Assembly (NCBI GenBank): GCA_945875845.1
Contig: CAMCMB010000039.1
Location: forward strand, 1-63,942
Direction: 5' to 3'
From: Pirellula staleyi DSM 6068
GTDB taxonomy: Bacteria > Planctomycetota > Planctomycetia > Pirellulales > Pirellulaceae
DNA length: 63,942 bases
Under the pieces are notes generated by a model. The model was not told where the DNA came from. It made no database searches and was given only the letters and a program-made list of their open reading frames with translations. The stretch's first letter is position 1, and each line of letters begins with the position of its first letter. This document shows positions 1 to 63,942 of the stretch, one piece after another. The translations under genes were made by a program, and so were the position numbers.

Positions 1-551
1 TCGTACGTCATTTCGGTAACCGCACCGTTCGACTTGGTCTTCGAGAGGAGCGAATCGCTCCCCACGATGTACTCGTAATCGGTGACATTACGAATATTGG
101 GATCGGTGATGATCGTATCGTCTGCTTGTCCGTCGAGAATGTTTGCGTCGATTGCGGCGGGCGAGACGACTTGCAGTCGTCGACCGGCGGCATCGTAACT
201 GATGGTGGTGACCGAGTTCATTCGATCTTTGGTCTTGATCACTCGGCCAGCATCGGCTGAAGACGTTGCGCCGTAGAGCGTTTGCTCTGTGCTACTGTCT
301 GGATAGGTGGTTTTGACTTTGCGTCCCATTCCGTCATATTCGAAGTTGGTAACGTGGCCTTCGGGGTTGGTGGTTTGTGTTAGTAGATTGCTGGAATTGT
401 AAGTAAACAGCGTGACAGGGCGAGAACCACTGGATGTGTCCGGGGATTCGGTGACCTTGGTCACAAGACCGCTAGTGTTGTATTCGTAGTCGGTTCGATA
501 GAGAGTTGGCGTACTTGAATTATAAAGTGCGCCCATTTGGTACTTGAGCAT
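1..551 (-). pseudogene. RHS/YD-repeat protein, partial (continues past the left edge)
   Basis: Reading the minus strand from about 551 to the window edge gives an open frame with classic YD-type repeats: YEYNTSGLVTKV, NFEYDGMGRKVKT, ISYDAAGRRLQ, DYEYIVGSD. Such repeats build the beta-strand shell of RHS and tRNA-nuclease/WapA-like cell-surface toxins or polymorphic proteins. Upstream of 551 the same frame stays open but runs straight into palindromic repeat DNA and no longer encodes YD motifs, so no proper N-terminus or signal peptide is visible. I read this as a gene whose 5' part was lost or replaced at the repeat cluster. The rest of the gene, including any toxin tip, lies outside the window, so toxin identity cannot be judged. 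The ATG at 551 could serve as a start of a shortened protein. Confidence 0.7.
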
Positions 552-605
552 GCCGACATTAGCGTGGCTCTTGGGTGAGTCCAACAGAATTAGCGATCGT
601 GACAT

Positions 606-816
606 ATGCCGTCGCTTTGCGACTCGTTGGATCATGGAATCGATCCTGGGGTTTCGTTCGCCTTCGCTCACTTCACCCCAGGCTATCGAATGCCGTCGCT
701 TCGCGACTCTGAGTCGCAAAGCGACGGCATGTGATAGCCACGGGTAAGGTGGCGACAGCCACTGCAACCCGTGGCACCATGTGCCCCTGCTATCGTGAGT
801 CGCAACGCGACGGCAT
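606..816. repeat. Cluster of palindromic REP-like units
   Basis: Four copies of a unit built on GCCGTCGC..GCGACTC occur at 606-625, 690-709, 711-730 and 797-816. The two middle copies face each other as a near-perfect inverted repeat, extended by CTATC at 683 and GATAG at 732. A further stem, CCACGGGT (738-745) with ACCCGTGG (768-775), lies between. Open frames crossing the cluster are by-products of the repeats. The stretch holds no convincing gene. Confidence 0.75.
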
Positions 817-897
817 ACGGGGGATAACAGGCAGGTCTTGGCTTGGAAATGGTTTCATGCATAGCGGTGCGGCAAACCGCGAAGCGGTTCAACATCG

Positions 898-1065
898 TAG
901 CCCGGGGTCGCGCCGCGCACCCCGGGAACTTCGCCCCAGTTCCGCCGAACCCCATCGGGGTTCAACAACTCAGAGGTGGATCTAAGGGCCTGATTGTGCA
1001 ACCCCGTTGGGGTTGAACGAGCCGTTCGTTTCCAGACCCGGGGTGCGGTGCGCGACCCCGGGCTA
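898..1065. repeat. Composite inverted repeat with CCCGGGG arms
   Basis: The arm at 898-926 (TAGCCCGGGGTCGCG and on) is matched as an inverted copy at 1037-1065 (ending CGCGACCCCGGGCTA). Between them lie two short palindromes, CCCCATCGGGG near 950-960 and CCCCGTTGGGG near 1001-1011. The whole can fold as a large cruciform. It looks like an interspersed non-coding repeat. No gene is supported between 552 and 1471 apart from the att repeat and the displaced integrase tail. Confidence 0.65.
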
Positions 1066-1124
1066 TATTGTTGAACGCCTTAGGCGTTGTCAGCCCGATA
1101 CGGATCAAGTCGCAAGCACATACG

Positions 1125-1150
1125 AAAAAAGCCCCGATAATTCAGGGCTT
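1125..1150 (-). terminator. Rho-independent terminator, probably the original tRNA-Val terminator
   Basis: On the minus strand the stem AAGCCC / GGGCTT (1145-1150 with 1129-1134) closes a 10-nt loop and is followed by a run of T. It lies 46 nt beyond the tRNA-derived repeat at 1196-1217. Before the element inserted, it would have been directly downstream of tRNA-Val. Confidence 0.7.
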
Positions 1151-1195
1151 TGACGAGATTTGTCGCTTGTTGGCTTCGCTTGGCAAAACTGCATG

Positions 1196-1217
1196 AGTGG
1201 ACGATATTGGACTCGAA
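1196..1217. other. Left attachment repeat (displaced tRNA-Val 3' end)
   Basis: The sequence AGTGGACGATATTGGACTCG plus AA is identical to 8218-8239. It corresponds to the T-arm and acceptor 3' strand of tRNA-Val on the minus strand. Flanking bases differ on both sides (G/A before, A/C after), so the identity block is exactly 22 bp. Confidence 0.88.
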
Positions 1218-1392
1218 AACACTTCAAAACCCTAGGGAAAACGAGTTGTTTCAATCAACTGGGTACTACAGTGGGGACTATCCCGAGTTGGCGGGTACTG
1301 ATGAACTACTTGCCACATGGGCCAAATTGGATGAGCCGGCCCGGCGTGATCTGCTGGCGGTTGCCCGTGGTTGGGTGAAGGTGGCACCATGA
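1218..1392 (+). other. Displaced alternative C-terminal coding segment of the integrase
   Basis: Read in the frame that the integrase uses across the att core, this segment continues after WTILDS with KTLQNPRENEL and later AGTDELLATWAKLDEPAR, ending in a TGA at 1390-1392. It has no start of its own that makes sense: the open frame begins only 46 nt upstream of the core. In the excised circle the integrase gene (to 8239) would join this segment (from 1218) without a frame change. A helical tail of this kind is plausible for planctomycete integrases, from memory. The competing +1 frame at 1160-1378 also encodes a GTTVGTI match to the integrase linker, so an old frameshift or duplication here is possible. 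Confidence 0.7.
1260..1281 (+). repeat. Copy 1 of a 22-bp repeat flanking the att core (possible arm site)
   Basis: GGGTACTACAGTGGGGACTA with one further base on each side is identical to 8050-8071 and in the same orientation. In the circular form one copy would lie on each side of the recombination core, as arm-type integrase binding sites do. It is also part of coding sequence, so coding duplication is the alternative. Confidence 0.55.
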
Positions 1393-1471
1393 GCCAAGCC
1401 GCTGATCAGCAGAAAGCGAATACAACCATTCCAGCGTCTAAAGCACACTGATCCATAAAGCAATTTCTTCG

Positions 1472-1996
1472 CTACTGTGTTTTGACTGCGAGTGGATGCT
1501 TCTCGCAGTTGATGTTGTTCGGGGTCGGATCGATGTACCAAATTCCGTATTTCTTTAGAGCGGACAGGGCAGATTGCACTAGTTCCCAATTGCCGTCGAA
1601 CAAACTGCTCTTTTCCTCTTCATATTCCGCCCATTGTTCGGACGTGTAATCTGGACGAGTCATCCAAGATTTGCCGAAGTCTAGAAGGTATGGGGGAGAG
1701 ACAATTGACATTTCAACGACAAGGAATTCAGAATCAAAATCGATCAGCCTTGGTACCGTAAATCCGGCAATTTCGTCGATATCCCTTTCCTTTAGCTTTA
1801 GGTAGCAATGGACTTCTCGATCAAAATTCCCAATTCGATCAAATACTTTGACGGCAGTTTCCCGATTAGTTTTCCAGACAATTCCCTCCTGCCCGACCCC
1901 CAATGGATTGCCAAAATCGATTAAGATTTGCCTTGAGTGGCCAAAGTCCTTTGCTCGAATCACCAGTTTGTCGTTGCTCATGTCGGTTAAACGCAC
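1472..1996 (-). CDS. Short protein-kinase-like protein, element cargo
   Basis: The 174-residue product has the N-lobe and catalytic-loop landmarks of the protein-kinase fold: a glycine-rich loop GVGQEGIVW, an AVK lysine in TAVKVFDR, a possible helix-C glutamate in DREVHCY, a hinge FLVVEMS, and YIDPTPNNI in the place of HRDxxxxN, keeping the Asp and Asn but not the His. The protein ends about 13 residues later, so there is no DFG segment and no C-lobe. It is either a truncated kinase or a member of a naturally short kinase-like family; I lean to the second because the frame is clean. A GTG start at 1996 has GGGAAGAG six bases upstream; the ATG at 1981 is the alternative and overlaps the ATG of the facing gene. 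Substrate unknown. Transcription would run out toward the left att site. Confidence 0.75.
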   Translation of the reverse strand: MRLTDMSNDKLVIRAKDFGHSRQILIDFGNPLGVGQEGIVWKTNRETAVKVFDRIGNFDREVHCYLKLKERDIDEIAGFTVPRLIDFDSEFLVVEMSIVSPPYLLDFGKSWMTRPDYTSEQWAEYEEEKSSLFDGNWELVQSALSALKKYGIWYIDPTPNNINCEKHPLAVKTQ

Positions 1997-2222
1997 TCCC
2001 TACTCTTCCCAAGTAATTCTTCAACTTGCCATTGCCGGGCAAACCATTGCTCTTGCGCAAGTCGGACCCGATTTTTTCGTTTTACGAGATCTGCCGACAG
2101 TTTCCCAATTGTCTGGGAATGGGCGTGTTGATGTAATCATCAACAATACCGTCGCAACTAGTAAAACCGTTTTTCTTCCACACGGCATTGTGAACGGATC
2201 AAAACGAGTTTCCTATTTTTGA
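1980..2222 (+). CDS. Small hypothetical protein facing the kinase-like gene
   Basis: The product is about 80 residues from ATG 1980, which overlaps the possible ATG (1981) of the divergent kinase-like gene in a shared CATG. It contains LAIAGQTIALAQVGPDFFVL, a leucine- and valine-rich beta pattern, then VDVIINNTVATSKTVFLPHGI and a basic end. The pattern resembles small hypothetical proteins of the form ..IxLAQVGPDFL..LPxGI that I remember from diverse bacteria; I know no assigned function. No clear ribosome-binding site precedes the ATG. The head-to-head arrangement suggests co-regulation or a two-component cargo module, such as toxin and antidote or defence; that is inference only. Confidence 0.6.
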   Translation: MSVKRTPYSSQVILQLAIAGQTIALAQVGPDFFVLRDLPTVSQLSGNGRVDVIINNTVATSKTVFLPHGIVNGSKRVSYF

Positions 2223-2289
2223 TCACTCTGAATTCCATTTTTATAGGAATTGATCCCGTCAGCTCTTCCATTGTCTCGCAAAGTATCGA

Positions 2290-2472
2290 GTGCCGACGTG
2301 GTTGGAACAATCTACCAATGCCCCTGGCGTCGATCCTCAAGCGATCAAATTGCACAAACGGTTGAACGGTGCCCTAGAACGTGGCGACGTATTGGAAAGC
2401 CTGCGATTGATGCGGGAGCTTAACCGTAATTGTGAGAGCGTTGGATACCGTCCACAGAATACGCTCAATTGA
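2290..2472 (+). CDS. Possible small protein of 60 residues
   Basis: A GTG-started frame encodes a short, mostly helical, charged product (KLHKRLNGALERGDVLE..LMRELNRNCE). Amino-acid composition looks protein-like and it follows the small cargo gene by 67 nt in the same direction. No motif is recognised and no strong ribosome-binding site is visible. It may be a real small element gene or a chance frame. Confidence 0.35.
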   Translation: MPTWLEQSTNAPGVDPQAIKLHKRLNGALERGDVLESLRLMRELNRNCESVGYRPQNTLN

Positions 2473-3004
2473 GACTCGGCAAGCTTGAGCCATCAAGAGC
2501 CCATTGCCTAAGCGGTTTGGCTAGGGGGGGCGGATCAAAATAGGCATGCAGAGCGTAGCGAGACCACGGGCTACTTCCGTACGTTTCCACAAATCGAGAG
2601 CCCTAAACAGGTGGCACCTTTATTTGATTGTTGGCAGGCGGATAGGTACGATAGTGCCCGGCCTACTTTGGGTCCCAATCGGAGGGTGACAGGGCCATGC
2701 GGCTTTGCTACTCCCATTTAACCTACCAAAAATCCGTCCGGTGAATCCAGTGAATCCGGTAACTCGTGGCGGGGGTACGGGGGCGGTGTGCCCTTTTTGG
2801 ATCCTAGCCAATCCAGGCAAACAAGCCTCGCGATGGAACGTCCCGATCCTCTCACACATAGTTCCTAGTTCCGGCGGGAATTGCTTTGGGGGTTCGGGGG
2901 CGGTCTGCTTGCCTCTACAGTTTTTTGCGATGCCCCGATAGAATCCTGGAATCGGGTAGCGGCCTAATTAACCGCGTACGGTCACCCATCGGCAACGTGT
3001 CTCC
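2473..3004. other. Stretch without a supported gene
   Basis: This element interior shows short G-rich repeats, including a direct repeat GTGAATCC(A/G)GTGAATCC at about 2741-2758. Open frames here have proline- and glycine-rich, low-complexity products and are not convincing. A replication origin for the circular form could lie here, but nothing proves it. Confidence 0.35.
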
Positions 3005-3055
3005 ATGCGTTCCCCTGGGTTGGCCGGCCCTTCATTCACAATGGAGATTCTGGAA

Positions 3056-4126
3056 ATGGGATATGCTGATCTAGCGGTGGAATGTGATCGACCAAACGCC
3101 AAAGGACTTGAGCGAACGATTCTTGTCTGCAAAAAGTGGGTAGCGAATCACTTGGATGCAGAAACATGGCTGGAAGATCGAAAACAAGAATTGATTCTCG
3201 CTTTCCCGCGTTGTTTGATTTCCTACTCTGAAATTTCCGATCTAACAGAGAAACTTCTGAATGCCAAAGCAACATTCAGATTTGCAGCCTTGAAACAAGC
3301 AAAGGTGACAAAGTCGACAGACTTGCGTGAGTTGGATATTGCAGACATCGAAGAAGATATTGAGACTTTCAAAAGAGACGAAGAATCGGGAATCGAACCG
3401 GATCCACAAAAAGTTCTGTTGTGTGAAAACAAGGTGAACAAGTCGAGAGCATCTTTGCAACGTGATAGGGACGAATTGGATAAAGCGAGCATGACGTTTT
3501 TTCGTGTTGAAGTATCGCTTGAATGGTTGGATGAGCAGCTAGATCAACGAAAACAGGAATTGACAGAGCTGAAAGAAAACTTCAGTATTCGGCTGTCCGA
3601 ATTGGAACCGTTGTTGTTGCAATTTGCGATGAGTGGAGCAGCGATAGATCAAGAGATCGAGCAGCTAGTTCCAAGTCTCTCACAACATCATCAGGAATTG
3701 GTCTATGCATGGCTTCAATCGAAATGGGAAGTACGCGAAGCGAATTGGGGAACGTTGTATGGCAAACTAAAAACATCGACCAACGAGCAAAGAGTAGAGA
3801 CGTTTAGGAACCTGGAACAACCCGTTGCCCCGGTGGTAGTATCGTTGCAAACGGACGTACTGGAAAATGGTCTAGATCGGGAAACTTGTTCGTTTAGGTG
3901 GGGAATCGATCTGTTTGTAAATTTGTCGGATGAGGTTATGAAAGCGATGGAGTTAATCGAAAAAAACTACAACCGTGGACGGATGACAACAAAGCAAAAT
4001 CTACTCAAAAAGTCCTCACAAGATTCGATCGGTAAGCTATTTCGTAGCGGTGACGCTAAGCGTATCGGTGAAATGTTGGTTCAAGTTGGCAGTAGCGTAA
4101 ACCTGCCCCCTCTCAATTGCCCGTAG
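3056..4126 (+). CDS. Coiled-coil protein of unknown function, element cargo
   Basis: The product is about 356 residues. ATG 3056 is preferred because GGAG lies nine bases upstream; ATG 3041 is possible. Roughly residues 50-215 are highly charged and helix-prone, with Leu/Ile at heptad-like spacing (DIADIEEDIETFKRDEE, LEWLDEQLDQRKQELTELKE), so a long coiled coil is likely. The C-terminal part (SFRWGIDLFVNLSDEVMKAM, then a lysine-rich stretch) looks globular and basic. No signal peptide or membrane segment is seen. Base composition is visibly richer in A than the neighbouring replication genes, which fits exchangeable cargo. It lies between the left-end cargo and the replication module. I do not recognise the family; defence or superinfection exclusion are possibilities only. 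Confidence 0.75.
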   Translation: MGYADLAVECDRPNAKGLERTILVCKKWVANHLDAETWLEDRKQELILAFPRCLISYSEISDLTEKLLNAKATFRFAALKQAKVTKSTDLRELDIADIEEDIETFKRDEESGIEPDPQKVLLCENKVNKSRASLQRDRDELDKASMTFFRVEVSLEWLDEQLDQRKQELTELKENFSIRLSELEPLLLQFAMSGAAIDQEIEQLVPSLSQHHQELVYAWLQSKWEVREANWGTLYGKLKTSTNEQRVETFRNLEQPVAPVVVSLQTDVLENGLDRETCSFRWGIDLFVNLSDEVMKAMELIEKNYNRGRMTTKQNLLKKSSQDSIGKLFRSGDAKRIGEMLVQVGSSVNLPPLNCP

Positions 4127-4232
4127 ATTGCCCGGTGAATGTCCTAGAGCCTGCCCGGTGACATCCGGAATACTACCTTGCGTTGGCTGATCGTAGTGAT
4201 CGGCCTATTTGATATACGCATTGGAGTATGCA

Positions 4233-4439
4233 ATGGAAGAGAGTAAAGAACTGGTTCCGTTAGCCGTTATGGCTAAGCGGCTGCGGGTGCCCTCTAAGTG
4301 GCTGCGTGAGCAAGCCGAAGCCGGTGATGTGCCTGGGTTGCTGGCCGGGAATCGGTGGTTGTTTCGGCCTGATGTAGTTGCCCCGATCGTGGCTGCAATG
4401 GCGGCTTCCACAGTCGAATCGAAAGTGGGTGCGGAATGA
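4233..4439 (+). CDS. Small helix-turn-helix protein, excisionase/AlpA-like
   Basis: The 68-residue product contains PLAVMAKRLRVPSKWLREQAEAG followed by VPGLLAGNRWLFRPDVV, the layout of MerR/excisionase-type winged helices: helix, turn, recognition helix, then a short wing before a domain-closing Val/Leu. GGAG sits six bases upstream of ATG 4233. It overlaps the next gene by 4 nt (ATGA), so both are probably translated together. In integrative elements such proteins bind DNA as recombination directionality factors or activate the integrase. Which of the two adjacent HTH proteins has that role cannot be decided here. Confidence 0.8.
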   Translation: MEESKELVPLAVMAKRLRVPSKWLREQAEAGDVPGLLAGNRWLFRPDVVAPIVAAMAASTVESKVGAE

Positions 4440-4684
4440 CTCCAATCGAGATCCAACAATTAGCCGATGCCATTGCTGAGCGGTTGGCCTGTCGTGCCAC
4501 TGGTGACACTATGCTTGATGCCCTCGGGGCGGCTGCGTTGCTTGCATGTTCGGTGCCGACAATCGAGCGGCTTACCAAGTCGGGCGAAATCCCCTCGGTG
4601 AAAGTTGGCCGGTTGCGGCGATACCGGCGGGCTGATTTGATGGCCCTAGAAAACAAAAAAGGGGGTGGCGATCATGGCAAGTAA
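4436..4684 (+). CDS. Helix-turn-helix protein, excisionase family type
   Basis: This 82-residue protein has an N-terminal amphipathic helix (IQQLADAIAERLA) and then LGAAALLACSVPTIERLTKSGE, IPSVKVGRLRRYRRADL, the usual HTH_17 pattern in which the recognition helix is followed by KVGRLRRYR. It starts inside the stop of the preceding HTH gene and ends within the start of the DUF3987 gene (stop at 4682-4684, next ATG at 4674). A paired set of small HTH proteins in front of a replication gene suggests a regulatory switch between integration and excision or replication. Confidence 0.85.
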   Translation: MTPIEIQQLADAIAERLACRATGDTMLDALGAAALLACSVPTIERLTKSGEIPSVKVGRLRRYRRADLMALENKKGGGDHGK

Positions 4685-6407
4685 TCGAAACCCTCAAGCA
4701 AAACTTGATGTGAACCATTCTAAACACGTCGATGAGCCTGGGAAGCCATGGGGTGAGCCTAAGGCCCTACCGGATCCACTGCCAACCGTAATGGCTTATT
4801 CCAGTGACTTACTGCCCAAGTCGATTGGGGCGGCGGTCGATGACATTGCTGAGCGGATGCAATGCCCCCCAGACTTCCCAGCGGCGGCAATGCTTGTTGC
4901 GTTGGCGGCGTTGGTCGGGTGTCGTGTTGGCATTAGGCCACGGCGTCATGATGATTGGCTTGTGGTGCCGAATCTATGGGGTGCGGTCGTAGGGCGGCCA
5001 TCTTTGAAGAAATCCCCAGGCATCCAAACGGCGGAAAAACGGATTCGAGCTATTGAAGCCCGAGAGCGTGAGCGGTTGGAACCAAGCATACTTTCGGCGG
5101 CTGTCGATGTGATGGTGGCCGAGGCCAAAATAAAGGCCCTCAAACAGGATTTCGACAAGGCCATTAAAGTTGGTAACGAGCCCGAGGCTAGGCGGTTGGC
5201 CGAGTCGATGAAAGAACTTGAGGAAACTGGTCCGCCAATACCCCGGCGGATCATTACCACGGATCCCACAATCGAAAAATTGTGCGACATGCTTAACGTG
5301 CATCGGTCGGGGATGTTGCTTTGGGTCGATGAGCTAGTTGGATGGATGCGTTCGTTAGATCGTGACGATAAGGCAGGCGTGAGGCAACAATTCTTGACCC
5401 TATGGAATGGCCAAGGTCGATTGAACATTGATCGAATTGGCCGAGGCGAAACCGTGGTTGAGTCTCCATGCGTTGGCTTGTTTGGATGCTGTACCCCTGG
5501 CGGTTTGAGCGACTACGTTTTGGCGGCCATCAAGGGCGGTCGTGGTGACGATGGCTTGATGCAACGGCTGCAAGTGATTGTTTGGCCGGATTCGCCCAAG
5601 GGTTATCGGCATGTTGATCAATGGCCCGATTCCCCAGCCCGTCAAATGTTGGCGGAAGTGTTCGAGCGGTTGGCGGATCTTGAGCCTAGCGAGTTTGCAT
5701 CGATCGATAAGTTCGATGATGGCAAGATTCCATGGCTTAGATTCGATGATGCTGGCCAAGCGGTGTTTGATCAATGGGATTCTAAGTTGCAACGGCGGTT
5801 GCGTTCGGATGACTTGCCTGAGGCGTTGGAATCGCATTTGAGCAAGTACGCGTCCATGGTTCCAAGTATTGCCCTGGTGTTGCATTTGGCATCGGGCGAT
5901 CTTGGCCCCGTGAGCGGTGAGGCTGCGGCAACGGCGGTTCGTTGGTCGGAATATCTTGAATCCCATGCGAATCGAGTCTATTCCATTGCAACGGCCCCCG
6001 AGAGGCAAGCGGCGTTGCCATTGCTACGGCGGTTGATTGAATGGCCTGCGGATAAGGCAATTCGTGTTCGATCGATTCGAGAGCATGGCTGGGCGTCCCT
6101 GAGCGATACGGATTCCATTGAAGGTGCTTTGGATCTACTGATCGACTGCGGATGGGTGCAAGCGTTCGAGATTAAGCCAACGACTGGCCGGCCAACTACG
6201 GAATTCTTTTTGCATCCTGAGGCATCGCAATTTCTGAAAACTGTAAGGAACGGAACCCACAAAACCATCGAAACTCCTTCCAAGAGTACTTTTGAGGGTT
6301 TTGAGGGTTCGAAATCTAAGGAAACGGAAATAAATTTGGCCCCGAGGATCCCGGCGGCGGATGTGGAAATCAAGCCAACGGCGGCCCGAGAAAAGGGGTT
6401 CGTTTGA
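4674..6407 (+). CDS. DUF3987 (YfjI-like) protein, putative replication helicase/primase type
   Basis: The protein is about 577 residues. Segments typical of DUF3987 are visible: FPAAAMLVALAALVGCRVGI, PNLWGAVVGRPSLKKSPGI (the P-loop-like region, here GRPSLKKS), a charged helical insert around residues 120-190, then GMLLWVDELVGWMRSLDR (Walker B-like) and LFGCCTPGGLSDYV with GGRGDDGLMQRLQV. In this family the fold is AAA/helicase-like and members are common replication proteins of satellites and small integrative elements. The C-terminal 100 residues look like a separate winged-helix region. ATG 4674 is used; GTG 4665 is an alternative. It is coupled to the HTH gene upstream and the zinc-ribbon gene downstream (TGATG). 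Confidence 0.85.
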   Translation: MASNRNPQAKLDVNHSKHVDEPGKPWGEPKALPDPLPTVMAYSSDLLPKSIGAAVDDIAERMQCPPDFPAAAMLVALAALVGCRVGIRPRRHDDWLVVPNLWGAVVGRPSLKKSPGIQTAEKRIRAIEARERERLEPSILSAAVDVMVAEAKIKALKQDFDKAIKVGNEPEARRLAESMKELEETGPPIPRRIITTDPTIEKLCDMLNVHRSGMLLWVDELVGWMRSLDRDDKAGVRQQFLTLWNGQGRLNIDRIGRGETVVESPCVGLFGCCTPGGLSDYVLAAIKGGRGDDGLMQRLQVIVWPDSPKGYRHVDQWPDSPARQMLAEVFERLADLEPSEFASIDKFDDGKIPWLRFDDAGQAVFDQWDSKLQRRLRSDDLPEALESHLSKYASMVPSIALVLHLASGDLGPVSGEAAATAVRWSEYLESHANRVYSIATAPERQAALPLLRRLIEWPADKAIRVRSIREHGWASLSDTDSIEGALDLLIDCGWVQAFEIKPTTGRPTTEFFLHPEASQFLKTVRNGTHKTIETPSKSTFEGFEGSKSKETEINLAPRIPAADVEIKPTAAREKGFV

Positions 6408-6745
6408 TGGTCGAAACTCTGCTACGCGAATTGAAGGCGATCGGCGTAATTCTGTTTATCGAGGATGGCCGGCTAGGGTTCGATGCCCCTAGCGGTTCGA
6501 TGACCGGTGAGCTACTAGCCCGAGTTCGTGCAGAGCGTGAGGGCTTGCTGGCATTGCTTCAAGGTGAACAACCAACAATGCCGGAGCCGTGTGGGGCGAT
6601 CTGTCCATACTGCCGATCGGAACTGCTTGAGGATGTCGAGCTGGGTTGGCAGTGTTGCAAGTGCAAGCGGTTGGCGTGGATTTGGCTTCCCGGTGGTTCG
6701 ATTGTTCGGGCGGATTGCGAACACATGGATCTTGAATGGAGCTAA
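6407..6745 (+). CDS. Small protein with TubC-like N-terminus and zinc ribbon
   Basis: The 112-residue product starts with VETLLRELKAIGVILFIEDGRLGFDAP, which resembles the TubC-type N-terminal docking fold, followed by a helix. The C-terminal half has CGAICPYCRSEL and WQCCKCKRLAWIW, two CxxC knuckles that should bind zinc. In other elements a TubC-like stretch is fused to DUF3987-type proteins, so this may be a separated part of the replication protein. The start codon overlaps the stop of the DUF3987 gene (TGATG), so the two products are probably made in step and may interact. Confidence 0.75.
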   Translation: MVETLLRELKAIGVILFIEDGRLGFDAPSGSMTGELLARVRAEREGLLALLQGEQPTMPEPCGAICPYCRSELLEDVELGWQCCKCKRLAWIWLPGGSIVRADCEHMDLEWS

Positions 6746-6881
6746 ATGTTTCAATTGGGTGCGGTCGATGGTATCTTGATGGATGCCACGGCTAGGAAAT
6801 CATGAGCCGAAAACCAGTTACCCATACTGGCTGTCGTGGCTTTTCTAAATCATATGGGTTCAACGAATGGGAGTTGATTTG

Positions 6882-8282
6882 ATGGCTAGTGTTTCGAAAG
6901 AGTGCGGGCGGGATTCTTGGAAACTGTCCTGGTACGATGGGCCTAAACGGAAATCGATTCGACTGGGAGCGATGCCAAAGAAAACGGCGCAGCAATTCCA
7001 AGTTAAGTTCGAGGAGTTGCTAGGCGTGCGGCGTGGTGGCGGTTCGATGCCCCAAGCTTTGGGCGATTGGTCTAATGGTTTGGATCCTGAGTTACGCGAG
7101 AAACTCGAGGAGCTGGGATTGTTGGAACGTACGCGACGTTTGACACTAGGCGGATTCTGCGATGAGTACAAAGCATCGAGAACGAGCGTTGCCCCGGCTA
7201 CTGCGGTGCGTGATCGTCAAGTGTGTACCCTCTTGATTGAACGCTTTGGAGCTGATCGTATGATGGATTCGATTAGCGTTCGGGAAGCTGAGGAATGGCA
7301 ACGATGGCTATCAACGGACGGAAACAAAAGGGACTTGGAAAACAAAGCCCTTCAAGGGAACACGGTTCGGCGTCGAACGGGTACGGCCCGCCAAATATTT
7401 GCAACGGCTATTCGTTGGAAGCTGTTGAGAGACAATCCGTTTTCTGGGTTGGCAACAACGGTTCGAGAGAACAAAGAACGTCAAGAGTTTGTCACCTGGG
7501 CGAACGTGCAAAAGGTGATCGAGGTAGCCCCTAGCATCGAATGGAAAGCCCTGATTGCGTTCGTTCGGTTGGTTGGCCCTAGGGTTCCATCGGAACTGGT
7601 TGGCCTGACCTGGGCGGATGTGGACTTCGTTTCAAAGCGAATTGTGATCAAGAGCCCCAAGACTAAACATCATGGCGGCGAACATACGTTGAGATCTTGC
7701 CCGTTGTTTCCGGAGCTGTTGCCTTACCTTGAGAAGTTGGCTGAGTTGGTTGGCCCCGGTGTTGAAGTGCCATTATCTACCCCGGTCTTTCCGGTTGCGT
7801 GCGATGCTGGCGTTAATCTGCGGACGGCATTGGCTAGGCTGATTGTGCTGGCTGGGTTGACTCCATGGCAAAAGCTGTTTGTCAATTTGCGATCGAGTAG
7901 GGAAACCGAATTGCTAGCGGTGTACCCTGTGGCTGATGTGTGTCGATGGTTCGGCCATTCCCCGGCGGTGGCTGCCCGGTTCTATGCGCAAGCACGAACG
8001 GAAGTTGCGGATAGAGCAAGCCAAGAGCGGACATTAAGCGATACTTTGGTGGGTACTACAGTGGGGACTATTGATGTCGAAATGGGTACTAAAGTGGGTA
8101 CCATCGATGACTATCAAGAGACTAGCAAGAAGCATCAAGAAAGCAATAAAACCCAAGGGAAACATGGGGTTTTGATGGTTCAAGACGTAAAAAAAGGGTC
8201 CCTTGATGGAACCCGAAAGTGGACGATATTGGACTCGAACCAACGACCCCCACGATGTCAACGTGGTGCTCTAACCAACTGA
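6882..8282 (+). CDS. Tyrosine-recombinase integrase of the element
   Basis: The 466-residue product carries a SAM-like core-binding region (about 90-205) and a catalytic domain. Catalytic signatures are R234 in VGPRVPSEL, a lysine in the beta-hairpin IKSPKTK, R337 in FVNLRSSRE, H359 in WFGHSPAV and nucleophile Y368 in RFYAQ. The first residue of the HxxR motif is Val, a change I believe also occurs in related planctomycete integrases. GGGAG lies eight bases before ATG 6882; ATG 6867 is the alternative. After the catalytic domain comes a linker with GTTVGTI and GTKVGTI, and the last 25 residues are read from the antisense strand of tRNA-Val. The gene therefore crosses the recombination core, so its 3' end differs between integrated and excised forms. 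Confidence 0.92.
   Translation: MASVSKECGRDSWKLSWYDGPKRKSIRLGAMPKKTAQQFQVKFEELLGVRRGGGSMPQALGDWSNGLDPELREKLEELGLLERTRRLTLGGFCDEYKASRTSVAPATAVRDRQVCTLLIERFGADRMMDSISVREAEEWQRWLSTDGNKRDLENKALQGNTVRRRTGTARQIFATAIRWKLLRDNPFSGLATTVRENKERQEFVTWANVQKVIEVAPSIEWKALIAFVRLVGPRVPSELVGLTWADVDFVSKRIVIKSPKTKHHGGEHTLRSCPLFPELLPYLEKLAELVGPGVEVPLSTPVFPVACDAGVNLRTALARLIVLAGLTPWQKLFVNLRSSRETELLAVYPVADVCRWFGHSPAVAARFYAQARTEVADRASQERTLSDTLVGTTVGTIDVEMGTKVGTIDDYQETSKKHQESNKTQGKHGVLMVQDVKKGSLDGTRKWTILDSNQRPPRCQRGALTN
8050..8071 (+). repeat. Copy 2 of the 22-bp repeat flanking the att core (possible arm site)
   Basis: Identical to 1260-1281. A diverged third copy, GGGTACTAAAGTGGGTACC, follows at 8084-8102. All lie within the integrase linker. 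Spacing to the core is about 150 bp on this side and 42 bp on the other. Confidence 0.55.
8218..8239. other. Right attachment repeat (inside intact tRNA-Val)
   Basis: This is the second copy of the 22-bp core, identical to 1196-1217. It covers the discriminator base, the acceptor 3' strand and most of the T-arm of tRNA-Val, so the tRNA stays intact after integration. Confidence 0.88.
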
Positions 8283-8293
8283 GCTAACCGTCC
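8220..8293 (-). tRNA. tRNA-Val, anticodon GAC
   Basis: The 74-nt minus-strand sequence folds as a cloverleaf. The acceptor GGACGGT pairs with ATCGTCC with one G-U pair; the D-arm has TAGCTCAGTTGGTTAGAGC; the anticodon stem is CCACG/CGTGG with loop TTGACAT; the T-arm has GGTTCGAGTCC. The discriminator is A and CCA is not encoded. It is the integration target of the adjacent element, whose integrase gene ends inside it on the other strand. Confidence 0.95.
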
Positions 8294-8305
8294 AGGTTAT
8301 TTGCG

Positions 8306-8333
8306 ATTGTCAACTTGTTCACCTTGGTGTCAA
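8306..8333 (-). promoter_or_regulatory. Possible promoter of tRNA-Val
   Basis: On the minus strand TTGACA (8333-8328) is followed after 16 nt by GACAAT (8311-8306), 12 nt before the tRNA 5' end. The -35 hexamer is perfect and the -10 matches the consensus at four of six positions. Confidence 0.45.
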
Positions 8334-8456
8334 GTTCATTTGTCTCCATTGACGATGGTTGTCTTGCCTTTGGTTGTCTAATCTTATTCTGCCGGTTATG
8401 CTGCTGGCTCTTGAATCCTCGGGCATCTCCTTTTTGACTTGCTACCACTTTTGAAA

Positions 8457-9791
8457 ATGTCCAAACCTAGCCAACGCGTCGTTATTACCGGTATGGGGGT
8501 GGTTTGTCCACTCGGACGCGACCTCGATACGCTCTGGGCCAACTTGCTCGCCCGCAAAAGTGGCGTTTCCGCCCTCGATTGCCTGCCCGAAAATGGTCTC
8601 GATGTCCGATTCGGCGGACAAGCGAAGTGCTTCACCGGCGATATCGATAATTTTGGACCGCTCGAAAAGTCCCTCCAACGAGCCATCAAGAAAAACCAAA
8701 AGGTGATGTGCCGCGAGATCGAAATGGGCGTCGCGGCTTGCCAAATGGCCCTCGCACACAGCGGACTAAGCGACCCCGCCACCCGAAATCCCGAACGCTC
8801 AGGTATCGTCTACGGCAGCGACTATATCCTCACCCGGCCGGAAGAATTCGCGGACGGCGTGTCCGCTTGCTTTGACGTAAACAGAGTGTTCGATATGAAA
8901 CGCTGGCCAACCGAGGGCCGAATCAAAGTCAACCCGCTTTGGCTTCTCAAATACCTACCCAACATGCCGGCAAGCCACGTTGCAATCTACAACGACCTGA
9001 GAGGCCCTAGCAATTCCGTTACGATTCGAGAGGCTAGCAGCTCCTCCTCCATCACCGAAGCCGTTGCCACGATACGCCGGGGCGCTTCCGAGGTCATGTT
9101 GGCCGGCGCGACTGGCTCACGCCTTGAACCATTGCGTGCGCTGCATTTCTCCCTATCCGAAAAGCTTGCTCGGGATCGTTCCGACCCATCCGAAATGTCT
9201 CGGCCGTTCAGTGCGGACCGCGATGGATCGGTGCTGGGTGAAGGTGCCGGCGCCTTGGTGCTGGAATCGCTCGAGCATGCGGTCGCACGCGGTGCCAAAA
9301 TTTGGGGGGAAGTCGTCGCGGGCGTCGGATCCGCCGTGGGCAACCGTTTCGAAGGAAAGGATCGCGATTTCATTCGCCTTGCAACCCAAAACATTCTTAC
9401 CGGACTTACTGCCAAAGCTGCCGAATCCGATCTCGATCTGACGGGGGACGATTGGCACATTCACGCTTGCGGCAAAGGCGAAGTCGACTCGGATCGTTCC
9501 GAAGCAAACGGTATTTTTGACTCACTTGGGAGCAAGAGAGTTCCCGTAATAGCCGCGAAAAGCTATTTCGGCAACCTTGGCGCCGGATCCGCCGCCGTCG
9601 AGATCGTTGCAAGCTGTCTCGCCTTGGAGCACCAAAAGCTGTTCCCCATTCTCAATTGTGATCCGCTGGATTCTCAGTGCCCTATTAGGGTAACTGATTC
9701 GGATGGGCCGGGGAATGCGTTTGTCAGTCTGTCCTATTCCGCGCAGGGGCAAGCGAGCGGGGTGTTGGTTCGACGCGTCCTTTCGGCTTGA
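8457..9791 (+). CDS. Ketosynthase-like protein without the catalytic residues
   Basis: The 444-residue product has the thiolase-fold landmarks of beta-ketoacyl-ACP synthase II: VVITGMGVVCPLG at the N-terminus, GSVLGEGAGALVLE near the middle and KSYFGNLGAGSAAVE near the end. The catalytic set is absent. The Cys position in the usual TACAS context reads TIREAS, giving Glu192; the first His is Cys338 in IHACGKG; the second His is Asn373 in YFGNLGAG. It cannot condense by the normal mechanism. It may be a chain-length-factor-like partner, a decarboxylase-like enzyme, or a structural protein. The start is taken at ATG 8457, just before MSKPSQRVVITG. It lies upstream of rpmF, fabD and fabG in the same direction. 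Confidence 0.85.
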   Translation: MSKPSQRVVITGMGVVCPLGRDLDTLWANLLARKSGVSALDCLPENGLDVRFGGQAKCFTGDIDNFGPLEKSLQRAIKKNQKVMCREIEMGVAACQMALAHSGLSDPATRNPERSGIVYGSDYILTRPEEFADGVSACFDVNRVFDMKRWPTEGRIKVNPLWLLKYLPNMPASHVAIYNDLRGPSNSVTIREASSSSSITEAVATIRRGASEVMLAGATGSRLEPLRALHFSLSEKLARDRSDPSEMSRPFSADRDGSVLGEGAGALVLESLEHAVARGAKIWGEVVAGVGSAVGNRFEGKDRDFIRLATQNILTGLTAKAAESDLDLTGDDWHIHACGKGEVDSDRSEANGIFDSLGSKRVPVIAAKSYFGNLGAGSAAVEIVASCLALEHQKLFPILNCDPLDSQCPIRVTDSDGPGNAFVSLSYSAQGQASGVLVRRVLSA

Positions 9792-9872
9792 CAGTAAATG
9801 CGTTCGCTCGTACGCTTTTAATCCTTCAAAAATCCAGTCTTTATTTTAACCGTTTTAGTTTGAGTCCGAAAA

Positions 9873-10055
9873 ATGGCAGTTCCCAAGCGACGTCACTCCA
9901 ATTCACGGTCCGGCAAGCGTCGAGCACACCATGCCAAAACGCCTCGGCAGCTTCAAGTTTGCTCGAAGTGCAGCACCGTAACTCCAACGCATACCGTATG
10001 CCCGAAGTGCGGCTATTACATGGGTCGAGTCGTTGTTCAGATGGCCGACGAGTAG
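9873..10055 (+). CDS. rpmF: Ribosomal protein bL32
   Basis: The 60-residue protein begins AVPKRRHSNSRSGKRRAHH and has the two zinc knuckles CSKCSTVTPTHTVCPKCGYY. Length and composition match bL32. In many bacteria rpmF heads the fatty-acid gene cluster, as here, where fabD follows 56 nt later. plsX and fabH, the usual genes between them, are missing. Confidence 0.97.
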   Translation: MAVPKRRHSNSRSGKRRAHHAKTPRQLQVCSKCSTVTPTHTVCPKCGYYMGRVVVQMADE

Positions 10056-10111
10056 TCGATTGCCCGCTTGATTAGCCTTGCGTTTTTCGCTTGACATGGA
10101 AGAGTTGCAGA

Positions 10112-11023
10112 GTGCCCAAAGTAGCATTGCTTTTTCCGGGTCAGGGGGCGCAGTTCCTTGGCATGGGAAAAGGATTATTGGAACGAAGTGAGATTGCGAG
10201 AAATCTGTTCTCGCGTGCTTCGGAAATTCTTGGTTATGACTTAGCTCAATTGTGTGTTGATGGTCCGGAGTTGGATCTCCATCTCACGAAATATAGCCAG
10301 CCAGCTTTGTTTGTGCATTCGATGGCGGCGTTTGGCGATTTCGCGGCTCAGCACAACGAGGTGCTCGGTTCTACGGTTGCTGTCGCGGGTTTGAGTCTTG
10401 GCGAGTACAGTGCTTTGGCGTGTGCTGGCGCCATTTCCTTTGAGGATGGCGTCAGGTTGGTGCAGCAGCGCGGTGCGGCCATGCAAGATGCAGCCACGGC
10501 CGTCAAGAGCGGGATGGCGAGTGTGATCGGGCTTAGTTGCGAGCAAGTGGATGCCGTATGCGATGCGGCTCGGCAGCCAGGAGAAATCCTCCGGGTTGCC
10601 AATTTGCTATGTCCAGGCAATATCGCGATCTCTGGGCACGTCGCTTCACTGGATGCAGCTGAGGCCAAAGCCGCCGAAGCGGGTGCCACCAAGACCATTC
10701 GATTGAGTGTAGCCGGCGCGTTTCACACGGACATCATGCTTCCCGCAGTCGAACGATTGCAGCATGCACTCAAGGCAACCCAATTTTGCAACGGCAGATT
10801 TCCACTCTATTCGAATATCGATGCGCAGCCGCATGTGTTGGCCGACGAGTTCGCCCCCTTGCTGACGAAGCAAGTCGTTTCGCCGGTACAATGGGAAAGC
10901 ACTCTGCGCAATCTATTGGCCGCCGGGGTGGATCAATTTTACGAAATAGGTGCAGGTCGTGTTTTGGCCGGAACGCTGAAGCGAGTCGATCGCAAAGTGG
11001 CATGTGAGTGTTTTGGCGACTAG
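10112..11023 (+). CDS. fabD: Malonyl-CoA:ACP transacylase
   Basis: FabD transfers malonyl from CoA to acyl carrier protein for fatty-acid synthesis. The 303-residue protein starts VPKVALLFPGQGAQFLGMG and carries the nucleophile elbow AGLSLGEYSALACAG, in which the usual His before the Ser is Leu, QQRGAAMQ with the substrate Arg, and VAGAFHTDIM with the catalytic His. A GTG start at 10112 is chosen because GGAAGAG lies seven bases upstream and the protein then begins at the conserved strand. fabG follows after 22 nt. Confidence 0.95.
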   Translation: MPKVALLFPGQGAQFLGMGKGLLERSEIARNLFSRASEILGYDLAQLCVDGPELDLHLTKYSQPALFVHSMAAFGDFAAQHNEVLGSTVAVAGLSLGEYSALACAGAISFEDGVRLVQQRGAAMQDAATAVKSGMASVIGLSCEQVDAVCDAARQPGEILRVANLLCPGNIAISGHVASLDAAEAKAAEAGATKTIRLSVAGAFHTDIMLPAVERLQHALKATQFCNGRFPLYSNIDAQPHVLADEFAPLLTKQVVSPVQWESTLRNLLAAGVDQFYEIGAGRVLAGTLKRVDRKVACECFGD

Positions 11024-11045
11024 TTTTTGACTACGGAAGTGATCG

Positions 11046-11813
11046 ATGTCTACGAATTCATTTGGGTTAACCGCGGATCTTACTGGGCAAATCGCGTTGG
11101 TGACGGGTGCCTCGCAAGGGCTTGGGCATGCCGTCGCCGTTCGCTTGGGCGCGAATGGTGCTAAGGTTTTGTGTGTGGCTCGCAATGCGGAAAAACTGGC
11201 GGAAACGGTTGCGCAAATTCAAGCCTTGGGAGGCGAAGCTGTCGCGATGGCTTGCGACGTGACCAACCGCGAATCGATCGAAAAGCTTTTCGAGCAAGTA
11301 GAAGCCGAGTACAAACGACTCGATATTTTGGTAAACAATGCAGGTATCACTCGCGATACTTTGCTACCGCGAATGACCGATGAGCATTGGGATGAAATCA
11401 TCGCCGCCAATTTAACGAGTTGCTTTCTGTTTTGCCGAGCAGCCACACGGATCATGATGGGGCAGCGATATGGTCGCATCATCAACATGTCGAGCGTATC
11501 GGGTTTGATCGGCAACGCGGGTCAAACCAACTACTCAGCGACTAAGGCGGGCATGATCGGCTTCACGCGATCGCTTTCGAAGGAAATGGCCAAGCGGAAG
11601 ATAACCGTCAACGCGGTGGCGCCGGGTTTCATCGAGAGCGATATGACGAAAGCTCTTGGGGATTCGATCATCGACGAAGTGAAGAAGCGAGTTCCTGCCA
11701 ATCGGCTCGGAACGGCAGATGATGTTGCCGCCTGCGTGTTATTTCTGGCGAGCAAGGCGGCAAGTTACGTGACGGGACAAGTCATCACCGTCGATGGTGG
11801 CATGACGGGCTAA
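11046..11813 (+). CDS. fabG: 3-oxoacyl-ACP reductase
   Basis: FabG reduces 3-oxoacyl-ACP with NADPH in the elongation cycle. The 255-residue product is a classical short-chain dehydrogenase: TGASQGLGHA cofactor loop, NNAGITRD, the Ser of MSSVSG, the YxxxK pair in NYSATKAG, and the C-terminal YVTGQVITVDGGMTG. It ends exactly one base before the kdsA start codon (TAA then ATG). The acpP and fabF genes normally found after fabG are not here. Confidence 0.96.
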   Translation: MSTNSFGLTADLTGQIALVTGASQGLGHAVAVRLGANGAKVLCVARNAEKLAETVAQIQALGGEAVAMACDVTNRESIEKLFEQVEAEYKRLDILVNNAGITRDTLLPRMTDEHWDEIIAANLTSCFLFCRAATRIMMGQRYGRIINMSSVSGLIGNAGQTNYSATKAGMIGFTRSLSKEMAKRKITVNAVAPGFIESDMTKALGDSIIDEVKKRVPANRLGTADDVAACVLFLASKAASYVTGQVITVDGGMTG

Positions 11814-12671
11814 ATGGCAATTCCTTCCCAATCGCGGGCAACTGTCCAACCCGTTCGAATCGGTCGCCATGTGTGCGGCGATTCGCAGAGGCTTCTGCTG
11901 ATCGCAGGGCCATGTGTTATCGAATCGCTTGAGGGATGCTTGCAAATCGCCGAGACGGTTTCTGGAATCTGCGATCGACTGGGCGTCAACTACGTCTTTA
12001 AGGCATCGTTTGATAAGGCCAATCGGACGAGCGGCGGGAGTTTTCGAGGGCCTGGCCTCAGCGATGGTCTGGAAGTCCTGGCAAAGGTCCGGTCCAAAAT
12101 TGGTTGTCCGGTCACCACCGATGTTCATTTGCCCGAGCAGGCGGGGCCCGTTGCGCAAGTATGCGATTTGCTTCAGATCCCGGCCTTTCTGGCTCGTCAA
12201 ACTGATTTGTTGATCGCGTGTGCTGAAACGGGAAAACCGCTCAATGTGAAAAAGGGTCAGTTCATGGCACCGGGCGACATGAAATATGTTGTCGACAAGG
12301 TCAATGCGGCTGGCAATGGAGGAGTGATGCTCTGCGAACGAGGGACTTTCTTTGGTTATGGCCGCCTGGTTAATGACATGTCGGGCTTGCCCGCGATGAG
12401 AGCATTGGGAGTCCCTGTGATCTTCGACGCCACGCATTCGGTACAGCAGCCTGGTGGGCTTGGGGGATCGACGGGTGGCAACCGGGAGTTGGTTGAGCCA
12501 TTGGCGCGGGCAGCCGCGGCCGTCGGTATCGATGGTATCTTTTTTGAGACGCATCCCAATCCAGATTTGAGTCCGAGCGACGGCCCGAACATGGTGCCAT
12601 TGGATCAATTTGAGAAAGTTTTAGAACGGGTCCTGACGATTTGGCGAACCGTGACCGCATGGAATGCGTAG
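11814..12671 (+). CDS. kdsA: 3-deoxy-D-manno-octulosonate 8-phosphate synthase
   Basis: KdsA condenses phosphoenolpyruvate with arabinose 5-phosphate to make Kdo 8-phosphate, the precursor of the inner-core sugar of lipopolysaccharide. The 285-residue protein has [68 protein letters not shown] and the metal/substrate region [18 protein letters not shown]. It abuts fabG, implying joint expression of fatty-acid and lipid A core precursors, and is direct evidence that this organism can make Kdo. Confidence 0.96.
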
Positions 12672-12737
12672 ATGGCTTGGGCGATGGGGGGGCTAATTTC
12701 CGGCCTACCTCGGTCCGGCCTACCTCGGTTGAAAATC

Positions 12738-12995
12738 AATGGGAGAGCGAGGCCACCGCCGAGCAAGGAACGCCATGGTTCGGCAGGAGCCTCACCCCAC
12801 CCCTCTAAACATCGTTGCAATGTCGAATGCGTTGGAAACCAATGGGAGGGTGAGGCTCCTGCCGAGCTTACGACGCAATGGTTTGGCAGGAGCCTCACCC
12901 TCCCGAGCAATGAATGGATTGGGCAAAGTCGAGGAAAACATGTTTAGAGGGGTGGCCTCACCCTCCCGAGCTTGCTCACCCTCCCGAGCTTGCTC
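12738..12995. repeat. Palindromic repeats of the GGAGGGTGAGGCTCCTGCC type
   Basis: A perfect 20-bp inverted repeat with a 21-nt loop has arms at 12844-12863 and 12885-12904. A diverged second pair lies at 12740-12800. Single arms with the tandem CACCCTCCCGAGCTTGCT follow at 12956-12990. The stretch 12672-13088 holds no supported gene; frames across it are repeat-encoded. Confidence 0.75.
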
Positions 12996-13088
12996 GCCTG
13001 ATCAATTGAATGGTTGTCTCGCGCCGCAGGTTGAACGCATTGCGGCGTTTTGTTTTTGTCTTGGCAAAATTTTGGGTAGAATCGTTTT

Positions 13089-14855
13089 ATGAACCGACCT
13101 TATCTATGCCCCAAAATTTCTCGTTGTTTCCAGGCTCTCTCTTGGCTGGTTGTTGCGTCGTACCTCGTTTGCAACGTGGGATGCGAGGACGCCAATTCCA
13201 AGAAATTGCAAAGGCTCCAAGCTGACCAGGCAAGCGGAAAGGAGCGACGCGATTCGCTGCGCGAAGCGTTTCGGTACTTGCCTCAACTGGTTCGATTGGA
13301 TCGTTCTGTGGCCTTGCGCGAAATCCAATCGGAGTTTAACACTTGGTCCAAAAATGTGGTCGATCCAACGGACTGGAAAGCGGCGAATTTGCTTGAGTCT
13401 GTGTCGGCATCGTTGCGAACGATCGACTTTTCGAATCGTATTGACAAGCTTGAGTTTGGAGAACCCGAGTGCGAATTTTTGTTGCAATCTCAAATGATGC
13501 GAGACGTAGGGAAATGGGTGCTGGAACGTCCCTACCACGACATGCTTTTCAAGGGGTGGCTTGAGAAACAAAAGAGCGCAATGACGGCTGATGAATGGCG
13601 GCAACTGGAAACAACATTGAAGCTATTCGATTGGACGATCTGCAATGTAGCAATCGATGGGCAAGCCAAGGATGTGGAGCGACTGGTTACCAATTCCGAC
13701 ATGCCTTTGAGCGATTCCGCGGCTGTTTATCGGCAGCTTCCCTGGCAAACCTTAACGTTTGCTCGCGGTGACACTTGGCAGAGGGCCCGGGTCTTTACCC
13801 AACTCGCGTTCGCCCACGGAGTCGATGCAATCATTTTGGCATTGCCGAGCGCATCGGGAGCTACCGAAAATGCTTCTCTGCGGTTGTGGTGCATCGCGAT
13901 TCCTATCGCTGACAAGCTTTTTCTGTTTGAGCCACAATGGGGATTGCCTATTCCGAGCCAAGTCGATGATGGAATTGCAACGTTGAAGGAAGCCAAAGAG
14001 AACCCTGCGGTTTTGCAGAGGGCGAAGCTTTTCGGCTTTTTCGAATATCCAGTGGAACAAAAAGATCTAAGCGGACTGATCGCACTTGTTGACGTCGAAC
14101 CCTTTGTTCTCGGTCGCACGATGCATACGCTCGAGCGAACGCTAACCGGCGAGAATCGGGTGCGCATCAGCATCGATGCAGACGCCTTTGAGAAGCGACT
14201 CAATGTTATCGATGAGACGCTGCCAGTTCGGTTGTGGAATGTCCCGTGGTTGGCACATGTGTATAACCAGTCCGCGCGAGAACGGATCAATGACAAGTCC
14301 CCTTTCTCGATGAACTACATGGGGACTTACGGAGCGTTCCTTACGGATACACCGATCAGTCGCGCTCGCAGCTTGCATTTGAACGGCAAGTTTGACAGCA
14401 GTATCGAAGCGGACGGGGCTCTGCGATCCTATATGGATGTTCGCGTCGATGAGCAGACGCTGAAGGACCTCGAGGTGGATCGCGAGACGCAGGCGAAGAT
14501 CGGGATTGTCCGGAAACCAACCGAGACCTTGGAGAATTTTCAATTTCAGATTCAGCAGGCTCAGGTCTTTTTACGGCGTTCAAAGTTCGACGTGGCGGTT
14601 TTCCTGGCCATGCTCAGCCTGGATATGGACAAGCCTGATACGACCGTCGATTGGCTGACGAAGCGGTTGGTAACATTACCTGGCAGTGAGATTTGGCGTC
14701 CACACGCGCACTACTTGCTGGGCCGAGCCTATGAACAGCAAAACAACCCAGCGGCCGCGATGGAAGAATACAAAATTGAGAACTCGCCCCAAGCCGCCGG
14801 AAATAGAATGCGTATTCGCAAGCTCAATGCGAGCACCGGGAAAACCTCGCAGTAA
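13089..14855 (+). CDS. Lipoprotein with C-terminal TPR-like region, function unknown
   Basis: The 588-residue product has an N-terminal hydrophobic segment ending in the lipobox LVCNVGC (Cys32), so it is probably a membrane-anchored periplasmic or surface lipoprotein. The middle is mixed alpha/beta with ALPSASGATENASLRLWCIAIPIADKLFLFEPQWGLPIP, reminiscent of a transglutaminase-like fold but without a clear catalytic triad. The C-terminal 120 residues (AQVFLRRSKFDVAVFLAML, HYLLGRAYEQQNNPAAAMEEYK) look like TPR helices. Neighbours on both sides are repeat arrays, so it is probably transcribed alone. Confidence 0.85.
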   Translation: MNRPYLCPKISRCFQALSWLVVASYLVCNVGCEDANSKKLQRLQADQASGKERRDSLREAFRYLPQLVRLDRSVALREIQSEFNTWSKNVVDPTDWKAANLLESVSASLRTIDFSNRIDKLEFGEPECEFLLQSQMMRDVGKWVLERPYHDMLFKGWLEKQKSAMTADEWRQLETTLKLFDWTICNVAIDGQAKDVERLVTNSDMPLSDSAAVYRQLPWQTLTFARGDTWQRARVFTQLAFAHGVDAIILALPSASGATENASLRLWCIAIPIADKLFLFEPQWGLPIPSQVDDGIATLKEAKENPAVLQRAKLFGFFEYPVEQKDLSGLIALVDVEPFVLGRTMHTLERTLTGENRVRISIDADAFEKRLNVIDETLPVRLWNVPWLAHVYNQSARERINDKSPFSMNYMGTYGAFLTDTPISRARSLHLNGKFDSSIEADGALRSYMDVRVDEQTLKDLEVDRETQAKIGIVRKPTETLENFQFQIQQAQVFLRRSKFDVAVFLAMLSLDMDKPDTTVDWLTKRLVTLPGSEIWRPHAHYLLGRAYEQQNNPAAAMEEYKIENSPQAAGNRMRIRKLNASTGKTSQ

Positions 14856-14910
14856 AATAGGCGTAGGATTCGCAGTAGCCGCGAAATGTGATAGTCTAAT
14901 GCCTCGTCAA

Positions 14911-15211
14911 TATTAAAAATTAGGGTTGCAATGGTAGCCGAACTCGCCAGAGTTCGGTTTTTCGTTGCGGCACTGAAGTCTGGCGACTCCAGCTACCTCT
15001 AATTTTTGGATTAGCCGAATGGCGGTAGCCAAGGTTCTTGCGACAACAACCGGGGCTAGGAGCCTGTTGATTTAGTGAAGTCGTCTTGGGTAAGGGCGGT
15101 AAGACGGACTTCCAAGTCCGTCAATGGAAAATTCGACGGACTAGGAAGTCCGTCGTACCATTAAATCAACAGCCCGCTAGCGCCCAACGGCTAATTTTTG
15201 AACCCTAATTC
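14911..15211. repeat. Nested inverted repeats between genes
   Basis: An outer pair AATTAGGGTT (near 14918) and AACCCTAATT (near 15202) encloses an imperfect hairpin at 14933-14997 (GGTAGCCGAACTCGCCAGAG paired with CTGGCGACTCCAGCTACC) and the mobile-like repeat at 15064-15172. No gene is supported between 14856 and 15289. Confidence 0.65.
15064..15172. repeat. MITE-like repeat, copy 1 (full)
   Basis: The 109-bp unit has 11-bp perfect terminal inverted repeats CTGTTGATTTA / TAAATCAACAG and two internal palindromes, GACGGACTTCCAAGTCCGTC and GACGGACTAGGAAGTCCGTC. Related copies lie at 16680-16730, 16787-16897 and 44770-44853. Confidence 0.75.
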
Positions 15212-15289
15212 TTAGCTGGTACAAGGCCAAGTGAGCCAGGGAATCGCGCATTTAATCCCCCATCTTCTTCAGTCACGAGAAAACCAATT

Positions 15290-16654
15290 ATGAAATGGCA
15301 ATTAACATTTGCTTGGGCAGCCCTCCTATTCTTTGGGAGCATGGCGGCGCCCTTGCGATCACAAGAGAAAGACTCCGCAGCCAAAAGTGCTCTCGCCATT
15401 CCGAGCAAAGACGACGGTTTGGCTGGCGCAGGACCGATTCGCCGATACGATTGGTTTCAACAGCTGTGGGTTGAACGGCGAACGAAATGGGAGAAAGAAG
15501 CCAACCAAAAGAAGGGCGCGTTGGTATTCCTCGGCGACTCGATCACGCAAGGCTGGGGGGAAGAGATGAGCGGCGTGTTTGGCAAAACACTTGTCGCGAA
15601 TCGAGGCATCTCGGGAGATACGACACGAGGCATGCTATTGCGACTGAACAAAGACGTATTGGAACTCAATCCCTCTGGCGTCGTATTGTTGATGGGAACC
15701 AACGATTTGGAAGAGAAGGCCGAACCTGCCATGATTGCAGACAACGTTCAACTGCTGGTACAGCAACTGAAGAAACACAATCCGAAGATGCCAATCGTGC
15801 TGTGCTTGGTATTCCCTTCGTCGGAGACCAAGAGTCGGCCGGCGGACAAGATCAAAGAAATCAATCGCTTATTAGAAGCCAAAGTCAAAGGGGATTCGCA
15901 AGTTACCGTGATCGACAGTTGGGCTCTCTTTGCGGATGAGAAAGGGAACGCCAAAGTGGAAGAGTTTCCGGATTTGTTGCACCCCAACAAACTGGGTTAC
16001 ACGAAATGGGAAAATGCAATTCGACCGGTTCTGGAAGTGGTAGGAATGGTCCCACCTCCGTCGGAGGCGGCGACTTTAGAAGCTGGTTTCGAGCCTCTGT
16101 TCAACGGCCAAGATTTGACTGGGTGGTGCTTTCACGCAACCCCCGAAAACGAACGGCTCGCTATTGAGAAACGGCGCAAGAATGATCCGAACGCACTCAC
16201 ACCGGCAATCATTGAGAAACAAAAGGAGTTTGCGCAACTTCGAGCGAGCGATGATGGTCGCTATGTCGCGATCCACAACCGACTGGTGGTGACCACGCCA
16301 GCCGAGGGGCGTCGCATTCAACAGCTTTGGACGACGCGAGAGTTCAAATCTGACTTTGTGCTGAAGCTTGAGTTCCGTGCGACACCCAATGCGGACAGCG
16401 GGATCTTTTTGCGAGGCAAGCAGTTGCAATGCCGCGACTATATTCTGGCCGGCCCGTACAAGGACTTGAAGAACTACAAGCCGCAGCAATGGAATGAGGT
16501 CGAGGTCACCGTCAAAGGAAACGTCGCTCGATGCCTATGCAATGGCGAAGTGCTGGAAGAAGCGTTCGAGATTCCAGCCTCAGGTCCGATCGGCTTAGAG
16601 GGTGATCGCGGTCAAATGGAGTACCGCAATATTCGGATCAAGCTGTCGCAGTGA
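15290..16654 (+). CDS. Secreted GDSL/SGNH hydrolase fused to a DUF1080 domain
   Basis: The 454-residue protein has a signal peptide (hydrophobic run to about residue 22). Residues 75-255 form an SGNH hydrolase: block I FLGDSITQGW with the nucleophile Ser, block II ISGDTTRG, block III LLMGTNDLE with the Asn, and block V DLLHPN with the Asp/His pair. Residues 265-454 match the DUF1080 (3-keto-disaccharide hydrolase) lectin-like fold: FEPLFNGQDLTGW at the start, SDFVLKLEFRATPNADSGIFLRG, WNEVEVTVKGN and PIGLEGDRGQMEYRNIRI at the end. Such fusions are a planctomycete trait and suggest deacetylation plus binding or cleavage of a complex glycan outside the cytoplasm. Exact substrate unknown. Confidence 0.93.
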   Translation: MKWQLTFAWAALLFFGSMAAPLRSQEKDSAAKSALAIPSKDDGLAGAGPIRRYDWFQQLWVERRTKWEKEANQKKGALVFLGDSITQGWGEEMSGVFGKTLVANRGISGDTTRGMLLRLNKDVLELNPSGVVLLMGTNDLEEKAEPAMIADNVQLLVQQLKKHNPKMPIVLCLVFPSSETKSRPADKIKEINRLLEAKVKGDSQVTVIDSWALFADEKGNAKVEEFPDLLHPNKLGYTKWENAIRPVLEVVGMVPPPSEAATLEAGFEPLFNGQDLTGWCFHATPENERLAIEKRRKNDPNALTPAIIEKQKEFAQLRASDDGRYVAIHNRLVVTTPAEGRRIQQLWTTREFKSDFVLKLEFRATPNADSGIFLRGKQLQCRDYILAGPYKDLKNYKPQQWNEVEVTVKGNVARCLCNGEVLEEAFEIPASGPIGLEGDRGQMEYRNIRIKLSQ

Positions 16655-16679
16655 GGGTTGGGGAAAGACGTTTAGCCCA

Positions 16680-16730
16680 GGGGAATTCGACGGACTAGGA
16701 AGTCCGTCGTACCATTAAATCAACAGCCCG
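16680..16730. repeat. MITE-like repeat, copy 2 (right half only)
   Basis: Only the right portion is present: GAATTCGACGGACTAGGAAG through TAAATCAACAG. The left end with the first palindrome is missing. Confidence 0.7.
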
Positions 16731-16786
16731 CTAACGTGTTGCGGTTGATCGTATAAACCGGACGCTAGTAAACTGGACGCTAGCGG

Positions 16787-16897
16787 CTTGTTGATTTAGT
16801 GAAGTCGTTATTGGTTAAGGTCGGTATGACGGACTTCCAAGTCCGTCAATGGGGAATTCGACGGACTAGGAAGTCCGTCGTACCATTAAATCAACAG
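16787..16897. repeat. MITE-like repeat, copy 3 (full)
   Basis: Terminal TTGTTGATTTA and TAAATCAACAG bracket both internal palindromes. It sits in the same gap as copy 2, and the sequence GCTAACG(C/T)GTTGCGGTTGAT follows both copies, so a tandem duplication of the unit and its flank is likely. The gap 16655-16929 contains only these repeats. Confidence 0.75.
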
Positions 16898-16929
16898 CCC
16901 GCTAACGCGTTGCGGTTGATAGGACAGGG

Positions 16930-19068
16930 CTATTTTGCAAACAATTGTTGCTTCAAGAACGTGTAGGCGACGGCCTGCATGAACGCGGATTGGCGATTGT
17001 TGGCTGCTCCGCCGTGCCCGCCCTCGATGTTCTCGTAGTAGAGTACCGAATGCCCTTGTTCTTCCATCTTGGCCATCATCTTGCGGGCGTGGCCCGGATG
17101 GACACGGTCGTCGCGAGTGGAAGTGGTGAAGAGGACGTTGGCATACTTCTTGTCTGCTTGCACGTTATGGTACGGTGAGTACGTTCGGATGAAGGACCAT
17201 TGGCTCGGATCGTCTGGATTGCCGTATTCCGCCATCCAGGAAGCACCTGCGAGAAGTTTGTTGTAACGCTGCATATCGAGCAACGGGACTTGGCAAACAG
17301 CCGCTTGAAAAAGCCCTGGGTAAAGTGTGACCATGTTGCCAACCAAGAGTCCGCCGTTAGAACCTCCTTGGATACCAAGCTTTTCGGAACGCGTCACTTT
17401 TCGTTTGCAAAGATCCTGTGCGACGGCAGCAAAGTCTTCGTAGGCTCTTAATCGCTTCTCTTTCAGTGCTGCTTGATGCCAGCGTGGACCGTATTCACCC
17501 CCTCCTCGGATGTTGGCGACCACATAGACACCACCTTGGCTGATCCATGCACGTCCGACGGCAGGGCTATAGCCTGGTTGAAGCGAGATTTCAAAGCCGC
17601 CGTAACCGTAGAGGAGTGTTGGATGGCTTGCATCCAGTTGGATGTCTTGTGCGGCAACCATAAAGTATGGGATGTTCGTACCATCCTTGCTTGTCGCAAA
17701 GTGTTGCGAAATGCTGAGCCCTTTGGCATCAAAAAACGCAGGTAGCTTCTTGAGCGGTACGGGTTCGGTGCCGATGGAACCCAGGGACAACGTCGTCGGG
17801 TTCAAGTAATCGGTTGTCGTCATGAAGTAGTCGTTCGACTCATCGCTATCGACGGGTGTTATGTTGACGGTACCAAAACTGGGTGCACCTTTGAGAAGTT
17901 CTCTTTGCCATCCCTTTGCTGTTGGCGTCAAGACATAGATGCGGTTCTTGACATCCTCCAAGACATTGATGTAGGCATAGTCTTTCGTAAAACCGAAGCT
18001 GGAAAGCGCGGTGGTTGCGCTCGGTTCGAAAACCATTTCGAGATTGCGATCCCCTTTCAAGTACGGTTCCAGCTTAGTCATCAGCAAAGCGCCAGCAGGA
18101 TAGGTCTTACCGCCGACCGTCCATGCATCGCGAAGCTCAAAGGCTAGGTAGTCGTGAAACACCGACTTGTTCGCGCTATTAGGTGCATCGATTTTGATTA
18201 GTTTCGATTGTGCGTCGAGCACATACAGTTCGTTGTTGTAGAAGGCTAAGGTTCGGCTTACAAAATTGCGTTCGAAGCCAGGGGAATCATCGTGAAATGC
18301 TCCGATGGACATATCGCTGGACTTTCCTTCGTAGACGATTTCCGCCGATTCCAGCGGTGTACCGCGTCGCCATTTTTTCGCGACACGGGGATAGCCCGAC
18401 TCGGTCATTGTTCCATTGCCAAAGTCCGTCATGATGAAGACGTTGTCTTTGTCGATCCAGCTCATGCTCCCTTTGGCTTCTGGGCGAGAAAAGCCGTCCT
18501 TCACAAACTCACGCTTTTCCATGTCGAATTCGCGATCGACATCCGCATCGGCACCGCCGCGTGAAAGCGTGATCAAGGCGTGTTGGTAATCCGGTCGGAG
18601 CATGTTGGCTCCTTTCCATACCCAGTTTTCGTTTTCGGCTTTGCCTAATGCGTCCAGGTCGAGCAGGATGTCCCATTTGGGGTCGGGGGTTTTGTACTGC
18701 TCGAGAGTGGTACGTCGCCAAATGCCGCGTTCGTTTTTCTTATCTCGCCAAAAGTTGTAGTAGAATTCTCCTTGTTTGCTGACGAATGGGATGCGAGCGT
18801 CGGAGTCGAGGATCGCAAGCAGATCTTCGCGGAGAGCGTTGAAGCTAGGGTCGGCCTCCATACGGGCTTGGGACTTGGCATTGCGAGCTTTCACCCATTC
18901 GATGGCTTTGTCCCCCGTCACGTCTTCGAGCCATTGAAACGGGTCGGCATTGGATTGGACGGACGGAGCAGGCGTTTTGGTTTCTTGGGCCATGGAGTTC
19001 TCGAGGGTACTTAGAAATCCGAGTGAAAGCAGGGAAAGACTGGGAAGTAATTTTAGTTTGTGACGCAT
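16930..19068 (-). CDS. Exported prolyl oligopeptidase family serine peptidase (S9A)
   Basis: The 712-residue protein has a signal peptide (KLLPSLSLLSLGFLSTLENSMAQ) and then the S9A beta-propeller, starting DPFQWLEDVTGDKAIEWV. The C-terminal alpha/beta-hydrolase domain carries PTLLYGYGGFEISLQPGYSP, the nucleophile in LGIQGGSNGGLLVG, Asp in TRDDRVHPGHARKM and His in EGGHGGAANN. Such enzymes cut peptides up to about 30 residues after proline or related residues. The start at 19068 is chosen because AAGGAG lies five bases upstream and gives a proper signal peptide; the frame upstream to 19248 is open but unlikely to be used. It is transcribed away from the gene pair at 19211. Confidence 0.94.
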   Translation of the reverse strand: MRHKLKLLPSLSLLSLGFLSTLENSMAQETKTPAPSVQSNADPFQWLEDVTGDKAIEWVKARNAKSQARMEADPSFNALREDLLAILDSDARIPFVSKQGEFYYNFWRDKKNERGIWRRTTLEQYKTPDPKWDILLDLDALGKAENENWVWKGANMLRPDYQHALITLSRGGADADVDREFDMEKREFVKDGFSRPEAKGSMSWIDKDNVFIMTDFGNGTMTESGYPRVAKKWRRGTPLESAEIVYEGKSSDMSIGAFHDDSPGFERNFVSRTLAFYNNELYVLDAQSKLIKIDAPNSANKSVFHDYLAFELRDAWTVGGKTYPAGALLMTKLEPYLKGDRNLEMVFEPSATTALSSFGFTKDYAYINVLEDVKNRIYVLTPTAKGWQRELLKGAPSFGTVNITPVDSDESNDYFMTTTDYLNPTTLSLGSIGTEPVPLKKLPAFFDAKGLSISQHFATSKDGTNIPYFMVAAQDIQLDASHPTLLYGYGGFEISLQPGYSPAVGRAWISQGGVYVVANIRGGGEYGPRWHQAALKEKRLRAYEDFAAVAQDLCKRKVTRSEKLGIQGGSNGGLLVGNMVTLYPGLFQAAVCQVPLLDMQRYNKLLAGASWMAEYGNPDDPSQWSFIRTYSPYHNVQADKKYANVLFTTSTRDDRVHPGHARKMMAKMEEQGHSVLYYENIEGGHGGAANNRQSAFMQAVAYTFLKQQLFAK

Positions 19069-19210
19069 AGTAAGCTCCTTGGTGGTATTAGCCCAGTAAA
19101 AAGACGGGTCTTCGATTGGATCCAATCGGGGGAGTGAGACGTATCTTATACTCCACGCGGCCTGCGGTGTGTGGTGGCAGGATGCCAGCAGAGGGACTAC
19201 TATTAAGGAT

Positions 19211-19444
19211 ATGTCCGATTCAACTTTACCCTTACAACAGTCTCTCACGGCGCGAGATCAATTCTTGCGGAAACGATCGTTGGATTTTGCGCCCGCTGAG
19301 AGGCTGGCGGCGATGCAGAAAATTCTAGATTCGGCTCGCTACCTTCTCGAGCAGAATCCTCAGGGGCGAATGCACTTTTTGCAACGCAATTATCGGGCTC
19401 GTTCCATTCGGAACACCGGCCAGCAAGAGTGTCATGACACCTGA
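19211..19444 (+). CDS. Small hypothetical protein preceding a nucleotidyltransferase fragment
   Basis: The 77-residue, helix-rich product includes TARDQFLRKRSLDFAPAERLAAMQKILDSARYLLEQNPQ and NYRARSIRN. It overlaps the next gene by 11 nt. Pairs of a small helical protein and a nucleotidyltransferase-fold protein are common in bacteria and some act as toxin-antitoxin systems. Here the partner is truncated, so the pair is probably a remnant. Start at ATG 19211. Confidence 0.55.
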   Translation: MSDSTLPLQQSLTARDQFLRKRSLDFAPAERLAAMQKILDSARYLLEQNPQGRMHFLQRNYRARSIRNTGQQECHDT

Positions 19445-19664
19445 TTTCCGTGTTTTCCAAGTCCTTCAAAGTCACCGAATTCCGTTCTTGATCATCGGGG
19501 GCCATGCGGTTAGTTTTCACGGTTATGTTCGAGGAACCGAAGACGCAGACATTCTATGGGATCGAACCCACATGCTACAAAAATTCGACGTGGCCCCTAA
19601 TTGCGATATACTCATGGCTGTCCGTTTTCGAAATAGCCATCTCGAGGGAATAATCCGTGGGTGA
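19434..19664 (+). pseudogene. Nucleotidyltransferase-fold protein, truncated remnant
   Basis: The first 45 residues match the start of a nucleotidyltransferase-like fold (DUF6036/AbiEii-type): FRVFQVLQSHRIPFLIIGGHAVSFHGYVRGTEDADILW, with GG.AV..HG and a TEDADI metal-binding pair. After WDRTHML the sequence no longer resembles the family and a stop follows about 28 residues later, so at least two thirds of the domain is missing. No continuation is found downstream, where a different membrane protein starts inside its 3' end. Confidence 0.65.
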
Positions 19665-19959
19665 CAAGATCTCGTTGCGAAGTCTGTTCTTTGTAACAGC
19701 GCTCTCTGCCATTATTCTCATGGTGATCCGAATGGCTTTGGAAACGCAAGGGGAGAATGCGGTTGCGGCGATCGCCGTGGTGGTGCTCGTGCCAGTCGTG
19801 ACATTCGGCCTTTTTGCACTGGCTTTCCTGATGTTGTTGCCGTTCGGAGTGATTGCGGCGATGTCCCGGGAAAGAGCGATGCCGGGCACCAGTCCGTTTG
19901 CCGACGATCGGCTGCCGGAAAAGCAAATTCATGCCAGCGACCCGGATCGAGCCAACTAG
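19657..19959 (+). CDS. Small membrane protein upstream of an ABC exporter
   Basis: The 100-residue product starts at GTG 19657 and has two strongly hydrophobic segments: LFFVTALSAIILMVIRMAL, and a long one from VAAIAVVVLVPVVTFGLF to LMLLPFGVIAAM. A polar C-terminal tail of about 30 residues follows. It overlaps the preceding fragment by 8 nt and ends 14 nt before the ABC ATPase, so it is probably cotranscribed with it. Family unknown; it may be an accessory subunit of the transporter. Confidence 0.6.
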   Translation: MGDKISLRSLFFVTALSAIILMVIRMALETQGENAVAAIAVVVLVPVVTFGLFALAFLMLLPFGVIAAMSRERAMPGTSPFADDRLPEKQIHASDPDRAN

Positions 19960-19973
19960 CGAGGGAAAAGAGC

Positions 19974-20936
19974 ATGGTAGATCGCTTTGTGCACGAGTCG
20001 AACTCTCCGATGATTGAGATGCTGCGCGTGCATCGTTTCTTTGGCAAGACGCGAGCTGTGAACGACATTTCGTTTGAAGTCTATCGAGGGCAAGTGTTCG
20101 GTTTCATCGGCCCGAATGGTGCTGGCAAAACGACCAGCATGCGAATCCTTTCCACGCTTGAGCTGCCAAGTTATGGAGATGCAGTGGTCGATGGGTTTTC
20201 GGTCATCAATGACCCCGACTTGGTCCGGCGCAGGCTCGGCTTTATGCCCGACGGGTTCTCGATGTATCCGAACATGAACTGCGTTGAGTACTTGGATTTC
20301 TTTGCGCGTGCCTATGGCTTGATAGGAAAAGATCGCATTGCGGCCCTTCGTCGCACACTCAGCTTTACGGGCCTGGACAAGATTGCATCCAAACCGATTA
20401 CGGGACTATCCAAGGGGATGCGGCAGCGGCTGTGTCTGGGGCGATCCATGATCCATTCGCCGGCGGTACTCATTCTGGATGAGCCCGCAAACGGATTGGA
20501 TCCAAGGGCGCGAATTGAACTTCGGCAGATGATTCAGCAACTGGCGGTCGATGGGACGACCATTCTCGTGTCCTCCCACATTTTGACCGAACTAGCCGAG
20601 ATGTGCGACCAAGTCGGCATTGTGGAGCGTGGACGTTTGTTGGCAACGGGTAGTGTGGCGGATATCCAACGCACCATGCAAGGTGCGTTGCGGGTTCAGA
20701 TCACTGCGATGGATCGAGGGGAACAACTGCAGGAATGGTTAAGCCAACGGCTGGGGGTATCCCACATTCAACGAACTGGCAATACGATGTCTTTTGAATT
20801 GCAAGGAGGGAATTTGGAACAGGCCGAATTGCTCAAAGGGATTGTGAATGCAGACTTCTCGATAATGGAGTTTGCGGCCCATCGTGAGACGCTGGAAGAT
20901 GTCTTTATGAAAATCACAACGGGGGCTGTGCAATGA
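19974..20936 (+). CDS. ABC transporter ATP-binding protein (ABC-2 exporter type)
   Basis: The 320-residue ATPase has Walker A GPNGAGKTT, signature LSKGMRQRLCLGR, Walker B VLILDEPANGLDP and the switch His in LVSSHILTE. The Q-loop region (GFMPDGFSMYPNM) lacks the canonical Gln and reads MPD, as in many drug or nodulation-type exporters. A C-terminal 80-residue extension follows the ATPase core. It overlaps the permease gene by 4 nt (ATGA), forming a two-gene exporter with translational coupling. Substrate cannot be inferred. Confidence 0.93.
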   Translation: MVDRFVHESNSPMIEMLRVHRFFGKTRAVNDISFEVYRGQVFGFIGPNGAGKTTSMRILSTLELPSYGDAVVDGFSVINDPDLVRRRLGFMPDGFSMYPNMNCVEYLDFFARAYGLIGKDRIAALRRTLSFTGLDKIASKPITGLSKGMRQRLCLGRSMIHSPAVLILDEPANGLDPRARIELRQMIQQLAVDGTTILVSSHILTELAEMCDQVGIVERGRLLATGSVADIQRTMQGALRVQITAMDRGEQLQEWLSQRLGVSHIQRTGNTMSFELQGGNLEQAELLKGIVNADFSIMEFAAHRETLEDVFMKITTGAVQ

Positions 20937-22654
20937 CATCCGTCTCATCCCCCTTGGACAGCCCTCTGGGCAGCCCTCTGGACAACGGTCAGCCAGTAGT
21001 CATGGCTCCGCCGGTTCTGGCCCCCGATCAGCTCGAACATGCCGCTGTCATTTCGCAATTGGTTGAGGGGGAGACCGAATGGGATCGGCGTCTTATTTCC
21101 CTAAGCAATTGGATCAATCCCATTTTGGTCAAAGAGACGCGTCAAGCGTTGAAGAGCAAGCAGTTTTCGATGACCTTGATGCTTTTGACCATTGTCGTTC
21201 TTGCCTGGTCGATCATGGCGATCATTGGGATGGTCCCAAGTATTTACTATGCTTCCAATGGTACTGGGCTCCTGATTGGGTACTCGATCATTTTGATTAT
21301 CCCGTCGCTGATAATCATTCCGCAAGCGGCGTTCCGGTCGATGGCATCCGAGCTTGACGATGGTACCTTTGAAACGCTATCTCTCTCGACGCTTACGCCG
21401 CGACATATTTTGATCGGCAAGCTCAGCGTGGCTGCGTTGCAGTTGCTCATTTATTTCTCGGTGCTAGCGCCGTGTATCGCTTTGACCTATTTGTTGCGTG
21501 GCTTAACTCTCGATGTCATTGCGATGACGTTGATCGTGCTCGCGAGTTGCAGTTTGGCGGTGTCTGCGATTGCCATTTCGGTCGCGGCTTTCGCCCGCAA
21601 TCGAGTGCAGCAGGTCTTCTTTTCGATTGTGCTGTTGGGAGGGCAAGCTTTTTCGGCTTTTGCAGTCGGTTCCACACTCCTTGGAATCGTCAGCTACGGA
21701 TCGATTCCGTCGGAGAGTTGGATTGTGCTTGGCGTTTTCTTGCTGATCGTGATTTTGTATTCGTGGCTTTTGCTGCGTAGCGCCGGATGTGCCATTGGCG
21801 TCGCGAGTGAAAACCGATCCACTCCGATCCGAGTACCGCTGCTGCTGATCGGCTTGCTCATGGCCATGTTAACAGGCTTCTTTTCGATTTGTTATGCTGG
21901 CAGAACCGACATGCAAGACGTGCTTGCCGTCTCGGTGAACTTCCTTTTCGCGCATTGGGGTATTGCTGGCTGCATCATGATGGGAGAACAAGGGGTCATC
22001 CCAGTCCGAGCACGGAGATCGTTGCCAAGTTCATTGTGGGAGCGACTTTTTTTAACCTGGCTGAATCCTGGAGCTGGACCGGGTTACATCTTCGTGTTGC
22101 TCAGCTTCATGGGCTCTGCGTTCACATTGGTATTGGCGGCTTGGTTTTTGTTGTCGGCGAACAAGAGCAATATCACGATTCAACTTGTTCTTTACGTCGC
22201 GGCCCTTTCCGCCTATCTTGCGTTGTACTTGGGGACCGTTCGACTGATCTGCATGGTGTTCTTGAAAAGGGTTATGGCGGGCAGATTGGTGGCGTCGTTT
22301 ACGATCACATGCGTACTGCTGATCCTTGCGGTCGTTGCTACTTTGTCGTTGAGCTTGGCCTCCAATCGATATCAACGGTTGGGATTCGATTGGTATTGCT
22401 TTCCGAATCTGTTTTGGACATTGGGCGAGTTGTATCCGTCCAATCAAAATCGCTGGGTTTTGCCGGAATGCTTTTTTGCGGCCGCATGCTTGGCGGTAAG
22501 TTCTGTCATCATCGGCTTGATCAATGTTGCTCTAACGGCCAAAGATGTTGTGGTGCTAAGAATTGAAACTCCTGAGCGAGTGCTGCGTGAACGCAGCAAA
22601 ATACGAAGCAAGGAAGAGGAGGAAGATGAGCTTGAGGGGCTGGCTGCGGAGTGA
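20933..22654 (+). CDS. ABC-2 type transporter permease
   Basis: The 573-residue membrane protein begins with a polar region of about 75 residues containing NPILVKETRQALKSKQF, a hallmark of this permease family just before the first membrane helix. Several hydrophobic segments follow in two groups (about residues 80-330 and 380-540). The C-terminus is a charged cytoplasmic tail (RSKIRSKEEEEDELEG). It is the partner of the ATPase at 19974. Neighbouring repeats immediately follow its stop. Confidence 0.9.
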   Translation: MTSVSSPLDSPLGSPLDNGQPVVMAPPVLAPDQLEHAAVISQLVEGETEWDRRLISLSNWINPILVKETRQALKSKQFSMTLMLLTIVVLAWSIMAIIGMVPSIYYASNGTGLLIGYSIILIIPSLIIIPQAAFRSMASELDDGTFETLSLSTLTPRHILIGKLSVAALQLLIYFSVLAPCIALTYLLRGLTLDVIAMTLIVLASCSLAVSAIAISVAAFARNRVQQVFFSIVLLGGQAFSAFAVGSTLLGIVSYGSIPSESWIVLGVFLLIVILYSWLLLRSAGCAIGVASENRSTPIRVPLLLIGLLMAMLTGFFSICYAGRTDMQDVLAVSVNFLFAHWGIAGCIMMGEQGVIPVRARRSLPSSLWERLFLTWLNPGAGPGYIFVLLSFMGSAFTLVLAAWFLLSANKSNITIQLVLYVAALSAYLALYLGTVRLICMVFLKRVMAGRLVASFTITCVLLILAVVATLSLSLASNRYQRLGFDWYCFPNLFWTLGELYPSNQNRWVLPECFFAAACLAVSSVIIGLINVALTAKDVVVLRIETPERVLRERSKIRSKEEEEDELEGLAAE

Positions 22655-22660
22655 ATACAG

Positions 22661-22792
22661 TGGGATAGGCTTCTAGCCTGTCGTTGTTGAATTGATAGGC
22701 TGGAAGCGCTGGAAGCCTATCTCACTATTGCTTGATAGGCTGGAAGCCTATCTCACTATTGACGTCACAGGCTGGAAGCCTATGCCACTCTG
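22661..22792. repeat. Repeats of the GATAGGCTGGAAGCCTATC palindrome
   Basis: Four variants of a short palindrome (AGGCTGGAAGCCTAT core) occur at 22661-22682, 22694-22722, 22733-22752 and about 22768-22783, separated by CTCACTATTG. The last copy supplies the stop codon of the quinone reductase gene on the opposite strand, so the repeat array has reached the very end of that gene. Confidence 0.75.
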
Positions 22793-23787
22793 GAGGAGAC
22801 AGCCAGTACGATTTTGCCTGATAGTTGGCCTTGTTTTTGGATCGTGCTGGCTTCTTGAAGTCGATGAGCGTTGGCCGTTTCGCTTAACGGCACTATGCGG
22901 TCGATCTGGGCCCTGAGTTGAGCGGTCGTCAACCAATGATTGATGTCTGCGGCTGCGACAAGTTGTTGTTCTGCCGATGCCTTGAACATGGCGAATCCGT
23001 GGAGCGAACAGCCTTTGACATAAAAGGGTCCAACGGGAAACGGTGGTCTCGCATCTCGGCCTGCCATCAAGACCATTCGTGCATTTTCGCTCATCGCTCC
23101 TACGGCGAGGTCAAAATCCGGCTCGCGCAACGTTTCCCAGAAGACTTGAACGCCTTGCGGTGCCACTTGCCGAATCTCATCCGCCAGGTTGGTTGTGTTG
23201 TAATTAAAAGCAAAGTCCGCTCCAAGTTCCATGCATCGATCGACTTTGGTTTGAGTTCCGGCGGTTGTGATCACCGTGGCCCCGACCGCTTTGGCCATTT
23301 GGACGACCATGGAGCCCACTCCCCCTGTACCACCCCGCACAAACACGATCTCTCCGGATTGCAGGTTGGCACGCTTAAAGAGCCCTAAGTGAGCGGTGAT
23401 ACCCACCAACGCAACTGCGGCTAGTTCCGAATCCTCTACGGAATCGGGTGATGGATGCAACCATTTCGCATCGACGACCGCAAATTCTGAGAAGGTTCCC
23501 TGACGCCCCATAAGCCCTTGATTGCTGGCCCAGACTCGCTGTCCGGTGGACAAATGCTTCACATGGGCCCCCACTTCCACGATTTCACCTGCCAAATCGC
23601 AGCCCGGTATGTAGGGGTTGGGGAGAGGCCAGTAATTGGCACCGTTGCGAATGTAAGTGTCGATTGGATTGACGGAAACCATGGACACTTTGACTTTGAC
23701 CTCATCGGGACCGCATGCCGGTTCTGGCAAATCGCCGAATTCAATAACGTCAGGTGACCCGGTCGTTTTAAAATAGGCAGCTTTCAT
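22780..23787 (-). CDS. NADPH:quinone reductase-like medium-chain dehydrogenase
   Basis: The 335-residue protein is a zinc-independent MDR enzyme: MKAAYFKTTGSPDVIEFGDLP at the start, VNPIDTYIRNG, GCDLAGEIVEVG, and the cofactor motif RGGTGGVGSMVVQMAKAVG. The zinc ligands of alcohol dehydrogenases are absent. It probably reduces quinones or enones with NADPH. Its stop codon (TAG) lies within a palindromic repeat. It is divergent from the operon starting near 24020, with about 230 nt between the two starts. Confidence 0.92.
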   Translation of the reverse strand: MKAAYFKTTGSPDVIEFGDLPEPACGPDEVKVKVSMVSVNPIDTYIRNGANYWPLPNPYIPGCDLAGEIVEVGAHVKHLSTGQRVWASNQGLMGRQGTFSEFAVVDAKWLHPSPDSVEDSELAAVALVGITAHLGLFKRANLQSGEIVFVRGGTGGVGSMVVQMAKAVGATVITTAGTQTKVDRCMELGADFAFNYNTTNLADEIRQVAPQGVQVFWETLREPDFDLAVGAMSENARMVLMAGRDARPPFPVGPFYVKGCSLHGFAMFKASAEQQLVAAADINHWLTTAQLRAQIDRIVPLSETANAHRLQEASTIQKQGQLSGKIVLAVSSRVA

Positions 23788-24019
23788 AGAAAAACGGCTA
23801 GCTTTTTAAAGGAGTGAATAAATCGAATTGCACCGAACGAGTGGACATTCCGTTATACTACCAATACTCCACCAACAATCAAAACCGCCCAACCCAACCG
23901 CGATGCAGCAATCCAATCCCAAACGCCAGCCAACATCCTCTCCGGCACTCGCTCTATGGGCGCTCGCTTCACTGGTACCCGTGACAGGGGACTGTTCGGA
24001 CGCAAAAGCAAAAACGACC

Positions 24020-25240
24020 ATGTCGATCGTGTGCTTGCTCGCAGCGCTGTGCTTTCTTGGTAACCCGAGAACATCGCTCGGCCAAGTTTTGACGGAGGGA
24101 GCCATTGAAGTATCCGTGAGTGGGTTCGGTAGCAATGCGATCCAAGGACGTTTGTTGACCGCCGATGAGAACCAATTGACGATTCAGACGAGCAATGGAC
24201 CGCAGGAAAAATTAGCCAGCGATGTTAGTCTTCTCAGTTTTCCCAACAAGCTGGATGCACAAAAGCAACCTGTCGAAGTCACTTTGCTTGACGGTTCCAG
24301 GGTGTACGGAGACAAGATCGTCGGAAATAGTAGCGGGTGGAAGCTGATGAACTCCAGTGGTCAAGAAATCGCACTCGCGGCAAAATCCATGCGGGCTGCA
24401 CGACTGAAAACGATCCCAAAGGAGCTCACAGAGGCTTGGCAAACGGCGGTCAAGGAGTTGTCCGAGACAGATGCCGTGATTGTTTTGAGAGCAGGCGAAT
24501 CCATTGATCGAATCGATGGGATCATTGTACAAGTGCAAGAATCCAACGTATCCTTCGAACTGGATGGCGAGCAGATCGAGATTCCGTTAGAAAAATTGGT
24601 GGGGCTAGTATGGTTCCAAAGAGCCATCGAGCGAATCCGACCCGCCATGGAAATCACCACCACCAATCATTCCGTCTGGATGGCTGAATCCTTTCGTGTG
24701 AAGTCGAGTGTCCTGGACTTGAATTCACCCTTAGGTCAAACAGTTTCGTTGCCGCTCTCCAAGATTTATAGCATCAATTACTCGTCCGCCAATATTCGAT
24801 GGCTATCGGAGTTGGAGATTATCGAAGCGACTGCGGCAAAGGGGATTGACTTCAAGTCGTCGATCCCAAGTCTTGAACGCTCGCTCGCTCCTCGTTTTGT
24901 CATGAATGGCCGATCTCCAACGGCTGCCGCGAGTTCAGGCGACAAAGATCTGTACTTCCCTAGTCCAGGACGATTTGTTTTTCGAGCACCCGAGGGATTC
25001 ACCACCTTTCAATGTCAAGTTCAACGAAAGGACGAGGGAACGCAACGAACGGATCTTTCGATCGAGGTTTGGCAAGACGACCAACGCATTTCTCAACAAG
25101 CGTTTGCGTTCGATCAGGACTCCATCGAGATCAACGTCCCCATCCAAGCTGGGAAAAAAGTGATACTCTCGGTCGCTTGCCAGTCGAAGCTCATGATAGG
25201 AACGGAAGTCCAATGGAAACAACCTATACTAAAGCGATAA
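24020..25240 (+). CDS. Secreted protein with NPCBM-like C-terminus, first gene of the HtrA-like operon
   Basis: From ATG 24020 the 406-residue product begins with a signal peptide (SIVCLLAALCFLGNPRTSLGQ). In-frame ATGs at 23828 and 23903 exist, but they would put about 40-65 polar residues before it. The N-terminal half carries two repeated beta motifs of a switch-like kind (LTEGAIEVSVSGFGSNAIQG, LDGSRVYGDKIVG). The last 100 residues (PGRFVFRAPEGFTTFQCQV, DQRISQQAFAF, GKKVILSVACQ) resemble an NPCBM carbohydrate-binding fold, though I am not certain. It ends 11 nt before the first trypsin-like gene and so belongs to that operon. Confidence 0.75.
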   Translation: MSIVCLLAALCFLGNPRTSLGQVLTEGAIEVSVSGFGSNAIQGRLLTADENQLTIQTSNGPQEKLASDVSLLSFPNKLDAQKQPVEVTLLDGSRVYGDKIVGNSSGWKLMNSSGQEIALAAKSMRAARLKTIPKELTEAWQTAVKELSETDAVIVLRAGESIDRIDGIIVQVQESNVSFELDGEQIEIPLEKLVGLVWFQRAIERIRPAMEITTTNHSVWMAESFRVKSSVLDLNSPLGQTVSLPLSKIYSINYSSANIRWLSELEIIEATAAKGIDFKSSIPSLERSLAPRFVMNGRSPTAAASSGDKDLYFPSPGRFVFRAPEGFTTFQCQVQRKDEGTQRTDLSIEVWQDDQRISQQAFAFDQDSIEINVPIQAGKKVILSVACQSKLMIGTEVQWKQPILKR

Positions 25241-25251
25241 GGAGTAGGCGT

Positions 25252-27042
25252 ATGAACCGAGCCATCACGTCATGGATATTCCTGGGAATGGTTTTGGCTT
25301 GGACGAGTTCGAAGGAATCGTTATTGGCCCAGGAACTCGAAGCGCCAAAGCCGAGTCAAGCGGTTCTTGAAGCCCAGCAGCAGCGAATCGAGTCCATGCG
25401 CAAAGCATCTCGAGCCACGGTTGCTGTTTACGGGACCGACGGACAGGGCGGAGGGAGTGGCGTTTGCATCTCAGCGGATGGATATGTGCTTACGAATTTT
25501 CACGTTTCGAGCCCATTCGGTCATCGAATGCGTTGCGGTTTGAACGACGGGAAAATGTACGAAAGTGTGGTTGCTGGAATTGACCCTACGGGCGATTTGG
25601 CGGTGCTGAAAATGGTGGGCCGCGATGATTTCCCTGTTGCCGATATTGGTAACAGCGATGAAGTTCGCATTGGCCAATGGTGCTTTGCTGCCGGTAATCC
25701 TTTCGTGCTCGCCACCAATCTACAGCCGACCGTCACGTACGGATTGATTAGCGGTGTGCGAAGGTATCAATATCCCAGCGGTACCATTCTGGAATACAGC
25801 GACTGCATTCAAACCGACGCAGCCATCAACCCAGGCAATTCAGGTGGACCACTTTTCAATATGCGCGGTGAGTTGATTGGCATCAACGGGCGTTGTTCCT
25901 TTGAAAAACGGGGACGCGTCAACGTTGGGGTCGGATATGCGATTTCCATCAAGCAGGCTATGAACTTTCTTTGGCAATTGAAATCGGGACGGGTCGTAGA
26001 TCATGCGACCCTAGGCTTCACGGTTGCTACCGACAGCAACGGGAAAGTCACTGTTTCGAATATTTTGGAGAGTAGCGACGCCTATCGACGCGGAATTCAT
26101 TATGGCGATGAAATACTTAAGCTGGGCGATCGCGAGATAAGCACGACCAACCAGTTAAAAAACATTCTGGGAATCTATCCGGACCAATGGCGGATCCCGA
26201 TTCGATATCGCAATGACGATGGTATCGTCGACACGTTCGTCCGTTTGCAGAATTTGCATTTGCCTAGCGAACTTGAGGAAATCATCAAAGGTGAGTCGCC
26301 CCAAAAACCACCACCACAACGCAAGCCCGGTACTCCCGAAATACCGCCACCCGATGAAAAAGCGGAATCGCTTAAGCAAAGCAACATTGCCAAGAAGGAT
26401 CCGCTGGCGGATCTCTACGTCGAAAAACGTGGCTATTCGAATTATTACTTCAATCGATTCGAACTCGATCGCATACTCAGTTTGCGATCCAACCAAGGCA
26501 ATTGGACGGAAAGCTCCGAGAATTGGAAAATCACTGGCGAAGTGCCCCGAGAGAACTTGAATGTCGAAATCCTGCTTTCCGAAACGAGCCTAGTATTTCG
26601 ATTGGGGGACAAATCCGAGACGGTTCACCCTCGGCAAGGTTGGCCGCAATGGATCAAGCAACGTTCCTCGATAGGCCTGGCCATGGGGATGCGTGTTTGG
26701 CAAGAATGGAATCGTCGCGGCCCTCGATTGATGGGAGATGCAATTTATCTTGGGCGAAATCCGATCGTCGGACGAGAAGGCTTGTTTGATGTCACTCGTA
26801 TCACGGTCAGCGATTTCGATGTGCTCGTGTATACTTCGCCTGACACCGGTTTGATCGAGGTCATCGAAATCTTTTCCGACAATCAAACCGATCCGGTCGA
26901 GTTGTATTTCGATCAGTACGAACCGGTCGACGGCAGAGCTTCGCCCAAGCTGATTCGCTTGGTCTACGGTTTGGAAACACAGTTTCTCGTTTCCATCAAT
27001 GCCATTCAGATCCACGATGGTCAAGGAGGCAAAGACCTCTAA
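25252..27042 (+). CDS. HtrA/DegP-like serine protease with intact triad
   Basis: The 596-residue protein has a signal peptide to about residue 27 and a trypsin-like S1C domain with a full triad: His84 in LTNFHVSS, Asp115 in PTGDLAVLK and Ser197 in NPGNSGGPLF. A PDZ domain follows (about 255-330: SNILESSDAYRRGIHYGDEILKLG). The C-terminal 250 residues are a proline-rich linker and a beta-rich domain of unknown type. It should act in the periplasm or outside as a protease or chaperone. AAGGAG precedes ATG 25252 by seven bases. Its stop overlaps the start of the next paralogue (TAATG). Confidence 0.92.
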   Translation: MNRAITSWIFLGMVLAWTSSKESLLAQELEAPKPSQAVLEAQQQRIESMRKASRATVAVYGTDGQGGGSGVCISADGYVLTNFHVSSPFGHRMRCGLNDGKMYESVVAGIDPTGDLAVLKMVGRDDFPVADIGNSDEVRIGQWCFAAGNPFVLATNLQPTVTYGLISGVRRYQYPSGTILEYSDCIQTDAAINPGNSGGPLFNMRGELIGINGRCSFEKRGRVNVGVGYAISIKQAMNFLWQLKSGRVVDHATLGFTVATDSNGKVTVSNILESSDAYRRGIHYGDEILKLGDREISTTNQLKNILGIYPDQWRIPIRYRNDDGIVDTFVRLQNLHLPSELEEIIKGESPQKPPPQRKPGTPEIPPPDEKAESLKQSNIAKKDPLADLYVEKRGYSNYYFNRFELDRILSLRSNQGNWTESSENWKITGEVPRENLNVEILLSETSLVFRLGDKSETVHPRQGWPQWIKQRSSIGLAMGMRVWQEWNRRGPRLMGDAIYLGRNPIVGREGLFDVTRITVSDFDVLVYTSPDTGLIEVIEIFSDNQTDPVELYFDQYEPVDGRASPKLIRLVYGLETQFLVSINAIQIHDGQGGKDL

Positions 27043-28091
27043 TGAACTTATTCAATACCGTGATCGGTTCGGTCTTTCAGGTTTCAAAATATCTGCTGCT
27101 TCTCGTTTTAGCCAACCACTGCACACTTGCTTCCGATCAAGGACGGGACCCGAGTACCGTAATCAACAACGAAGCGGTTATTTCCACGAGCCAGGAAAAG
27201 GTCGTGAAGCTCTATGGGGCAGGTGGAGTCCGAGGGCTTGAGAGTTACCAAAGTGGAATCATCATCGACAACTCCGGGCACATTGTGACCAGTTGGAGTA
27301 CCGTACTGGACGTCAACAAAGTCCGAGTCGTCACGTTCGACGGGCGTCGTCTCGATGCAACGGTCGTTGGAATGGATCCGCAAAACGAACTTGCCGTTCT
27401 GAAAGTTGAAGATGCGGGATTGGTAGGATTTGATTTGGCCACTGCTAGCGCGGCGACAACGGGGCAACGCGTGTTTGCGATAAGCAATTTGTTTGGGATC
27501 GCTGCCGGCAACGAGTCCTGTAGTGCCCAAAAAGGGGTTATCATGGCGACGACTCCCCTCACGACCCGCCGCGGAAAAATCAAGTCGCTTTATCAGGGCC
27601 GCGTTTATGTGTTGGATGTAATGACGAACAATCCCGGAGCGTCAGGAGGTGCGTTGGTCGACTTGAAAGGGCGTTTGGTCGGCATCATCGGTAAAGAAAT
27701 TCGGGATGAGCAAGCGGGCATTTGGCTCAACTACGCTCTTCCGATGGACGTGGTAAAAGCGTCGGTCGAACGCATTTTGTCCGGCAAGACGTCCGTGCAA
27801 GAAAGCAGTCTCAAAGCCGTCGCACAGCCTCATCGCCCCTCGGACATTGGCATTACCTTGATCCCGGATGTATTGGCCAAGACTCCGCCGTTCGTCGATC
27901 AAGTGCGAGAAGGCTCGGCGGCTCTTCGATGCGGATTGCAAACCAACGACCTTATCCTATTGCTAAACGATCAACGCGTGGATTCTCGAAAAAGCCTCGA
28001 GAGAATGCTTTCCACCATCAATCGCGCTGATTCTTTCTATTTGCTAGTCCAACGTGGACAGGAATTGATTCGTATCCATGTTCGACCTTAG
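27042..28091 (+). CDS. HtrA-like protein with a damaged catalytic triad
   Basis: This 349-residue paralogue keeps the S1C fold and one PDZ domain (about 265-345). At the triad positions it has Ser86 instead of His (GHIVTSWSTV), Glu116 instead of Asp (PQNELAVLK), and retains the nucleophile Ser201 (NPGASGGALV). It should not hydrolyse peptides in the usual way and is probably a binding or regulatory pseudoprotease. An N-terminal hydrophobic stretch (KYLLLLVLANHCTLA) serves as signal peptide. It is coupled to its neighbours on both sides (TAATG before; 14-nt overlap after). Confidence 0.88.
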   Translation: MNLFNTVIGSVFQVSKYLLLLVLANHCTLASDQGRDPSTVINNEAVISTSQEKVVKLYGAGGVRGLESYQSGIIIDNSGHIVTSWSTVLDVNKVRVVTFDGRRLDATVVGMDPQNELAVLKVEDAGLVGFDLATASAATTGQRVFAISNLFGIAAGNESCSAQKGVIMATTPLTTRRGKIKSLYQGRVYVLDVMTNNPGASGGALVDLKGRLVGIIGKEIRDEQAGIWLNYALPMDVVKASVERILSGKTSVQESSLKAVAQPHRPSDIGITLIPDVLAKTPPFVDQVREGSAALRCGLQTNDLILLLNDQRVDSRKSLERMLSTINRADSFYLLVQRGQELIRIHVRP

Positions 28092-30054
28092 ACCCTTGCT
28101 CGCCCATTTCATGCTGATCGTCGGTGGTTCGTTCGCGTCGGGAATCGGCCCCGTGGACGACCCTCCTTTGGACGAATTGGAACAGCAAGCTTTTCAGGCG
28201 GCGGCCGATTATGCGCAGGACTGCGTGGTTCAGGTCGAGACGTTTGGTGGCCGCGAGATCGTCAATCAGCAGCTCATCGCGTCCGGCCCGTCGACCGGAA
28301 CGGTATTGACTTCCGATGGATGGATCGTGACCAGTATTTTCCAGTTTCGCGGACAGCCTGCGTCCATAACGGTCGTCTTGCCGGACGAGCAACGCAAAGC
28401 GGCCAAGCTTGTTGCTCGCGACCATAGCCGCGAGCTCGCTCTTTTGAAAATCGACACAGACAAGCCACTGCGGGCAGCGTCCGTTAGTTCAAAATCCGAG
28501 TGGCAGGTCGGTCAATGGGCGATCGCCATGGGAAAGACATTCGATTTCAAAGTCGCAAGTCGCAGCTTGGGAATTTTGAGCGCACAAGGACGTATTTTTA
28601 ACAAAGCCATCCAAACCGATGCCAAGATATCACCGCAGAATTACGGCGGCCCCTTGATCGATTTGCGCGGGAACGTCATGGGTATTTTGGCACCCATCAA
28701 TCCAGGTATCGCCACGGAAGGGGAAGTGGAACAGTGGTATGATTCGGGCGTTGGATTTGCGATCCCATTGGCTGATATTTTGGAACGACTCCCCAAATTG
28801 CAGCGTGGCGAAGATATTTATCAAGGTCGAGCTGGGTTTCGAAGTCAGAGCCCGGACGAGTTCGCACCGGAGATCGTGCTCAGTGGGGTCACGCCCGGTT
28901 CGCCCGCCGCCAAAGCAGGCATGAAAGCTGGCGATCGGATTGTGGGTGCGGGGCCGAGTCGTGAAAGTGTTCGGCCAGTTGCAATGCACTCGGAACTCAA
29001 GCACGTGATGGGAACCGTCGACGCAGAACAAAGTATGGTTTTTGAAATCGAACGCGAAGGAATCAAAAGCCAATTTGAATTCGCCCTTGTGAAGGAACTG
29101 CCGATCTATCGAGAACCCTATTTGGGAACCATCATCGATCCGACAAGCCCTCCGTCCGAACCGCGTGTCATCGCCGTCGTCCCGAATTCGCCGGCAGCGA
29201 AAGCAGGCATCGAAGTTGGCGAGACGATCGTAAGTCTGGCCGAATTGCCGTTCGACGAAAAGAATCAGCTAGATACTCGATTGGCGTTTCTGGACTATCG
29301 GGAACCCGTCGCCTTGCAGCTTCGCAAAGGCAAAGAGGCCGTTCGAACGGTATCGGTAGCGTTGGAGACCCAACCGGACAAAGACTTTGAATGGAACTCT
29401 TTTCAAGTGGACTCACCTCCGAATCCGGCGGAAGTGCAGGGAGCCAAAGGAACGATTCAATTGCCCCTTGGAGATGTCAAGAACAAAGCCTTCGCTATTG
29501 TTCCGTCCAGTTATGTGAATGAAATACCTCACGGTTTGATGATCGTGTTTGCCGAGGCAGGTACGCAAGACCAAAAGATTTGGACCGATGCGTGGGAAGT
29601 TTTCGCGCGTGAGAATCGTTGGATTGTTGTCGTGGCTCAATCTTCGGACGAAAAGGCTTGGTCATTTGAAGAAGTGGAAATTGCGACTCGACTGCGCTCG
29701 TATATGTCGACGACGTACAAGATCGATCGACGTCGGATTTGTGTGGGAGGCGTTTCCTCCGGGATGTTGCCCGCGTACATTTCGGCCTCGCAAGGGACCG
29801 AGGTCTATCGAGGTGTATGGCTATGCAATCTTAAGATTTCCGCCCGCATTCGCGTTCCGCCTGCAGAGCCACTCAAGGCATTGCATTTCTTTCTCAATGG
29901 TACCGATCCGTCTCTCAACCCGTTTGTGGAAATGGCACAGAAGAGTGGCCATACCGTTGTTTCTCATGCTGAGGAAATGTCGGCTGCCAAGATGATCGAT
30001 TCGCAGGTGCTTGGCAAGCTGCAACGGTGGATGCGACTGTTGGAGGCCTATTGA
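28078..30054 (+). CDS. HtrA-like pseudoprotease with two PDZ domains and an alpha/beta-hydrolase-like C-terminus
   Basis: The 658-residue protein shows all three triad positions changed: Phe88 (IVTSIFQF), Glu119 (SRELALLK) and Tyr189 (SPQNYGGPLI). Two PDZ-like domains follow (about 265-345 around TPGSPAAKAGMKAGDRI, and 365-440 around VPNSPAAKAGIEVGETI). The last 200 residues resemble an alpha/beta hydrolase or feruloyl-esterase-like fold: HGLMIVFAEAG, TTYKIDRRRICVGGVSSGML (a GxSxG-like elbow), ALHFFLNGTDPSLNPF, with a His near SGHTVVSHAEE. The protease part is thus probably a scaffold for another activity. It starts within the 3' end of the preceding gene. Confidence 0.85.
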   Translation: MFDLRPLLAHFMLIVGGSFASGIGPVDDPPLDELEQQAFQAAADYAQDCVVQVETFGGREIVNQQLIASGPSTGTVLTSDGWIVTSIFQFRGQPASITVVLPDEQRKAAKLVARDHSRELALLKIDTDKPLRAASVSSKSEWQVGQWAIAMGKTFDFKVASRSLGILSAQGRIFNKAIQTDAKISPQNYGGPLIDLRGNVMGILAPINPGIATEGEVEQWYDSGVGFAIPLADILERLPKLQRGEDIYQGRAGFRSQSPDEFAPEIVLSGVTPGSPAAKAGMKAGDRIVGAGPSRESVRPVAMHSELKHVMGTVDAEQSMVFEIEREGIKSQFEFALVKELPIYREPYLGTIIDPTSPPSEPRVIAVVPNSPAAKAGIEVGETIVSLAELPFDEKNQLDTRLAFLDYREPVALQLRKGKEAVRTVSVALETQPDKDFEWNSFQVDSPPNPAEVQGAKGTIQLPLGDVKNKAFAIVPSSYVNEIPHGLMIVFAEAGTQDQKIWTDAWEVFARENRWIVVVAQSSDEKAWSFEEVEIATRLRSYMSTTYKIDRRRICVGGVSSGMLPAYISASQGTEVYRGVWLCNLKISARIRVPPAEPLKALHFFLNGTDPSLNPFVEMAQKSGHTVVSHAEEMSAAKMIDSQVLGKLQRWMRLLEAY

Positions 30055-30482
30055 TGCCTCAGGACAAGCCCAATGCTCCGCATAACCGAAAGCCCCGTTC
30101 TAACGTTAGAAATGATCAGAGCAAAGCCAGTGCACCAAGCGAGTTGGCTCATGTTCGTTGGATGTCCTTGGCCATTTCGATCGCCTTGATTGCAATTTCT
30201 TTAGCCTTGAGGTTACAACCCTCCTTGATACCCAAGGGCTCCGCTCTTGCCTCGGAAATGTTCGGCAAAGTTGGAATTGTTCTGATGTGCGTTTGGCTGG
30301 CTTGGCCTGTCTTGGAAACATTATGGCGAGCGCCGAGCGGAATCGCGTTGGTGATGGCTTCTTTGGTCGTTCTAGCGCTCTTTGTTTATCGACCAAGGAC
30401 CATTTACGTGACGGGTCCTTTTTTAGCCATCGCCGCAGGACTCGCGATACTCCTGGGTTGGGTCAGGAATTTTAATAAGTGA
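30054..30482 (+). CDS. Small membrane protein, last gene of the HtrA-like operon
   Basis: The 142-residue product has a basic N-terminal region of about 35 residues and then about four hydrophobic segments (WMSLAISIALIAISLAL, VGIVLMCVWLAWPVL, SGIALVMASLVVLALFVY, PFLAIAAGLAILLGW). Its ATG overlaps the stop of the preceding gene (TGATG), so it is translated with it. Function unknown; it could anchor the secreted proteins of the operon. Confidence 0.8.
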   Translation: MPQDKPNAPHNRKPRSNVRNDQSKASAPSELAHVRWMSLAISIALIAISLALRLQPSLIPKGSALASEMFGKVGIVLMCVWLAWPVLETLWRAPSGIALVMASLVVLALFVYRPRTIYVTGPFLAIAAGLAILLGWVRNFNK

Positions 30483-30613
30483 AAGGCAACGCGGTGTCTT
30501 GCAGTGTCCGCAGTGGATCAAAACGCGGCAGGTTCCGCTTCCGCTTGGACCCTTGGCCACTTAGGACGACGAACGGCTCTGGAATCGAAGCCGAATATCG
30601 TTGGTAAACGACT

Positions 30614-32206
30614 TCACACCAAGGGATTGAGTTCGTAGGTGCGCTCGGAATTGTTTCCGGACAAATGATTCGACTGAGCGATGCTGTAGAGCTTTTGCCC
30701 GCAAGCGGTGGGGTAGTGGCCCGTGATGCATGCTTGACAGAGGTGCGACGAGGGGAGATCGATAGCTTTGGCAATCGATTCAATGGGAAGATATCTCAGT
30801 GAATCGCAACCGAGCAGTTCTGCCATTCGATCCTGACCTTCGTCGGTCAAGACGCCATTTTCCAAGAATTTCGGGGCAAACAATTCATCGATGGTTGACA
30901 TGTCGATCCCATAAAAACACGGTGCAATGATTGGCGGACATGCGACGCGGACATGTATTTCTTTGGCGCCACCCATATCGCGAATTCGGCTCAGCAGGAC
31001 TTTCATCGTCGTCGAGCGAACGATCGAGTCCTCCACCAGAATCACACGTTTGCCCTCGAGCACTTCTCGCAAGGGCGTATACTTCATCGAGGCTTTTGCC
31101 TTGCGAGCACGTCCACCTTCGATAAACGTTCGACCGCTATAGCGATTTCGAATCAAACCTTCGCGACTTGGGATGCGCAAGCGGTGCGCCATCGCATCGG
31201 CCGCTGCTTTGCTGGTGTCAGGGACGGGGACGATAATGGTGTCGTTGTCGAGGGGGATCGTGTTTCTGGCCAGTTCGATGCGTGCAAGCTCTTCTCCCAA
31301 TCTTGTTCGCGAGAGATATACGCTACGGTCGTCCAGAGTGCTTGCAACGTTTGCGAAATAGACCCATTCAAAGAAGCAATGCGCGGGTGGTTTGACATCG
31401 CAGAATTGCTCAATCCGCATTCCTTCGGGCGTAACGAGCACTGCACTCCCAGGTGGAACGGATTTGATATCTTCGCGATCGAAGCCTAGATTGAGCAGCG
31501 CGACGCTTTCGCTGGCCGCCGCGAACAAAGCTCCATCCATCGCATAGCAGAGCGGTTTGATACCGAGTGGGTCACGGGCCAACAAGAGTTCGCCGCGTGC
31601 ATTGAGCAGCGCCAACGAATAGGCTCCGTCAAAATTCTTGGCTGCGGCGGCAAAGACATCGATCAAGTTACGGTTGGCCGGACCGGAAGTGAGTTCTCGG
31701 CCTATTTCGTGCATGATGATTTCGGTGTCGGTATCCCGCGCAAGGTGATGCTCACCTTCGCGAGTCAGTTTTTCCTTCAATTCTTTGTAGTTGGCAAGCT
31801 GCCCGTTGAAGCAGAAACTGAACCACTTGTTCTTGTGGATGTGCTGGCGTTCAAATGGCTGAGCATAGCTGCGATCATCTTGCCCACATGTTGCATAGCG
31901 AACGTGGCCGATCGCGGCGCGACCGGCGTACTGTTCCATGATGGCTTCGCTTTTACCGCGATGGGACAAACGGAACACTTCGCTGACTGTGCCGATATCC
32001 TTCATCGTATCGAGCAACAAGGAACGATTTGGGTTATAGCTGGTCAACCCAGCTGCAAGCTGTCCGCGATTTTGGATATCTTGAAGCATGCGGGGAAGGA
32101 GCGACGATATCGACTCTCTCCCACCCTCAGGGCATAGCAAGCTTTCGTCGCCCGTCGGCAAGTGGTAAATCGCGGCAACACCGCATTCGTGGTTCAGTTC
32201 GGCCAT
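30614..32206 (-). CDS. purF: Amidophosphoribosyltransferase
   Basis: PurF makes 5-phosphoribosylamine from PRPP and glutamine, the first step of purine synthesis. The 530-residue protein has the glutaminase nucleophile at Cys8 in [10 protein letters not shown], implying removal of a seven-residue propeptide as in Bacillus-type enzymes. Further signs are [21 protein letters not shown] and the PRPP loop [14 protein letters not shown]. The C-terminal Cys-rich part ([14 protein letters not shown]) may be the remnant of an iron-sulfur site. It lies downstream of a TPR gene on the same strand, 123 nt apart. Confidence 0.96.
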
Positions 32207-32329
32207 AGGTCCATATCAATCTTCGGACGCGTTAGTTTGGAGTGCGTATCCACCTGGACTAGACTTGCATGGTATCCGAACTCACCCATCCCCGAAACCG
32301 CTATTCGGAAACGATCCGTTTGCCTTAAA

Positions 32330-33328
32330 CTATTCCAGCTTTTTTGTGTCCGAGAAACCGAATCGATCCAGCCATGCGTAGTCGATTTCGGATTCCTCTG
32401 TTTGACCTAAATCATCCAAAATACATGCGCGATGAAATCGCAAGACCGCGATCTTTTTCGCGAGCGCCTCGACGGCGATTTGATCGGACCGGGGAAATCG
32501 TTTTCGTATCTTGTCCAGCGGATCGTCAACTATTTCAACTTCTATTTTTTCACCTACTTTTGAATCCTCGGATTCCGATTCCGGCTCGATGGGAGGATTT
32601 TCGACGGAAGGCGACTGCTTTGCGGTGTCCGGTTCGAACAGTTGGTAAAAGTCCTTGCCGTCCTTTTCGTTCGAGAATTCTTTTTTGAGCAAGTCGTAGG
32701 TTCGGGAAATGCTCTCGTTCGCAAATTTGATCGCAACTTCGTTTCGATTTAATCCGTGCAAGACCCACGCTTTGGTATCTAAGAATTCAGGAACATTGGG
32801 ATTGGCTTCAACGGCAGCATTGATTTCCTTCAAAGCCACATCAAGCCCCTTCATTTGCAAGGAGCGGAAGTAGGCTAAGCTATTATTGGCGACCGAAGTC
32901 CTCTTCTCCAAAGGTGGAAAACATGTTTGTAAGATGTCGATAGCCAGATCCGTATGTTGATTTGTCCTAAAAAGCTCGGCTACCAACATAGCAGCGTAGA
33001 TTTTACGGTCTTCTTCCAGCGTGGGAATGGTGTCCATCGCGTCGTCAAAGAGCGCCGACACAGCGATTGCGTCGGGCTTTTCTTTGTCAAAAACCATCTG
33101 AAAACGCAGAATCCAAAACTCAGGGTCACCCGCGATTTCGTTCGATGCGTTCAAGGCTTTTGTGATTGTTTTTTCCGCTTGATCCGGCTTTTCGTTTTGA
33201 TATTCGTTGGCCGCTTGGGCGAGCATCCAGCGAGCATAGGAGGCGGGTCCAAAGAATCCGGTGCAGAACGGCCCAAATGCAACCGCACAGGTTGCTAGGA
33301 CGATAAACAAAGTTAAATAATTTCGCAT
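32330..33328 (-). CDS. TPR-type membrane-anchored protein, function unknown
   Basis: The 332-residue product begins with an uncleaved-looking hydrophobic segment (LTLFIVLATCAVAFGPFCTGFF). It continues with helical hairpins of TPR type (ARWMLAQAANEYQNEKPDQAEKTITKALNA; NEVAIKFANESIS; RACILDDLGQTEESEIDYAWL). An acidic linker (IEPESESEDSKVGEKIEVEIVDD) interrupts the repeats. It is upstream of purF on the same strand and divergent from the hypothetical-hemL pair. Confidence 0.85.
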   Translation of the reverse strand: MRNYLTLFIVLATCAVAFGPFCTGFFGPASYARWMLAQAANEYQNEKPDQAEKTITKALNASNEIAGDPEFWILRFQMVFDKEKPDAIAVSALFDDAMDTIPTLEEDRKIYAAMLVAELFRTNQHTDLAIDILQTCFPPLEKRTSVANNSLAYFRSLQMKGLDVALKEINAAVEANPNVPEFLDTKAWVLHGLNRNEVAIKFANESISRTYDLLKKEFSNEKDGKDFYQLFEPDTAKQSPSVENPPIEPESESEDSKVGEKIEVEIVDDPLDKIRKRFPRSDQIAVEALAKKIAVLRFHRACILDDLGQTEESEIDYAWLDRFGFSDTKKLE

Positions 33329-33473
33329 AGTACGGCTAGTAGAGTCGGGAATTGCCTCGAACGAACGTCGATAGGGTCAATGAGAAACAGGAAACCTTTC
33401 GCAACCCGCATTTGCCTGCTACGATCTCCCGTAGAATTACACTACGCAAACAACCAACATTGGGATTGATGCG

Positions 33474-33800
33474 ATGCCACTATTCGAGATCGAAACAGAT
33501 TCTCACATATTTATTACTTGGGCGAAAGACGAGCCAGCGGCCCGGGAGGTACTTCGCGAGGCATACCCAACGGACCAAATCGCGCGAATCACGAAGCGTC
33601 CTCGCGATTCCTGGGTTATTTCCAAAGCGGCCTTGGGGGCGACGGGGCGCAGCCTCGCCATTTGTTCCATCGCTCGTGAATGTCTGTCGAAGTCATCGGG
33701 GGACAAATTGCAAGCCATACGGCTTTATATGACGGAGACAGGCTCGGATCTCGAAAAAGCCCGGCGCATCATCGAATCCAACATGGTAATGGGTTGGTAA
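33474..33800 (+). CDS. Small hypothetical protein upstream of hemL
   Basis: The 108-residue soluble product starts PLFEIETDSHIFITWAKDE and ends SDLEKARRIIESNMVMGW. No catalytic motif is recognised. It ends one base before the hemL start codon, so it is translated together with hemL; a role in tetrapyrrole synthesis is possible but unproven. Confidence 0.75.
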   Translation: MPLFEIETDSHIFITWAKDEPAAREVLREAYPTDQIARITKRPRDSWVISKAALGATGRSLAICSIARECLSKSSGDKLQAIRLYMTETGSDLEKARRIIESNMVMGW

Positions 33801-33801
33801 C

Positions 33802-35118
33802 ATGACAATCCCCAGCCGTTCTCGTACGCGAAGCCACGATGCGTTCCGTAAAGCCAAGCGACTCATTCCAGGTGGTGTTAACTCACCGGCACGTGCTTTT
33901 CATGCCGTCGGGGGTGAGCCGATTTTCATGGCCCGCGGCTCCGGCCAATTCCTCTACGACCTAGATGACAACCGGTATCTTGATTACATCGGATCCTGGG
34001 GACCCATGATCTTGGGCCACGCACATCCGCAAGTCATTGAAGCGATCCAGCAAGCTGCCGCGAAAGGGACCTCGTTCGGTGCACCCACCGAAAATGAGTC
34101 AAGACTCGCAGAACTCATCATGCAAGCAGTCCCAAGCGTTGAGCGAGTGCGATTGGTGAACAGTGGCACCGAAGCTACGATGAGTGCAATCCGTGTTGCT
34201 CGCGGCGCCACAGGTCGCGAAAAGGTAATTAAATTCTCAGGCTGTTATCATGGCCACGTTGACTCGTTGCTCGTCTCCGCCGGTTCGGCTGCTGCGACCC
34301 TCGGCGTGCCTGACTCGCCCGGCGTTACGATTGGTACGTCCAAGGATACGATCGTATTGAACTATAACGACCCATCTGCCGTCCGCGAAGCCTTTCGAAC
34401 CTACCCCGAGGAAATAGCGGCCGTTATTCTCGAGCCGATTGTAGGGAACATGGGAACCGTTTTGCCCACCATCGAATTTCTTCAGTCGCTCCGCACTGAG
34501 ACTACCAAATACGGTTCTGTTCTCATCTTCGACGAAGTGATGACAGGCTTTCGTGTCGCTTACGGGGGTGCGCAGAGTTTGTTCGGAATCCAACCGGACT
34601 TAACAACGTTGGGCAAGATTGTTGGCGGCGGCCTGCCATTGGCTGCATACGGGGGTAGGGCGGACATCATGGACAATGTCATGCCCGCCGGCAAAGTTTA
34701 TCAGGCAGGCACGCTGGCCGGAAACCCGTTGGCGACCGCGGCCGGCGCAGCCACCCTGGAAATTTTGCGAGATGATCCACCGTATGAATACCTGGAATCT
34801 CAAGCTTCGAGATTGGCTGCCGGGCTTCTCAATGCGGCCGTCTCAGTCGGTTTTCCAGCGCAGTTGCAACGCATGGGGAGCATGATGACCCTTTTCTTCA
34901 ACGAGGCACCAGTAACCGATTGGCCGACCGCCAATCGATCGAATCGACAGCGATTTGCAAGTTACTTTTGGGGATTGATTGAACAAGGGGTGTACATGCC
35001 ATGCAGTCAATTTGAGGCGTTATTCTTTTCCCGGACCCATCGCACTGACGACATTGATTTCACGATTGCGGCAGCCGAAAAAGTCCTGTTGCAAATGGCC
35101 GAATCGGGAAAAGACTGA
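33802..35118 (+). CDS. hemL: Glutamate-1-semialdehyde 2,1-aminomutase
   Basis: HemL converts glutamate-1-semialdehyde to 5-aminolevulinate in the C5 route of tetrapyrrole synthesis. The 438-residue PLP enzyme begins with LIPGGVNSPARAF, shows VNSGTEATMSAIRVAR, GCYHGHVDSLLV, FDEVMTGFR, the Schiff-base lysine in TTLGKIVGGGLP and YQAGTLAGNPLA. All are diagnostic. After it lies a short hairpin-rich spacer (GTGGCAC / GTGCCAC, about 35140-35170). Confidence 0.96.
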   Translation: MTIPSRSRTRSHDAFRKAKRLIPGGVNSPARAFHAVGGEPIFMARGSGQFLYDLDDNRYLDYIGSWGPMILGHAHPQVIEAIQQAAAKGTSFGAPTENESRLAELIMQAVPSVERVRLVNSGTEATMSAIRVARGATGREKVIKFSGCYHGHVDSLLVSAGSAAATLGVPDSPGVTIGTSKDTIVLNYNDPSAVREAFRTYPEEIAAVILEPIVGNMGTVLPTIEFLQSLRTETTKYGSVLIFDEVMTGFRVAYGGAQSLFGIQPDLTTLGKIVGGGLPLAAYGGRADIMDNVMPAGKVYQAGTLAGNPLATAAGAATLEILRDDPPYEYLESQASRLAAGLLNAAVSVGFPAQLQRMGSMMTLFFNEAPVTDWPTANRSNRQRFASYFWGLIEQGVYMPCSQFEALFFSRTHRTDDIDFTIAAAEKVLLQMAESGKD

Positions 35119-35304
35119 CATTGTTACGGGTGCTATCCGTGGCACTCCCGTCGTTCCTCAGGGCGTGCCACCCTTAAGGTAAGCTGCAAAGTTATTTTCA
35201 AGGTCGCCGTGCGTTGATCCGATCCATACGTACAATAAAGTGACTCGCCAACTTGTGACGAGTGCTATTGGTTGGTGATGAACTCAAGGCATCGAGGTAA
35301 TGTT

Positions 35305-35562
35305 ATGGCAATGGAAAATTATACGCGGTACCAACAATCGATAATCCGCAATCACTACAAAAATCAAGACAACGTCTCGCTCCAACGAGCCCAAGAATTG
35401 CTGACGGATCTTTATTTGACCGAAGGAAAAAAGAAGGAAAAGGTTTGGGACAGCCTTTTTAATCATCTTGAAAAAATCGGCATACCTGCCGCTCAGATTG
35501 CCCATCTCAAAGAAGCGAAGAATCCGGAGCTTGTGGCGAAGATCATTGAAAAGAAACTGTAG
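35305..35562 (+). CDS. Small helical hypothetical protein
   Basis: The 85-residue, lysine-rich product (YTRYQQSIIRNHYKNQDN, LQRAQELLTDLYLTEGKKKEKVWDSLFNHLEKIG) is all-helical in appearance, soluble and without signal peptide. GAGGT lies seven bases before ATG 35305. Its orderly composition makes it a probable real gene; the family is conserved in planctomycetes as far as I recall, with no known role. Confidence 0.7.
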   Translation: MAMENYTRYQQSIIRNHYKNQDNVSLQRAQELLTDLYLTEGKKKEKVWDSLFNHLEKIGIPAAQIAHLKEAKNPELVAKIIEKKL

Positions 35563-35577
35563 CCGATTCTTTTTTCT

Positions 35578-35745
35578 AGCGGAACAGCGCAAGCTGTCCG
35601 GTGAGAATTCGCAAGCCACCGGGAAAGTCACTTGCAAGTCACCGGGAGAGTCACCGGGCGGCTCGCGCCGCTCCGCTACGAAAACACTTGTCGAACGGAG
35701 AGAGTTTGTGTGTGCCATTCGGCTAAAGCCAAATGGCAGAAATAC
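35578..35745. repeat. Palindromic repeats of the GGAACxGCGCxAGCxGTCCGGTGA type
   Basis: One unit (AGCGGAACAGCGCAAGCTGT then CCGGTGA) lies at 35578-35605 and an inverted one (CACCGGGCGGCTCGCGCCGC then TCCGCTAC) at about 35653-35680, with CACCGGGA direct repeats between. A second hairpin GCCATT...AAATGGC follows at 35714-35737. The same family is found inside the coding gene at 40847-40912. Confidence 0.7.
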
Positions 35746-35759
35746 CAACAACGCGGTTT

Positions 35760-37415
35760 TTACAAAGCCAACAGTTCAGCGACTTTCGATTCTATCTTTG
35801 GCCCGCGGACGTGAATGCCTGCCACGTTCCCATCCTTGCCAATGATGGCGATGAATGGAATGGCGGAGATTCCAATCGCCTTCGCAATGGCAGTTTGGAA
35901 ACCTCTTTCTTCAGGCTTATCTGAATTCGAAACGTAGGTTTTCCAAAGAGGCTTTCGCGACTTCAAAAACGCATCCAAATCTTCTCGGTTTTCATCCAAG
36001 TTGATACTGATGACTTCAAAGCCATCTTTGTTTTTATCCGAATATACTTTTTCGATGTTGGGAATCTCTTGAATGCATGGTCCGCACCAAGACGCCCAAA
36101 AATCTACCAAGACTACTTTGCCCCTATAGCTTTCCATATCGATGGGCTTGCCATCGGTGTCGACGAGCGCACTGAGGTCTAGCGGCTTGTTGTTCACGCC
36201 AAGGCGTTTTTGAAACTGTTCACAATTACGTGCCAATTCCGCACGAGCTTCTTCGTTCTTGACGTTTTCGATTTGTGTTTGGGCAACGTCAATCATTTCT
36301 TTGGCGATGAGCGGCTGGTCGGAATACTCAAGCTGGATCGCCGCCTGGACAAAGAAGAAAGAAGTCCATGGTGATGGAATCTTGTTCATCAACGCATTGA
36401 TCGTTTCTTTGGCTTGGGCGGGATTGATCGGTTCCGAAGGGTTTTGTTGGATCAAGGCAACAATATCCTTCATCTCGGTGGTGCGTTGCGCGTGAATTTG
36501 CCATGCGTTGATTGCGAGCTGAGGTTCATCATCGTTGCGGAAAGCCTCCTCCACCTTTTTCGCTAACTGCAATGCAAGGTCTTTCTCGTCGTGTCGGTCC
36601 AGGTTTTCGATCGCTTGCGAGACAACGATTAGGTTGGAGGCATTGAGCTTGGTACTACTGGTGAGAACAATTTCGGCATTCCTGACCACGTCGTCCGCCT
36701 TGGCTGTGCCATTCTCGTAATCCCTGTTCGATAAGTTGAGCGAGATCGACTTGGCTTTTTGAGAGATACGTGGGTCGGCACTTGCGGATTCCTGTTCGAC
36801 CAGGCCCCTCAGGTCGTCGGACGCAGCCACGTCTCCGAAGCTTGCCATGGTCTCAAGAGCCTCCAACTTTCCAAGGGTCGCAGCAACTTTCTCGTCCGCG
36901 GTGTCTGCCAACTTAGCCAACATGTCGGCGGCTTGCACCTTCATGCGTGAAAGTTCCATCCCACGGTCCAACATCACATCGATAGGCACCAGCTTGCGAC
37001 GTCCATCGGCTATCAGTTCTCGCATCGCACGCGAGCTTTTTTCTAGGAACTGAACGGAAGCTGCGGAATCCTTGAGTTCCCCAAGCTCGAGTTTCATATA
37101 CTCCTTGTCAGCAATCTGGGGATCCAGTTTGCCAGGCTCATACGTGGGAACCGCTGGCGCGATAGAAATTCCTGAAGGACCCGCTTGATCCGCCAAGGGG
37201 ATTCCATCGGCAGGTTTTTGTTCCTTCGTCGGTACCGATACTTTGGTTTTATCGGACGGAAGATAACCGCTGGTTTCGGCGGAAATTTCTTGCGGTTCGG
37301 CGGGACCACAGCCCGGAAGGGCGAGGGTCGAGCCGAGTGCTAGCAAAAGCAATGTTCGCGAGGCTACGTTCTGATTTTGCGTTAGCCGTCGATTTCGTCC
37401 AAAGTTCAATGTCAC
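35760..37415 (-). CDS. Lipoprotein with TlpA-like thioredoxin domain
   Basis: The 551-residue protein has a lipobox (LALPGC, Cys36). About 360 residues of helical, TPR-like sequence follow (AADMLAKLADTADEKVAATLGKLEALE, DLALQLAKKVEEAF). The C-terminal 140 residues are a TlpA/ResA-type thioredoxin: LDLSALVDTDGKPIDMESYRG, VVLVDFWASWCGPCIQEIP with the WCGPC active site, and GISAIPFIAIIGKDG with the cis-proline. It probably acts as a membrane-attached thiol reductase outside the cytoplasm. It lies downstream of the FHA-like gene on the same strand, 80 nt apart. Confidence 0.92.
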   Translation of the reverse strand: MTLNFGRNRRLTQNQNVASRTLLLLALGSTLALPGCGPAEPQEISAETSGYLPSDKTKVSVPTKEQKPADGIPLADQAGPSGISIAPAVPTYEPGKLDPQIADKEYMKLELGELKDSAASVQFLEKSSRAMRELIADGRRKLVPIDVMLDRGMELSRMKVQAADMLAKLADTADEKVAATLGKLEALETMASFGDVAASDDLRGLVEQESASADPRISQKAKSISLNLSNRDYENGTAKADDVVRNAEIVLTSSTKLNASNLIVVSQAIENLDRHDEKDLALQLAKKVEEAFRNDDEPQLAINAWQIHAQRTTEMKDIVALIQQNPSEPINPAQAKETINALMNKIPSPWTSFFFVQAAIQLEYSDQPLIAKEMIDVAQTQIENVKNEEARAELARNCEQFQKRLGVNNKPLDLSALVDTDGKPIDMESYRGKVVLVDFWASWCGPCIQEIPNIEKVYSDKNKDGFEVISINLDENREDLDAFLKSRKPLWKTYVSNSDKPEERGFQTAIAKAIGISAIPFIAIIGKDGNVAGIHVRGPKIESKVAELLAL

Positions 37416-37495
37416 GATCGGTAATCCTCAAGACTCAAAAAAAATGGGAACTGAGTTACTTTGACCGATCTAGCCGATAGTTGCAAGTACGACTA

Positions 37496-38899
37496 CTAAG
37501 AAACGGAAGGGCGCCAACGATCTTCCAACTCATCGGCTGAGCCAATTTGAATCGCCTTCATCGAGGCGGTCCTGGGAGCGGAATCCCGGATCTGTCGGCT
37601 GTCATTTTGCAGTTTGTTGAAGTGGGTAAGGCAATCGTATCCCCAAAGGATTGCGACCACGACGGCGGCGATCATTCCCACAAACGCCATGTTGAGAACG
37701 AGGCCATTGAGCAACAAAAGGGCAACTGCAGAGGATACCGCCACACCGGTAACCCCAAGTTTCAAGAAAAACGCGGCGTTCATTCTTCGATGATCGCTTC
37801 GAGAGAGAGCTCGGCGGGCGTTTGAATTGGCCAACTCGCGCAATGCGTCCAATTCATCGCGATGTTCCGGTGCTTGTTGCCTCGGGACAAAAGACTCGCT
37901 TGTCAGGGGCTCGACGCTGACTGGTGCGGGAACGAAATCGCTTGAATCTAAGCCCACGGAAGGGGCAACGCGAGTCGCAACAGTACCCGACGAAGTTCTC
38001 GTAGGCGGTAAATTGGCATCCGCAGCAGGCGGAATAGAGGTCCCACGAACTCGATGCAACAGTCGCTGCATGTACTCCTCGATCGATTCCTCGCCGGCAG
38101 TGTCCGAGTTGTCATTGTCCGAAGGGGACGTGTGGGCGAAGTCCCTTTCGTCAATGGTGATCGCCTCGGTCTCGGATTCGTTAGTGACGATCTCACCTTG
38201 CGGTGTTTCATCCTTCCTAAACCAGGCTGGAAGACCATTAGGCCTGGTTGGAAGCCCACTAGGCCTTGCTGGAAGCCCACTAGAAACGGGTTCCAAAACG
38301 TCTTCTTCGATTGCGTTTGACTCAATCGTCTCGTCGAAATTAGGTTCAACGACGCCAGCGTTCTCGAATGGTTTAGCGAATGCGGACTTTTCGATTGCTT
38401 GTTCTGCTTCAAGGCATGCAGAAAGGTGTGCAATTCTTTGGTGCGCATGATCCAGTTCGGATTCCATGGCCCTGAGTTGCTGATGGCAATGCTCAATCTG
38501 AAGCCTGGACGCGAGGTCGATGAGGTCTTTTGCGGGAACAACGGTGCCCGTTACGGCAATCGATGGATGCACGACCAGTCGACAATCTCCGATCCAGATC
38601 TCGGTCGGATGATCGATCAGCCATTCCCGAACGTTGCGATTGGCGATTCGGATGGGTGCAAATGCCCTTAAAAGTGTGTGTTTTTTTCCGAAAACCAGGG
38701 TTGCATGGAGAGGAGCGGCCACCTGGGCGTCCATTTGAACAGAGCATTCAGGCCCCGAACCCAGAGTGCACTTATGAGACTGAATCCTCCAAGATCGCAC
38801 AACTTCGCCAGATTCACCAAGCATGTCGATTTGCCCAATCGCTGAATCGAGACCAATGTGCCGGCTTTCGGTTTGAAGTGACAGAATCTGAGTGTGCAT
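37496..38899 (-). CDS. FHA-like membrane protein
   Basis: The 467-residue product has an N-terminal forkhead-associated-like domain (about 25-120): SWRIQSHKCTLGSGPECSVQM, PLHATLVFGKKHTLLRAF, REWLIDHPTEIWIGDCRLVV. A coiled-coil segment follows (LQIEHCHQQLRAMESELDHAHQRI is typical), then a disordered acidic stretch with the short repeat SGLPARPSGLPTRPNGLPAW and finally two membrane segments (VTGVAVSSAVALLLLNG and MAFVGMIAAVVVAILWG). FHA domains bind phosphothreonine, so it may be the target of a membrane kinase; that is inference. Confidence 0.8.
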   Translation of the reverse strand: MHTQILSLQTESRHIGLDSAIGQIDMLGESGEVVRSWRIQSHKCTLGSGPECSVQMDAQVAAPLHATLVFGKKHTLLRAFAPIRIANRNVREWLIDHPTEIWIGDCRLVVHPSIAVTGTVVPAKDLIDLASRLQIEHCHQQLRAMESELDHAHQRIAHLSACLEAEQAIEKSAFAKPFENAGVVEPNFDETIESNAIEEDVLEPVSSGLPARPSGLPTRPNGLPAWFRKDETPQGEIVTNESETEAITIDERDFAHTSPSDNDNSDTAGEESIEEYMQRLLHRVRGTSIPPAADANLPPTRTSSGTVATRVAPSVGLDSSDFVPAPVSVEPLTSESFVPRQQAPEHRDELDALRELANSNARRALSRSDHRRMNAAFFLKLGVTGVAVSSAVALLLLNGLVLNMAFVGMIAAVVVAILWGYDCLTHFNKLQNDSRQIRDSAPRTASMKAIQIGSADELEDRWRPSVS

Positions 38900-39285
38900 T
38901 TACTTGTTTTTGGTAAAACAGTCGATGGTTCGAGGGGAAGCCGTCAATTGCTTGTATCGTCCTTTCCGTTTTCAAACCATTGCGGAAATGCGAAAACGTC
39001 GGATTTCGGCTTAACTAATAGACTGGACAGTTGAGTCTAGCACCCCAAGCAGGGGAAAAATCTGGAGTTTATCTCCAAATCAAGCGCCCAACGAAAATTT
39101 CGCAAATCCTTTCACGATAGTATATTGCGGCGCTGAATCGGCGGAGTGTTTAGCAGTTCAACGAAAAAAATTACTTACGAGCTCGCAAAAAACGAACACT
39201 TGACGGCCGTTTGCGTACTATAGTTGCATGCGATCGATACCCTCCAATTGGGGGCAGCGTTAATCCTAGCCCCGGGAATGTAACC
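38900..39285. other. Intergenic stretch without a supported gene
   Basis: This 386-bp gap separates the divergent FHA-like and DksA-like genes. It contains a small inverted repeat CTGGAG-TTTAT-CTCCAA near 39062-39078 and is otherwise unremarkable. Promoters for both genes should lie here, but no strong -35/-10 pair could be chosen. Confidence 0.5.
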
Positions 39286-39690
39286 ATGTCAAGAAAAGAA
39301 GCACTGAACAAGTTACGAGACGTATTGCTGATTCGTCGCGAAGCACTTCGCAAAGCGTTGGATGGCGATCTGAATATGCTTCAGTCTTTCGCCCAAGAGG
39401 GGGGAGATGTGATGGATGCTGCAATGGATACAGCTCAAGATGAAATTAGCAGCCAGTTGGTCGAGGTCGAGAGCCGAGAGCTTTCGCAAATTGAAGACGC
39501 TTTGAATCGACTTCGAAGTGGACATTACGGGGATTGCGAGAATTGCAACAAGGCAATTCCTTTAGCTCGCTTGCAGGCTGTACCCTACGCAACACTATGC
39601 ATTGAATGCGCGAGGAAACAAGAGAAATACGCGCCTCGTCTTTCGCCTGGGCTAGGTGATTCGTCACCCGCGTCCAACGCTTCTCTCTAG
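39286..39690 (+). CDS. DksA/TraR-type zinc-finger protein
   Basis: The 134-residue protein has an N-terminal helical hairpin (RDVLLIRREALRKALDGDLNML, DMAMDTAQDE-like region) and the C4 zinc finger YGDCENCNKAIP with LCIECARKQEKY. Members bind the RNA polymerase secondary channel and modulate transcription, often with ppGpp. The DxxDxA tip motif of true DksA is replaced by DVMDAAMDTAQDE, so activity is uncertain. ATG 39286 is chosen because the protein then starts SRKEALNKLRD. The 3' end overlaps the convergent FliN-like gene by 27 nt. Confidence 0.9.
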   Translation: MSRKEALNKLRDVLLIRREALRKALDGDLNMLQSFAQEGGDVMDAAMDTAQDEISSQLVEVESRELSQIEDALNRLRSGHYGDCENCNKAIPLARLQAVPYATLCIECARKQEKYAPRLSPGLGDSSPASNASL

Positions 39691-40011
39691 GGAGATGGGC
39701 AGATTGGACTGCGCCATAGGTATCCAATGTTCGTCTCGATTGCACACTTCGGTTATCCTCAGACCGAACTTATCGCCAACCTTAACTACCTCCCCTTCCG
39801 CGATGGCTTGGCCATCGATTTCAAGTTTGAGAGGGGTGTCGCAAGGCTTTCCGAACGGAATCATCTGGCCCGGTACGATTCGCAAAATGCGATCGATCGA
39901 AATCTCTTGATGTGCTAAGGTGACAGCCACGTTGGCCTCGATTCGCAACAAGCTTTTCCAAAAATCGACGCGTTTCGAGTCGTTGGTTGCGTGGGAATTG
40001 ACCGTACTCAT
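39664..40011 (-). CDS. FliN/SpoA-domain protein
   Basis: The 115-residue product has a SpoA (type III secretion/flagellar switch) domain: LLRIEANVAVTLAHQEISI, DRILRIVPGQMIPFGKPCD, LEIDGQAIAEGEVVKVGDKFGLRITEV. FliN forms the C-ring of the flagellar motor. No other flagellar gene is in the window, and it sits after the giant BNR-type gene on the same strand, so it may be an orphan switch component or a recruited domain. Start is uncertain: ATG 40011 is used, with ATG 40029 and 40041 as options; the frame is open to 40146, overlapping the upstream gene. Confidence 0.8.
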   Translation of the reverse strand: MSTVNSHATNDSKRVDFWKSLLRIEANVAVTLAHQEISIDRILRIVPGQMIPFGKPCDTPLKLEIDGQAIAEGEVVKVGDKFGLRITEVCNRDEHWIPMAQSNLPISLERSVGRG

Positions 40012-40111
40012 ACTTAGAACCCTGACCATAAACGAACCCATTCGTACTCGGTTTGGATCGTATCGTCGCCGTCCGCATCCCTTCTTGATCGTGACCTCAA
40101 CGAATCGCGGA

Positions 40112-43100
40112 TTATTTGGGATTCGATGGGCTCGGTGTTTCCACACTGTCGGTAGATGTCGATTTCAGATCGAAATAAATCCAATCGTCACTCGCCATTC
40201 GATCTGAAATCGAGGGCGCAATCGAAAGCGTCGCGGCCGATGGAATGCAGTGCACCACATTCATGGCCCATACTTCGTTGGACCATTGAAAGGGAGAAGT
40301 CTCAGTGCTTTCCAATATTTCTTCGAAGGGGATGGCGATTTCGGCCGCCCAAGATGCATTATCGTTTGACATGGCGATGTGCCAAGTCGGATTCCAAAAG
40401 GCCATGTCGTTACATGCCTCGCTTGTTTCGCCCGAGGAAGACCAACTGAACTCAAACCAACTTGCATAGTCACGATCTATATCGAGCCGCAACTTGAAGT
40501 GGTCACTTTCGTGAGTGACACTGTCTCTTCGTTTTTCCTTTCGCAATGGAATCGTCGAAGCATTGGTTGACTTGTTGAACGGCGAGCGGCTGAACACGTA
40601 CAGATAATCGTTGTCTCTGGCAAATCGAAGGGTCGTTCGGCTATCCCTCGTTGGTGTCCAAGGATCTCGCAGCTCAAGTTCCGTTGCTCTCGACCAGAAA
40701 ATTTCGTCGTCTTTCCCGTCTAGAAATGGGGGTTTATCTACCCAGGCCAAGCGGGAGACCGGCTTGGCCGCAGATTGCAATGGCATCGGTGCAACATTTG
40801 GTTCGGTCGTTTTTCGGATAGGCTGTGAATTTATTCCGTTTGACTCACCGGACGGCTCGCGCCGTTCCGCTACCAAAATGGTAGCGGCAGGGCGCGAGCC
40901 CTTCTGTGATGACCCAAGCATTTTTTCAAAGCCTAGAAGCGAACGTTCGACCTCGGCGACTCGTGTCCACGATGGTACTTGGTTAGACAGAATGGGCCAA
41001 AAGTCGGAAGGGTTGCGGTTAAGATTGATTGCCCCGACTGGACGATCCTGAAGTTTTTGCATCGTTCGATAGCGGGAAGCGATGAGCCATCCCCATCGAG
41101 GCTCGCTCCGTCGGGACGCAAATGAGTCTGGCCATCGAGAAAAAACGCGGGAAAATTCGGAGAGATCCCGATTGGTTGCAATGGGTATACGCCGCACAGC
41201 GCTGGAAAACGAAACCTGTTGAACGTCTGTGGCTTCGCGAGGAGACTTTGCAAACGGAGATGCTTGCTGAGCCGCTGCGACCATTGAGTTTTGTTCGTGG
41301 CTATAGCGTTCTTCAACGCGTTTGATCTGAGACTCAATAACGCGCCGCACTTCAACGCTACCCGTGTGCATCATGAGTTCCCAAAACGCGGCTTCCCCCA
41401 TAGGAGAGGCTCTGTCTCTTTCAATCAATAATTCCAATGCAGAGTACCATCGTTGCCAATCGCCCGCTCGTCGACTTTGAACGGCGATATCCATCAAAAT
41501 AGGAGAAGCTGTTTCTGGAGATACTTCTTTCGCCAAAGCTTTAAGATTGCTTTCCCAGACACGATCTTGAGTTAATGGATTGGCGTGCTCCGATTCTAAG
41601 ACCTGTTTCCAGTCCAGTATTTTGTTGGTTGCCATGAGGGAAGGTGTGCGAATAGCAATCTTGGTGCGTTCGATCATTTGGGTCGATGGGTCCAGAAAGA
41701 CTCCTTCAAAAGGATCTCGCAACGCAGCCGTCCGTGAACCCAGAATTCGATAAGAAAATCGCTGATCCGGTAGACTGACGGAACCCGGATACTCCATCAA
41801 AGGTCGGATCGATGCAATCGAACTTCCCAGAAACAGATTCGACTTGAGAAGCATGGAATTTGGGAACGATAATCCATTCCGTGTTCCTCGGACAAGAATA
41901 CGTTTTGGTGACCAAGACTCTTCGGCGATGCCGCTCGCCTCGGAGAAAATACGGAAATCCCTTTGCCCAGCCAACCGAGCGGCGATCGCCACGGCCTGGG
42001 CAGACTTGACCTCCAGTGCATTGCCGGTTTCATCGCAATTGCTAACCAAAACGTCAGGTTGCACCGAACGAATCTCGAGTGCGACGCGACGGACAATCAG
42101 CGAATTTTCCGAGAGGGAATCCATTGAGGTTGCTTGGCTCCCATAGTATTCGAGATCGCTTGGGCGGACACCGCAATAGAGGTTTCCGACGGGCATATTC
42201 GATTGGACATCGGCTTGGCTAAGCCCGATCGTTTTCCCCGCGATCTCGACGCGCGATGCCAACTCAGGACGGCCAGCAGTTCTCTCTTCGAAACACTGGT
42301 CATGCAACACGAAAACGCTAGCATGCCGATTCGAATCGAGTGTCACGTGAGCCAACAAATCCCAAGCGATACTTGAGCTTGTGCTTGCAACATTGAAGAG
42401 GGCATTGCGCATCCCCGACTGGTGCTGAGCCCACCAGGCTTTGCCTCCATTGCGACTGGTGCGGATCGTTGCAAGGGGACCGCATGTGAGTAGGACGTCG
42501 CCGGTCAAGGCGGAGATCGAATGATTGGTGGTTGTGCCGCCTGTTGAACGAACGACCCAATGATCTCCCAAATCCTCCGACGACCACACAACATTTCCGG
42601 GTTGTCCAACGACCCAAACGCGATTTCCAAAGCCTGCCATGTCTTTCAGTGAAAACAATGCTTGGTCCTCTGCGTTGCCGGGTAGAGCGACCCGTTTCCA
42701 CTGCAATGCATCCATGGATCGATAGAGTTGACCTGCGTCACCCCCCAGCCACCAAATGCCATTGATTTGCTTGCAGAAGCGAAGTGGCTCAAAGGAAGTC
42801 ACGGGTAGGTGCACGGTTTCAAATACCAGACCATCATGCGTTTGATGGATCTTGCCAGATCGGTCCAGCAAAACCAACTCTCCCTTGAGGCCAATCGAAG
42901 CCGATTGGACGTGGCTGCATGGCGTTGGGCGGGCGTTCCACGTTTGACCGCCATCCATGCTTTCGAACAAGGCCGACTGATAGAGATTAGACCAGTCGCC
43001 CCAAGCCAGTAGATGATCGTTCCCAAGCCATTGCGAACCCGTCAATCTCGGAAGTTTGCAAGGCAGTTGTTGCCAGTTGCGACCGCCATCGACTGTGGTC

Positions 43101-43453
43101 AAAACAGTACCGCGGCTTCGGTGAGAGTAAGGCTCGATGGTTCCGCCAAATACCCAGCCCTTTTTTTCGTTCGCAAAGCAAACCGAATAGTGAATTGCCT
43201 CCGAACGTTGATGCTGAACGGCCCAGGTCTTGCCGGCATCGTTCGTAGCGAGAATCAAACCACGATCACCAACAGCCCAAGCTTGAGCGACGGTCACAAT
43301 TTGGCAGGATCTCAGTTCGCCATCGGCGACTTTGCCGACTGGGTCCATGCCATAGACTCCGCCGATCGGCAAAATGAAAACAAAAACGATCCAACAGATG
43401 CACTGGCGACACCCTAATGGAAAAGCTTTTTGCGAACAGGTGGATTCGAACAT
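40112..43453 (-). CDS. Giant exported protein: BNR/Ycf48-like propeller, central PIG-L-like region, CBM9-like C-terminus
   Basis: The 1113-residue protein starts with a signal-peptide-like segment (WIVFVFILPIGGVYG). About residues 45-345 form Ycf48/BNR-type repeats (GLILATNDAGKTWAVQ, LTTVDGGRNWQQ, FESMDGGQTWNA, WSSEDLGDHWVV). Residues 370-540 carry a region with VRRVALEIRSVQPDVLVSNCDETGN that resembles the PIG-L/LmbE deacetylase fold, a tentative call. A helical part follows, then a CBM9/DUF1083-like domain from about 935 (KPPFLDGKDDEIFWSRATELEL, DYLYVFSRSPF, LRLDIDRDYASWFEFSWS). A palindromic repeat is inserted in frame at 40847-40912. Probably surface-exposed; substrate unknown. Confidence 0.85.
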   Translation of the reverse strand: MFESTCSQKAFPLGCRQCICWIVFVFILPIGGVYGMDPVGKVADGELRSCQIVTVAQAWAVGDRGLILATNDAGKTWAVQHQRSEAIHYSVCFANEKKGWVFGGTIEPYSHRSRGTVLTTVDGGRNWQQLPCKLPRLTGSQWLGNDHLLAWGDWSNLYQSALFESMDGGQTWNARPTPCSHVQSASIGLKGELVLLDRSGKIHQTHDGLVFETVHLPVTSFEPLRFCKQINGIWWLGGDAGQLYRSMDALQWKRVALPGNAEDQALFSLKDMAGFGNRVWVVGQPGNVVWSSEDLGDHWVVRSTGGTTTNHSISALTGDVLLTCGPLATIRTSRNGGKAWWAQHQSGMRNALFNVASTSSSIAWDLLAHVTLDSNRHASVFVLHDQCFEERTAGRPELASRVEIAGKTIGLSQADVQSNMPVGNLYCGVRPSDLEYYGSQATSMDSLSENSLIVRRVALEIRSVQPDVLVSNCDETGNALEVKSAQAVAIAARLAGQRDFRIFSEASGIAEESWSPKRILVRGTRNGLSFPNSMLLKSNLFLGSSIASIRPLMEYPGSVSLPDQRFSYRILGSRTAALRDPFEGVFLDPSTQMIERTKIAIRTPSLMATNKILDWKQVLESEHANPLTQDRVWESNLKALAKEVSPETASPILMDIAVQSRRAGDWQRWYSALELLIERDRASPMGEAAFWELMMHTGSVEVRRVIESQIKRVEERYSHEQNSMVAAAQQASPFAKSPREATDVQQVSFSSAVRRIPIATNRDLSEFSRVFSRWPDSFASRRSEPRWGWLIASRYRTMQKLQDRPVGAINLNRNPSDFWPILSNQVPSWTRVAEVERSLLGFEKMLGSSQKGSRPAATILVAERREPSGESNGINSQPIRKTTEPNVAPMPLQSAAKPVSRLAWVDKPPFLDGKDDEIFWSRATELELRDPWTPTRDSRTTLRFARDNDYLYVFSRSPFNKSTNASTIPLRKEKRRDSVTHESDHFKLRLDIDRDYASWFEFSWSSSGETSEACNDMAFWNPTWHIAMSNDNASWAAEIAIPFEEILESTETSPFQWSNEVWAMNVVHCIPSAATLSIAPSISDRMASDDWIYFDLKSTSTDSVETPSPSNPK
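40847..40912. repeat. Palindromic repeat inside the coding region of the giant gene
   Basis: Two inverted units, ACTCACCGGACGGCTCGCGC with TTCCGCTACC and GGTAGCGGCAGGGCGCGAGC, meet at ACCAAAATGGT. The reading frame is kept, and the insert encodes KGSRPAATILVAERREPSGE. The same unit occurs between genes at 35578-35680. Confidence 0.75.
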
Positions 43454-43482
43454 AGGTGTGGCGAGACTCGTTGACGATCACA

Positions 43483-44691
43483 CTATTGCGTTAGCAGCGA
43501 AAGGTCCTTGGAGCCCGGAATGTCTTCTGGCCATTTGGTGAAAACAGGCGTTTCTTCTCGAACTTTCTTCATGAATTCCGTTCGGAGCTTATTGGACGTT
43601 TGCTTCGCAAGAAGTTTGCGAATTTCGGCTTGTGCTTCGGCAAACGATTGAACGGAGGCGGGTTGGCGTTCAAGCACTTCGACAATGTGATAGCCGTCTT
43701 CGTCGGTGAGGATTTCGCTCAATCGACGCAACGGGTTCTCGAAGATTGCTTTATCGATAACAGCGCTTTTCAATGCGCCTTGGGTTGTCCAGTCAAACTG
43801 CCCTCCCTCAGACGCTCGGAAGTCCGTCGACTTTCGTTTCGCAACGGCTTCGAACGGAGCCCCTCCGACGTAGACGTCGTCGCCCATTTCGCGGATGGCT
43901 TGATCGGCCGCCTCCTTGCTGGGATATTTAGTAAAGAGGGCGGAAAGCATGCGAAACCGAGCGCGCGCCGGACGCTTAAATGTGTCGAGGTGATCGTTGT
44001 AGTAGTCTTGCAATTCGAATAGGTTCAAGATCGGATTCTCTCTGACGTTCTCGCGAATATGCTCCCGAGCCCAAGTCGATTCGGCGAAGTCCCGTTTCAT
44101 CGATTCGAGTGTTTTACCAGCCGCAGCGAGCTTCTCCTCGAATTCGAGCGCGGACTCGATTTGCATTTTCTCCATTTGCATGGGGACCCACTGTTCGTGG
44201 AAAATTTTTCGGGTCTGCGTCTCGATCTGCTTTCTCGCTTGAGCACGCTCTTTCGGCGGTTTGCCGGAAACTTTGTCGTTGACGAAGCGTTGAGCAAGAG
44301 CCTTCCGCGTGACCGCCTCTACCAGTTCCTTCCGCAACATCATCTCGAACTGAGGATTTGCCATCATTTTCGATGTCAACTTATCGGCCGGAATAAGATC
44401 CCCGATCGTGACTCGCTCTTCTCCCACCGCTGCTACCAACATGCCCGCTTCGAATAGAGTCATTTGCTGCTGAGTCGACGGTACTGCTTCGACGTCGCTT
44501 TCGCTCGAAAGCGTTGGTTCCAATGTTCGATCGGCCACAAAAACAGGCTGCTCTAGGCCTTTCGAACTGGGAGGCAAGCCACCGACCACGGTCGGAGTAT
44601 AGGGCTGATAACCGGATGGCTGTTGCCCAAGGCAAACGCACGCGTTTCCCAAGATCAAGGTAACAGCCAGCTTAGGCACGTAGTTCTTCAT
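43483..44691 (-). CDS. Exported parvulin-type peptidyl-prolyl isomerase (SurA/PpiC-like)
   Basis: The 402-residue protein has a signal peptide (YVPKLAVTLILGNACVCLGQ) and a SurA-N-like helical region. The rotamase domain spans about 255-360: ARARFRMLSALFTKYPSKEAADQAIREM, FEAVAKRKSTDFRASEGGQFDWTTQGAL, LTDEDGYHIVEVLERQPA. It should assist folding of exported or outer-membrane proteins. It lies upstream of the giant BNR-type gene on the same strand, 29 nt apart, so the two are probably cotranscribed. The start at ATG 44691 gives the better signal peptide; 44712 is the alternative. Confidence 0.92.
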   Translation of the reverse strand: MKNYVPKLAVTLILGNACVCLGQQPSGYQPYTPTVVGGLPPSSKGLEQPVFVADRTLEPTLSSESDVEAVPSTQQQMTLFEAGMLVAAVGEERVTIGDLIPADKLTSKMMANPQFEMMLRKELVEAVTRKALAQRFVNDKVSGKPPKERAQARKQIETQTRKIFHEQWVPMQMEKMQIESALEFEEKLAAAGKTLESMKRDFAESTWAREHIRENVRENPILNLFELQDYYNDHLDTFKRPARARFRMLSALFTKYPSKEAADQAIREMGDDVYVGGAPFEAVAKRKSTDFRASEGGQFDWTTQGALKSAVIDKAIFENPLRRLSEILTDEDGYHIVEVLERQPASVQSFAEAQAEIRKLLAKQTSNKLRTEFMKKVREETPVFTKWPEDIPGSKDLSLLTQ

Positions 44692-44769
44692 TGAAACCGT
44701 CCATGAACTCAAAAAGTGGGATTCCCGCTCGGAGTATAGGAAGCGCGGCGGATAGGCTGCAATAGAAGT

Positions 44770-44853
44770 ATTTAAGGGCGGTACGACGGACTTCCAAGTC
44801 CGTCGATGGAGAATTCGACGGGCTAGGAAGTCCGTCGTACCATTAAATCAACA
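44770..44853. repeat. MITE-like repeat, copy 4 (left end missing)
   Basis: Both internal palindromes (GACGGACTTCCAAGTCCGTC; GACGGGCTAGGAAGTCCGTC) and the right terminal TAAATCAACA are present, but the left TTGTTGATTTA end is not. CGCTAGCATCCGGTTTAC follows, as in the flanks of copy 3 (GGACGCTAG). Confidence 0.7.
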
Positions 44854-44929
44854 AGCCGCTAGCATCCGGTTTACATCGTCCTAAAACGGGGGCTAGCGTT
44901 GACTAGCGCCCTGCGGCTGATTGACAAAC

Positions 44930-46183
44930 TTAAAAATCCGATGAACCATAGAAATGGAGATAAACTGCCAGTGCGACGGTGGCAGCCAATCGTTTTCCAG
45001 GCCGCCCAGCACCTGCCATTGAGCTTACCTCGACCTTGAGGGCTGCTAGCAATTGCTCAAGCGTTTTATGCGGGCGCTCCGCGAGTTGGATACTCTTCAA
45101 ATGCAACCTCGTATGGCAAGGTCCGGAAAATTCATCCAGCAACTTTGGAATGTTCGAGTAATAGTAAGCAATCGTGTCGCTAGGCCGCAGGAATGCCTGC
45201 CAACCTTGCCGAACAACGTCAACCGAGGGGGCCTGCTCGAAAACAGCACCGGGGAGTTCGATATGCTTAAGAAACGTCGATGACAATGCAAACGGGGGAT
45301 GGAGTGCGGATTCAAATCGTTCCCCCGTTCCCAGTCTTTCGGCTACCCAATAGATCGGCGCGCGCCAGTCGGCGACCGGAGGACAATCTTGGTTGAGATG
45401 ATCTACGGCCTTATTGCGACCAGGGGCTGACTCTCCATAGACAACCACAATGTTCTCCATGTTGCTTTGCAGCGCTCGGGGGATATTTAAGAATTTCTCT
45501 CGGCGACGGTGGTTCCTGCGGGAACCGTACTGGGCTTTCGGAAGAGCCAATTGGCTCTGGATCATCGTGTCGAATGCTGCCAGCAGTTCATCGAATCCCT
45601 GCGTTTCTGGCTCTAAGAAACGCAATGCGGCCACCGTCGCTTCGACGGTCGACAAAAACAACACATCGGGTTCGCGACGAATGCAGTAGCGGCTTGGCTC
45701 CGACGGTGCGAGCCGATACCTCGGAAGTCGCTGCAGTTGAGGAATATCGCGAACCAGTGTTTTCGAATGATGCCAAGTACCATCCAACACAACAAGTTGC
45801 TTGGGTCGCTGAGCGACGGGAAGATCGTCCAGGAGTTGCGAACCTGGCCCGGGATACAACAGTCCGGTATCTGGCGTTAGCGCTGTTTTCGAAAGGAGAT
45901 CCGCAAGTCGATCGTTGTGGTCGACCAACAAATTCGAATTCAACAACGCTCGTCGAACGATCCGGGCGGTGTTGAACGGATGAAACCGTTCTCGCATGTG
46001 CTGAACGATCAATACCCTCGTGCGATTGTCAATCACCGGTATGCGGTTGCAAAAACAGCGATCGATTGGACGATGGCAACCGTAACAGCGCGCTCTCCAG
46101 TCGAGTCGATCCCTTTCCGATTGTCCTGCAGAATACAACTCAGATTCGATGGAGAACCTATTCCTTGCTCTTGCGTTCGGCAT
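44930..46183 (-). CDS. DTW-domain tRNA aminocarboxypropyltransferase-like protein
   Basis: The 417-residue protein has the cysteine cluster CYGCHRPIDRCFC, RVLIVQHMRERFHPFNTARI, PKQLVVLDGTWHHSK with the DTW-family signature, and YRLAPSEPSRYCIRREP. Family members put the acp group on tRNA uridines (TapT/Tsr3-like). Usual family length is about 200-250 residues; about 190 extra C-terminal residues (from about 230) are an added domain, beginning NIVVVYGESAPGR, that I do not recognise. It starts inside the 3' end of the sulfatase gene (26-nt overlap), so both are on one transcript. Confidence 0.88.
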   Translation of the reverse strand: MPNARARNRFSIESELYSAGQSERDRLDWRARCYGCHRPIDRCFCNRIPVIDNRTRVLIVQHMRERFHPFNTARIVRRALLNSNLLVDHNDRLADLLSKTALTPDTGLLYPGPGSQLLDDLPVAQRPKQLVVLDGTWHHSKTLVRDIPQLQRLPRYRLAPSEPSRYCIRREPDVLFLSTVEATVAALRFLEPETQGFDELLAAFDTMIQSQLALPKAQYGSRRNHRRREKFLNIPRALQSNMENIVVVYGESAPGRNKAVDHLNQDCPPVADWRAPIYWVAERLGTGERFESALHPPFALSSTFLKHIELPGAVFEQAPSVDVVRQGWQAFLRPSDTIAYYYSNIPKLLDEFSGPCHTRLHLKSIQLAERPHKTLEQLLAALKVEVSSMAGAGRPGKRLAATVALAVYLHFYGSSDF

Positions 46184-47813
46184 TGCCCGCTCTGGCTTTC
46201 GGTTGGGCAGGGGGCGACTTCATCGCAAGTTCGACAAAGTTGTCGGTTTGAGTTTGCCAAACTTTTTCAAGTTCGTTCACTTTGGTTGGCATTTGAGCAG
46301 CAAGGTTTTGCTGCTCGGCTCGGTCCGTGGTGAGATTGTAAAGCTCCCATGGATCTCCTTTTGCAGCAACAAGTTTCCATTCCCCCACTTGCACTGCCCG
46401 GTTGCCTTCATGAAGCCACCAGAGACTATCTCGGCCTATGATTTCGTCTTTCGCGAGGGCCGGCGTAAGACTCTTGCCGGGTGCGACCGGGGCGCCATCG
46501 GATGCCCATTCTTTTGGCTTCTCAACCCCGGTGATTTCCAGCAGCGTCGGAACGATGTCGATCACATGAGCCGGAGTATGGCGAAGTTCGTTTGCGGTGG
46601 TGATTCCCATGGGCCAATGGGCAATGAGGGGTGAGCTAATTCCACCTTCATGCACCCAAGTCTTGTGCCGTCGGTGGGGTGTATTGCAAGCTCCCGAAAA
46701 GCCTGGGCCGAGACAGAGATAGGACGCGGCGCTACCCGGCGGTGCTTTCGGGTCATGGCCTCCATTGCGCACCATGATCTCGGCGCTTGCACCATTGTCG
46801 GAAGCGAAAAGAATCAGCGTATTCTCATAAACTCCCATCGATTTGAGTTGAGCGAGGACACGCCCAATCTCCTGGTCCATGCGATCCACCATGGCAGCAT
46901 GAATGGCCATCTTCGTCGCTTGGAATCGCTGCTGTTCTTCATTCAACTCTTGCCACGGGAACGGACGATTGACCTCCCCTGGTCCGAGTTTTTCCATGGC
47001 ATCCGGGAAGGCATACGGCGGTCCAACATCGCGTTCCATGGGAGACAGACTGGTTTTCGTAATTCCCATCTCCTTTTGCCGAGCGAAGCGACCCTCACGC
47101 ATCGCGTCCCATCCGCTTAAATATTGGTCGCGGTACTTGGCGATGTCTTGGGGTAGCGCGTGCAATGGAAAGTGCGGCGCGATGAACGGAATGTAATGAA
47201 AGAAGGGCTTGCCGGCGTGATGGACAGCATGGTCCTTCAAGCATTCGATGGCATGATCGGCGGTCGCGATCGTGGCATAGTAGTCCTTTTCCTCCGCAGA
47301 TCGCTTCAAGGGCACATCGTCGACCGCGTTGCCGGCCGACGTGAAGAAGTTGCCTTGGTTATTCATGTTGAGCGAGCGAGCGAAACCGCCGTCAAGCACT
47401 TTGCCGTCGATGTGCCATTTGCCACTGTGGTAGCTGCGATAGCCAGCCACGTTGAGATACTCTGGCAACAACCGAGCCCATTTCTGCCGAACGCCCTGTC
47501 CGCCCCCACCCACATTTGGCAAGGCGTCGCGATGGATCTGCTGAGCGTAGTAGCCGGTTAGCAAAGCACCCCGAGTCGGCCAGCAGCGAGCCGTGTTATA
47601 GAATTGGGTGAAGCGGAGCCCGTTCTTGGCGAGCCCATCCAGATGCGGCGTCTCGATCTCGCCACCATAGCAGCCGAGATCGGAGTAACCCAAATCATCT
47701 GCCAGAATCAGAACGATGTTTGGCCGAGCCGGCAGGACTGGCTCGGCCGTAGTTGCAGAGTGATCTAAGCCGAAGAAACAACACAGGATCGTAAGGAAAG
47801 TGTAGCGATTCAT
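46158..47813 (-). CDS. Exported type I sulfatase (arylsulfatase family)
   Basis: The 551-residue protein has a signal peptide (YTFLTILCCFFGLDHSATTA), then RPNIVLILADDLGYSDLGCYGG and the formylglycine motif CWPTRG at Cys77 (C-x-P-T-R). Further metal and active-site segments are YHSGKWHIDG, FASDNGAS and HKTWVHEGGIS. It should cleave sulfate esters from polysaccharides; abundant sulfatases are typical of marine planctomycetes. Start at ATG 47813; an upstream in-frame start at 47873 would add a polar extension before the signal peptide. Overlaps the DTW gene downstream. Confidence 0.95.
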   Translation of the reverse strand: MNRYTFLTILCCFFGLDHSATTAEPVLPARPNIVLILADDLGYSDLGCYGGEIETPHLDGLAKNGLRFTQFYNTARCWPTRGALLTGYYAQQIHRDALPNVGGGGQGVRQKWARLLPEYLNVAGYRSYHSGKWHIDGKVLDGGFARSLNMNNQGNFFTSAGNAVDDVPLKRSAEEKDYYATIATADHAIECLKDHAVHHAGKPFFHYIPFIAPHFPLHALPQDIAKYRDQYLSGWDAMREGRFARQKEMGITKTSLSPMERDVGPPYAFPDAMEKLGPGEVNRPFPWQELNEEQQRFQATKMAIHAAMVDRMDQEIGRVLAQLKSMGVYENTLILFASDNGASAEIMVRNGGHDPKAPPGSAASYLCLGPGFSGACNTPHRRHKTWVHEGGISSPLIAHWPMGITTANELRHTPAHVIDIVPTLLEITGVEKPKEWASDGAPVAPGKSLTPALAKDEIIGRDSLWWLHEGNRAVQVGEWKLVAAKGDPWELYNLTTDRAEQQNLAAQMPTKVNELEKVWQTQTDNFVELAMKSPPAQPKARAGNAERKSKE

Positions 47814-47857
47814 CCGTAGTTCGGCAGTCTTCGAAAGGGTGATGGAAGCAGGTCTAT

Positions 47858-47938
47858 GGTAGCCAAATGGCACTCACATTGTAGAACAATTGTCCCAATT
47901 GTTCATGCTATCTGGCTTTACGCCAGTGTCGCGGCTAC
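47858..47938. repeat. Hairpin repeat between the sulfatase and the sigma factor
   Basis: An inner palindrome GAACAATTG-TCC-CAATTGTTC (47884-47904) lies within a pair TGGTAGCC (47858) / CGGCTAC (near 47932). It occupies most of the gap before the sigma-factor gene. Confidence 0.6.
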
Positions 47939-48089
47939 GGATCAAGCGTTTTGCCCCATCGAAGAAGCGAACCGACAGCGCACTAGCATAAATAGCCCAA
48001 AAAGTGCAGAAAACTTGTTTCCCCCGCCCTTTCGGAACGCTAAACTTCATAAGGATTTTCTAAACCCGGCCCGTGAGACTGAGGTATCG

Positions 48090-48818
48090 ATGGCGCCCAA
48101 ACAAGTATTGCATCGAAGTTCTATTGATGGGGCATCCGACGAATCGATCGTGTTGGTACTCTTAACGTTGCAGGACAGAATGTCCTTGCCTGCGGAAAAG
48201 CAGGATGGCTTGCGATTTCTGTTCGAATTGCTTAATCCGGCGACACTTTATTCGATCAAAAGTCTGATCGGGGCGAGCGTTCGACATCGATTGGATGACG
48301 AGCAAATCGCATTAGACGTTTTTTGCGACATGACTCCATATTTGCTAGGCGAGCGTCCCTTCAAAAACGCTAGTCTAAATGGTCTGTTATCTCTGTGCAG
48401 AAAGATTGCCAAGTCGAAAGTCATTAACGAAGTAACGAAAATCGGCAGGCTTCGACGACAGGAGCCCATCATGCAAAGCTTAATCGGCGAACTGCAGGAA
48501 AAAACGCGTGAGGCTCCCGACCAGATCGCTGAGTGGCGAGAAGAAGTCGAGAATTGGATTCAGAAACTAAATTCTCCTGAGTTATCCGCAGTTCTCGTAT
48601 ATCGCATGGAGGGCCTATCCATCAAGGATGTTGCCAGTCGACTAAAAATCACAAGACGAACAGTTCAGCGTAGATGGGCCCGTATCTCATTGGCGCTAAC
48701 ACAATACCATTCCGAAGGAGGTTTCGCAGCTCACTTCCCAAGTCCCCAAGTCCCCAAGTCCCCAGCAATAGTAAAAGCAGATACGAATGGCGAAATCCAA
48801 CAACACCGTTCAAAATAG
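48090..48818 (+). CDS. ECF-like RNA polymerase sigma factor
   Basis: The 242-residue protein has a region-2-like helix set (RRHLDDEQIALDVF is replaced here by VRHRLDDEQIALDVFCDMTPY) and region 4 with VYRMEGLSIKDVASRLKITRRTVQRRWARI, the recognition helix. Length and C-terminal extension fit planctomycete ECF groups. GAGGT lies four bases before ATG 48090. It immediately precedes the peptide/C39/pseudopilin genes in the same direction, 120 nt away, and may control them. No anti-sigma gene with a recognisable domain is adjacent. Confidence 0.82.
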   Translation: MAPKQVLHRSSIDGASDESIVLVLLTLQDRMSLPAEKQDGLRFLFELLNPATLYSIKSLIGASVRHRLDDEQIALDVFCDMTPYLLGERPFKNASLNGLLSLCRKIAKSKVINEVTKIGRLRRQEPIMQSLIGELQEKTREAPDQIAEWREEVENWIQKLNSPELSAVLVYRMEGLSIKDVASRLKITRRTVQRRWARISLALTQYHSEGGFAAHFPSPQVPKSPAIVKADTNGEIQQHRSK

Positions 48819-48941
48819 GAAAACTATTTGGGTGTATTTTCGGGAACCGTGTCGCATTGACCCATGAAATATTGCTTCTACTTGTAGGGGAATTAGTTGT
48901 ACGTTCAATAAGACCAAATCACCGAGAGATTGGAATCCAAA

Positions 48942-49297
48942 ATGACAAAATTTGTAGCGTGTCTTGGAATTGCGGCTATCGCAATGGTTGCTAACGTTGT
49001 CGTTCCAAAGTCGACATTGCTTGTAACAGAGACTTTCCATTCATCGATTTTCGGGGGGCATTCGTTTACGTGGATTGCAACATGTCCGACTATACGGAAC
49101 CATTGTGCAGGGCCAAAGCTGGAATGAGTTGCGTTGTTGATCACTATCGACTTTTCAACGACGGTCAAGATTTGCTGGATATGTTATCCGAGCAAAGAGA
49201 TGCTTGTACAGCCAACGGTTGCATTAATGAGAAAATGGTTTGGACTTACCCAGATCCTGTTTCTCCGTGCACAAAAACTCACAAGACCACTCAATGA
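48942..49297 (+). pseudogene. Small exported six-cysteine peptide, split by a frameshift at a G-run
   Basis: ATG 48942 opens a frame with a signal-peptide-like start (TKFVACLGIAAIAMVANVVV). At the run of six G (49053-49058) the frame that continues sensibly is the -1 frame: AFVYVDCNMSDYTEPLCRAK, SCVVDHYRLF, DACTANGCINEK, SPCTKTH, ending at 49297. One additional G would restore a single reading frame of about 118 residues with six cysteines after the signal. Without it the product stops after 61 residues. A sequencing error, a real loss of one base, or slippage during expression could each explain it. It sits between the sigma factor and the membrane protein gene, where a secreted substrate would be expected. 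Confidence 0.7.
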
Positions 49298-49355
49298 TTT
49301 GGTTCTCGATTGTAGTTGAATAGAACCTAGTGGCTGATTTTTCAGGTGGATCTTA

Positions 49356-50498
49356 ATGACTCTAACCCGCGATTTTGGTGCGTTGATCGTTGTTTGGATC
49401 TGTACGGTGTTTTTCGGCCAATTGTACGGAGCCGAAAAAGCATCTGATTTCGATGTAATTTACCCAACGACGTTTGAGTATCTTGAGTCACACTCTGCTA
49501 TCCCTGATGGTGACGTGTATATTATGAGCGTGGGATCTGTGCGTGTCAAAGATCTTCACAATTTCCGTTTGAAACGCTTGTCTGCGACCACGATCGATCC
49601 CAAGTATATTCAGAACGGAATGAATCTTATTTTAGTTGAGACGACTCAAATCGCATCGGGGACCGAATTGTTGAAACTATCCCGACAAACAGAACCATTC
49701 AAGGCAGAATTTCCATCGAGCAGAGAAAGCTTGGAAAAACTAGCCAACGAACTTGACAAATGCGACTTGAGTTTGAAGCTATACTCAAAACCCAAGGTTC
49801 CTTTCGGGGAAACTCACCTCAGCAAGCTTCACGTTTTCACGGACTTTTCCATTCCGTTCCTACAGGGAAGTTCTAATACACTTGACCTTACTGAGATTCG
49901 GGTGGACGCCACAAAGCCTGATAGAAGGTTATGCGATCTGTCAAAAGGAGGTGTTCAGTTTCATGGAGAATTCGAAAAGTTTCAGGGCAACTGGCGACTT
50001 TTACACTCGTCACAACAGTCAAGACCGGCAAGTTCAAGATCCCAACAAAAGAAAGAGGACATAGTCTCAAGACTCATCTCCGTTTGTGATATTAAGTACG
50101 TCAATCAGAATGGTTTCGAAGTCACTTCCAAGTCCGAGGCGATCTACAGTAGTGGTAAGAAAGGTGGTTCAACGTCAAACATGGTTGCCACTGGTATGAC
50201 TTTCGGTGGAACGGTGAACGCCCTTTTGACAGAGGTGATTCCGAACGGCACTCGCGTTTTTTTGGACGGACAAGAACAAATCAAAGCTGTTTGGCAAGAC
50301 GGCAAGGTGGTTCGGGTCTATCACAAAGGGACCATCGACGATTTGAGTCAATCACAGTTTGCATCGACAGGAGGCAGAAACTTCGAGACCTATTTTTGGT
50401 TGTTGCTTTGTTTTATCGCTATTCCGTTGATCGTGGTTATTCTTAACAGATTGAATCGCAAGAAAAAACAGCAACCGGGGTTCCGAAGTATACCATGA
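49356..50498 (+). CDS. Exported protein with C-terminal membrane anchor, function unknown
   Basis: The 380-residue product has a signal peptide (IVVWICTVFFGQLYGAE) and a single C-terminal membrane segment (YFWLLLCFIAIPLIVVIL) followed by a basic tail. The intervening part is beta-rich, with VYIMSVGSVRVKDLHNFRLK and later AVWQDGKVVRVYHKG. No catalytic motif is recognised. A 4-nt overlap (ATGA) links it to the C39/rhodanese gene, so both proteins are probably made together and located at the outer face of the membrane. Confidence 0.8.
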   Translation: MTLTRDFGALIVVWICTVFFGQLYGAEKASDFDVIYPTTFEYLESHSAIPDGDVYIMSVGSVRVKDLHNFRLKRLSATTIDPKYIQNGMNLILVETTQIASGTELLKLSRQTEPFKAEFPSSRESLEKLANELDKCDLSLKLYSKPKVPFGETHLSKLHVFTDFSIPFLQGSSNTLDLTEIRVDATKPDRRLCDLSKGGVQFHGEFEKFQGNWRLLHSSQQSRPASSRSQQKKEDIVSRLISVCDIKYVNQNGFEVTSKSEAIYSSGKKGGSTSNMVATGMTFGGTVNALLTEVIPNGTRVFLDGQEQIKAVWQDGKVVRVYHKGTIDDLSQSQFASTGGRNFETYFWLLLCFIAIPLIVVILNRLNRKKKQQPGFRSIP

Positions 50499-51595
50499 CC
50501 AAATCCTTTGCGTTGCATGCAGTACTTTGCATTCTAATCTGCACAAGCATGCTTGGAAATTTTGTCCATGGAGCACAGATTCCTCGCCAGCAAACTTTGG
50601 GAAACTACTGTGGTATTTATGCGGTGTATGGTGCTGTTTCCACCGTGCTGCGCGAGGATGGACAATCGGTAACTTTGCCGTTTGACGATCTACTGCAGAC
50701 GGACTTTGTGTCTTCGTACAAAGGGAGTTCGAGCGACGATTTAGAGAAAGCAGCAAGGTTTTTGGGTGCGGAGGCAACGACGTATCGATGGCTAAGCGCC
50801 TTCACGCTTCGATCATCTTCAAAACCGCTAGTTTTGCACGTGAGCCCTCGAGGCAGACCCGGCAAGTATACGCATTGGTTGTTGTTTCTTGGAATCCAAG
50901 ATGGAAAGGCGTTGGTAAAGGACGGTGAGGGTGGTTCGTTTCTGGTTGATGTATCTGACTTGGTTTCGAGATGGGACGGTATTGCAGTCTGTGTCTTTTC
51001 TCGAAACCAATCTCCACCAAACTTTGTTTCTACAGATATTTTTGTCTTCACCTTGCAAATTGCCGTTGCATTGAGTCTTGTTTTTTTGGGTTCAAGTGTA
51101 TTCCATTGTCTTTTATCACCTACCCTAATGAATGAGCTTGTGGTGTTCTGCTGCGTGATTCTCTGCGGTTTTGTCGCCTGCTATTGCTCGCCCAGTATTC
51201 CAAAGATTCGTCGAGCTAACGCATTTGCAATTGCGCATGAACTTGGCGCAACCCAATTCCCGGAAATTAGTATCGATGAGTTGAGTTGCGTTTGTCACGA
51301 TCCTTCCAATTCCAGCGTTATTATTGACTGCCGCTACGATTTCGATTTTGTCGATGCGCATTTGCCCAACGCAGTCAACATGCCAGTCGACATTGCGACT
51401 GTACAGCTACTTGAGATGACCCATGGCCTACCGTTAACGACAGAGTTTGTTCTCTACTGTCAATCCGCTGGGTGTCATTTTTCGGATATCATTGCAGGTG
51501 AGTTGACGCGTTTAGGATTTCATCGATTACGAATTTTCCGGCCGGGAATGCTGGCATGGGAACGTGCTGGAATGCCTTGCGAGGTGCGCAAGTGA
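50495..51595 (+). CDS. C39/papain-like peptidase fused to a rhodanese domain
   Basis: The 366-residue protein has a signal peptide (HAVLCILICTSMLGNFVHGA) and then a papain-fold peptidase region resembling family C39: catalytic Cys39 in TLGNYCGIYAVYGA, His in GKYTHWLLFLGI, and an Asp in ALVKDGEGG. A membrane pair follows (IAVALSLVFLGSSVFHCLL; ELVVFCCVILCGFVACYC). The C-terminal 120 residues are a rhodanese: VIIDCRYDFDFVDAHLPNAVNMPV, the active Cys loop VLYCQSAGCHFSDI, and IFRPGMLAWERAGMP. C39 enzymes usually remove leader peptides of double-Gly type; rhodaneses move sulfur or act on persulfides. Their fusion suggests thiol-based maturation of an exported peptide. Confidence 0.85.
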   Translation: MTKSFALHAVLCILICTSMLGNFVHGAQIPRQQTLGNYCGIYAVYGAVSTVLREDGQSVTLPFDDLLQTDFVSSYKGSSSDDLEKAARFLGAEATTYRWLSAFTLRSSSKPLVLHVSPRGRPGKYTHWLLFLGIQDGKALVKDGEGGSFLVDVSDLVSRWDGIAVCVFSRNQSPPNFVSTDIFVFTLQIAVALSLVFLGSSVFHCLLSPTLMNELVVFCCVILCGFVACYCSPSIPKIRRANAFAIAHELGATQFPEISIDELSCVCHDPSNSSVIIDCRYDFDFVDAHLPNAVNMPVDIATVQLLEMTHGLPLTTEFVLYCQSAGCHFSDIIAGELTRLGFHRLRIFRPGMLAWERAGMPCEVRK

Positions 51596-52989
51596 CGTGG
51601 TGGTATACATTTTTATTGAAATTTGCGACGATAGTTTTGGCCACGATTCTAATGGTGAGTGGAGTGTTGCATCTAAGGAACCCACCTGATCATTTCGTCT
51701 CTATTGTCAACTATCAGTTCATTCCTGTAGTTGCAGCCGAAACTCTTTCGCTTTTGCTGCCCATCATGCATATCGCCTGTGGAGTCGGAATGCTCATAGG
51801 AGAACTAGCACGAGCTGCATCGATCGTCGCATGCTTTGTTTTTGGTACTTACCTGGTTTCTCAGATTGCAGCGTTCGCGTATGGGATGCAGATCAATTGT
51901 GGATGCTTTGGAACTTCACACCTGGATCCTATAGGATGGATGACGATTGCACGAACATCCATCCTCCTTGGCGTTGCCATAATCATTGTATACGCTTTGA
52001 ACTTTCGAAGGCCTCTGGACTCTTCCCCCCAATCAAGCGGTCGCCATTTCCGAGAGGGCGTAACAATCATTGAATTGGTTGTAGTTATAGGAATCATTGG
52101 AATCTTGGCATCTCTAACTCTGCCAGCTGTTTCCGCGGCACGAGAACGCGCACGAATGGTTCAGTGCGTTAATAACCTGAGGCAATGCGGACAAGCAGCA
52201 ATGTTGCACGAGTCCGCCGTGCGATTTTACCCCTCGAATGGTTGGGGGTATTTGTGGGTAGGGTTGCATGATAGGGGCTTTGGAGCAAAGCAGCCGGGGG
52301 GTTGGCTGTTTTCTATTTTGCCGTTCATCGAGCAGACACGCCTTTATGAAATGTCTCCAACTGAGAGTCGACGACATTCACGCGAACAATTTCAATCCTA
52401 TGTTCGAATGTCCGTTGACACATTCTTATGCCCCTCACGTCCAGTTCCCGTGATAAACCCGGTGAGAGAACCGCTCGATTATCATTTTGGGGGAACGGTC
52501 GTGGATCTAGCCCGCGTTGACTTTGCGGTGAACGCGGGAGACATTTCGTGGGAGACCTATAGCGGACCTGCGTCGCTGACAGATATTCATTATGTTTGGC
52601 CGTCGACAAGCATGGCGAGTGGCATGTCCTTCGTTAGATCCGAAGTAAAACAATCGAATGTTCTGGACGGGGCGAGTCAAGTAATTTACTGCGGTGAAAA
52701 ATGGGCACCGCGCGGCGAACAGTACTTGGGAAATGGTTTTAATCAGCCCTTAACCGCCGGTGAGAACCGAGACTTACATCGCTTTACCGTTGGTCCACCG
52801 GTCGGTGATGGCGATAGCCAACTTGGCTCGATTTCGCAGTTTGGATCAAGCCATGCCAATGGATGTAATTTTGTTTTCGTGGATGGAGCAACTCACGTTA
52901 TATCTTATTCAATACACCCAGCGGTGTTTTCGAAATTAGGAAACAAGGGGGATGGTCAATCGCTTGATCTAGGTGGCATTGTCGAGTAA
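51592..52989 (+). CDS. MauE/DoxX-like membrane domain fused to a pseudopilin/DUF1559 domain
   Basis: From GTG 51592 (overlapping the previous stop) the product is 465 residues. Residues 1-140 are a four-helix MauE/DoxX-like domain with the MauE hallmark NCGCFG and a redox-type CxC pair. After a short linker comes a type IV pilin-like motif REG|VTIIELVVVIGIIGILAS with Gly156 before the cleavage point and Glu at +5. It continues as a DUF1559 protein (MVQCVNNLRQCGQAAMLHE, LFSILPFIEQTRLYEM, SSHANGCNFVFVDGATHVISY). A prepilin peptidase could split it into a redox membrane protein and a pseudopilin. Such an N-terminal extension is very long for a prepilin leader. Confidence 0.88.
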   Translation: MTWWYTFLLKFATIVLATILMVSGVLHLRNPPDHFVSIVNYQFIPVVAAETLSLLLPIMHIACGVGMLIGELARAASIVACFVFGTYLVSQIAAFAYGMQINCGCFGTSHLDPIGWMTIARTSILLGVAIIIVYALNFRRPLDSSPQSSGRHFREGVTIIELVVVIGIIGILASLTLPAVSAARERARMVQCVNNLRQCGQAAMLHESAVRFYPSNGWGYLWVGLHDRGFGAKQPGGWLFSILPFIEQTRLYEMSPTESRRHSREQFQSYVRMSVDTFLCPSRPVPVINPVREPLDYHFGGTVVDLARVDFAVNAGDISWETYSGPASLTDIHYVWPSTSMASGMSFVRSEVKQSNVLDGASQVIYCGEKWAPRGEQYLGNGFNQPLTAGENRDLHRFTVGPPVGDGDSQLGSISQFGSSHANGCNFVFVDGATHVISYSIHPAVFSKLGNKGDGQSLDLGGIVE

Positions 52990-53059
52990 GAGCATGTCTT
53001 CGGTCAGATGGGAGCGGTTAAGATGACCTTAATTGGACGCTTTCTGAGAGGAAATGCTT

Positions 53060-55624
53060 TTACTCGTACTGAAGGGCGGTGGAGAGGTTGAGCCGAGCGG
53101 CGCGTTCCGCTGGGATCATGGCTGCTACCACCACGACCGATATCTCGAACAGCAACGCTCCAATCAATAGCCAAGGGTGAATTTGATATTGGATGTCATG
53201 ACCGGTTACCGGCATGGTTGTCAAATTGATTTCGTACGAGATCCAAATACCTGTCAGAACGCCAGGAACGATTCCAATGATTCCCATGATCATCGCCTGA
53301 GCTAAAATCATTTTGCGAATTTGCCAACGCGTCATTGCAACGACACGTAGCATACCAATCTCTCGCGTCTGCTCCAAAATATTCATGGCCAATGTATTGA
53401 TCAACCCCAACGCAGCAATCAAGGTGCCAACTGCGAGAACAGCCCAGAGTCCACCCACCATGCCGTTGAGTTTCGATTGAATGATTCTTTCCAAGTCAAC
53501 ATTCGACTGAAACATCATTCCTGCCTCGTTGCATAAAGCTCGCAATTGATTTTCGACATTAGCCAACTCCTTTGGAATCGCCTTGATGACAACCACATCG
53601 GTGCCATCGATATTGAGAAGTTTCTTTGCAAATTCGGCTTCGAGATAGAGAGTCAAACCGCCCGCGATATACTCATTGGTCACTCCAGCAATTCTCAACA
53701 TCGTCGAACCTTGATTTGTGTCGAGCGGGATAGTATCGCCCATATGAAGGTTTAGCCGTTGGGAAAGCACCGAACCCAAAACAACTTCTCCATTTCGAAC
53801 GCCCGACATTACTTCCGATTCATTCCCCTCAATCAAATCGAAATAGTCCTGCGTCGTCGAGTTAAATTTTCGAACGACAACAACGACCGTTGCTTCATTG
53901 CTTCGCGCACTGACAAAGCGAAGCATATCGACCAACTCAACCCCAGGCATATCGACAATTTTTTCAACCAATCCATCGGGCATGTCCGCCGACTGCCCGC
54001 TATTCATATCCGGCATGGCAGCTCGAACAAAAAAATCCCCGACGATCGTCCGTTTGTACCAGCCCTCCACGTTTCGAATGTTGTCGAGAATGGTACTGGC
54101 CATACCTAATCCAGATCCCATTGCAATAAAGACAATTCCAATTGTCAAAGAAGATCGGCCTCGATGGCGAAGGATTTGCCGTCGTGCCAGCTTGGCTTCC
54201 GTCGGGAGAAACCTACCCAGCAGCCATGCCACCCAAGCCGTCAAGTCTCCAATGACTCCCGGGAGTAAGAAGACAATACCTATCTTCATAAGCATGACGC
54301 CGAAAATGGCATGTTTTACATCGATGATCGCGATGATCGATAGAACTTGGATTGCGGTTCCGATCAGGATGAGCGTACAGCCGAATCCAATCCATCCTAC
54401 TCTTGAGGTTCCGAATTCGCCCGTGGCGACAACTCGCATTGCCTCAGAGGGTGACAATCGCGACGCACGAAATGCGGGAAAGAAGGCGCCGATAAAAGAA
54501 ATGGCTACTCCGCATAGCGCTGCTATCAAATAGGGCCAAATCGAAAAAGGGCACGGCGGAATTTCAATTTCCAATAACTGAGCGGTCGACTTGCGAAGGA
54601 TTGAGTCTCCGAAATACCCCAATACGCAGCCCAAGATAGAACCGATTGAGCCGAGCCATAGCCCTTCGCGAACGATCATCAAAAGCAATTGCTTGCGTGT
54701 GCCACCGAGTGACCGAAGGATTCCGAGCTGTCTACGACGTTCCCCGACATTCATCTGAAACGTATTGTAGATCATCAACGTCGAGATCACTAAAGCGAAT
54801 AACGTTGCTAATCGAAGCCCTTGCTGTGGTGCAATCGTGCTTTCGTTTGCGACTTGACTTCGCAGCGTTGGCTCTCGCACATTCAAGCCTTCCGGAAGTT
54901 GGGCCTTGATCACGTCTCGCACGTTCTCCATCTTTGCGCCCGTGTCCAGGACAATTTGAATGGCATCGAGTTTGCCCGGCGCACGTGACCATCGCTGAAC
55001 GGTCGTGAGGTCTGCAACGATGAGTCCAGATTGCAGTGCGGCGCTCGCATCGTTTGGCTTGATTAAGCCGACAACGGTCGCAGCCTTCGGTTGCAAACTA
55101 CTTTTCGTGAGAAAGCGCACTTCACTTCCCACTTTTACGTTGGTGGACTTCGCAAAGCTGGCATCCATCAATACGCCTGGAGTGTTGCCTTCGGTCTGTT
55201 CTAGCCCACCGCCTTCCACCAACTGATAACTTCGAACTTGTTTGTCCAGAGTCGGGATGACACCTAGTAACTGCACTCGGAAACGTGTCGGTGTTATTGG
55301 CTCGTCGGAAGTGGAGTTCGCAGCGCCGGACAACGTCATGCTGGAATAGCGGCGAAGAATGGGCGACGCCACGGCCACACCCGGCAGACTTGCAATCGGC
55401 TCCAACGGCTTGCCATCAAAGGATAAACTTCCGGCTCCTTCAATTTCAAGGGATGCACTTCCTGTTACGGCTCGCACCATCGCGATCTGAGCGAGTTGCG
55501 CCGATGTCGATGCGAGAGAAGTTGCAACAATGGCTGCAACTCCAATCACGATACTAAGCAAGGTAAGCAAACTGCGGGTTGGTCGCGACTGAATTTCCCG
55601 AACAGATAGTTTCCTCAGTGGCAT
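53060..55624 (-). CDS. FtsX-like ABC transporter permease (MacB/LolC type)
   Basis: The 854-residue protein has an N-terminal membrane helix (LLTLLSIVIGVAAIVATSL), a periplasmic MacB-like domain (about 40-265), two FtsX membrane units (about 270-420 and 735-850) and between them a second periplasmic domain. Signature segments are NVGERRRQLGILRSLGGTRKQ and ILEQTREIGMLRVVAMTR. It belongs with the ATPase at 55624; TAATG overlap implies coupling. Family members extract lipoproteins or export peptides and toxins. No outer-membrane or adaptor partner is adjacent. Confidence 0.92.
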   Translation of the reverse strand: MPLRKLSVREIQSRPTRSLLTLLSIVIGVAAIVATSLASTSAQLAQIAMVRAVTGSASLEIEGAGSLSFDGKPLEPIASLPGVAVASPILRRYSSMTLSGAANSTSDEPITPTRFRVQLLGVIPTLDKQVRSYQLVEGGGLEQTEGNTPGVLMDASFAKSTNVKVGSEVRFLTKSSLQPKAATVVGLIKPNDASAALQSGLIVADLTTVQRWSRAPGKLDAIQIVLDTGAKMENVRDVIKAQLPEGLNVREPTLRSQVANESTIAPQQGLRLATLFALVISTLMIYNTFQMNVGERRRQLGILRSLGGTRKQLLLMIVREGLWLGSIGSILGCVLGYFGDSILRKSTAQLLEIEIPPCPFSIWPYLIAALCGVAISFIGAFFPAFRASRLSPSEAMRVVATGEFGTSRVGWIGFGCTLILIGTAIQVLSIIAIIDVKHAIFGVMLMKIGIVFLLPGVIGDLTAWVAWLLGRFLPTEAKLARRQILRHRGRSSLTIGIVFIAMGSGLGMASTILDNIRNVEGWYKRTIVGDFFVRAAMPDMNSGQSADMPDGLVEKIVDMPGVELVDMLRFVSARSNEATVVVVVRKFNSTTQDYFDLIEGNESEVMSGVRNGEVVLGSVLSQRLNLHMGDTIPLDTNQGSTMLRIAGVTNEYIAGGLTLYLEAEFAKKLLNIDGTDVVVIKAIPKELANVENQLRALCNEAGMMFQSNVDLERIIQSKLNGMVGGLWAVLAVGTLIAALGLINTLAMNILEQTREIGMLRVVAMTRWQIRKMILAQAMIMGIIGIVPGVLTGIWISYEINLTTMPVTGHDIQYQIHPWLLIGALLFEISVVVVAAMIPAERAARLNLSTALQYE

Positions 55625-56412
55625 TAGCGATTCCCCTCCGAGAGAATCGCGGGGTCGATCGGACGCGACGGAACCTTTGGAAACTGCCCCGACCCCATGT
55701 TAAACGCCTGCGCATTGGCAGCAAACTCTTCATGCGAAAGATCGCGTTCGATGTTGCCATCGCGAAACATGAGCAATCGAAATGCCGATTTCGCTACATT
55801 GGCGTCATGGGTCACCATCACGATGGTTTGTTTTGAATCGGTAGCTAGTTCGCCGAGCAACTTGGTAATGCGACCGCTTTGCCGCGAATCCAGGTTTCCA
55901 GTAGGTTCGTCGGCCAGTAAGATCGCAGGTTTGATCACGATAGCTCTCGCGACTGCAACACGTTGCTGCTCACCACCCGAGAGTTTGGCTGGAATATGAT
56001 CGGCTCTGTGCGTGAGCTCGACGCGTTCGAGCGCCTCCATGGCCTGTTTCTTGGCTGTCTTCCAATCGACACCATCCAATTCCAGCGGCAAGGAAATGTT
56101 TTCGACTGCAGAAAGCGTCGGAATCAGATTGAACGCTTGAAAGACAAACCCGATTTTTCGCCGTCTCAGTAATGTGCGTTCGTCATCATTCAAATTCGCG
56201 ATATCCACACCATCCAAAATCACTTGCCCAATTGTCGGCGGTTCGATTCCGCCAATGATACTCATGAGCGTGCTTTTTCCAGACCCAGAAGGGCCCATGA
56301 CAGCCACAAATTCGCCGCTTTCAATGGTAAGATCGACACCCCTCAATACCTCTACGGCCAAATCCCCCGTGCCGAATTGTTTGTAGAGATTTCGAGTGGT
56401 TATGATCGGCAT
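55624..56412 (-). CDS. ABC transporter ATP-binding protein (LolD/MacB type)
   Basis: The 262-residue ATPase has Walker A GPSGSGKSTLM, Q-loop GFVFQAFNLIPTLSAVEN, signature LSGGEQQRVAVARAI, Walker B ILLADEPTGNLD and MVTHDANVA with the switch His. The FVFQAFNLIP form is typical of the MacB/LolD group. A C-terminal extension of about 45 residues follows. It is upstream of and coupled to the FtsX-like permease. Confidence 0.94.
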   Translation of the reverse strand: MPIITTRNLYKQFGTGDLAVEVLRGVDLTIESGEFVAVMGPSGSGKSTLMSIIGGIEPPTIGQVILDGVDIANLNDDERTLLRRRKIGFVFQAFNLIPTLSAVENISLPLELDGVDWKTAKKQAMEALERVELTHRADHIPAKLSGGEQQRVAVARAIVIKPAILLADEPTGNLDSRQSGRITKLLGELATDSKQTIVMVTHDANVAKSAFRLLMFRDGNIERDLSHEEFAANAQAFNMGSGQFPKVPSRPIDPAILSEGNR

Positions 56413-56576
56413 CGGTTGTTTTCGTCATTCGGTAGTGAGAAGAGAAGCTTGACATTGTACCGCGTTTGGTACTAACGTAGCAGCCCCCCTTACTTGACGG
56501 TTGCGTGGGTCAACCATGCAGGCCAAAAACGGGGCTCCAACGTGGTTTTGAGCAACAATTTTAAGGATTTGGTCAC

Positions 56577-57557
56577 GTGCGAATTCTAGTCACTGGTGGA
56601 ACCGGACTTTTAGGTAATAACGTCATTCGACAGGCATTGAGTCGAGGGTTCGAGGTTGCCAGTCTGTGCCGATCCGATCGAAATAGCCGGCCTTTTACCG
56701 GCCTGAACGTAGCTGTCTACTCGGTTGATTTAACGAGGGCCGAGGACCTGTCTCAGGTCTTTGAGAGTCATTTCGATGCAGTGGTACATTGTGCGGCTCA
56801 TATCCAAATCGGCTGGTCACGCCTCGAGGAGGGGTTGCAAGTGAATCGCGATGGGACCCAGCGACTGCTTGCAGAAGCTGCCAAACATCGCGTCCGGTTT
56901 ATTCACATTTCTACCGTAAATACGCTAGCCGTTGGCGCGCAGGAAAACCCGGCGAACGAGCAAACCGTCGGGGATGGACAGGTTCCTTGTACGTATGTCG
57001 TAACCAAGCGAGCCGCCGAAAAACTCGCTGTAGAATCGGCTAAATCAGGTCAAGATGTCGTGATCGTCCATCCAGGATTTATGCTCGGGCCTTGGGATTG
57101 GAAACCGAGCAGCGGTCGAATGATCCAAGGCTTGCAGGGCTTTGCACCTTTAGCCCCCTCTGGCGGTTGCACGGTCTGCGATCCGCGCGACGTCGCCGAC
57201 GCAATCCTCCAGGCAATCCAACTAGGAAAGCCAGGACGACATTATATACTTGGTGGGGAGAATCTCACGTATCTCGAACTGTGGCAACGTATCTCAACCG
57301 AGTTGGGAAAACGTGGACCATTCACCTACATGCGAGCGCCGGGTCGATTTGTGGGGAGTGTTGTCGGTGATATGCTTAGCAAGGTTCTTGGCCGTGAATT
57401 GGATGTCAACTCGGCAGCCATTGGGATGGCATCGCAGTTTCATTGGTACTCAAGTCAGCGAGCCATCGATGAGTTGGGTTACAAACCCAGGCCAGTGGAT
57501 GAGTCCATTCGTGATGCGGTGACATGGCTACGAGACAACCAACTTTTAGCAAGCTAA
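56577..57557 (+). CDS. NAD-dependent epimerase/dihydroflavonol-reductase-like protein
   Basis: The 326-residue protein is an extended short-chain dehydrogenase: ILVTGGTGLLGNNVIRQAL dinucleotide motif, VVHCAAHIQIGW, ISTVNTLAVG, and the YxxxK pair in CTYVVTKRAAEKLA. It probably acts on a nucleotide sugar, steroid or small ketone; substrate not deducible. A GTG start at 56577 is used because AAGGA lies nine bases upstream. It is transcribed away from the ABC exporter, with 164 nt between them. Confidence 0.9.
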   Translation: MRILVTGGTGLLGNNVIRQALSRGFEVASLCRSDRNSRPFTGLNVAVYSVDLTRAEDLSQVFESHFDAVVHCAAHIQIGWSRLEEGLQVNRDGTQRLLAEAAKHRVRFIHISTVNTLAVGAQENPANEQTVGDGQVPCTYVVTKRAAEKLAVESAKSGQDVVIVHPGFMLGPWDWKPSSGRMIQGLQGFAPLAPSGGCTVCDPRDVADAILQAIQLGKPGRHYILGGENLTYLELWQRISTELGKRGPFTYMRAPGRFVGSVVGDMLSKVLGRELDVNSAAIGMASQFHWYSSQRAIDELGYKPRPVDESIRDAVTWLRDNQLLAS

Positions 57558-57632
57558 CAAAATGAGCCTTTCCGTGTACGAATCCGACGCCACGAATCGT
57601 CATCGATTTCACTTCTATCGAAAGGTTACCGC

Positions 57633-58121
57633 TTGAATACCCAACCGTGGGACGCACTCGAACGCGCGATCGTATTGGCAGTGAACGCACACCTCGGCCA
57701 ACGAGACAAGGCGGGGCATCCTTATATCCTGCATTTATTGCGCGTCATGGAGAGCGTCAGCGATCCGTTCGAAAAGCAGGCCGCCGTACTTCATGATTAT
57801 CTAGAAGATACGACTGGAACGGTCGACGAACTACGTCGCAACGAGATCAGCGATTCAGCCATCCAAGCGATTATTCTTTTAACACGCGCCCAAGGGCAAT
57901 CGTACTGCGAATACGTGATCGCACTTAGTCGCGATACAATCGCAAAACAAGCCAAGCTGGCGGACTTGGAAGACAACTATCGCATTGGTCGCGTCGCATA
58001 TCGTGCAGGACACGAAACGGAGGACGCAATGCGGATGCAGCACTATGCATTGAGCTATCAATTTCTAAAACAGGCGATCGGTGAACACGAGTATCGAGAT
58101 CGCATGCGGTGCTTGAAATAA
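57633..58121 (+). CDS. HD-type metal phosphohydrolase (RelA/SpoT-hydrolase-like)
   Basis: The 162-residue single-domain protein has [21 protein letters not shown] with the first His, [15 protein letters not shown] with the HD pair and the following ED, and [13 protein letters not shown] with the last Asp. This is the order of the small alarmone hydrolase group (MESH1-like), which removes pyrophosphate from (p)ppGpp; other nucleotides are possible. The start is TTG 57633 with AAAGG about eight bases before it. Confidence 0.82.
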
Positions 58122-58282
58122 GTGTTCGAGACATGTGGTTAACAGGTTTTGATGCACCTAGCATGAATACGCTGTGTATCGATAAACCGATGAAAGCTCC
58201 ACTTGTACTGACTCAAAAGGTCCCAGTCTGGCCCACTTCCGAAGGTCTTTGCATGGAATGTCCGATCGCTCGATCCGGTACT

Positions 58283-58522
58283 TCATGTAGTCGAAAATCC
58301 TGCCGCGAATATCGTGAAGGGACCCAAACGCCTGCTAGAGGTCCCCATTGGCTTTTTTGCCCGAACGTTCTCCTCCATCACCACAGCAACCCTCTGATGG
58401 ATTTGCGTTGGCTGAATCGATAGCTCTTCGGCTATCGTGGCAATTGACTCTTTTCCTTTTAGGTACCGCCGAACGATGGCTGTTTTTTGTTCCGCTGTGA
58501 ATTTCCTACGTGAATTGGTCAT
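58283..58522 (-). pseudogene. IS3-type transposase OrfA, truncated
   Basis: About 55 N-terminal residues match an OrfA helix-turn-helix: [47 protein letters not shown]. The rest ([20 protein letters not shown]) does not continue the family and no OrfB follows on this strand. I see no terminal inverted repeats. It is an insertion-sequence remnant at the left border of the copper oxidase genes. Confidence 0.75.
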
Positions 58523-58623
58523 GGAAATCTCTCCGGTGAAAAGGTTATGTTAACCTATTCAACGGAAATTCCACTTCCTACTGGAGCAAGACACGTGTGA
58601 TCTCGGAGCTCTGCGGCGTTTTA

Positions 58624-59142
58624 TTAGTTGTCCAGATCAAACCAATAAATAGAGAGCTCGGCCACCCCATTGTGCTCTCGCTTTTCAACGGTGTCGATCG
58701 AGACTTCGATTTGGATTTCGTCGGTCTCAAGCAACTCTGCATATTCGGACATCGAAAATTGGAAGCGGTGAGGGCTTACGGTGTCCGATGACCGAAAGGG
58801 TGCGTCGGGATGAAGTCCAAAACGTCCAATCTCTTGTCGACCCTTACCATTGGCAAGCACAAGATGTACGACAAAAGTTGAAGTTCCAGACGACGGCGGC
58901 TTGTAGGCCGTAACGTCGATAGCAATACGTCGTCGTCCAAGCCGCACCAATCGCTTCGTTTCGGAGTCGCACTTAGATTTCCATCGGAATATCTTCGCTC
59001 CCCCTTCGTCCAGACTTTCTGCTTGCGACGAAGGTATGTCCGTTGGCGGCACTGGGCTTGGACCTCGCGAGCATGATGAGCATGTGACAATACAAATTGC
59101 GACGCAAAACAGGAGCCCCACATCTTTTTCTTTGCCAATCAT
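58624..59142 (-). CDS. Lipoprotein downstream of tyrosinase
   Basis: The 172-residue product has a signal segment ending in a lipobox-like TCSSC (Cys24), then a proline- and serine-rich linker (SRGPSPVPPTDIPSSQ) and a beta-rich domain (RRRIAIDVTAYKPPSSGTST, FVVHLVLANGKGR, EIQIEVSIDTVEK). No homologous fold is recognised. It lies 23 nt after the tyrosinase gene on the same strand and is probably its accessory protein, for instance in copper delivery; that is inferred from position only. Confidence 0.72.
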   Translation of the reverse strand: MIGKEKDVGLLFCVAICIVTCSSCSRGPSPVPPTDIPSSQAESLDEGGAKIFRWKSKCDSETKRLVRLGRRRIAIDVTAYKPPSSGTSTFVVHLVLANGKGRQEIGRFGLHPDAPFRSSDTVSPHRFQFSMSEYAELLETDEIQIEVSIDTVEKREHNGVAELSIYWFDLDN

Positions 59143-59165
59143 GATTCACCTTGGTATTTCGCCGA

Positions 59166-60617
59166 TCAAAGAACGACGATTTCGATGGAGCCGGGAACCA
59201 CCTGTCCAACGCTGTCAATGATAACACCACTCACGGGAATAGGAATAAGTTGAACGCTGATTTCCCCTGCCTTCAAACGATCAAAGCCACGCAATCGTTT
59301 CAGGGTCGCAGTCAAATTCACGAGGACACTTGGTAAATGCTTGTTCGCGTCGTCCCCGTGGCCGCTATGGTCCAAAAACCCAATCGTCTCGACATAATGC
59401 GGGTCGGTGTCGGGAGTCTCGATGGAAAGCTCAGGATGATTCACGAACACTCGAAAGCCGCGCACGTTATCGCCCAACGCGATATCATCGATCAAAGCGA
59501 AGACCTCTTCGACTTTTCCATCCGCAGGTGTGGTGACAGCATTCAAACTAGACTCTGTTAGACTCATGCTTTGTGCCAACGGGCTGGAAGCAGTGGCGGC
59601 TCGCTTGTTCAATCCTCCGAATCGTTGGGTGCCCACGACGTTGGTTCCTGGCTTGGATTGCAGAACAGCAAGAAGTCGGCTTTCACGACCAGGATCGGAT
59701 TGCCTATTGTCCAATTGAGGTTGGAAATCATAGCGATACCCGAAATCACTGATGTTTTGAAGATCTTTGACGATGGTCGTGTAAGGGGTTCCATCCGGCT
59801 TCAAGTAATTGTTGGTAAAGGACATGTTTAACCAAAGTGGATCGGTTGAATTCTTTCGCCCCAGTGCATTCCAGTGATCCCAAATGCGATCGATATTGGA
59901 ATGATGCATAAAGAAGATAGGGTCGCGTGGAGAATCATATCTAGGCATGTACCCGCCGATTTTATTGTGGACAAGGTTGTGTGGCGAGCGTTCCAAAATC
60001 CCTTGAAAACCTCCTCCTGCAGGAACCCATTGCGGGTCGACATCCGTTTGACTTGGATTACGAGTAGTGCCGAACGCTTCGTATACGGTTTCATTGTATA
60101 TTTTGTCGATGACCTGGGTCTGCCCAACGATAGAATCCGTTAGTGCGTTCGCTCCGGTTAGACTGTTTCTATTTGTTACAAAGAGCGGATTGGTTCGTCC
60201 CTTGTACATCGGATTGGCGAACGCGTCGGGCAGCAATCGCATTTCGGTCCAATTCCAATAGGGCATCGCAAAATTACTCTTCCCCGTCAACGCTTGAACC
60301 GCTGTTTCGTACATCAAAACGTACGCTCGATGCCAAGGTAAAAAATACCAATCGCCGTGCGGGCAGAACTTGAATCCATCCGGCCACCTCCCATGTTGAT
60401 TGGCGAAGCCCAGCCAACTGACAGGCTTGGACTGATCTTTTGCTTTCATCAATCTAACAAAGTCACGATATGCGGAAAGATCGTCATCATCCAAGGCCAT
60501 CCCCGACAAACTGCGACGAGTCCGAAGGACTTGCTGCGCGAAAGTCACTTGCCCGGCAAATACCGTGACTGCACCCATCGACACAAGTTTGAGGGCGGTT
60601 CTTCGTGGAAGCTTCAT
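59166..60617 (-). CDS. Exported tyrosinase / polyphenol oxidase
   Basis: The 483-residue protein has a twin-arginine-like signal (KLPRRTALKLVSMGAVTVFAG). The first copper site is given by His in ANQHGRW, CPHGDWYF and LPWHRAYV, the second by His in RSPHNLVHNKIGG and FFMHHSNIDRIWDHW. The C-terminal 150 residues (KVEEVFALIDDIALGDNVRGFRVF is typical of the region) form the beta-sandwich found in plant-type polyphenol oxidases. It should oxidise phenols to quinones. It lies 50 nt after the multicopper oxidase gene, forming a phenol- and copper-oxidase operon. Confidence 0.92.
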   Translation of the reverse strand: MKLPRRTALKLVSMGAVTVFAGQVTFAQQVLRTRRSLSGMALDDDDLSAYRDFVRLMKAKDQSKPVSWLGFANQHGRWPDGFKFCPHGDWYFLPWHRAYVLMYETAVQALTGKSNFAMPYWNWTEMRLLPDAFANPMYKGRTNPLFVTNRNSLTGANALTDSIVGQTQVIDKIYNETVYEAFGTTRNPSQTDVDPQWVPAGGGFQGILERSPHNLVHNKIGGYMPRYDSPRDPIFFMHHSNIDRIWDHWNALGRKNSTDPLWLNMSFTNNYLKPDGTPYTTIVKDLQNISDFGYRYDFQPQLDNRQSDPGRESRLLAVLQSKPGTNVVGTQRFGGLNKRAATASSPLAQSMSLTESSLNAVTTPADGKVEEVFALIDDIALGDNVRGFRVFVNHPELSIETPDTDPHYVETIGFLDHSGHGDDANKHLPSVLVNLTATLKRLRGFDRLKAGEISVQLIPIPVSGVIIDSVGQVVPGSIEIVVL

Positions 60618-60667
60618 AATACGGATCCTTGATAGAGTAACTCACAAAACAAAAGACGTAGAAAGGC

Positions 60668-63001
60668 TTAGCGCGCGGATTGTATATTCCGAACGGTCGG
60701 TGGGCTGGTGGATCCTGAGTTGCTCGGTGTCGATTCGCTCTCCAACGACAGCGACAGCAAATCTGCAACAGCCAAGAACGGAGATGAGCCAATAGTCCGC
60801 CAATTGATTTTTCGGTTTCCATCCAATGCGAACGTTCCATGTTGCAGTCCGGTTGCGGCGACACAATCGAATTTGGCAAAGGCACGCCCGTCGGGATCTG
60901 CTAGCAACAGGAATGGACAGGGCGTTGACTCAAGCGAGGATTTCAATGCCTCCACACTGTCCGAGGTGACACCAATGACTTGCACTCCACTTAACAAGTA
61001 CGTTGAATAGTGCTCCGTGAACGCAGCAACCTGCTGGGCACAATGCAAGCATCCGTGTCCCTTAAAGAAAAACAGGACTGTCGGCTTACCATCGAATTCG
61101 GTTAGAGAGTGCGTGATTCCATCTCCATCCATCAAGGTAAAGTCCGGCGCGATCGATCCAGGCTTCGATATCGATGTTACCTTCGAGGCGGGAACACTTC
61201 CTCGATCGACAATATCGATCAATTGCATCATCCCTTGGTCTTCGTGATCCAAGATATGGCAATGCTGCACAAACGTACCTACGAAATCCGTGTAACGCGT
61301 TCGCATGGTAACCAAACCGTCACCCGGTATCATCACCGTGTCGCGCCATACGGGACCGTTTTTCAACTTCTCTTCAAGTTTCGGCCTTCCATTTTCCCTG
61401 ACGATCTGTCCATCGACAACGACAGGTACCATAATCGAGGTAACTTCGAAGGGATTGACGTGAATGTGAAAGGGGTGGGTAACGCGACCTACATCATTGA
61501 TCGAACGGAGCGTCCATTCGTCGACATCGTTGAGATAGAGCGTGCGAGCTGTTTCCATGTCAAACGACTTGCCGTCGATCGTAAAAGCCACGGAACTACC
61601 GGCCTTAAAAATGCCATATGTGGCCTCTTGCTTACCGGTAATTTCTTTGTCTTGAATGGACGGCAGACGCAGGTCCTTTAGGCTTTCGGGGTTGGGTAAC
61701 TTCATTTTCACAGGAGCCCCCTCGACGATGATGCGAGCGACGTAGGTGAGCTCTTTGTCCAGCCCGCTCATGGTCGTCGCGGCGGGGGCGGGATCATCGA
61801 CCAAGAAGTATTCGCCTGGAATTGACGGAGCCTGGACCAGCACATCCGATCGATACCCAGGCCATAGTTCAATGGATTCCGATTCGATGATCTTACCCAG
61901 GGCCAAACCGTCGACGGCAATCTCGTGGAAGTTGATTGGAGCTGATTCCTTTTGTTTGCCGATGATCGTGAGCAGAATTTTCTCTCTCTGGCCGCTGTCC
62001 ACGATGCGCCAACGTTCGATCTGACCCGGCTGCATACGGATCACCGGCAGTTGAACACCGTTGACGGTAGTGTGACGTCCCAGTTTCGCCCAATCCGTGG
62101 GACCGAACATGCGATCGGCGTACTCGGCCTCCACCACGCCCGCCTTGAACGTCTTACCGGAATCGTCTGTGTTGATGTAAGGAATCTGGTTTAATACCAT
62201 CACCCGTTCCTTGGCGGCTTTGATCTCAGGGATATTATCCAAACCCGGTTCCTCTTCCTTGGGCTCGATGATTAGCGCGCCCGACATCCCGCTTGCGACG
62301 TCACCGGCTGTAGAACCATGGCGATGTGGATGATACCAGTATGTACCTGTCGTATGATTCTCTGGAATTTCAACGACGTACTCCTGTGTTTGGTAAGGAC
62401 CAACTTGGATGAGCACGTTGTCGCTAATGCCATTCGGCGATACATGCAAGCCATGAAAGTGTATGTTCATCGTATTGAAGCTGTTGATGGTATTCATCAT
62501 GTTGGGTGACCAGCGCTCACCCGGCAAAGTGTTCGCGAAGGTGATAATCAGCTTGTCGCCGGGCTTTGCACGCAACGTCGGGCCGACGAGCTTGCCATTG
62601 AACCCACGTAGATGAACAGGATCTTTCCCAATAAAATGATCCCCGTAGCGAGCTTCCAAAGTCACTCGCAACACTCCTTTCTCAGACCGTCTAATCTCAG
62701 GTTCGACGAACTCTGCCTTGGAGTTCCGAACGAGAGACTGCCATTGAGGTTCTGGTAACAGCGCTTCACGCTTCCTCTCGTCTGCGGGGTCCGCTACGAA
62801 TTCGCGCGACCGTCCCTTGATGGAATTCCAGGTGCTAGGCCCACTGGGCTGTCGGCGATACTCGGTCCATCGCTGTTGCAACTTCTTGTACGCCATCTCT
62901 GCGGCGGCGCGATCACCAAGATCTACTTCTTGCGCCGGAGCCACGACGGCAATACCAAACCAAAACAAATACAAACACACGAACTTCGGAAAGGATCTCA
63001 T
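60668..63001 (-). CDS. Multicopper oxidase fused to a peroxiredoxin domain
   Basis: The 777-residue protein has a signal peptide (FVCLYLFWFGIAVVAPAQ) and cupredoxin domains with all copper motifs: NIHFHGLHV, WYHPHRHGS, HPFHIHVNPF and FVQHCHILDHEDQGMMQ (type 1 Cys-His cluster). At about residue 610 a thioredoxin-fold AhpC/TSA domain starts: SIAPDFTLMDGDGITHSL, FFFKGHGCLHCAQQVAAF with a CxxC pair, and VIGVTSDSVEAL. The fused peroxiredoxin could remove peroxides formed by copper chemistry or keep thiols reduced. Start at ATG 63001 gives a good signal peptide. First gene of the copper oxidase operon. Confidence 0.93.
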   Translation of the reverse strand: MRSFPKFVCLYLFWFGIAVVAPAQEVDLGDRAAAEMAYKKLQQRWTEYRRQPSGPSTWNSIKGRSREFVADPADERKREALLPEPQWQSLVRNSKAEFVEPEIRRSEKGVLRVTLEARYGDHFIGKDPVHLRGFNGKLVGPTLRAKPGDKLIITFANTLPGERWSPNMMNTINSFNTMNIHFHGLHVSPNGISDNVLIQVGPYQTQEYVVEIPENHTTGTYWYHPHRHGSTAGDVASGMSGALIIEPKEEEPGLDNIPEIKAAKERVMVLNQIPYINTDDSGKTFKAGVVEAEYADRMFGPTDWAKLGRHTTVNGVQLPVIRMQPGQIERWRIVDSGQREKILLTIIGKQKESAPINFHEIAVDGLALGKIIESESIELWPGYRSDVLVQAPSIPGEYFLVDDPAPAATTMSGLDKELTYVARIIVEGAPVKMKLPNPESLKDLRLPSIQDKEITGKQEATYGIFKAGSSVAFTIDGKSFDMETARTLYLNDVDEWTLRSINDVGRVTHPFHIHVNPFEVTSIMVPVVVDGQIVRENGRPKLEEKLKNGPVWRDTVMIPGDGLVTMRTRYTDFVGTFVQHCHILDHEDQGMMQLIDIVDRGSVPASKVTSISKPGSIAPDFTLMDGDGITHSLTEFDGKPTVLFFFKGHGCLHCAQQVAAFTEHYSTYLLSGVQVIGVTSDSVEALKSSLESTPCPFLLLADPDGRAFAKFDCVAATGLQHGTFALDGNRKINWRTIGSSPFLAVADLLSLSLESESTPSNSGSTSPPTVRNIQSAR

Positions 63002-63046
63002 GGTTTTGTCTACCGATGATGAAAGGAATGAACACTCTTGAGCCAC

Positions 63047-63431
63047 AGTACGACGACCGGCATCACCGTGTAACGGCCGCCGACGTCGGATTCGTCCCTA
63101 TCATCCAAATCGCAAACGGGGTGTTGCTCGCGACACCATTTTGCGCAGATCTTTAAAAACGACCAATTGCATCGGAGATTTCTCCATCATGCAAATCATC
63201 GTCTCAGCCCGGAGGCGAAATATCCTTGCCATTGGGCGTCAGCCAACAGCCTCAGTTCCGACCATTCTGTGAACCCAGATTGCGACACATTCGATGGGCT
63301 CGTGTCATTGTTTTGGCCCAGCGTGAGTAGCGTAAACGGTGTTCGAGTTTAGCTTAGTGATGAATGGACTAAAGGCTGTTTGTTCTCATTGGGGGCCAGC
63401 CCCCAAACCCCCGGGATTTGTCGCATTGTGG
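63047..63431. other. Gap before the right-hand transposase remnant
   Basis: No gene is supported. It contains a small palindrome TTGGGGGC-CA-GCCCCCAA near 63389-63406 and, from about 63435, an inverted pair GGCAAGTT / AACTTGCC within the transposase remnant's 3' end. These may be remains of an insertion-sequence end. Confidence 0.45.
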
Positions 63432-63770
63432 TCAAAGGCAAGTTAAAGGAGTGGACGCCATAAACGGGCTGCTTACGACGTCCACTAAACTTGCCTTCGA
63501 CGTCGACCCTGCGCTCGGGTTGCTTCCCAGCATTGCCCTATCCTCCGGGCGAGTATTCGTATCATAGCTCACATTTCGTTGCGTGGCTCGTTGTCGTGCA
63601 CGTTCTTCGCGAGCAAGTTCCAATTTGCGATCACGCTCTGCGTGAATTACTTCTTGCCTACCTTCGAGCATGTCGCGTGGTGTTACGTAGCCAATCGCGC
63701 TGTGAAGCCGATGGTCGTTGTAATGGGTCACGAAGTCTGCCACGGCCCGTTTTGCATCCTCCAAGCTCAA
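63432..63770 (-). pseudogene. IS3-type transposase OrfB, C-terminal fragment
   Basis: The readable part has the end of an integrase core: LEDAKRAVADFVTHYNDHRLHSAIGYVTPRDML, which is the usual C-terminus of IS3-family OrfB. A basic helix (RDRKLELAREERARQRATQR) follows. Upstream of about 63770 the frame no longer resembles a transposase and carries a stop near the window's end, so the catalytic Asp residues are missing. The fragment is in the same orientation as the OrfA fragment at 58283 but downstream order is reversed, so the two are not parts of one element. Confidence 0.75.
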
Positions 63771-63942
63771 CGGGGGCTGGATATAGGCAGGATATAGGTG
63801 CCAGGCACGAATGGTGCTGTAGGCCTTAGATGATTGCGCAAGCTCTCTAGCGGCTGAGTGGGTGTTTTGTTAAATTCCACCAACCTTGGCAATTGGTACT
63901 GATTCAAAAACCTGCCTTGGCTAAAATCCAGAACCTTCCTTG

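Follow-up and report, generated by a model that had tools for sequence, protein, structure and literature searches.

A gene cassette of Planctomycetia, present in a 63,942-nucleotide stretch of Pirellula staleyi DSM 6068 (contig CAMCMB010000039.1; the whole stretch is hereafter called the window), is probably an extracytoplasmic maturation line for small, disulfide-rich double-glycine peptides, judging from the sequences of its proteins. An earlier sequence-only reading had described five consecutive genes as a maturation or surface-display route for a disulfide-rich or sulfur-modified peptide; processing outside the cytoplasm, which is most likely, was absent from that proposal.

Conserved gene order of the cassette

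The sequence-only reading had made its proposal depend on conservation of the gene order in relatives. By locus comparison, the same order was found again in 38 Planctomycetia loci, the core set being defined by an exported C39 peptidase-rhodanese protein and including the window. Loci L137 and L138, which have MauE and a C39 region lacking the catalytic Cys as judged by eye, were set apart as another class, and the C39-only loci L046, L128, L129, and L130 were likewise kept outside the set. MauE was located directly downstream of the C39-rhodanese gene in 37 loci, and a membrane-anchored partner protein preceded this gene, or was fused to it, in 32. An open gene for a small exported Cys-rich peptide was present at 26 of the 38 loci, with disrupted or cut copies at four more; no peptide gene was found in L044, L110, L115, and L133, although upstream sequence was present. 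The last three genes of the window, all on the forward strand, encode the partner, the C39-rhodanese protein and a MauE domain fused to a pseudopilin, and the 4-nt overlaps reported earlier are found at both of their junctions if the GTG at 51592 starts MauE.

The full C39-rhodanese gene occurred in 22 of the 241 genomes of the family, some of which held two to five copies. The cassette of the window was 99–100% identical to that of locus L037, in a species otherwise ~90% identical; it appears, from these identities, to have been exchanged between species recently. A search for related loci with one protein as query recovered only L047. Homologue searches gave five matches with A3 (8000 candidates) and 60 matches with a single L131 query, one of them labelled as a Bacteroidales MAG. 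PADLOC returned no match for five proteins, and a C39-rhodanese-MauE peptide system was not found among the literature matches listed from the open-access literature.

The exported C39 peptidase-rhodanese protein

The gene at 50495..51595 (forward strand) encodes an exported C39 peptidase (PF03412, E 7e-6), two transmembrane (TM) helices and a rhodanese (PF00581, E 3e-10), in agreement with the fusion read earlier. The C39 domain (50594..51010, forward strand; residues 34–172) carries Cys39, His127, and Asp143. These catalytic residues were conserved among the members: the Cys in all 31 rows reaching the position, the His in 32/32 and the Asp in 30/32, Asp143 being replaced in two. PF03412 was matched in 27 of the 32 members. 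The Gln of the oxyanion hole, expected six positions ahead of the Cys, was found in one of 31 rows, that of the window itself; the role of this Gln in C39 peptidases is doubted in the available text of PMC6363468. The structure of the protein was predicted with a pLDDT of 84, and in structure comparison the modelled C39 domain superposed on ComA, LahT with leader, and PCAT1. No ABC domain was detected in the 32 members at E<=0.001.

A hydrophobic N-terminus was present on the C39 protein in 36 of 38 loci, the other two being cut by contig ends; hydrophobic N-termini were preferred in the choice of start codons, and export was judged by hydrophobicity rather than by a signal-peptide or topology predictor. 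A simple hydropathy scan placed two TM helices after the C39 domain in 32 of the 38 proteins, one in four and three in two. L116 and L118 are natural fusions, in which the partner ectodomain and the C39 domain have no TM helix between them. Because of the hydrophobic N-terminus and these fusions, the C39 protease appears to lie outside the membrane.

Double-glycine, cysteine-rich peptides

C39 peptidases cut at a double glycine (GG). The peptides were compared in a sample of 33, not chosen on Cys number, which includes one peptide each from L046, L128, L129, and L130 and is without the three L124 tandem peptides, the second L046 peptide and those of the window, L109, L120, and L113, which are disrupted or cut. 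In this sample, picked partly by eye with the GG visible to the picker, 26 of 33 peptides had a GG among the 16 residues preceding the first mature Cys, whereas 5000 shuffles gave 6.9 on average and 15 at most. The GG lay at most 8 aa before the first Cys in 24 of 33, vs. 21 of 206 for later Cys. The seven peptides without GG in the tested stretch were four of L131/L132 (with GA), that of L046 (with GS), and those of L117 and L121 (neither). Outside the sample, GG was present in one of the three L124 tandem peptides and in the disrupted or cut peptides of the window, L109, and L120; the second L046 peptide had no GG and none was seen in L113.

The peptides have a common framework of Cys spacing and contain 6–12 Cys each, an even number in 32 of 33. 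Pfam searches of 17 peptides gave two families with one weak match each, and NCBIfam gave no match for 17 peptides. With the peptide profile A5, 12 matches (10 A5 members and two L132 peptides) were obtained over 15 genomes and 10 (10/10 A5 members) over 241, all at C39 loci; L037, itself a member of A5, and non-members such as L041 escaped the profile, whose sensitivity is too low to show that the peptides are exclusive to these loci.

We propose that the N-terminal hydrophobic leader would send the precursor out via Sec, where the C39 domain, anchored in the membrane and facing the same side, would then cut after the GG before the first mature Cys. The cut is the strongest step of the model, and the sequences make it quite likely that C39 cleaves at GG on the outer side of the membrane.

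Partner protein, accessory genes and role of the peptides

The partner gene (49356..50498, forward strand) encodes a hydrophobic N-terminus, an ectodomain of ~300 aa and one C-terminal TM helix, and thus matches the exported, TM-anchored protein recognised earlier. It could be placed in no known family: a Pfam search of 28 relatives gave only four families with one weak match each (best E 0.0004), and a profile search against the PDB revealed no relative, with three matches at E 0.06–0.96. In the tandem array of L124, peptide leaders were 37/38 to 42/42 identical and cores 10/57 to 20/60; the tandem partners were identical at 41/237 to 58/241 positions in their ectodomains and at 40/45 to 43/45 in their anchors. 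Gene conversion could also explain the near-identical leaders and anchors.

In the last and weakest step of the model, the TM-anchored partner of the producer would bind the mature peptide, its most likely function being immunity to an antagonistic peptide. The predicted structure of the partner reached a pLDDT of just 55, which leaves the immunity role a guess. Antagonism with immunity is nevertheless tentatively favoured as the role of the peptides because of the recent cassette exchange and of the peptide/partner pairs that occur in tandem, in which leaders are constant while cores vary.

The sigma factor, pseudopilin and mannosyltransferase are accessory. The ECF-type sigma factor with which the cassette had been thought to begin is present (48090..48818, forward strand; PF07638, E 6e-9; PF08281, E 1e-6) and falls outside the conserved core: among 44 loci, a homologue upstream of the peptide was found only in L037, the same locus, and in L121. 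A sigma factor of another kind is located beside the L113 cassette. The MauE domain is followed in the same gene by a prepilin-like N-terminal helix and DUF1559 (52051..52989, forward strand; PF07596, E 2e-31), with a GVTIIE site and an N_methyl match (E 0.003) below its cut-off. The fusion itself was correctly read; its suggested part as an essential scaffold was not sustained, since a DUF1559 pseudopilin is fused or directly downstream in just 19 of 38 loci. A PMT-like gene lies <=2 kb downstream in six of 38. Pseudopilin and PMT-type mannosyltransferase may be optional helpers in release or glycosylation. An ABC transporter at 53060–56412 (opposite strand), considered as the exporter and rejected, is partly inside the tract exchanged with L037. 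At L038, an unlike ABC pair is located ~3 kb from the peptide.

The pseudopilin and PMT-like genes would also fit a FapD-like surface route, in which the peptides build a coat, stalk or adhesive fibre, the C39 cut licenses secretion, disulfides cross-link and both accessory proteins act in the same structure; FapD is described in the available text of PMC5557850 as a Sec-exported periplasmic C39 peptidase required for amyloid secretion. A housekeeping coat is, however, unlikely because of the restriction of the full gene to 22 of 241 family genomes, in some with several copies, the variable cores behind constant leaders, and the exchange of the cassette between species. Less likely again is a cell-cell signal, for which the partner would be the receptor and, in the window, the ECF sigma factor would give the output. 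Quorum peptides are also matured by C39/GG systems, according to the text available from PMC6363468, and the cassette has a sigma factor next to it in the window/L037 and L121 (another kind in L113), but the C-terminal TM helix of the partner is followed by just a short tail, no signalling domain was recognised in the partner, and homologues of the window's sigma factor are absent from the rest of the 44 loci.

Rhodanese and MauE as probable redox partners

The rhodanese domain (51242..51592, forward strand; residues 250–366) has a CX4C loop formed by Cys322 and Cys327, which was conserved in 32/32 rows. The usual active-site loop of sulfurtransferase rhodaneses is CX4R, and ten other rhodaneses, including L029 of the window's genome, have the loop YCGGGxR. 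The second loop Cys in place of the usual Arg suggests, as far as sequence can indicate, a role in thiol redox and not in sulfur transfer. In 3-kb loci of other planctomycetes, a CX4C rhodanese adjoins MauE without C39. The MauE domain of the window (51592..52050, forward strand; PF07291, E 1e-17) carries a CGCF motif; CGC was found in 37 of 39 MauE regions (31 CGCF, 3 CGCL, 2 CGCY, and 1 CGCW), with one CGWF and one without the motif making up the rest. The CX4C rhodanese could act as a thiol-disulfide carrier between peptide and MauE, by which the 6–12 Cys would pair up, and the pair MauE/rhodanese is a probable oxidant of the peptide.

Transfer of persulfide sulfur from the rhodanese to the peptide, giving a sulfur-modified product, is improbable. 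The fold has an active-site Cys, and sulfurtransferases are included among the solved-structure matches of the domain; against this, CX4C occupies the loop throughout, the constant partner is MauE, a proposed disulfide factor, and the Cys numbers of the peptides are even. The closest NCBIfam rhodanese models of the window protein were TsoB, a rhodanese/DsbD fusion-like selenoprotein (NF045694; 10/32 members at E<=1e-5, window 31.2 of 805 bits), and a rhodanese-related (seleno)protein (NF041203; 21/32 members at E<=1e-5, window 27.9 of 115 bits), in both cases with the window far below the curated cut-off. Of the maturation route read earlier, the part concerning a disulfide-rich exported peptide was supported by C39, GG in most peptides, paired Cys and MauE in 37/38 loci, while sulfur modification was disfavoured by the loop Cys.

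The interrupted peptide gene of the window

The six-Cys peptide had been taken as one gene, which does not hold for the window, where the leader and the six-Cys part are in different frames. The 5' part (48942..49127, forward strand), which is identical to the open L037 gene over 33 codons from its start, encodes the exported leader up to GG and then runs out of frame. Pairwise alignment with the near-identical L037 placed the departure at a G-run (49053..49058, forward strand) that differs by one base, and the six-Cys mature part follows in another frame (49070..49297, forward strand). In L037 all of this lies within a single open frame of 118 aa, the database cluster of which comprises 6 sequences from 8 contigs. 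A programmed frameshift at this G-run, the meeting point of leader and core right at the GG codons, is highly improbable as the source of the window's peptide, considering the single open frame in L037 with its cluster of 6 sequences and the different ways in which other copies are broken (an in-frame stop in L109, a missing leader in L113).

Comparison with known systems

The cassette C39 domain has the fold and catalytic residues of the C39 ABC transporters PCAT1, ComA, and LahT, and most cassette peptides have GG before the mature part, as do double-glycine leader peptides (class II microcins, bacteriocins). In PCAT/AMS transporters, however, C39 is fused to ABC, whereas in the cassette it is followed by TM helices and a CX4C rhodanese with no ABC domain. 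The cassette also differs from double-glycine systems in that its peptidase has a hydrophobic N-terminus of its own and the peptide leader looks Sec-like. Another parallel is FapD, which belongs to the Fap amyloid system of Pseudomonas, a system with an outer-membrane pore: in the available text of PMC5557850, FapD is a periplasmic, transporter-free C39 peptidase with a Sec signal, the target of which is called unclear. The cassette peptidase, likewise exported without a transporter as judged by its hydrophobic N-terminus and the fusions, is in contrast membrane-anchored, accompanied by rhodanese and MauE, and encoded alongside a GG peptide.

For the redox side, we draw a possible parallel of our own with MauE/MauD of methylamine dehydrogenase, the MauE family being common to both. 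MauE has been speculated to aid disulfide formation in the beta subunit of that enzyme, and the function of MauD is called unclear (cited and stated, respectively, in the text available from PMC7794033). No MauD was seen in cassette loci, where the CX4C rhodanese adjoins MauE and a small peptide would serve as substrate. As in the cassette, MauE homologues accompany candidate precursor peptides in the decRiPPter candidate RiPP clusters of Streptomyces; these belong to a different phylum, and C39 or rhodanese do not appear in the available main text of PMC7794033. Glycocins are glycosylated, disulfide-bearing peptides for which C39 and double-glycine are mentioned in the available text of PMC12457901, and MauE or rhodanese are not mentioned there.

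Implications for the Planctomycetota

Planctomycetes may possess disulfide-rich, polymorphic peptide weapons (or signals) of a class not recognised before, although we hold this broader idea at somewhat less than even probability: the peptides would be matured wholly outside the cytoplasm by Sec, a membrane-anchored C39 cutting at GG and a CX4C rhodanese replacing thioredoxin as the partner of MauE, with one co-diversifying membrane partner per peptide. The L131 protein is on record from Gimesia alba, a cultured species, and the idea is therefore open to experiment. If it is true, exported C39 peptidases, of which FapD, with a target called unclear in the available text of PMC5557850, was the sole case found, would have an evident substrate family, and the rhodanese would join the possible partners in disulfide formation. 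The Planctomycetota would then gain an exported Cys-rich peptide family that mining based on ABC-transporter context would miss.

Gene content of the window locus

Annotation by sequence and profiles of the forward strand at 48090–52989 gave a sigma factor of ECF type, a peptide gene split between frames, a membrane-anchored protein without a known family (the partner), a C39 peptidase connected to a rhodanese via two transmembrane (TM) helices in one protein, and a MauE protein with a fused prepilin/DUF1559 domain. Besides the peptide, all the proteins that the sequence-only reading had placed on one strand were present. The 4-nt overlaps it described hold for the last three genes, given GTG 51592 as the start of MauE. 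A near-identical locus (L047) was found in a relative, Pirellula sp.; the window's genome is 7.0 Mb. The observation holds up, and it means more than that reading had recognised.

The same reading had described an exported six-cysteine peptide. Both parts of it are present, but the window has no single open frame: exported leader and six-cysteine part lie in separate frames, joined at a G-run near 49053–49058. In L037, the counterpart of this locus in a second species of the genus, the peptide is a single frame of 118 aa, and its database cluster comprises 6 sequences on 8 contigs. The frame break in the window is either a true mutation or an assembly error. A variant of the window peptide, P0012 (81 aa), carries an internal gap of 37 residues that keeps the frame; it was represented by 8 sequences on 12 contigs.

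Distribution and conservation of gene order

The C39-rhodanese protein, and then a 9-row profile (A1), served as query against 60 relatives, 241 family genomes and 392 genomes spanning the phylum. The raw tallies (25/60, 44/241 and 55/392) take in many rhodanese-only matches; counted by hand, both domains occurred in 22 of the 241 family genomes and in 7 of the 392 phylum-wide ones. Both counts include the window's genome, and G054 was added from the first search. This gave 38 loci in total (five in genome G104, three each in G016 and G140, two in G080), whose surroundings were annotated with purpose-built profiles.

Gene order was conserved. MauE lay directly downstream of C39-rhodanese, mostly overlapping it, in 37 of 38 loci; in the exception, L108, a MauE piece lies upstream of the peptide instead. 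The partner was upstream or fused in 32/38: a separate upstream ORF in 29 (clipped by the contig end in L136, a fragment without a clear TM helix in L114), and fused to the peptidase N-terminus in L106, L116 and L118. L042, which is not among these 32, carries a partner piece clipped by its contig end. The sigma factor, which had been counted into the cassette, does not belong to its conserved core: a window-type homologue stands upstream in L037 and L121 only, with a different kind in L113.

Seven loci (the window, L037, L038, L044, L119, L122 and L124) have MauE and a DUF1559 pseudopilin in one fusion, the window and L037 being one locus in two species; in 12 further loci the pseudopilin is a separate gene directly downstream. 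Because a prepilin-type site follows MauE in six of these seven fusions (the window's, at 51592–52989, among them; none was found in L044), prepilin peptidase might free the pilin from MauE. A PMT-type mannosyltransferase occurs within 2 kb downstream in 6/38 loci, a number to which short contigs may conceal additions. DUF1573 proteins, which also occur in the vicinity of MauE-type genes elsewhere, were seen near the cassette at L038:12249–13238 and L046:11097–12119.

Peptides

Peptide genes were sought as ORFs of 65–175 aa in which a hydrophobic N-terminus is followed by four or more cysteines, the final picks being made by eye from a few candidates per locus. Open genes were found in 26 of 38 loci. 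In 24 of these the peptide gene precedes the partner or fused gene; in the other two it lies downstream of MauE as tandem copies (three in L131, two in L132). The gene was disrupted or cut in four (the window; L109, in-frame stop; L113, no leader; L120, contig end), four offered no upstream sequence to search (L042, L043, L125, L136), and the ORF search returned none in L044, L110, L115 and L133. No Pfam or NCBIfam family covered the set of 17 peptides scanned.

Of the 33 peptides analysed, the 26 loci with open genes supplied 29 and C39-only loci (L046, L128, L129, L130) four. A double glycine (GG) preceded the first mature cysteine within 16 residues in 26/33, whereas 5000 cysteine-keeping shuffles averaged 6.9 and never exceeded 15; within 8 residues it preceded 24/33 first cysteines vs. 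21/206 later ones. Some peptides are closely related (L131, L132), making these counts partly non-independent. Of the seven lacking GG in that 16-residue stretch, four (L131, L132) have GA and one (L046) GS; L117 and L121 have neither. Cysteine number was even (6, 8, 10 or 12) in 32/33, and the exception, L121, has 8 when counted after its GG. All 18 six-cysteine peptides match C-x7-13-C-x4-14-C-x21-30-C-x2-14-C-x8-16-C; among eight-cysteine peptides, the long loop is divided as x6-7-C-x9-12-C-x8-10 in 7/11.

The rhodanese-MauE pair

The rhodanese active-site loop was CX4C in 32/32 rows, and YCGGGxR in 10 other rhodaneses from the same search, including L029 of the window's genome. In L072, L085, L088, L090, L092, L093, L095 and L096, a CX4C rhodanese adjoins or overlaps MauE, and the locus, of about 3 kb, contains no C39. 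Since the same pair occurs without C39 in other planctomycetes, the cassette seems to be a C39 protease added to a ready-made rhodanese-MauE pair. The pair without C39 has a wider occurrence among planctomycetes. PMC7794033 cites, as speculation, that MauE aids disulfide formation in methylamine dehydrogenase; we infer that the CX4C rhodanese stands in for a thioredoxin-like partner.

Two paralogous loci of another class (L137, L138) keep C39-like/rhodanese and MauE; by eye, the C39 region lacks the catalytic cysteine, and the upstream gene encodes about 800 aa. At L130:4047–5280, a C39 protein without rhodanese is followed by a second protein, similar by eye, unmatched by the C39 profile and apparently without the catalytic cysteine; both come after a GGG-C peptide.

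Diversification, exchange and possible function

Beside the C39 operon of L124, three tandem peptide-partner pairs with a pilin piece lie on the opposite strand (553–6007), with a MauE-family gene (6098–6514) just upstream. The peptides share 37/38 to 42/42 residues in their leaders and 10/57 to 20/60 in their cores, which have 8, 10 and 8 cysteines; in the partners, identity ranges from 40/45 to 43/45 for the C-terminal anchor and from 41/237 to 58/241 for the ectodomain. Part of this pattern could stem from gene conversion at leader and anchor.

Between the window (48000–55500) and L037, the cassette is 99–100% identical and the adjoining ABC permease 98%, compared with 86–96% in the nearer flanks and 90% in a separate 10-kb piece; because of this difference, recent exchange of the cassette between the two species by recombination is indicated. 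Changed codons were residue-altering in 3/4 cases in the peptide core, 3/5 in the partner, 1/2 in MauE-pilin and 0/1 in C39-rhodanese, with none changed in the sigma factor, numbers too small for a statistical test.

Identity as a PCAT (C39 peptidase-containing ABC transporter) was rejected, since the defining ABC domain is absent from the cassette protease. FapD of the Pseudomonas Fap amyloid system is a C39 peptidase outside the membrane, as the cassette protease apparently is too. The cassette apparently works like double-glycine peptide maturation, with its protease relocated outside the membrane and coupled to the rhodanese-MauE pair. Cleavage at GG by C39 outside the membrane is probable; the absence of GG ahead of the core in two of the three L124 tandem peptides slightly lowers this likelihood and that of the reading as a whole. 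On balance, an extracytoplasmic maturation line for disulfide-rich double-glycine peptides is the explanation we favour overall. As indirect signs of a possible killing role, the patchy spread, the multiple and disrupted copies and the paired diversification resemble bacteriocin-immunity loci more closely than housekeeping functions.
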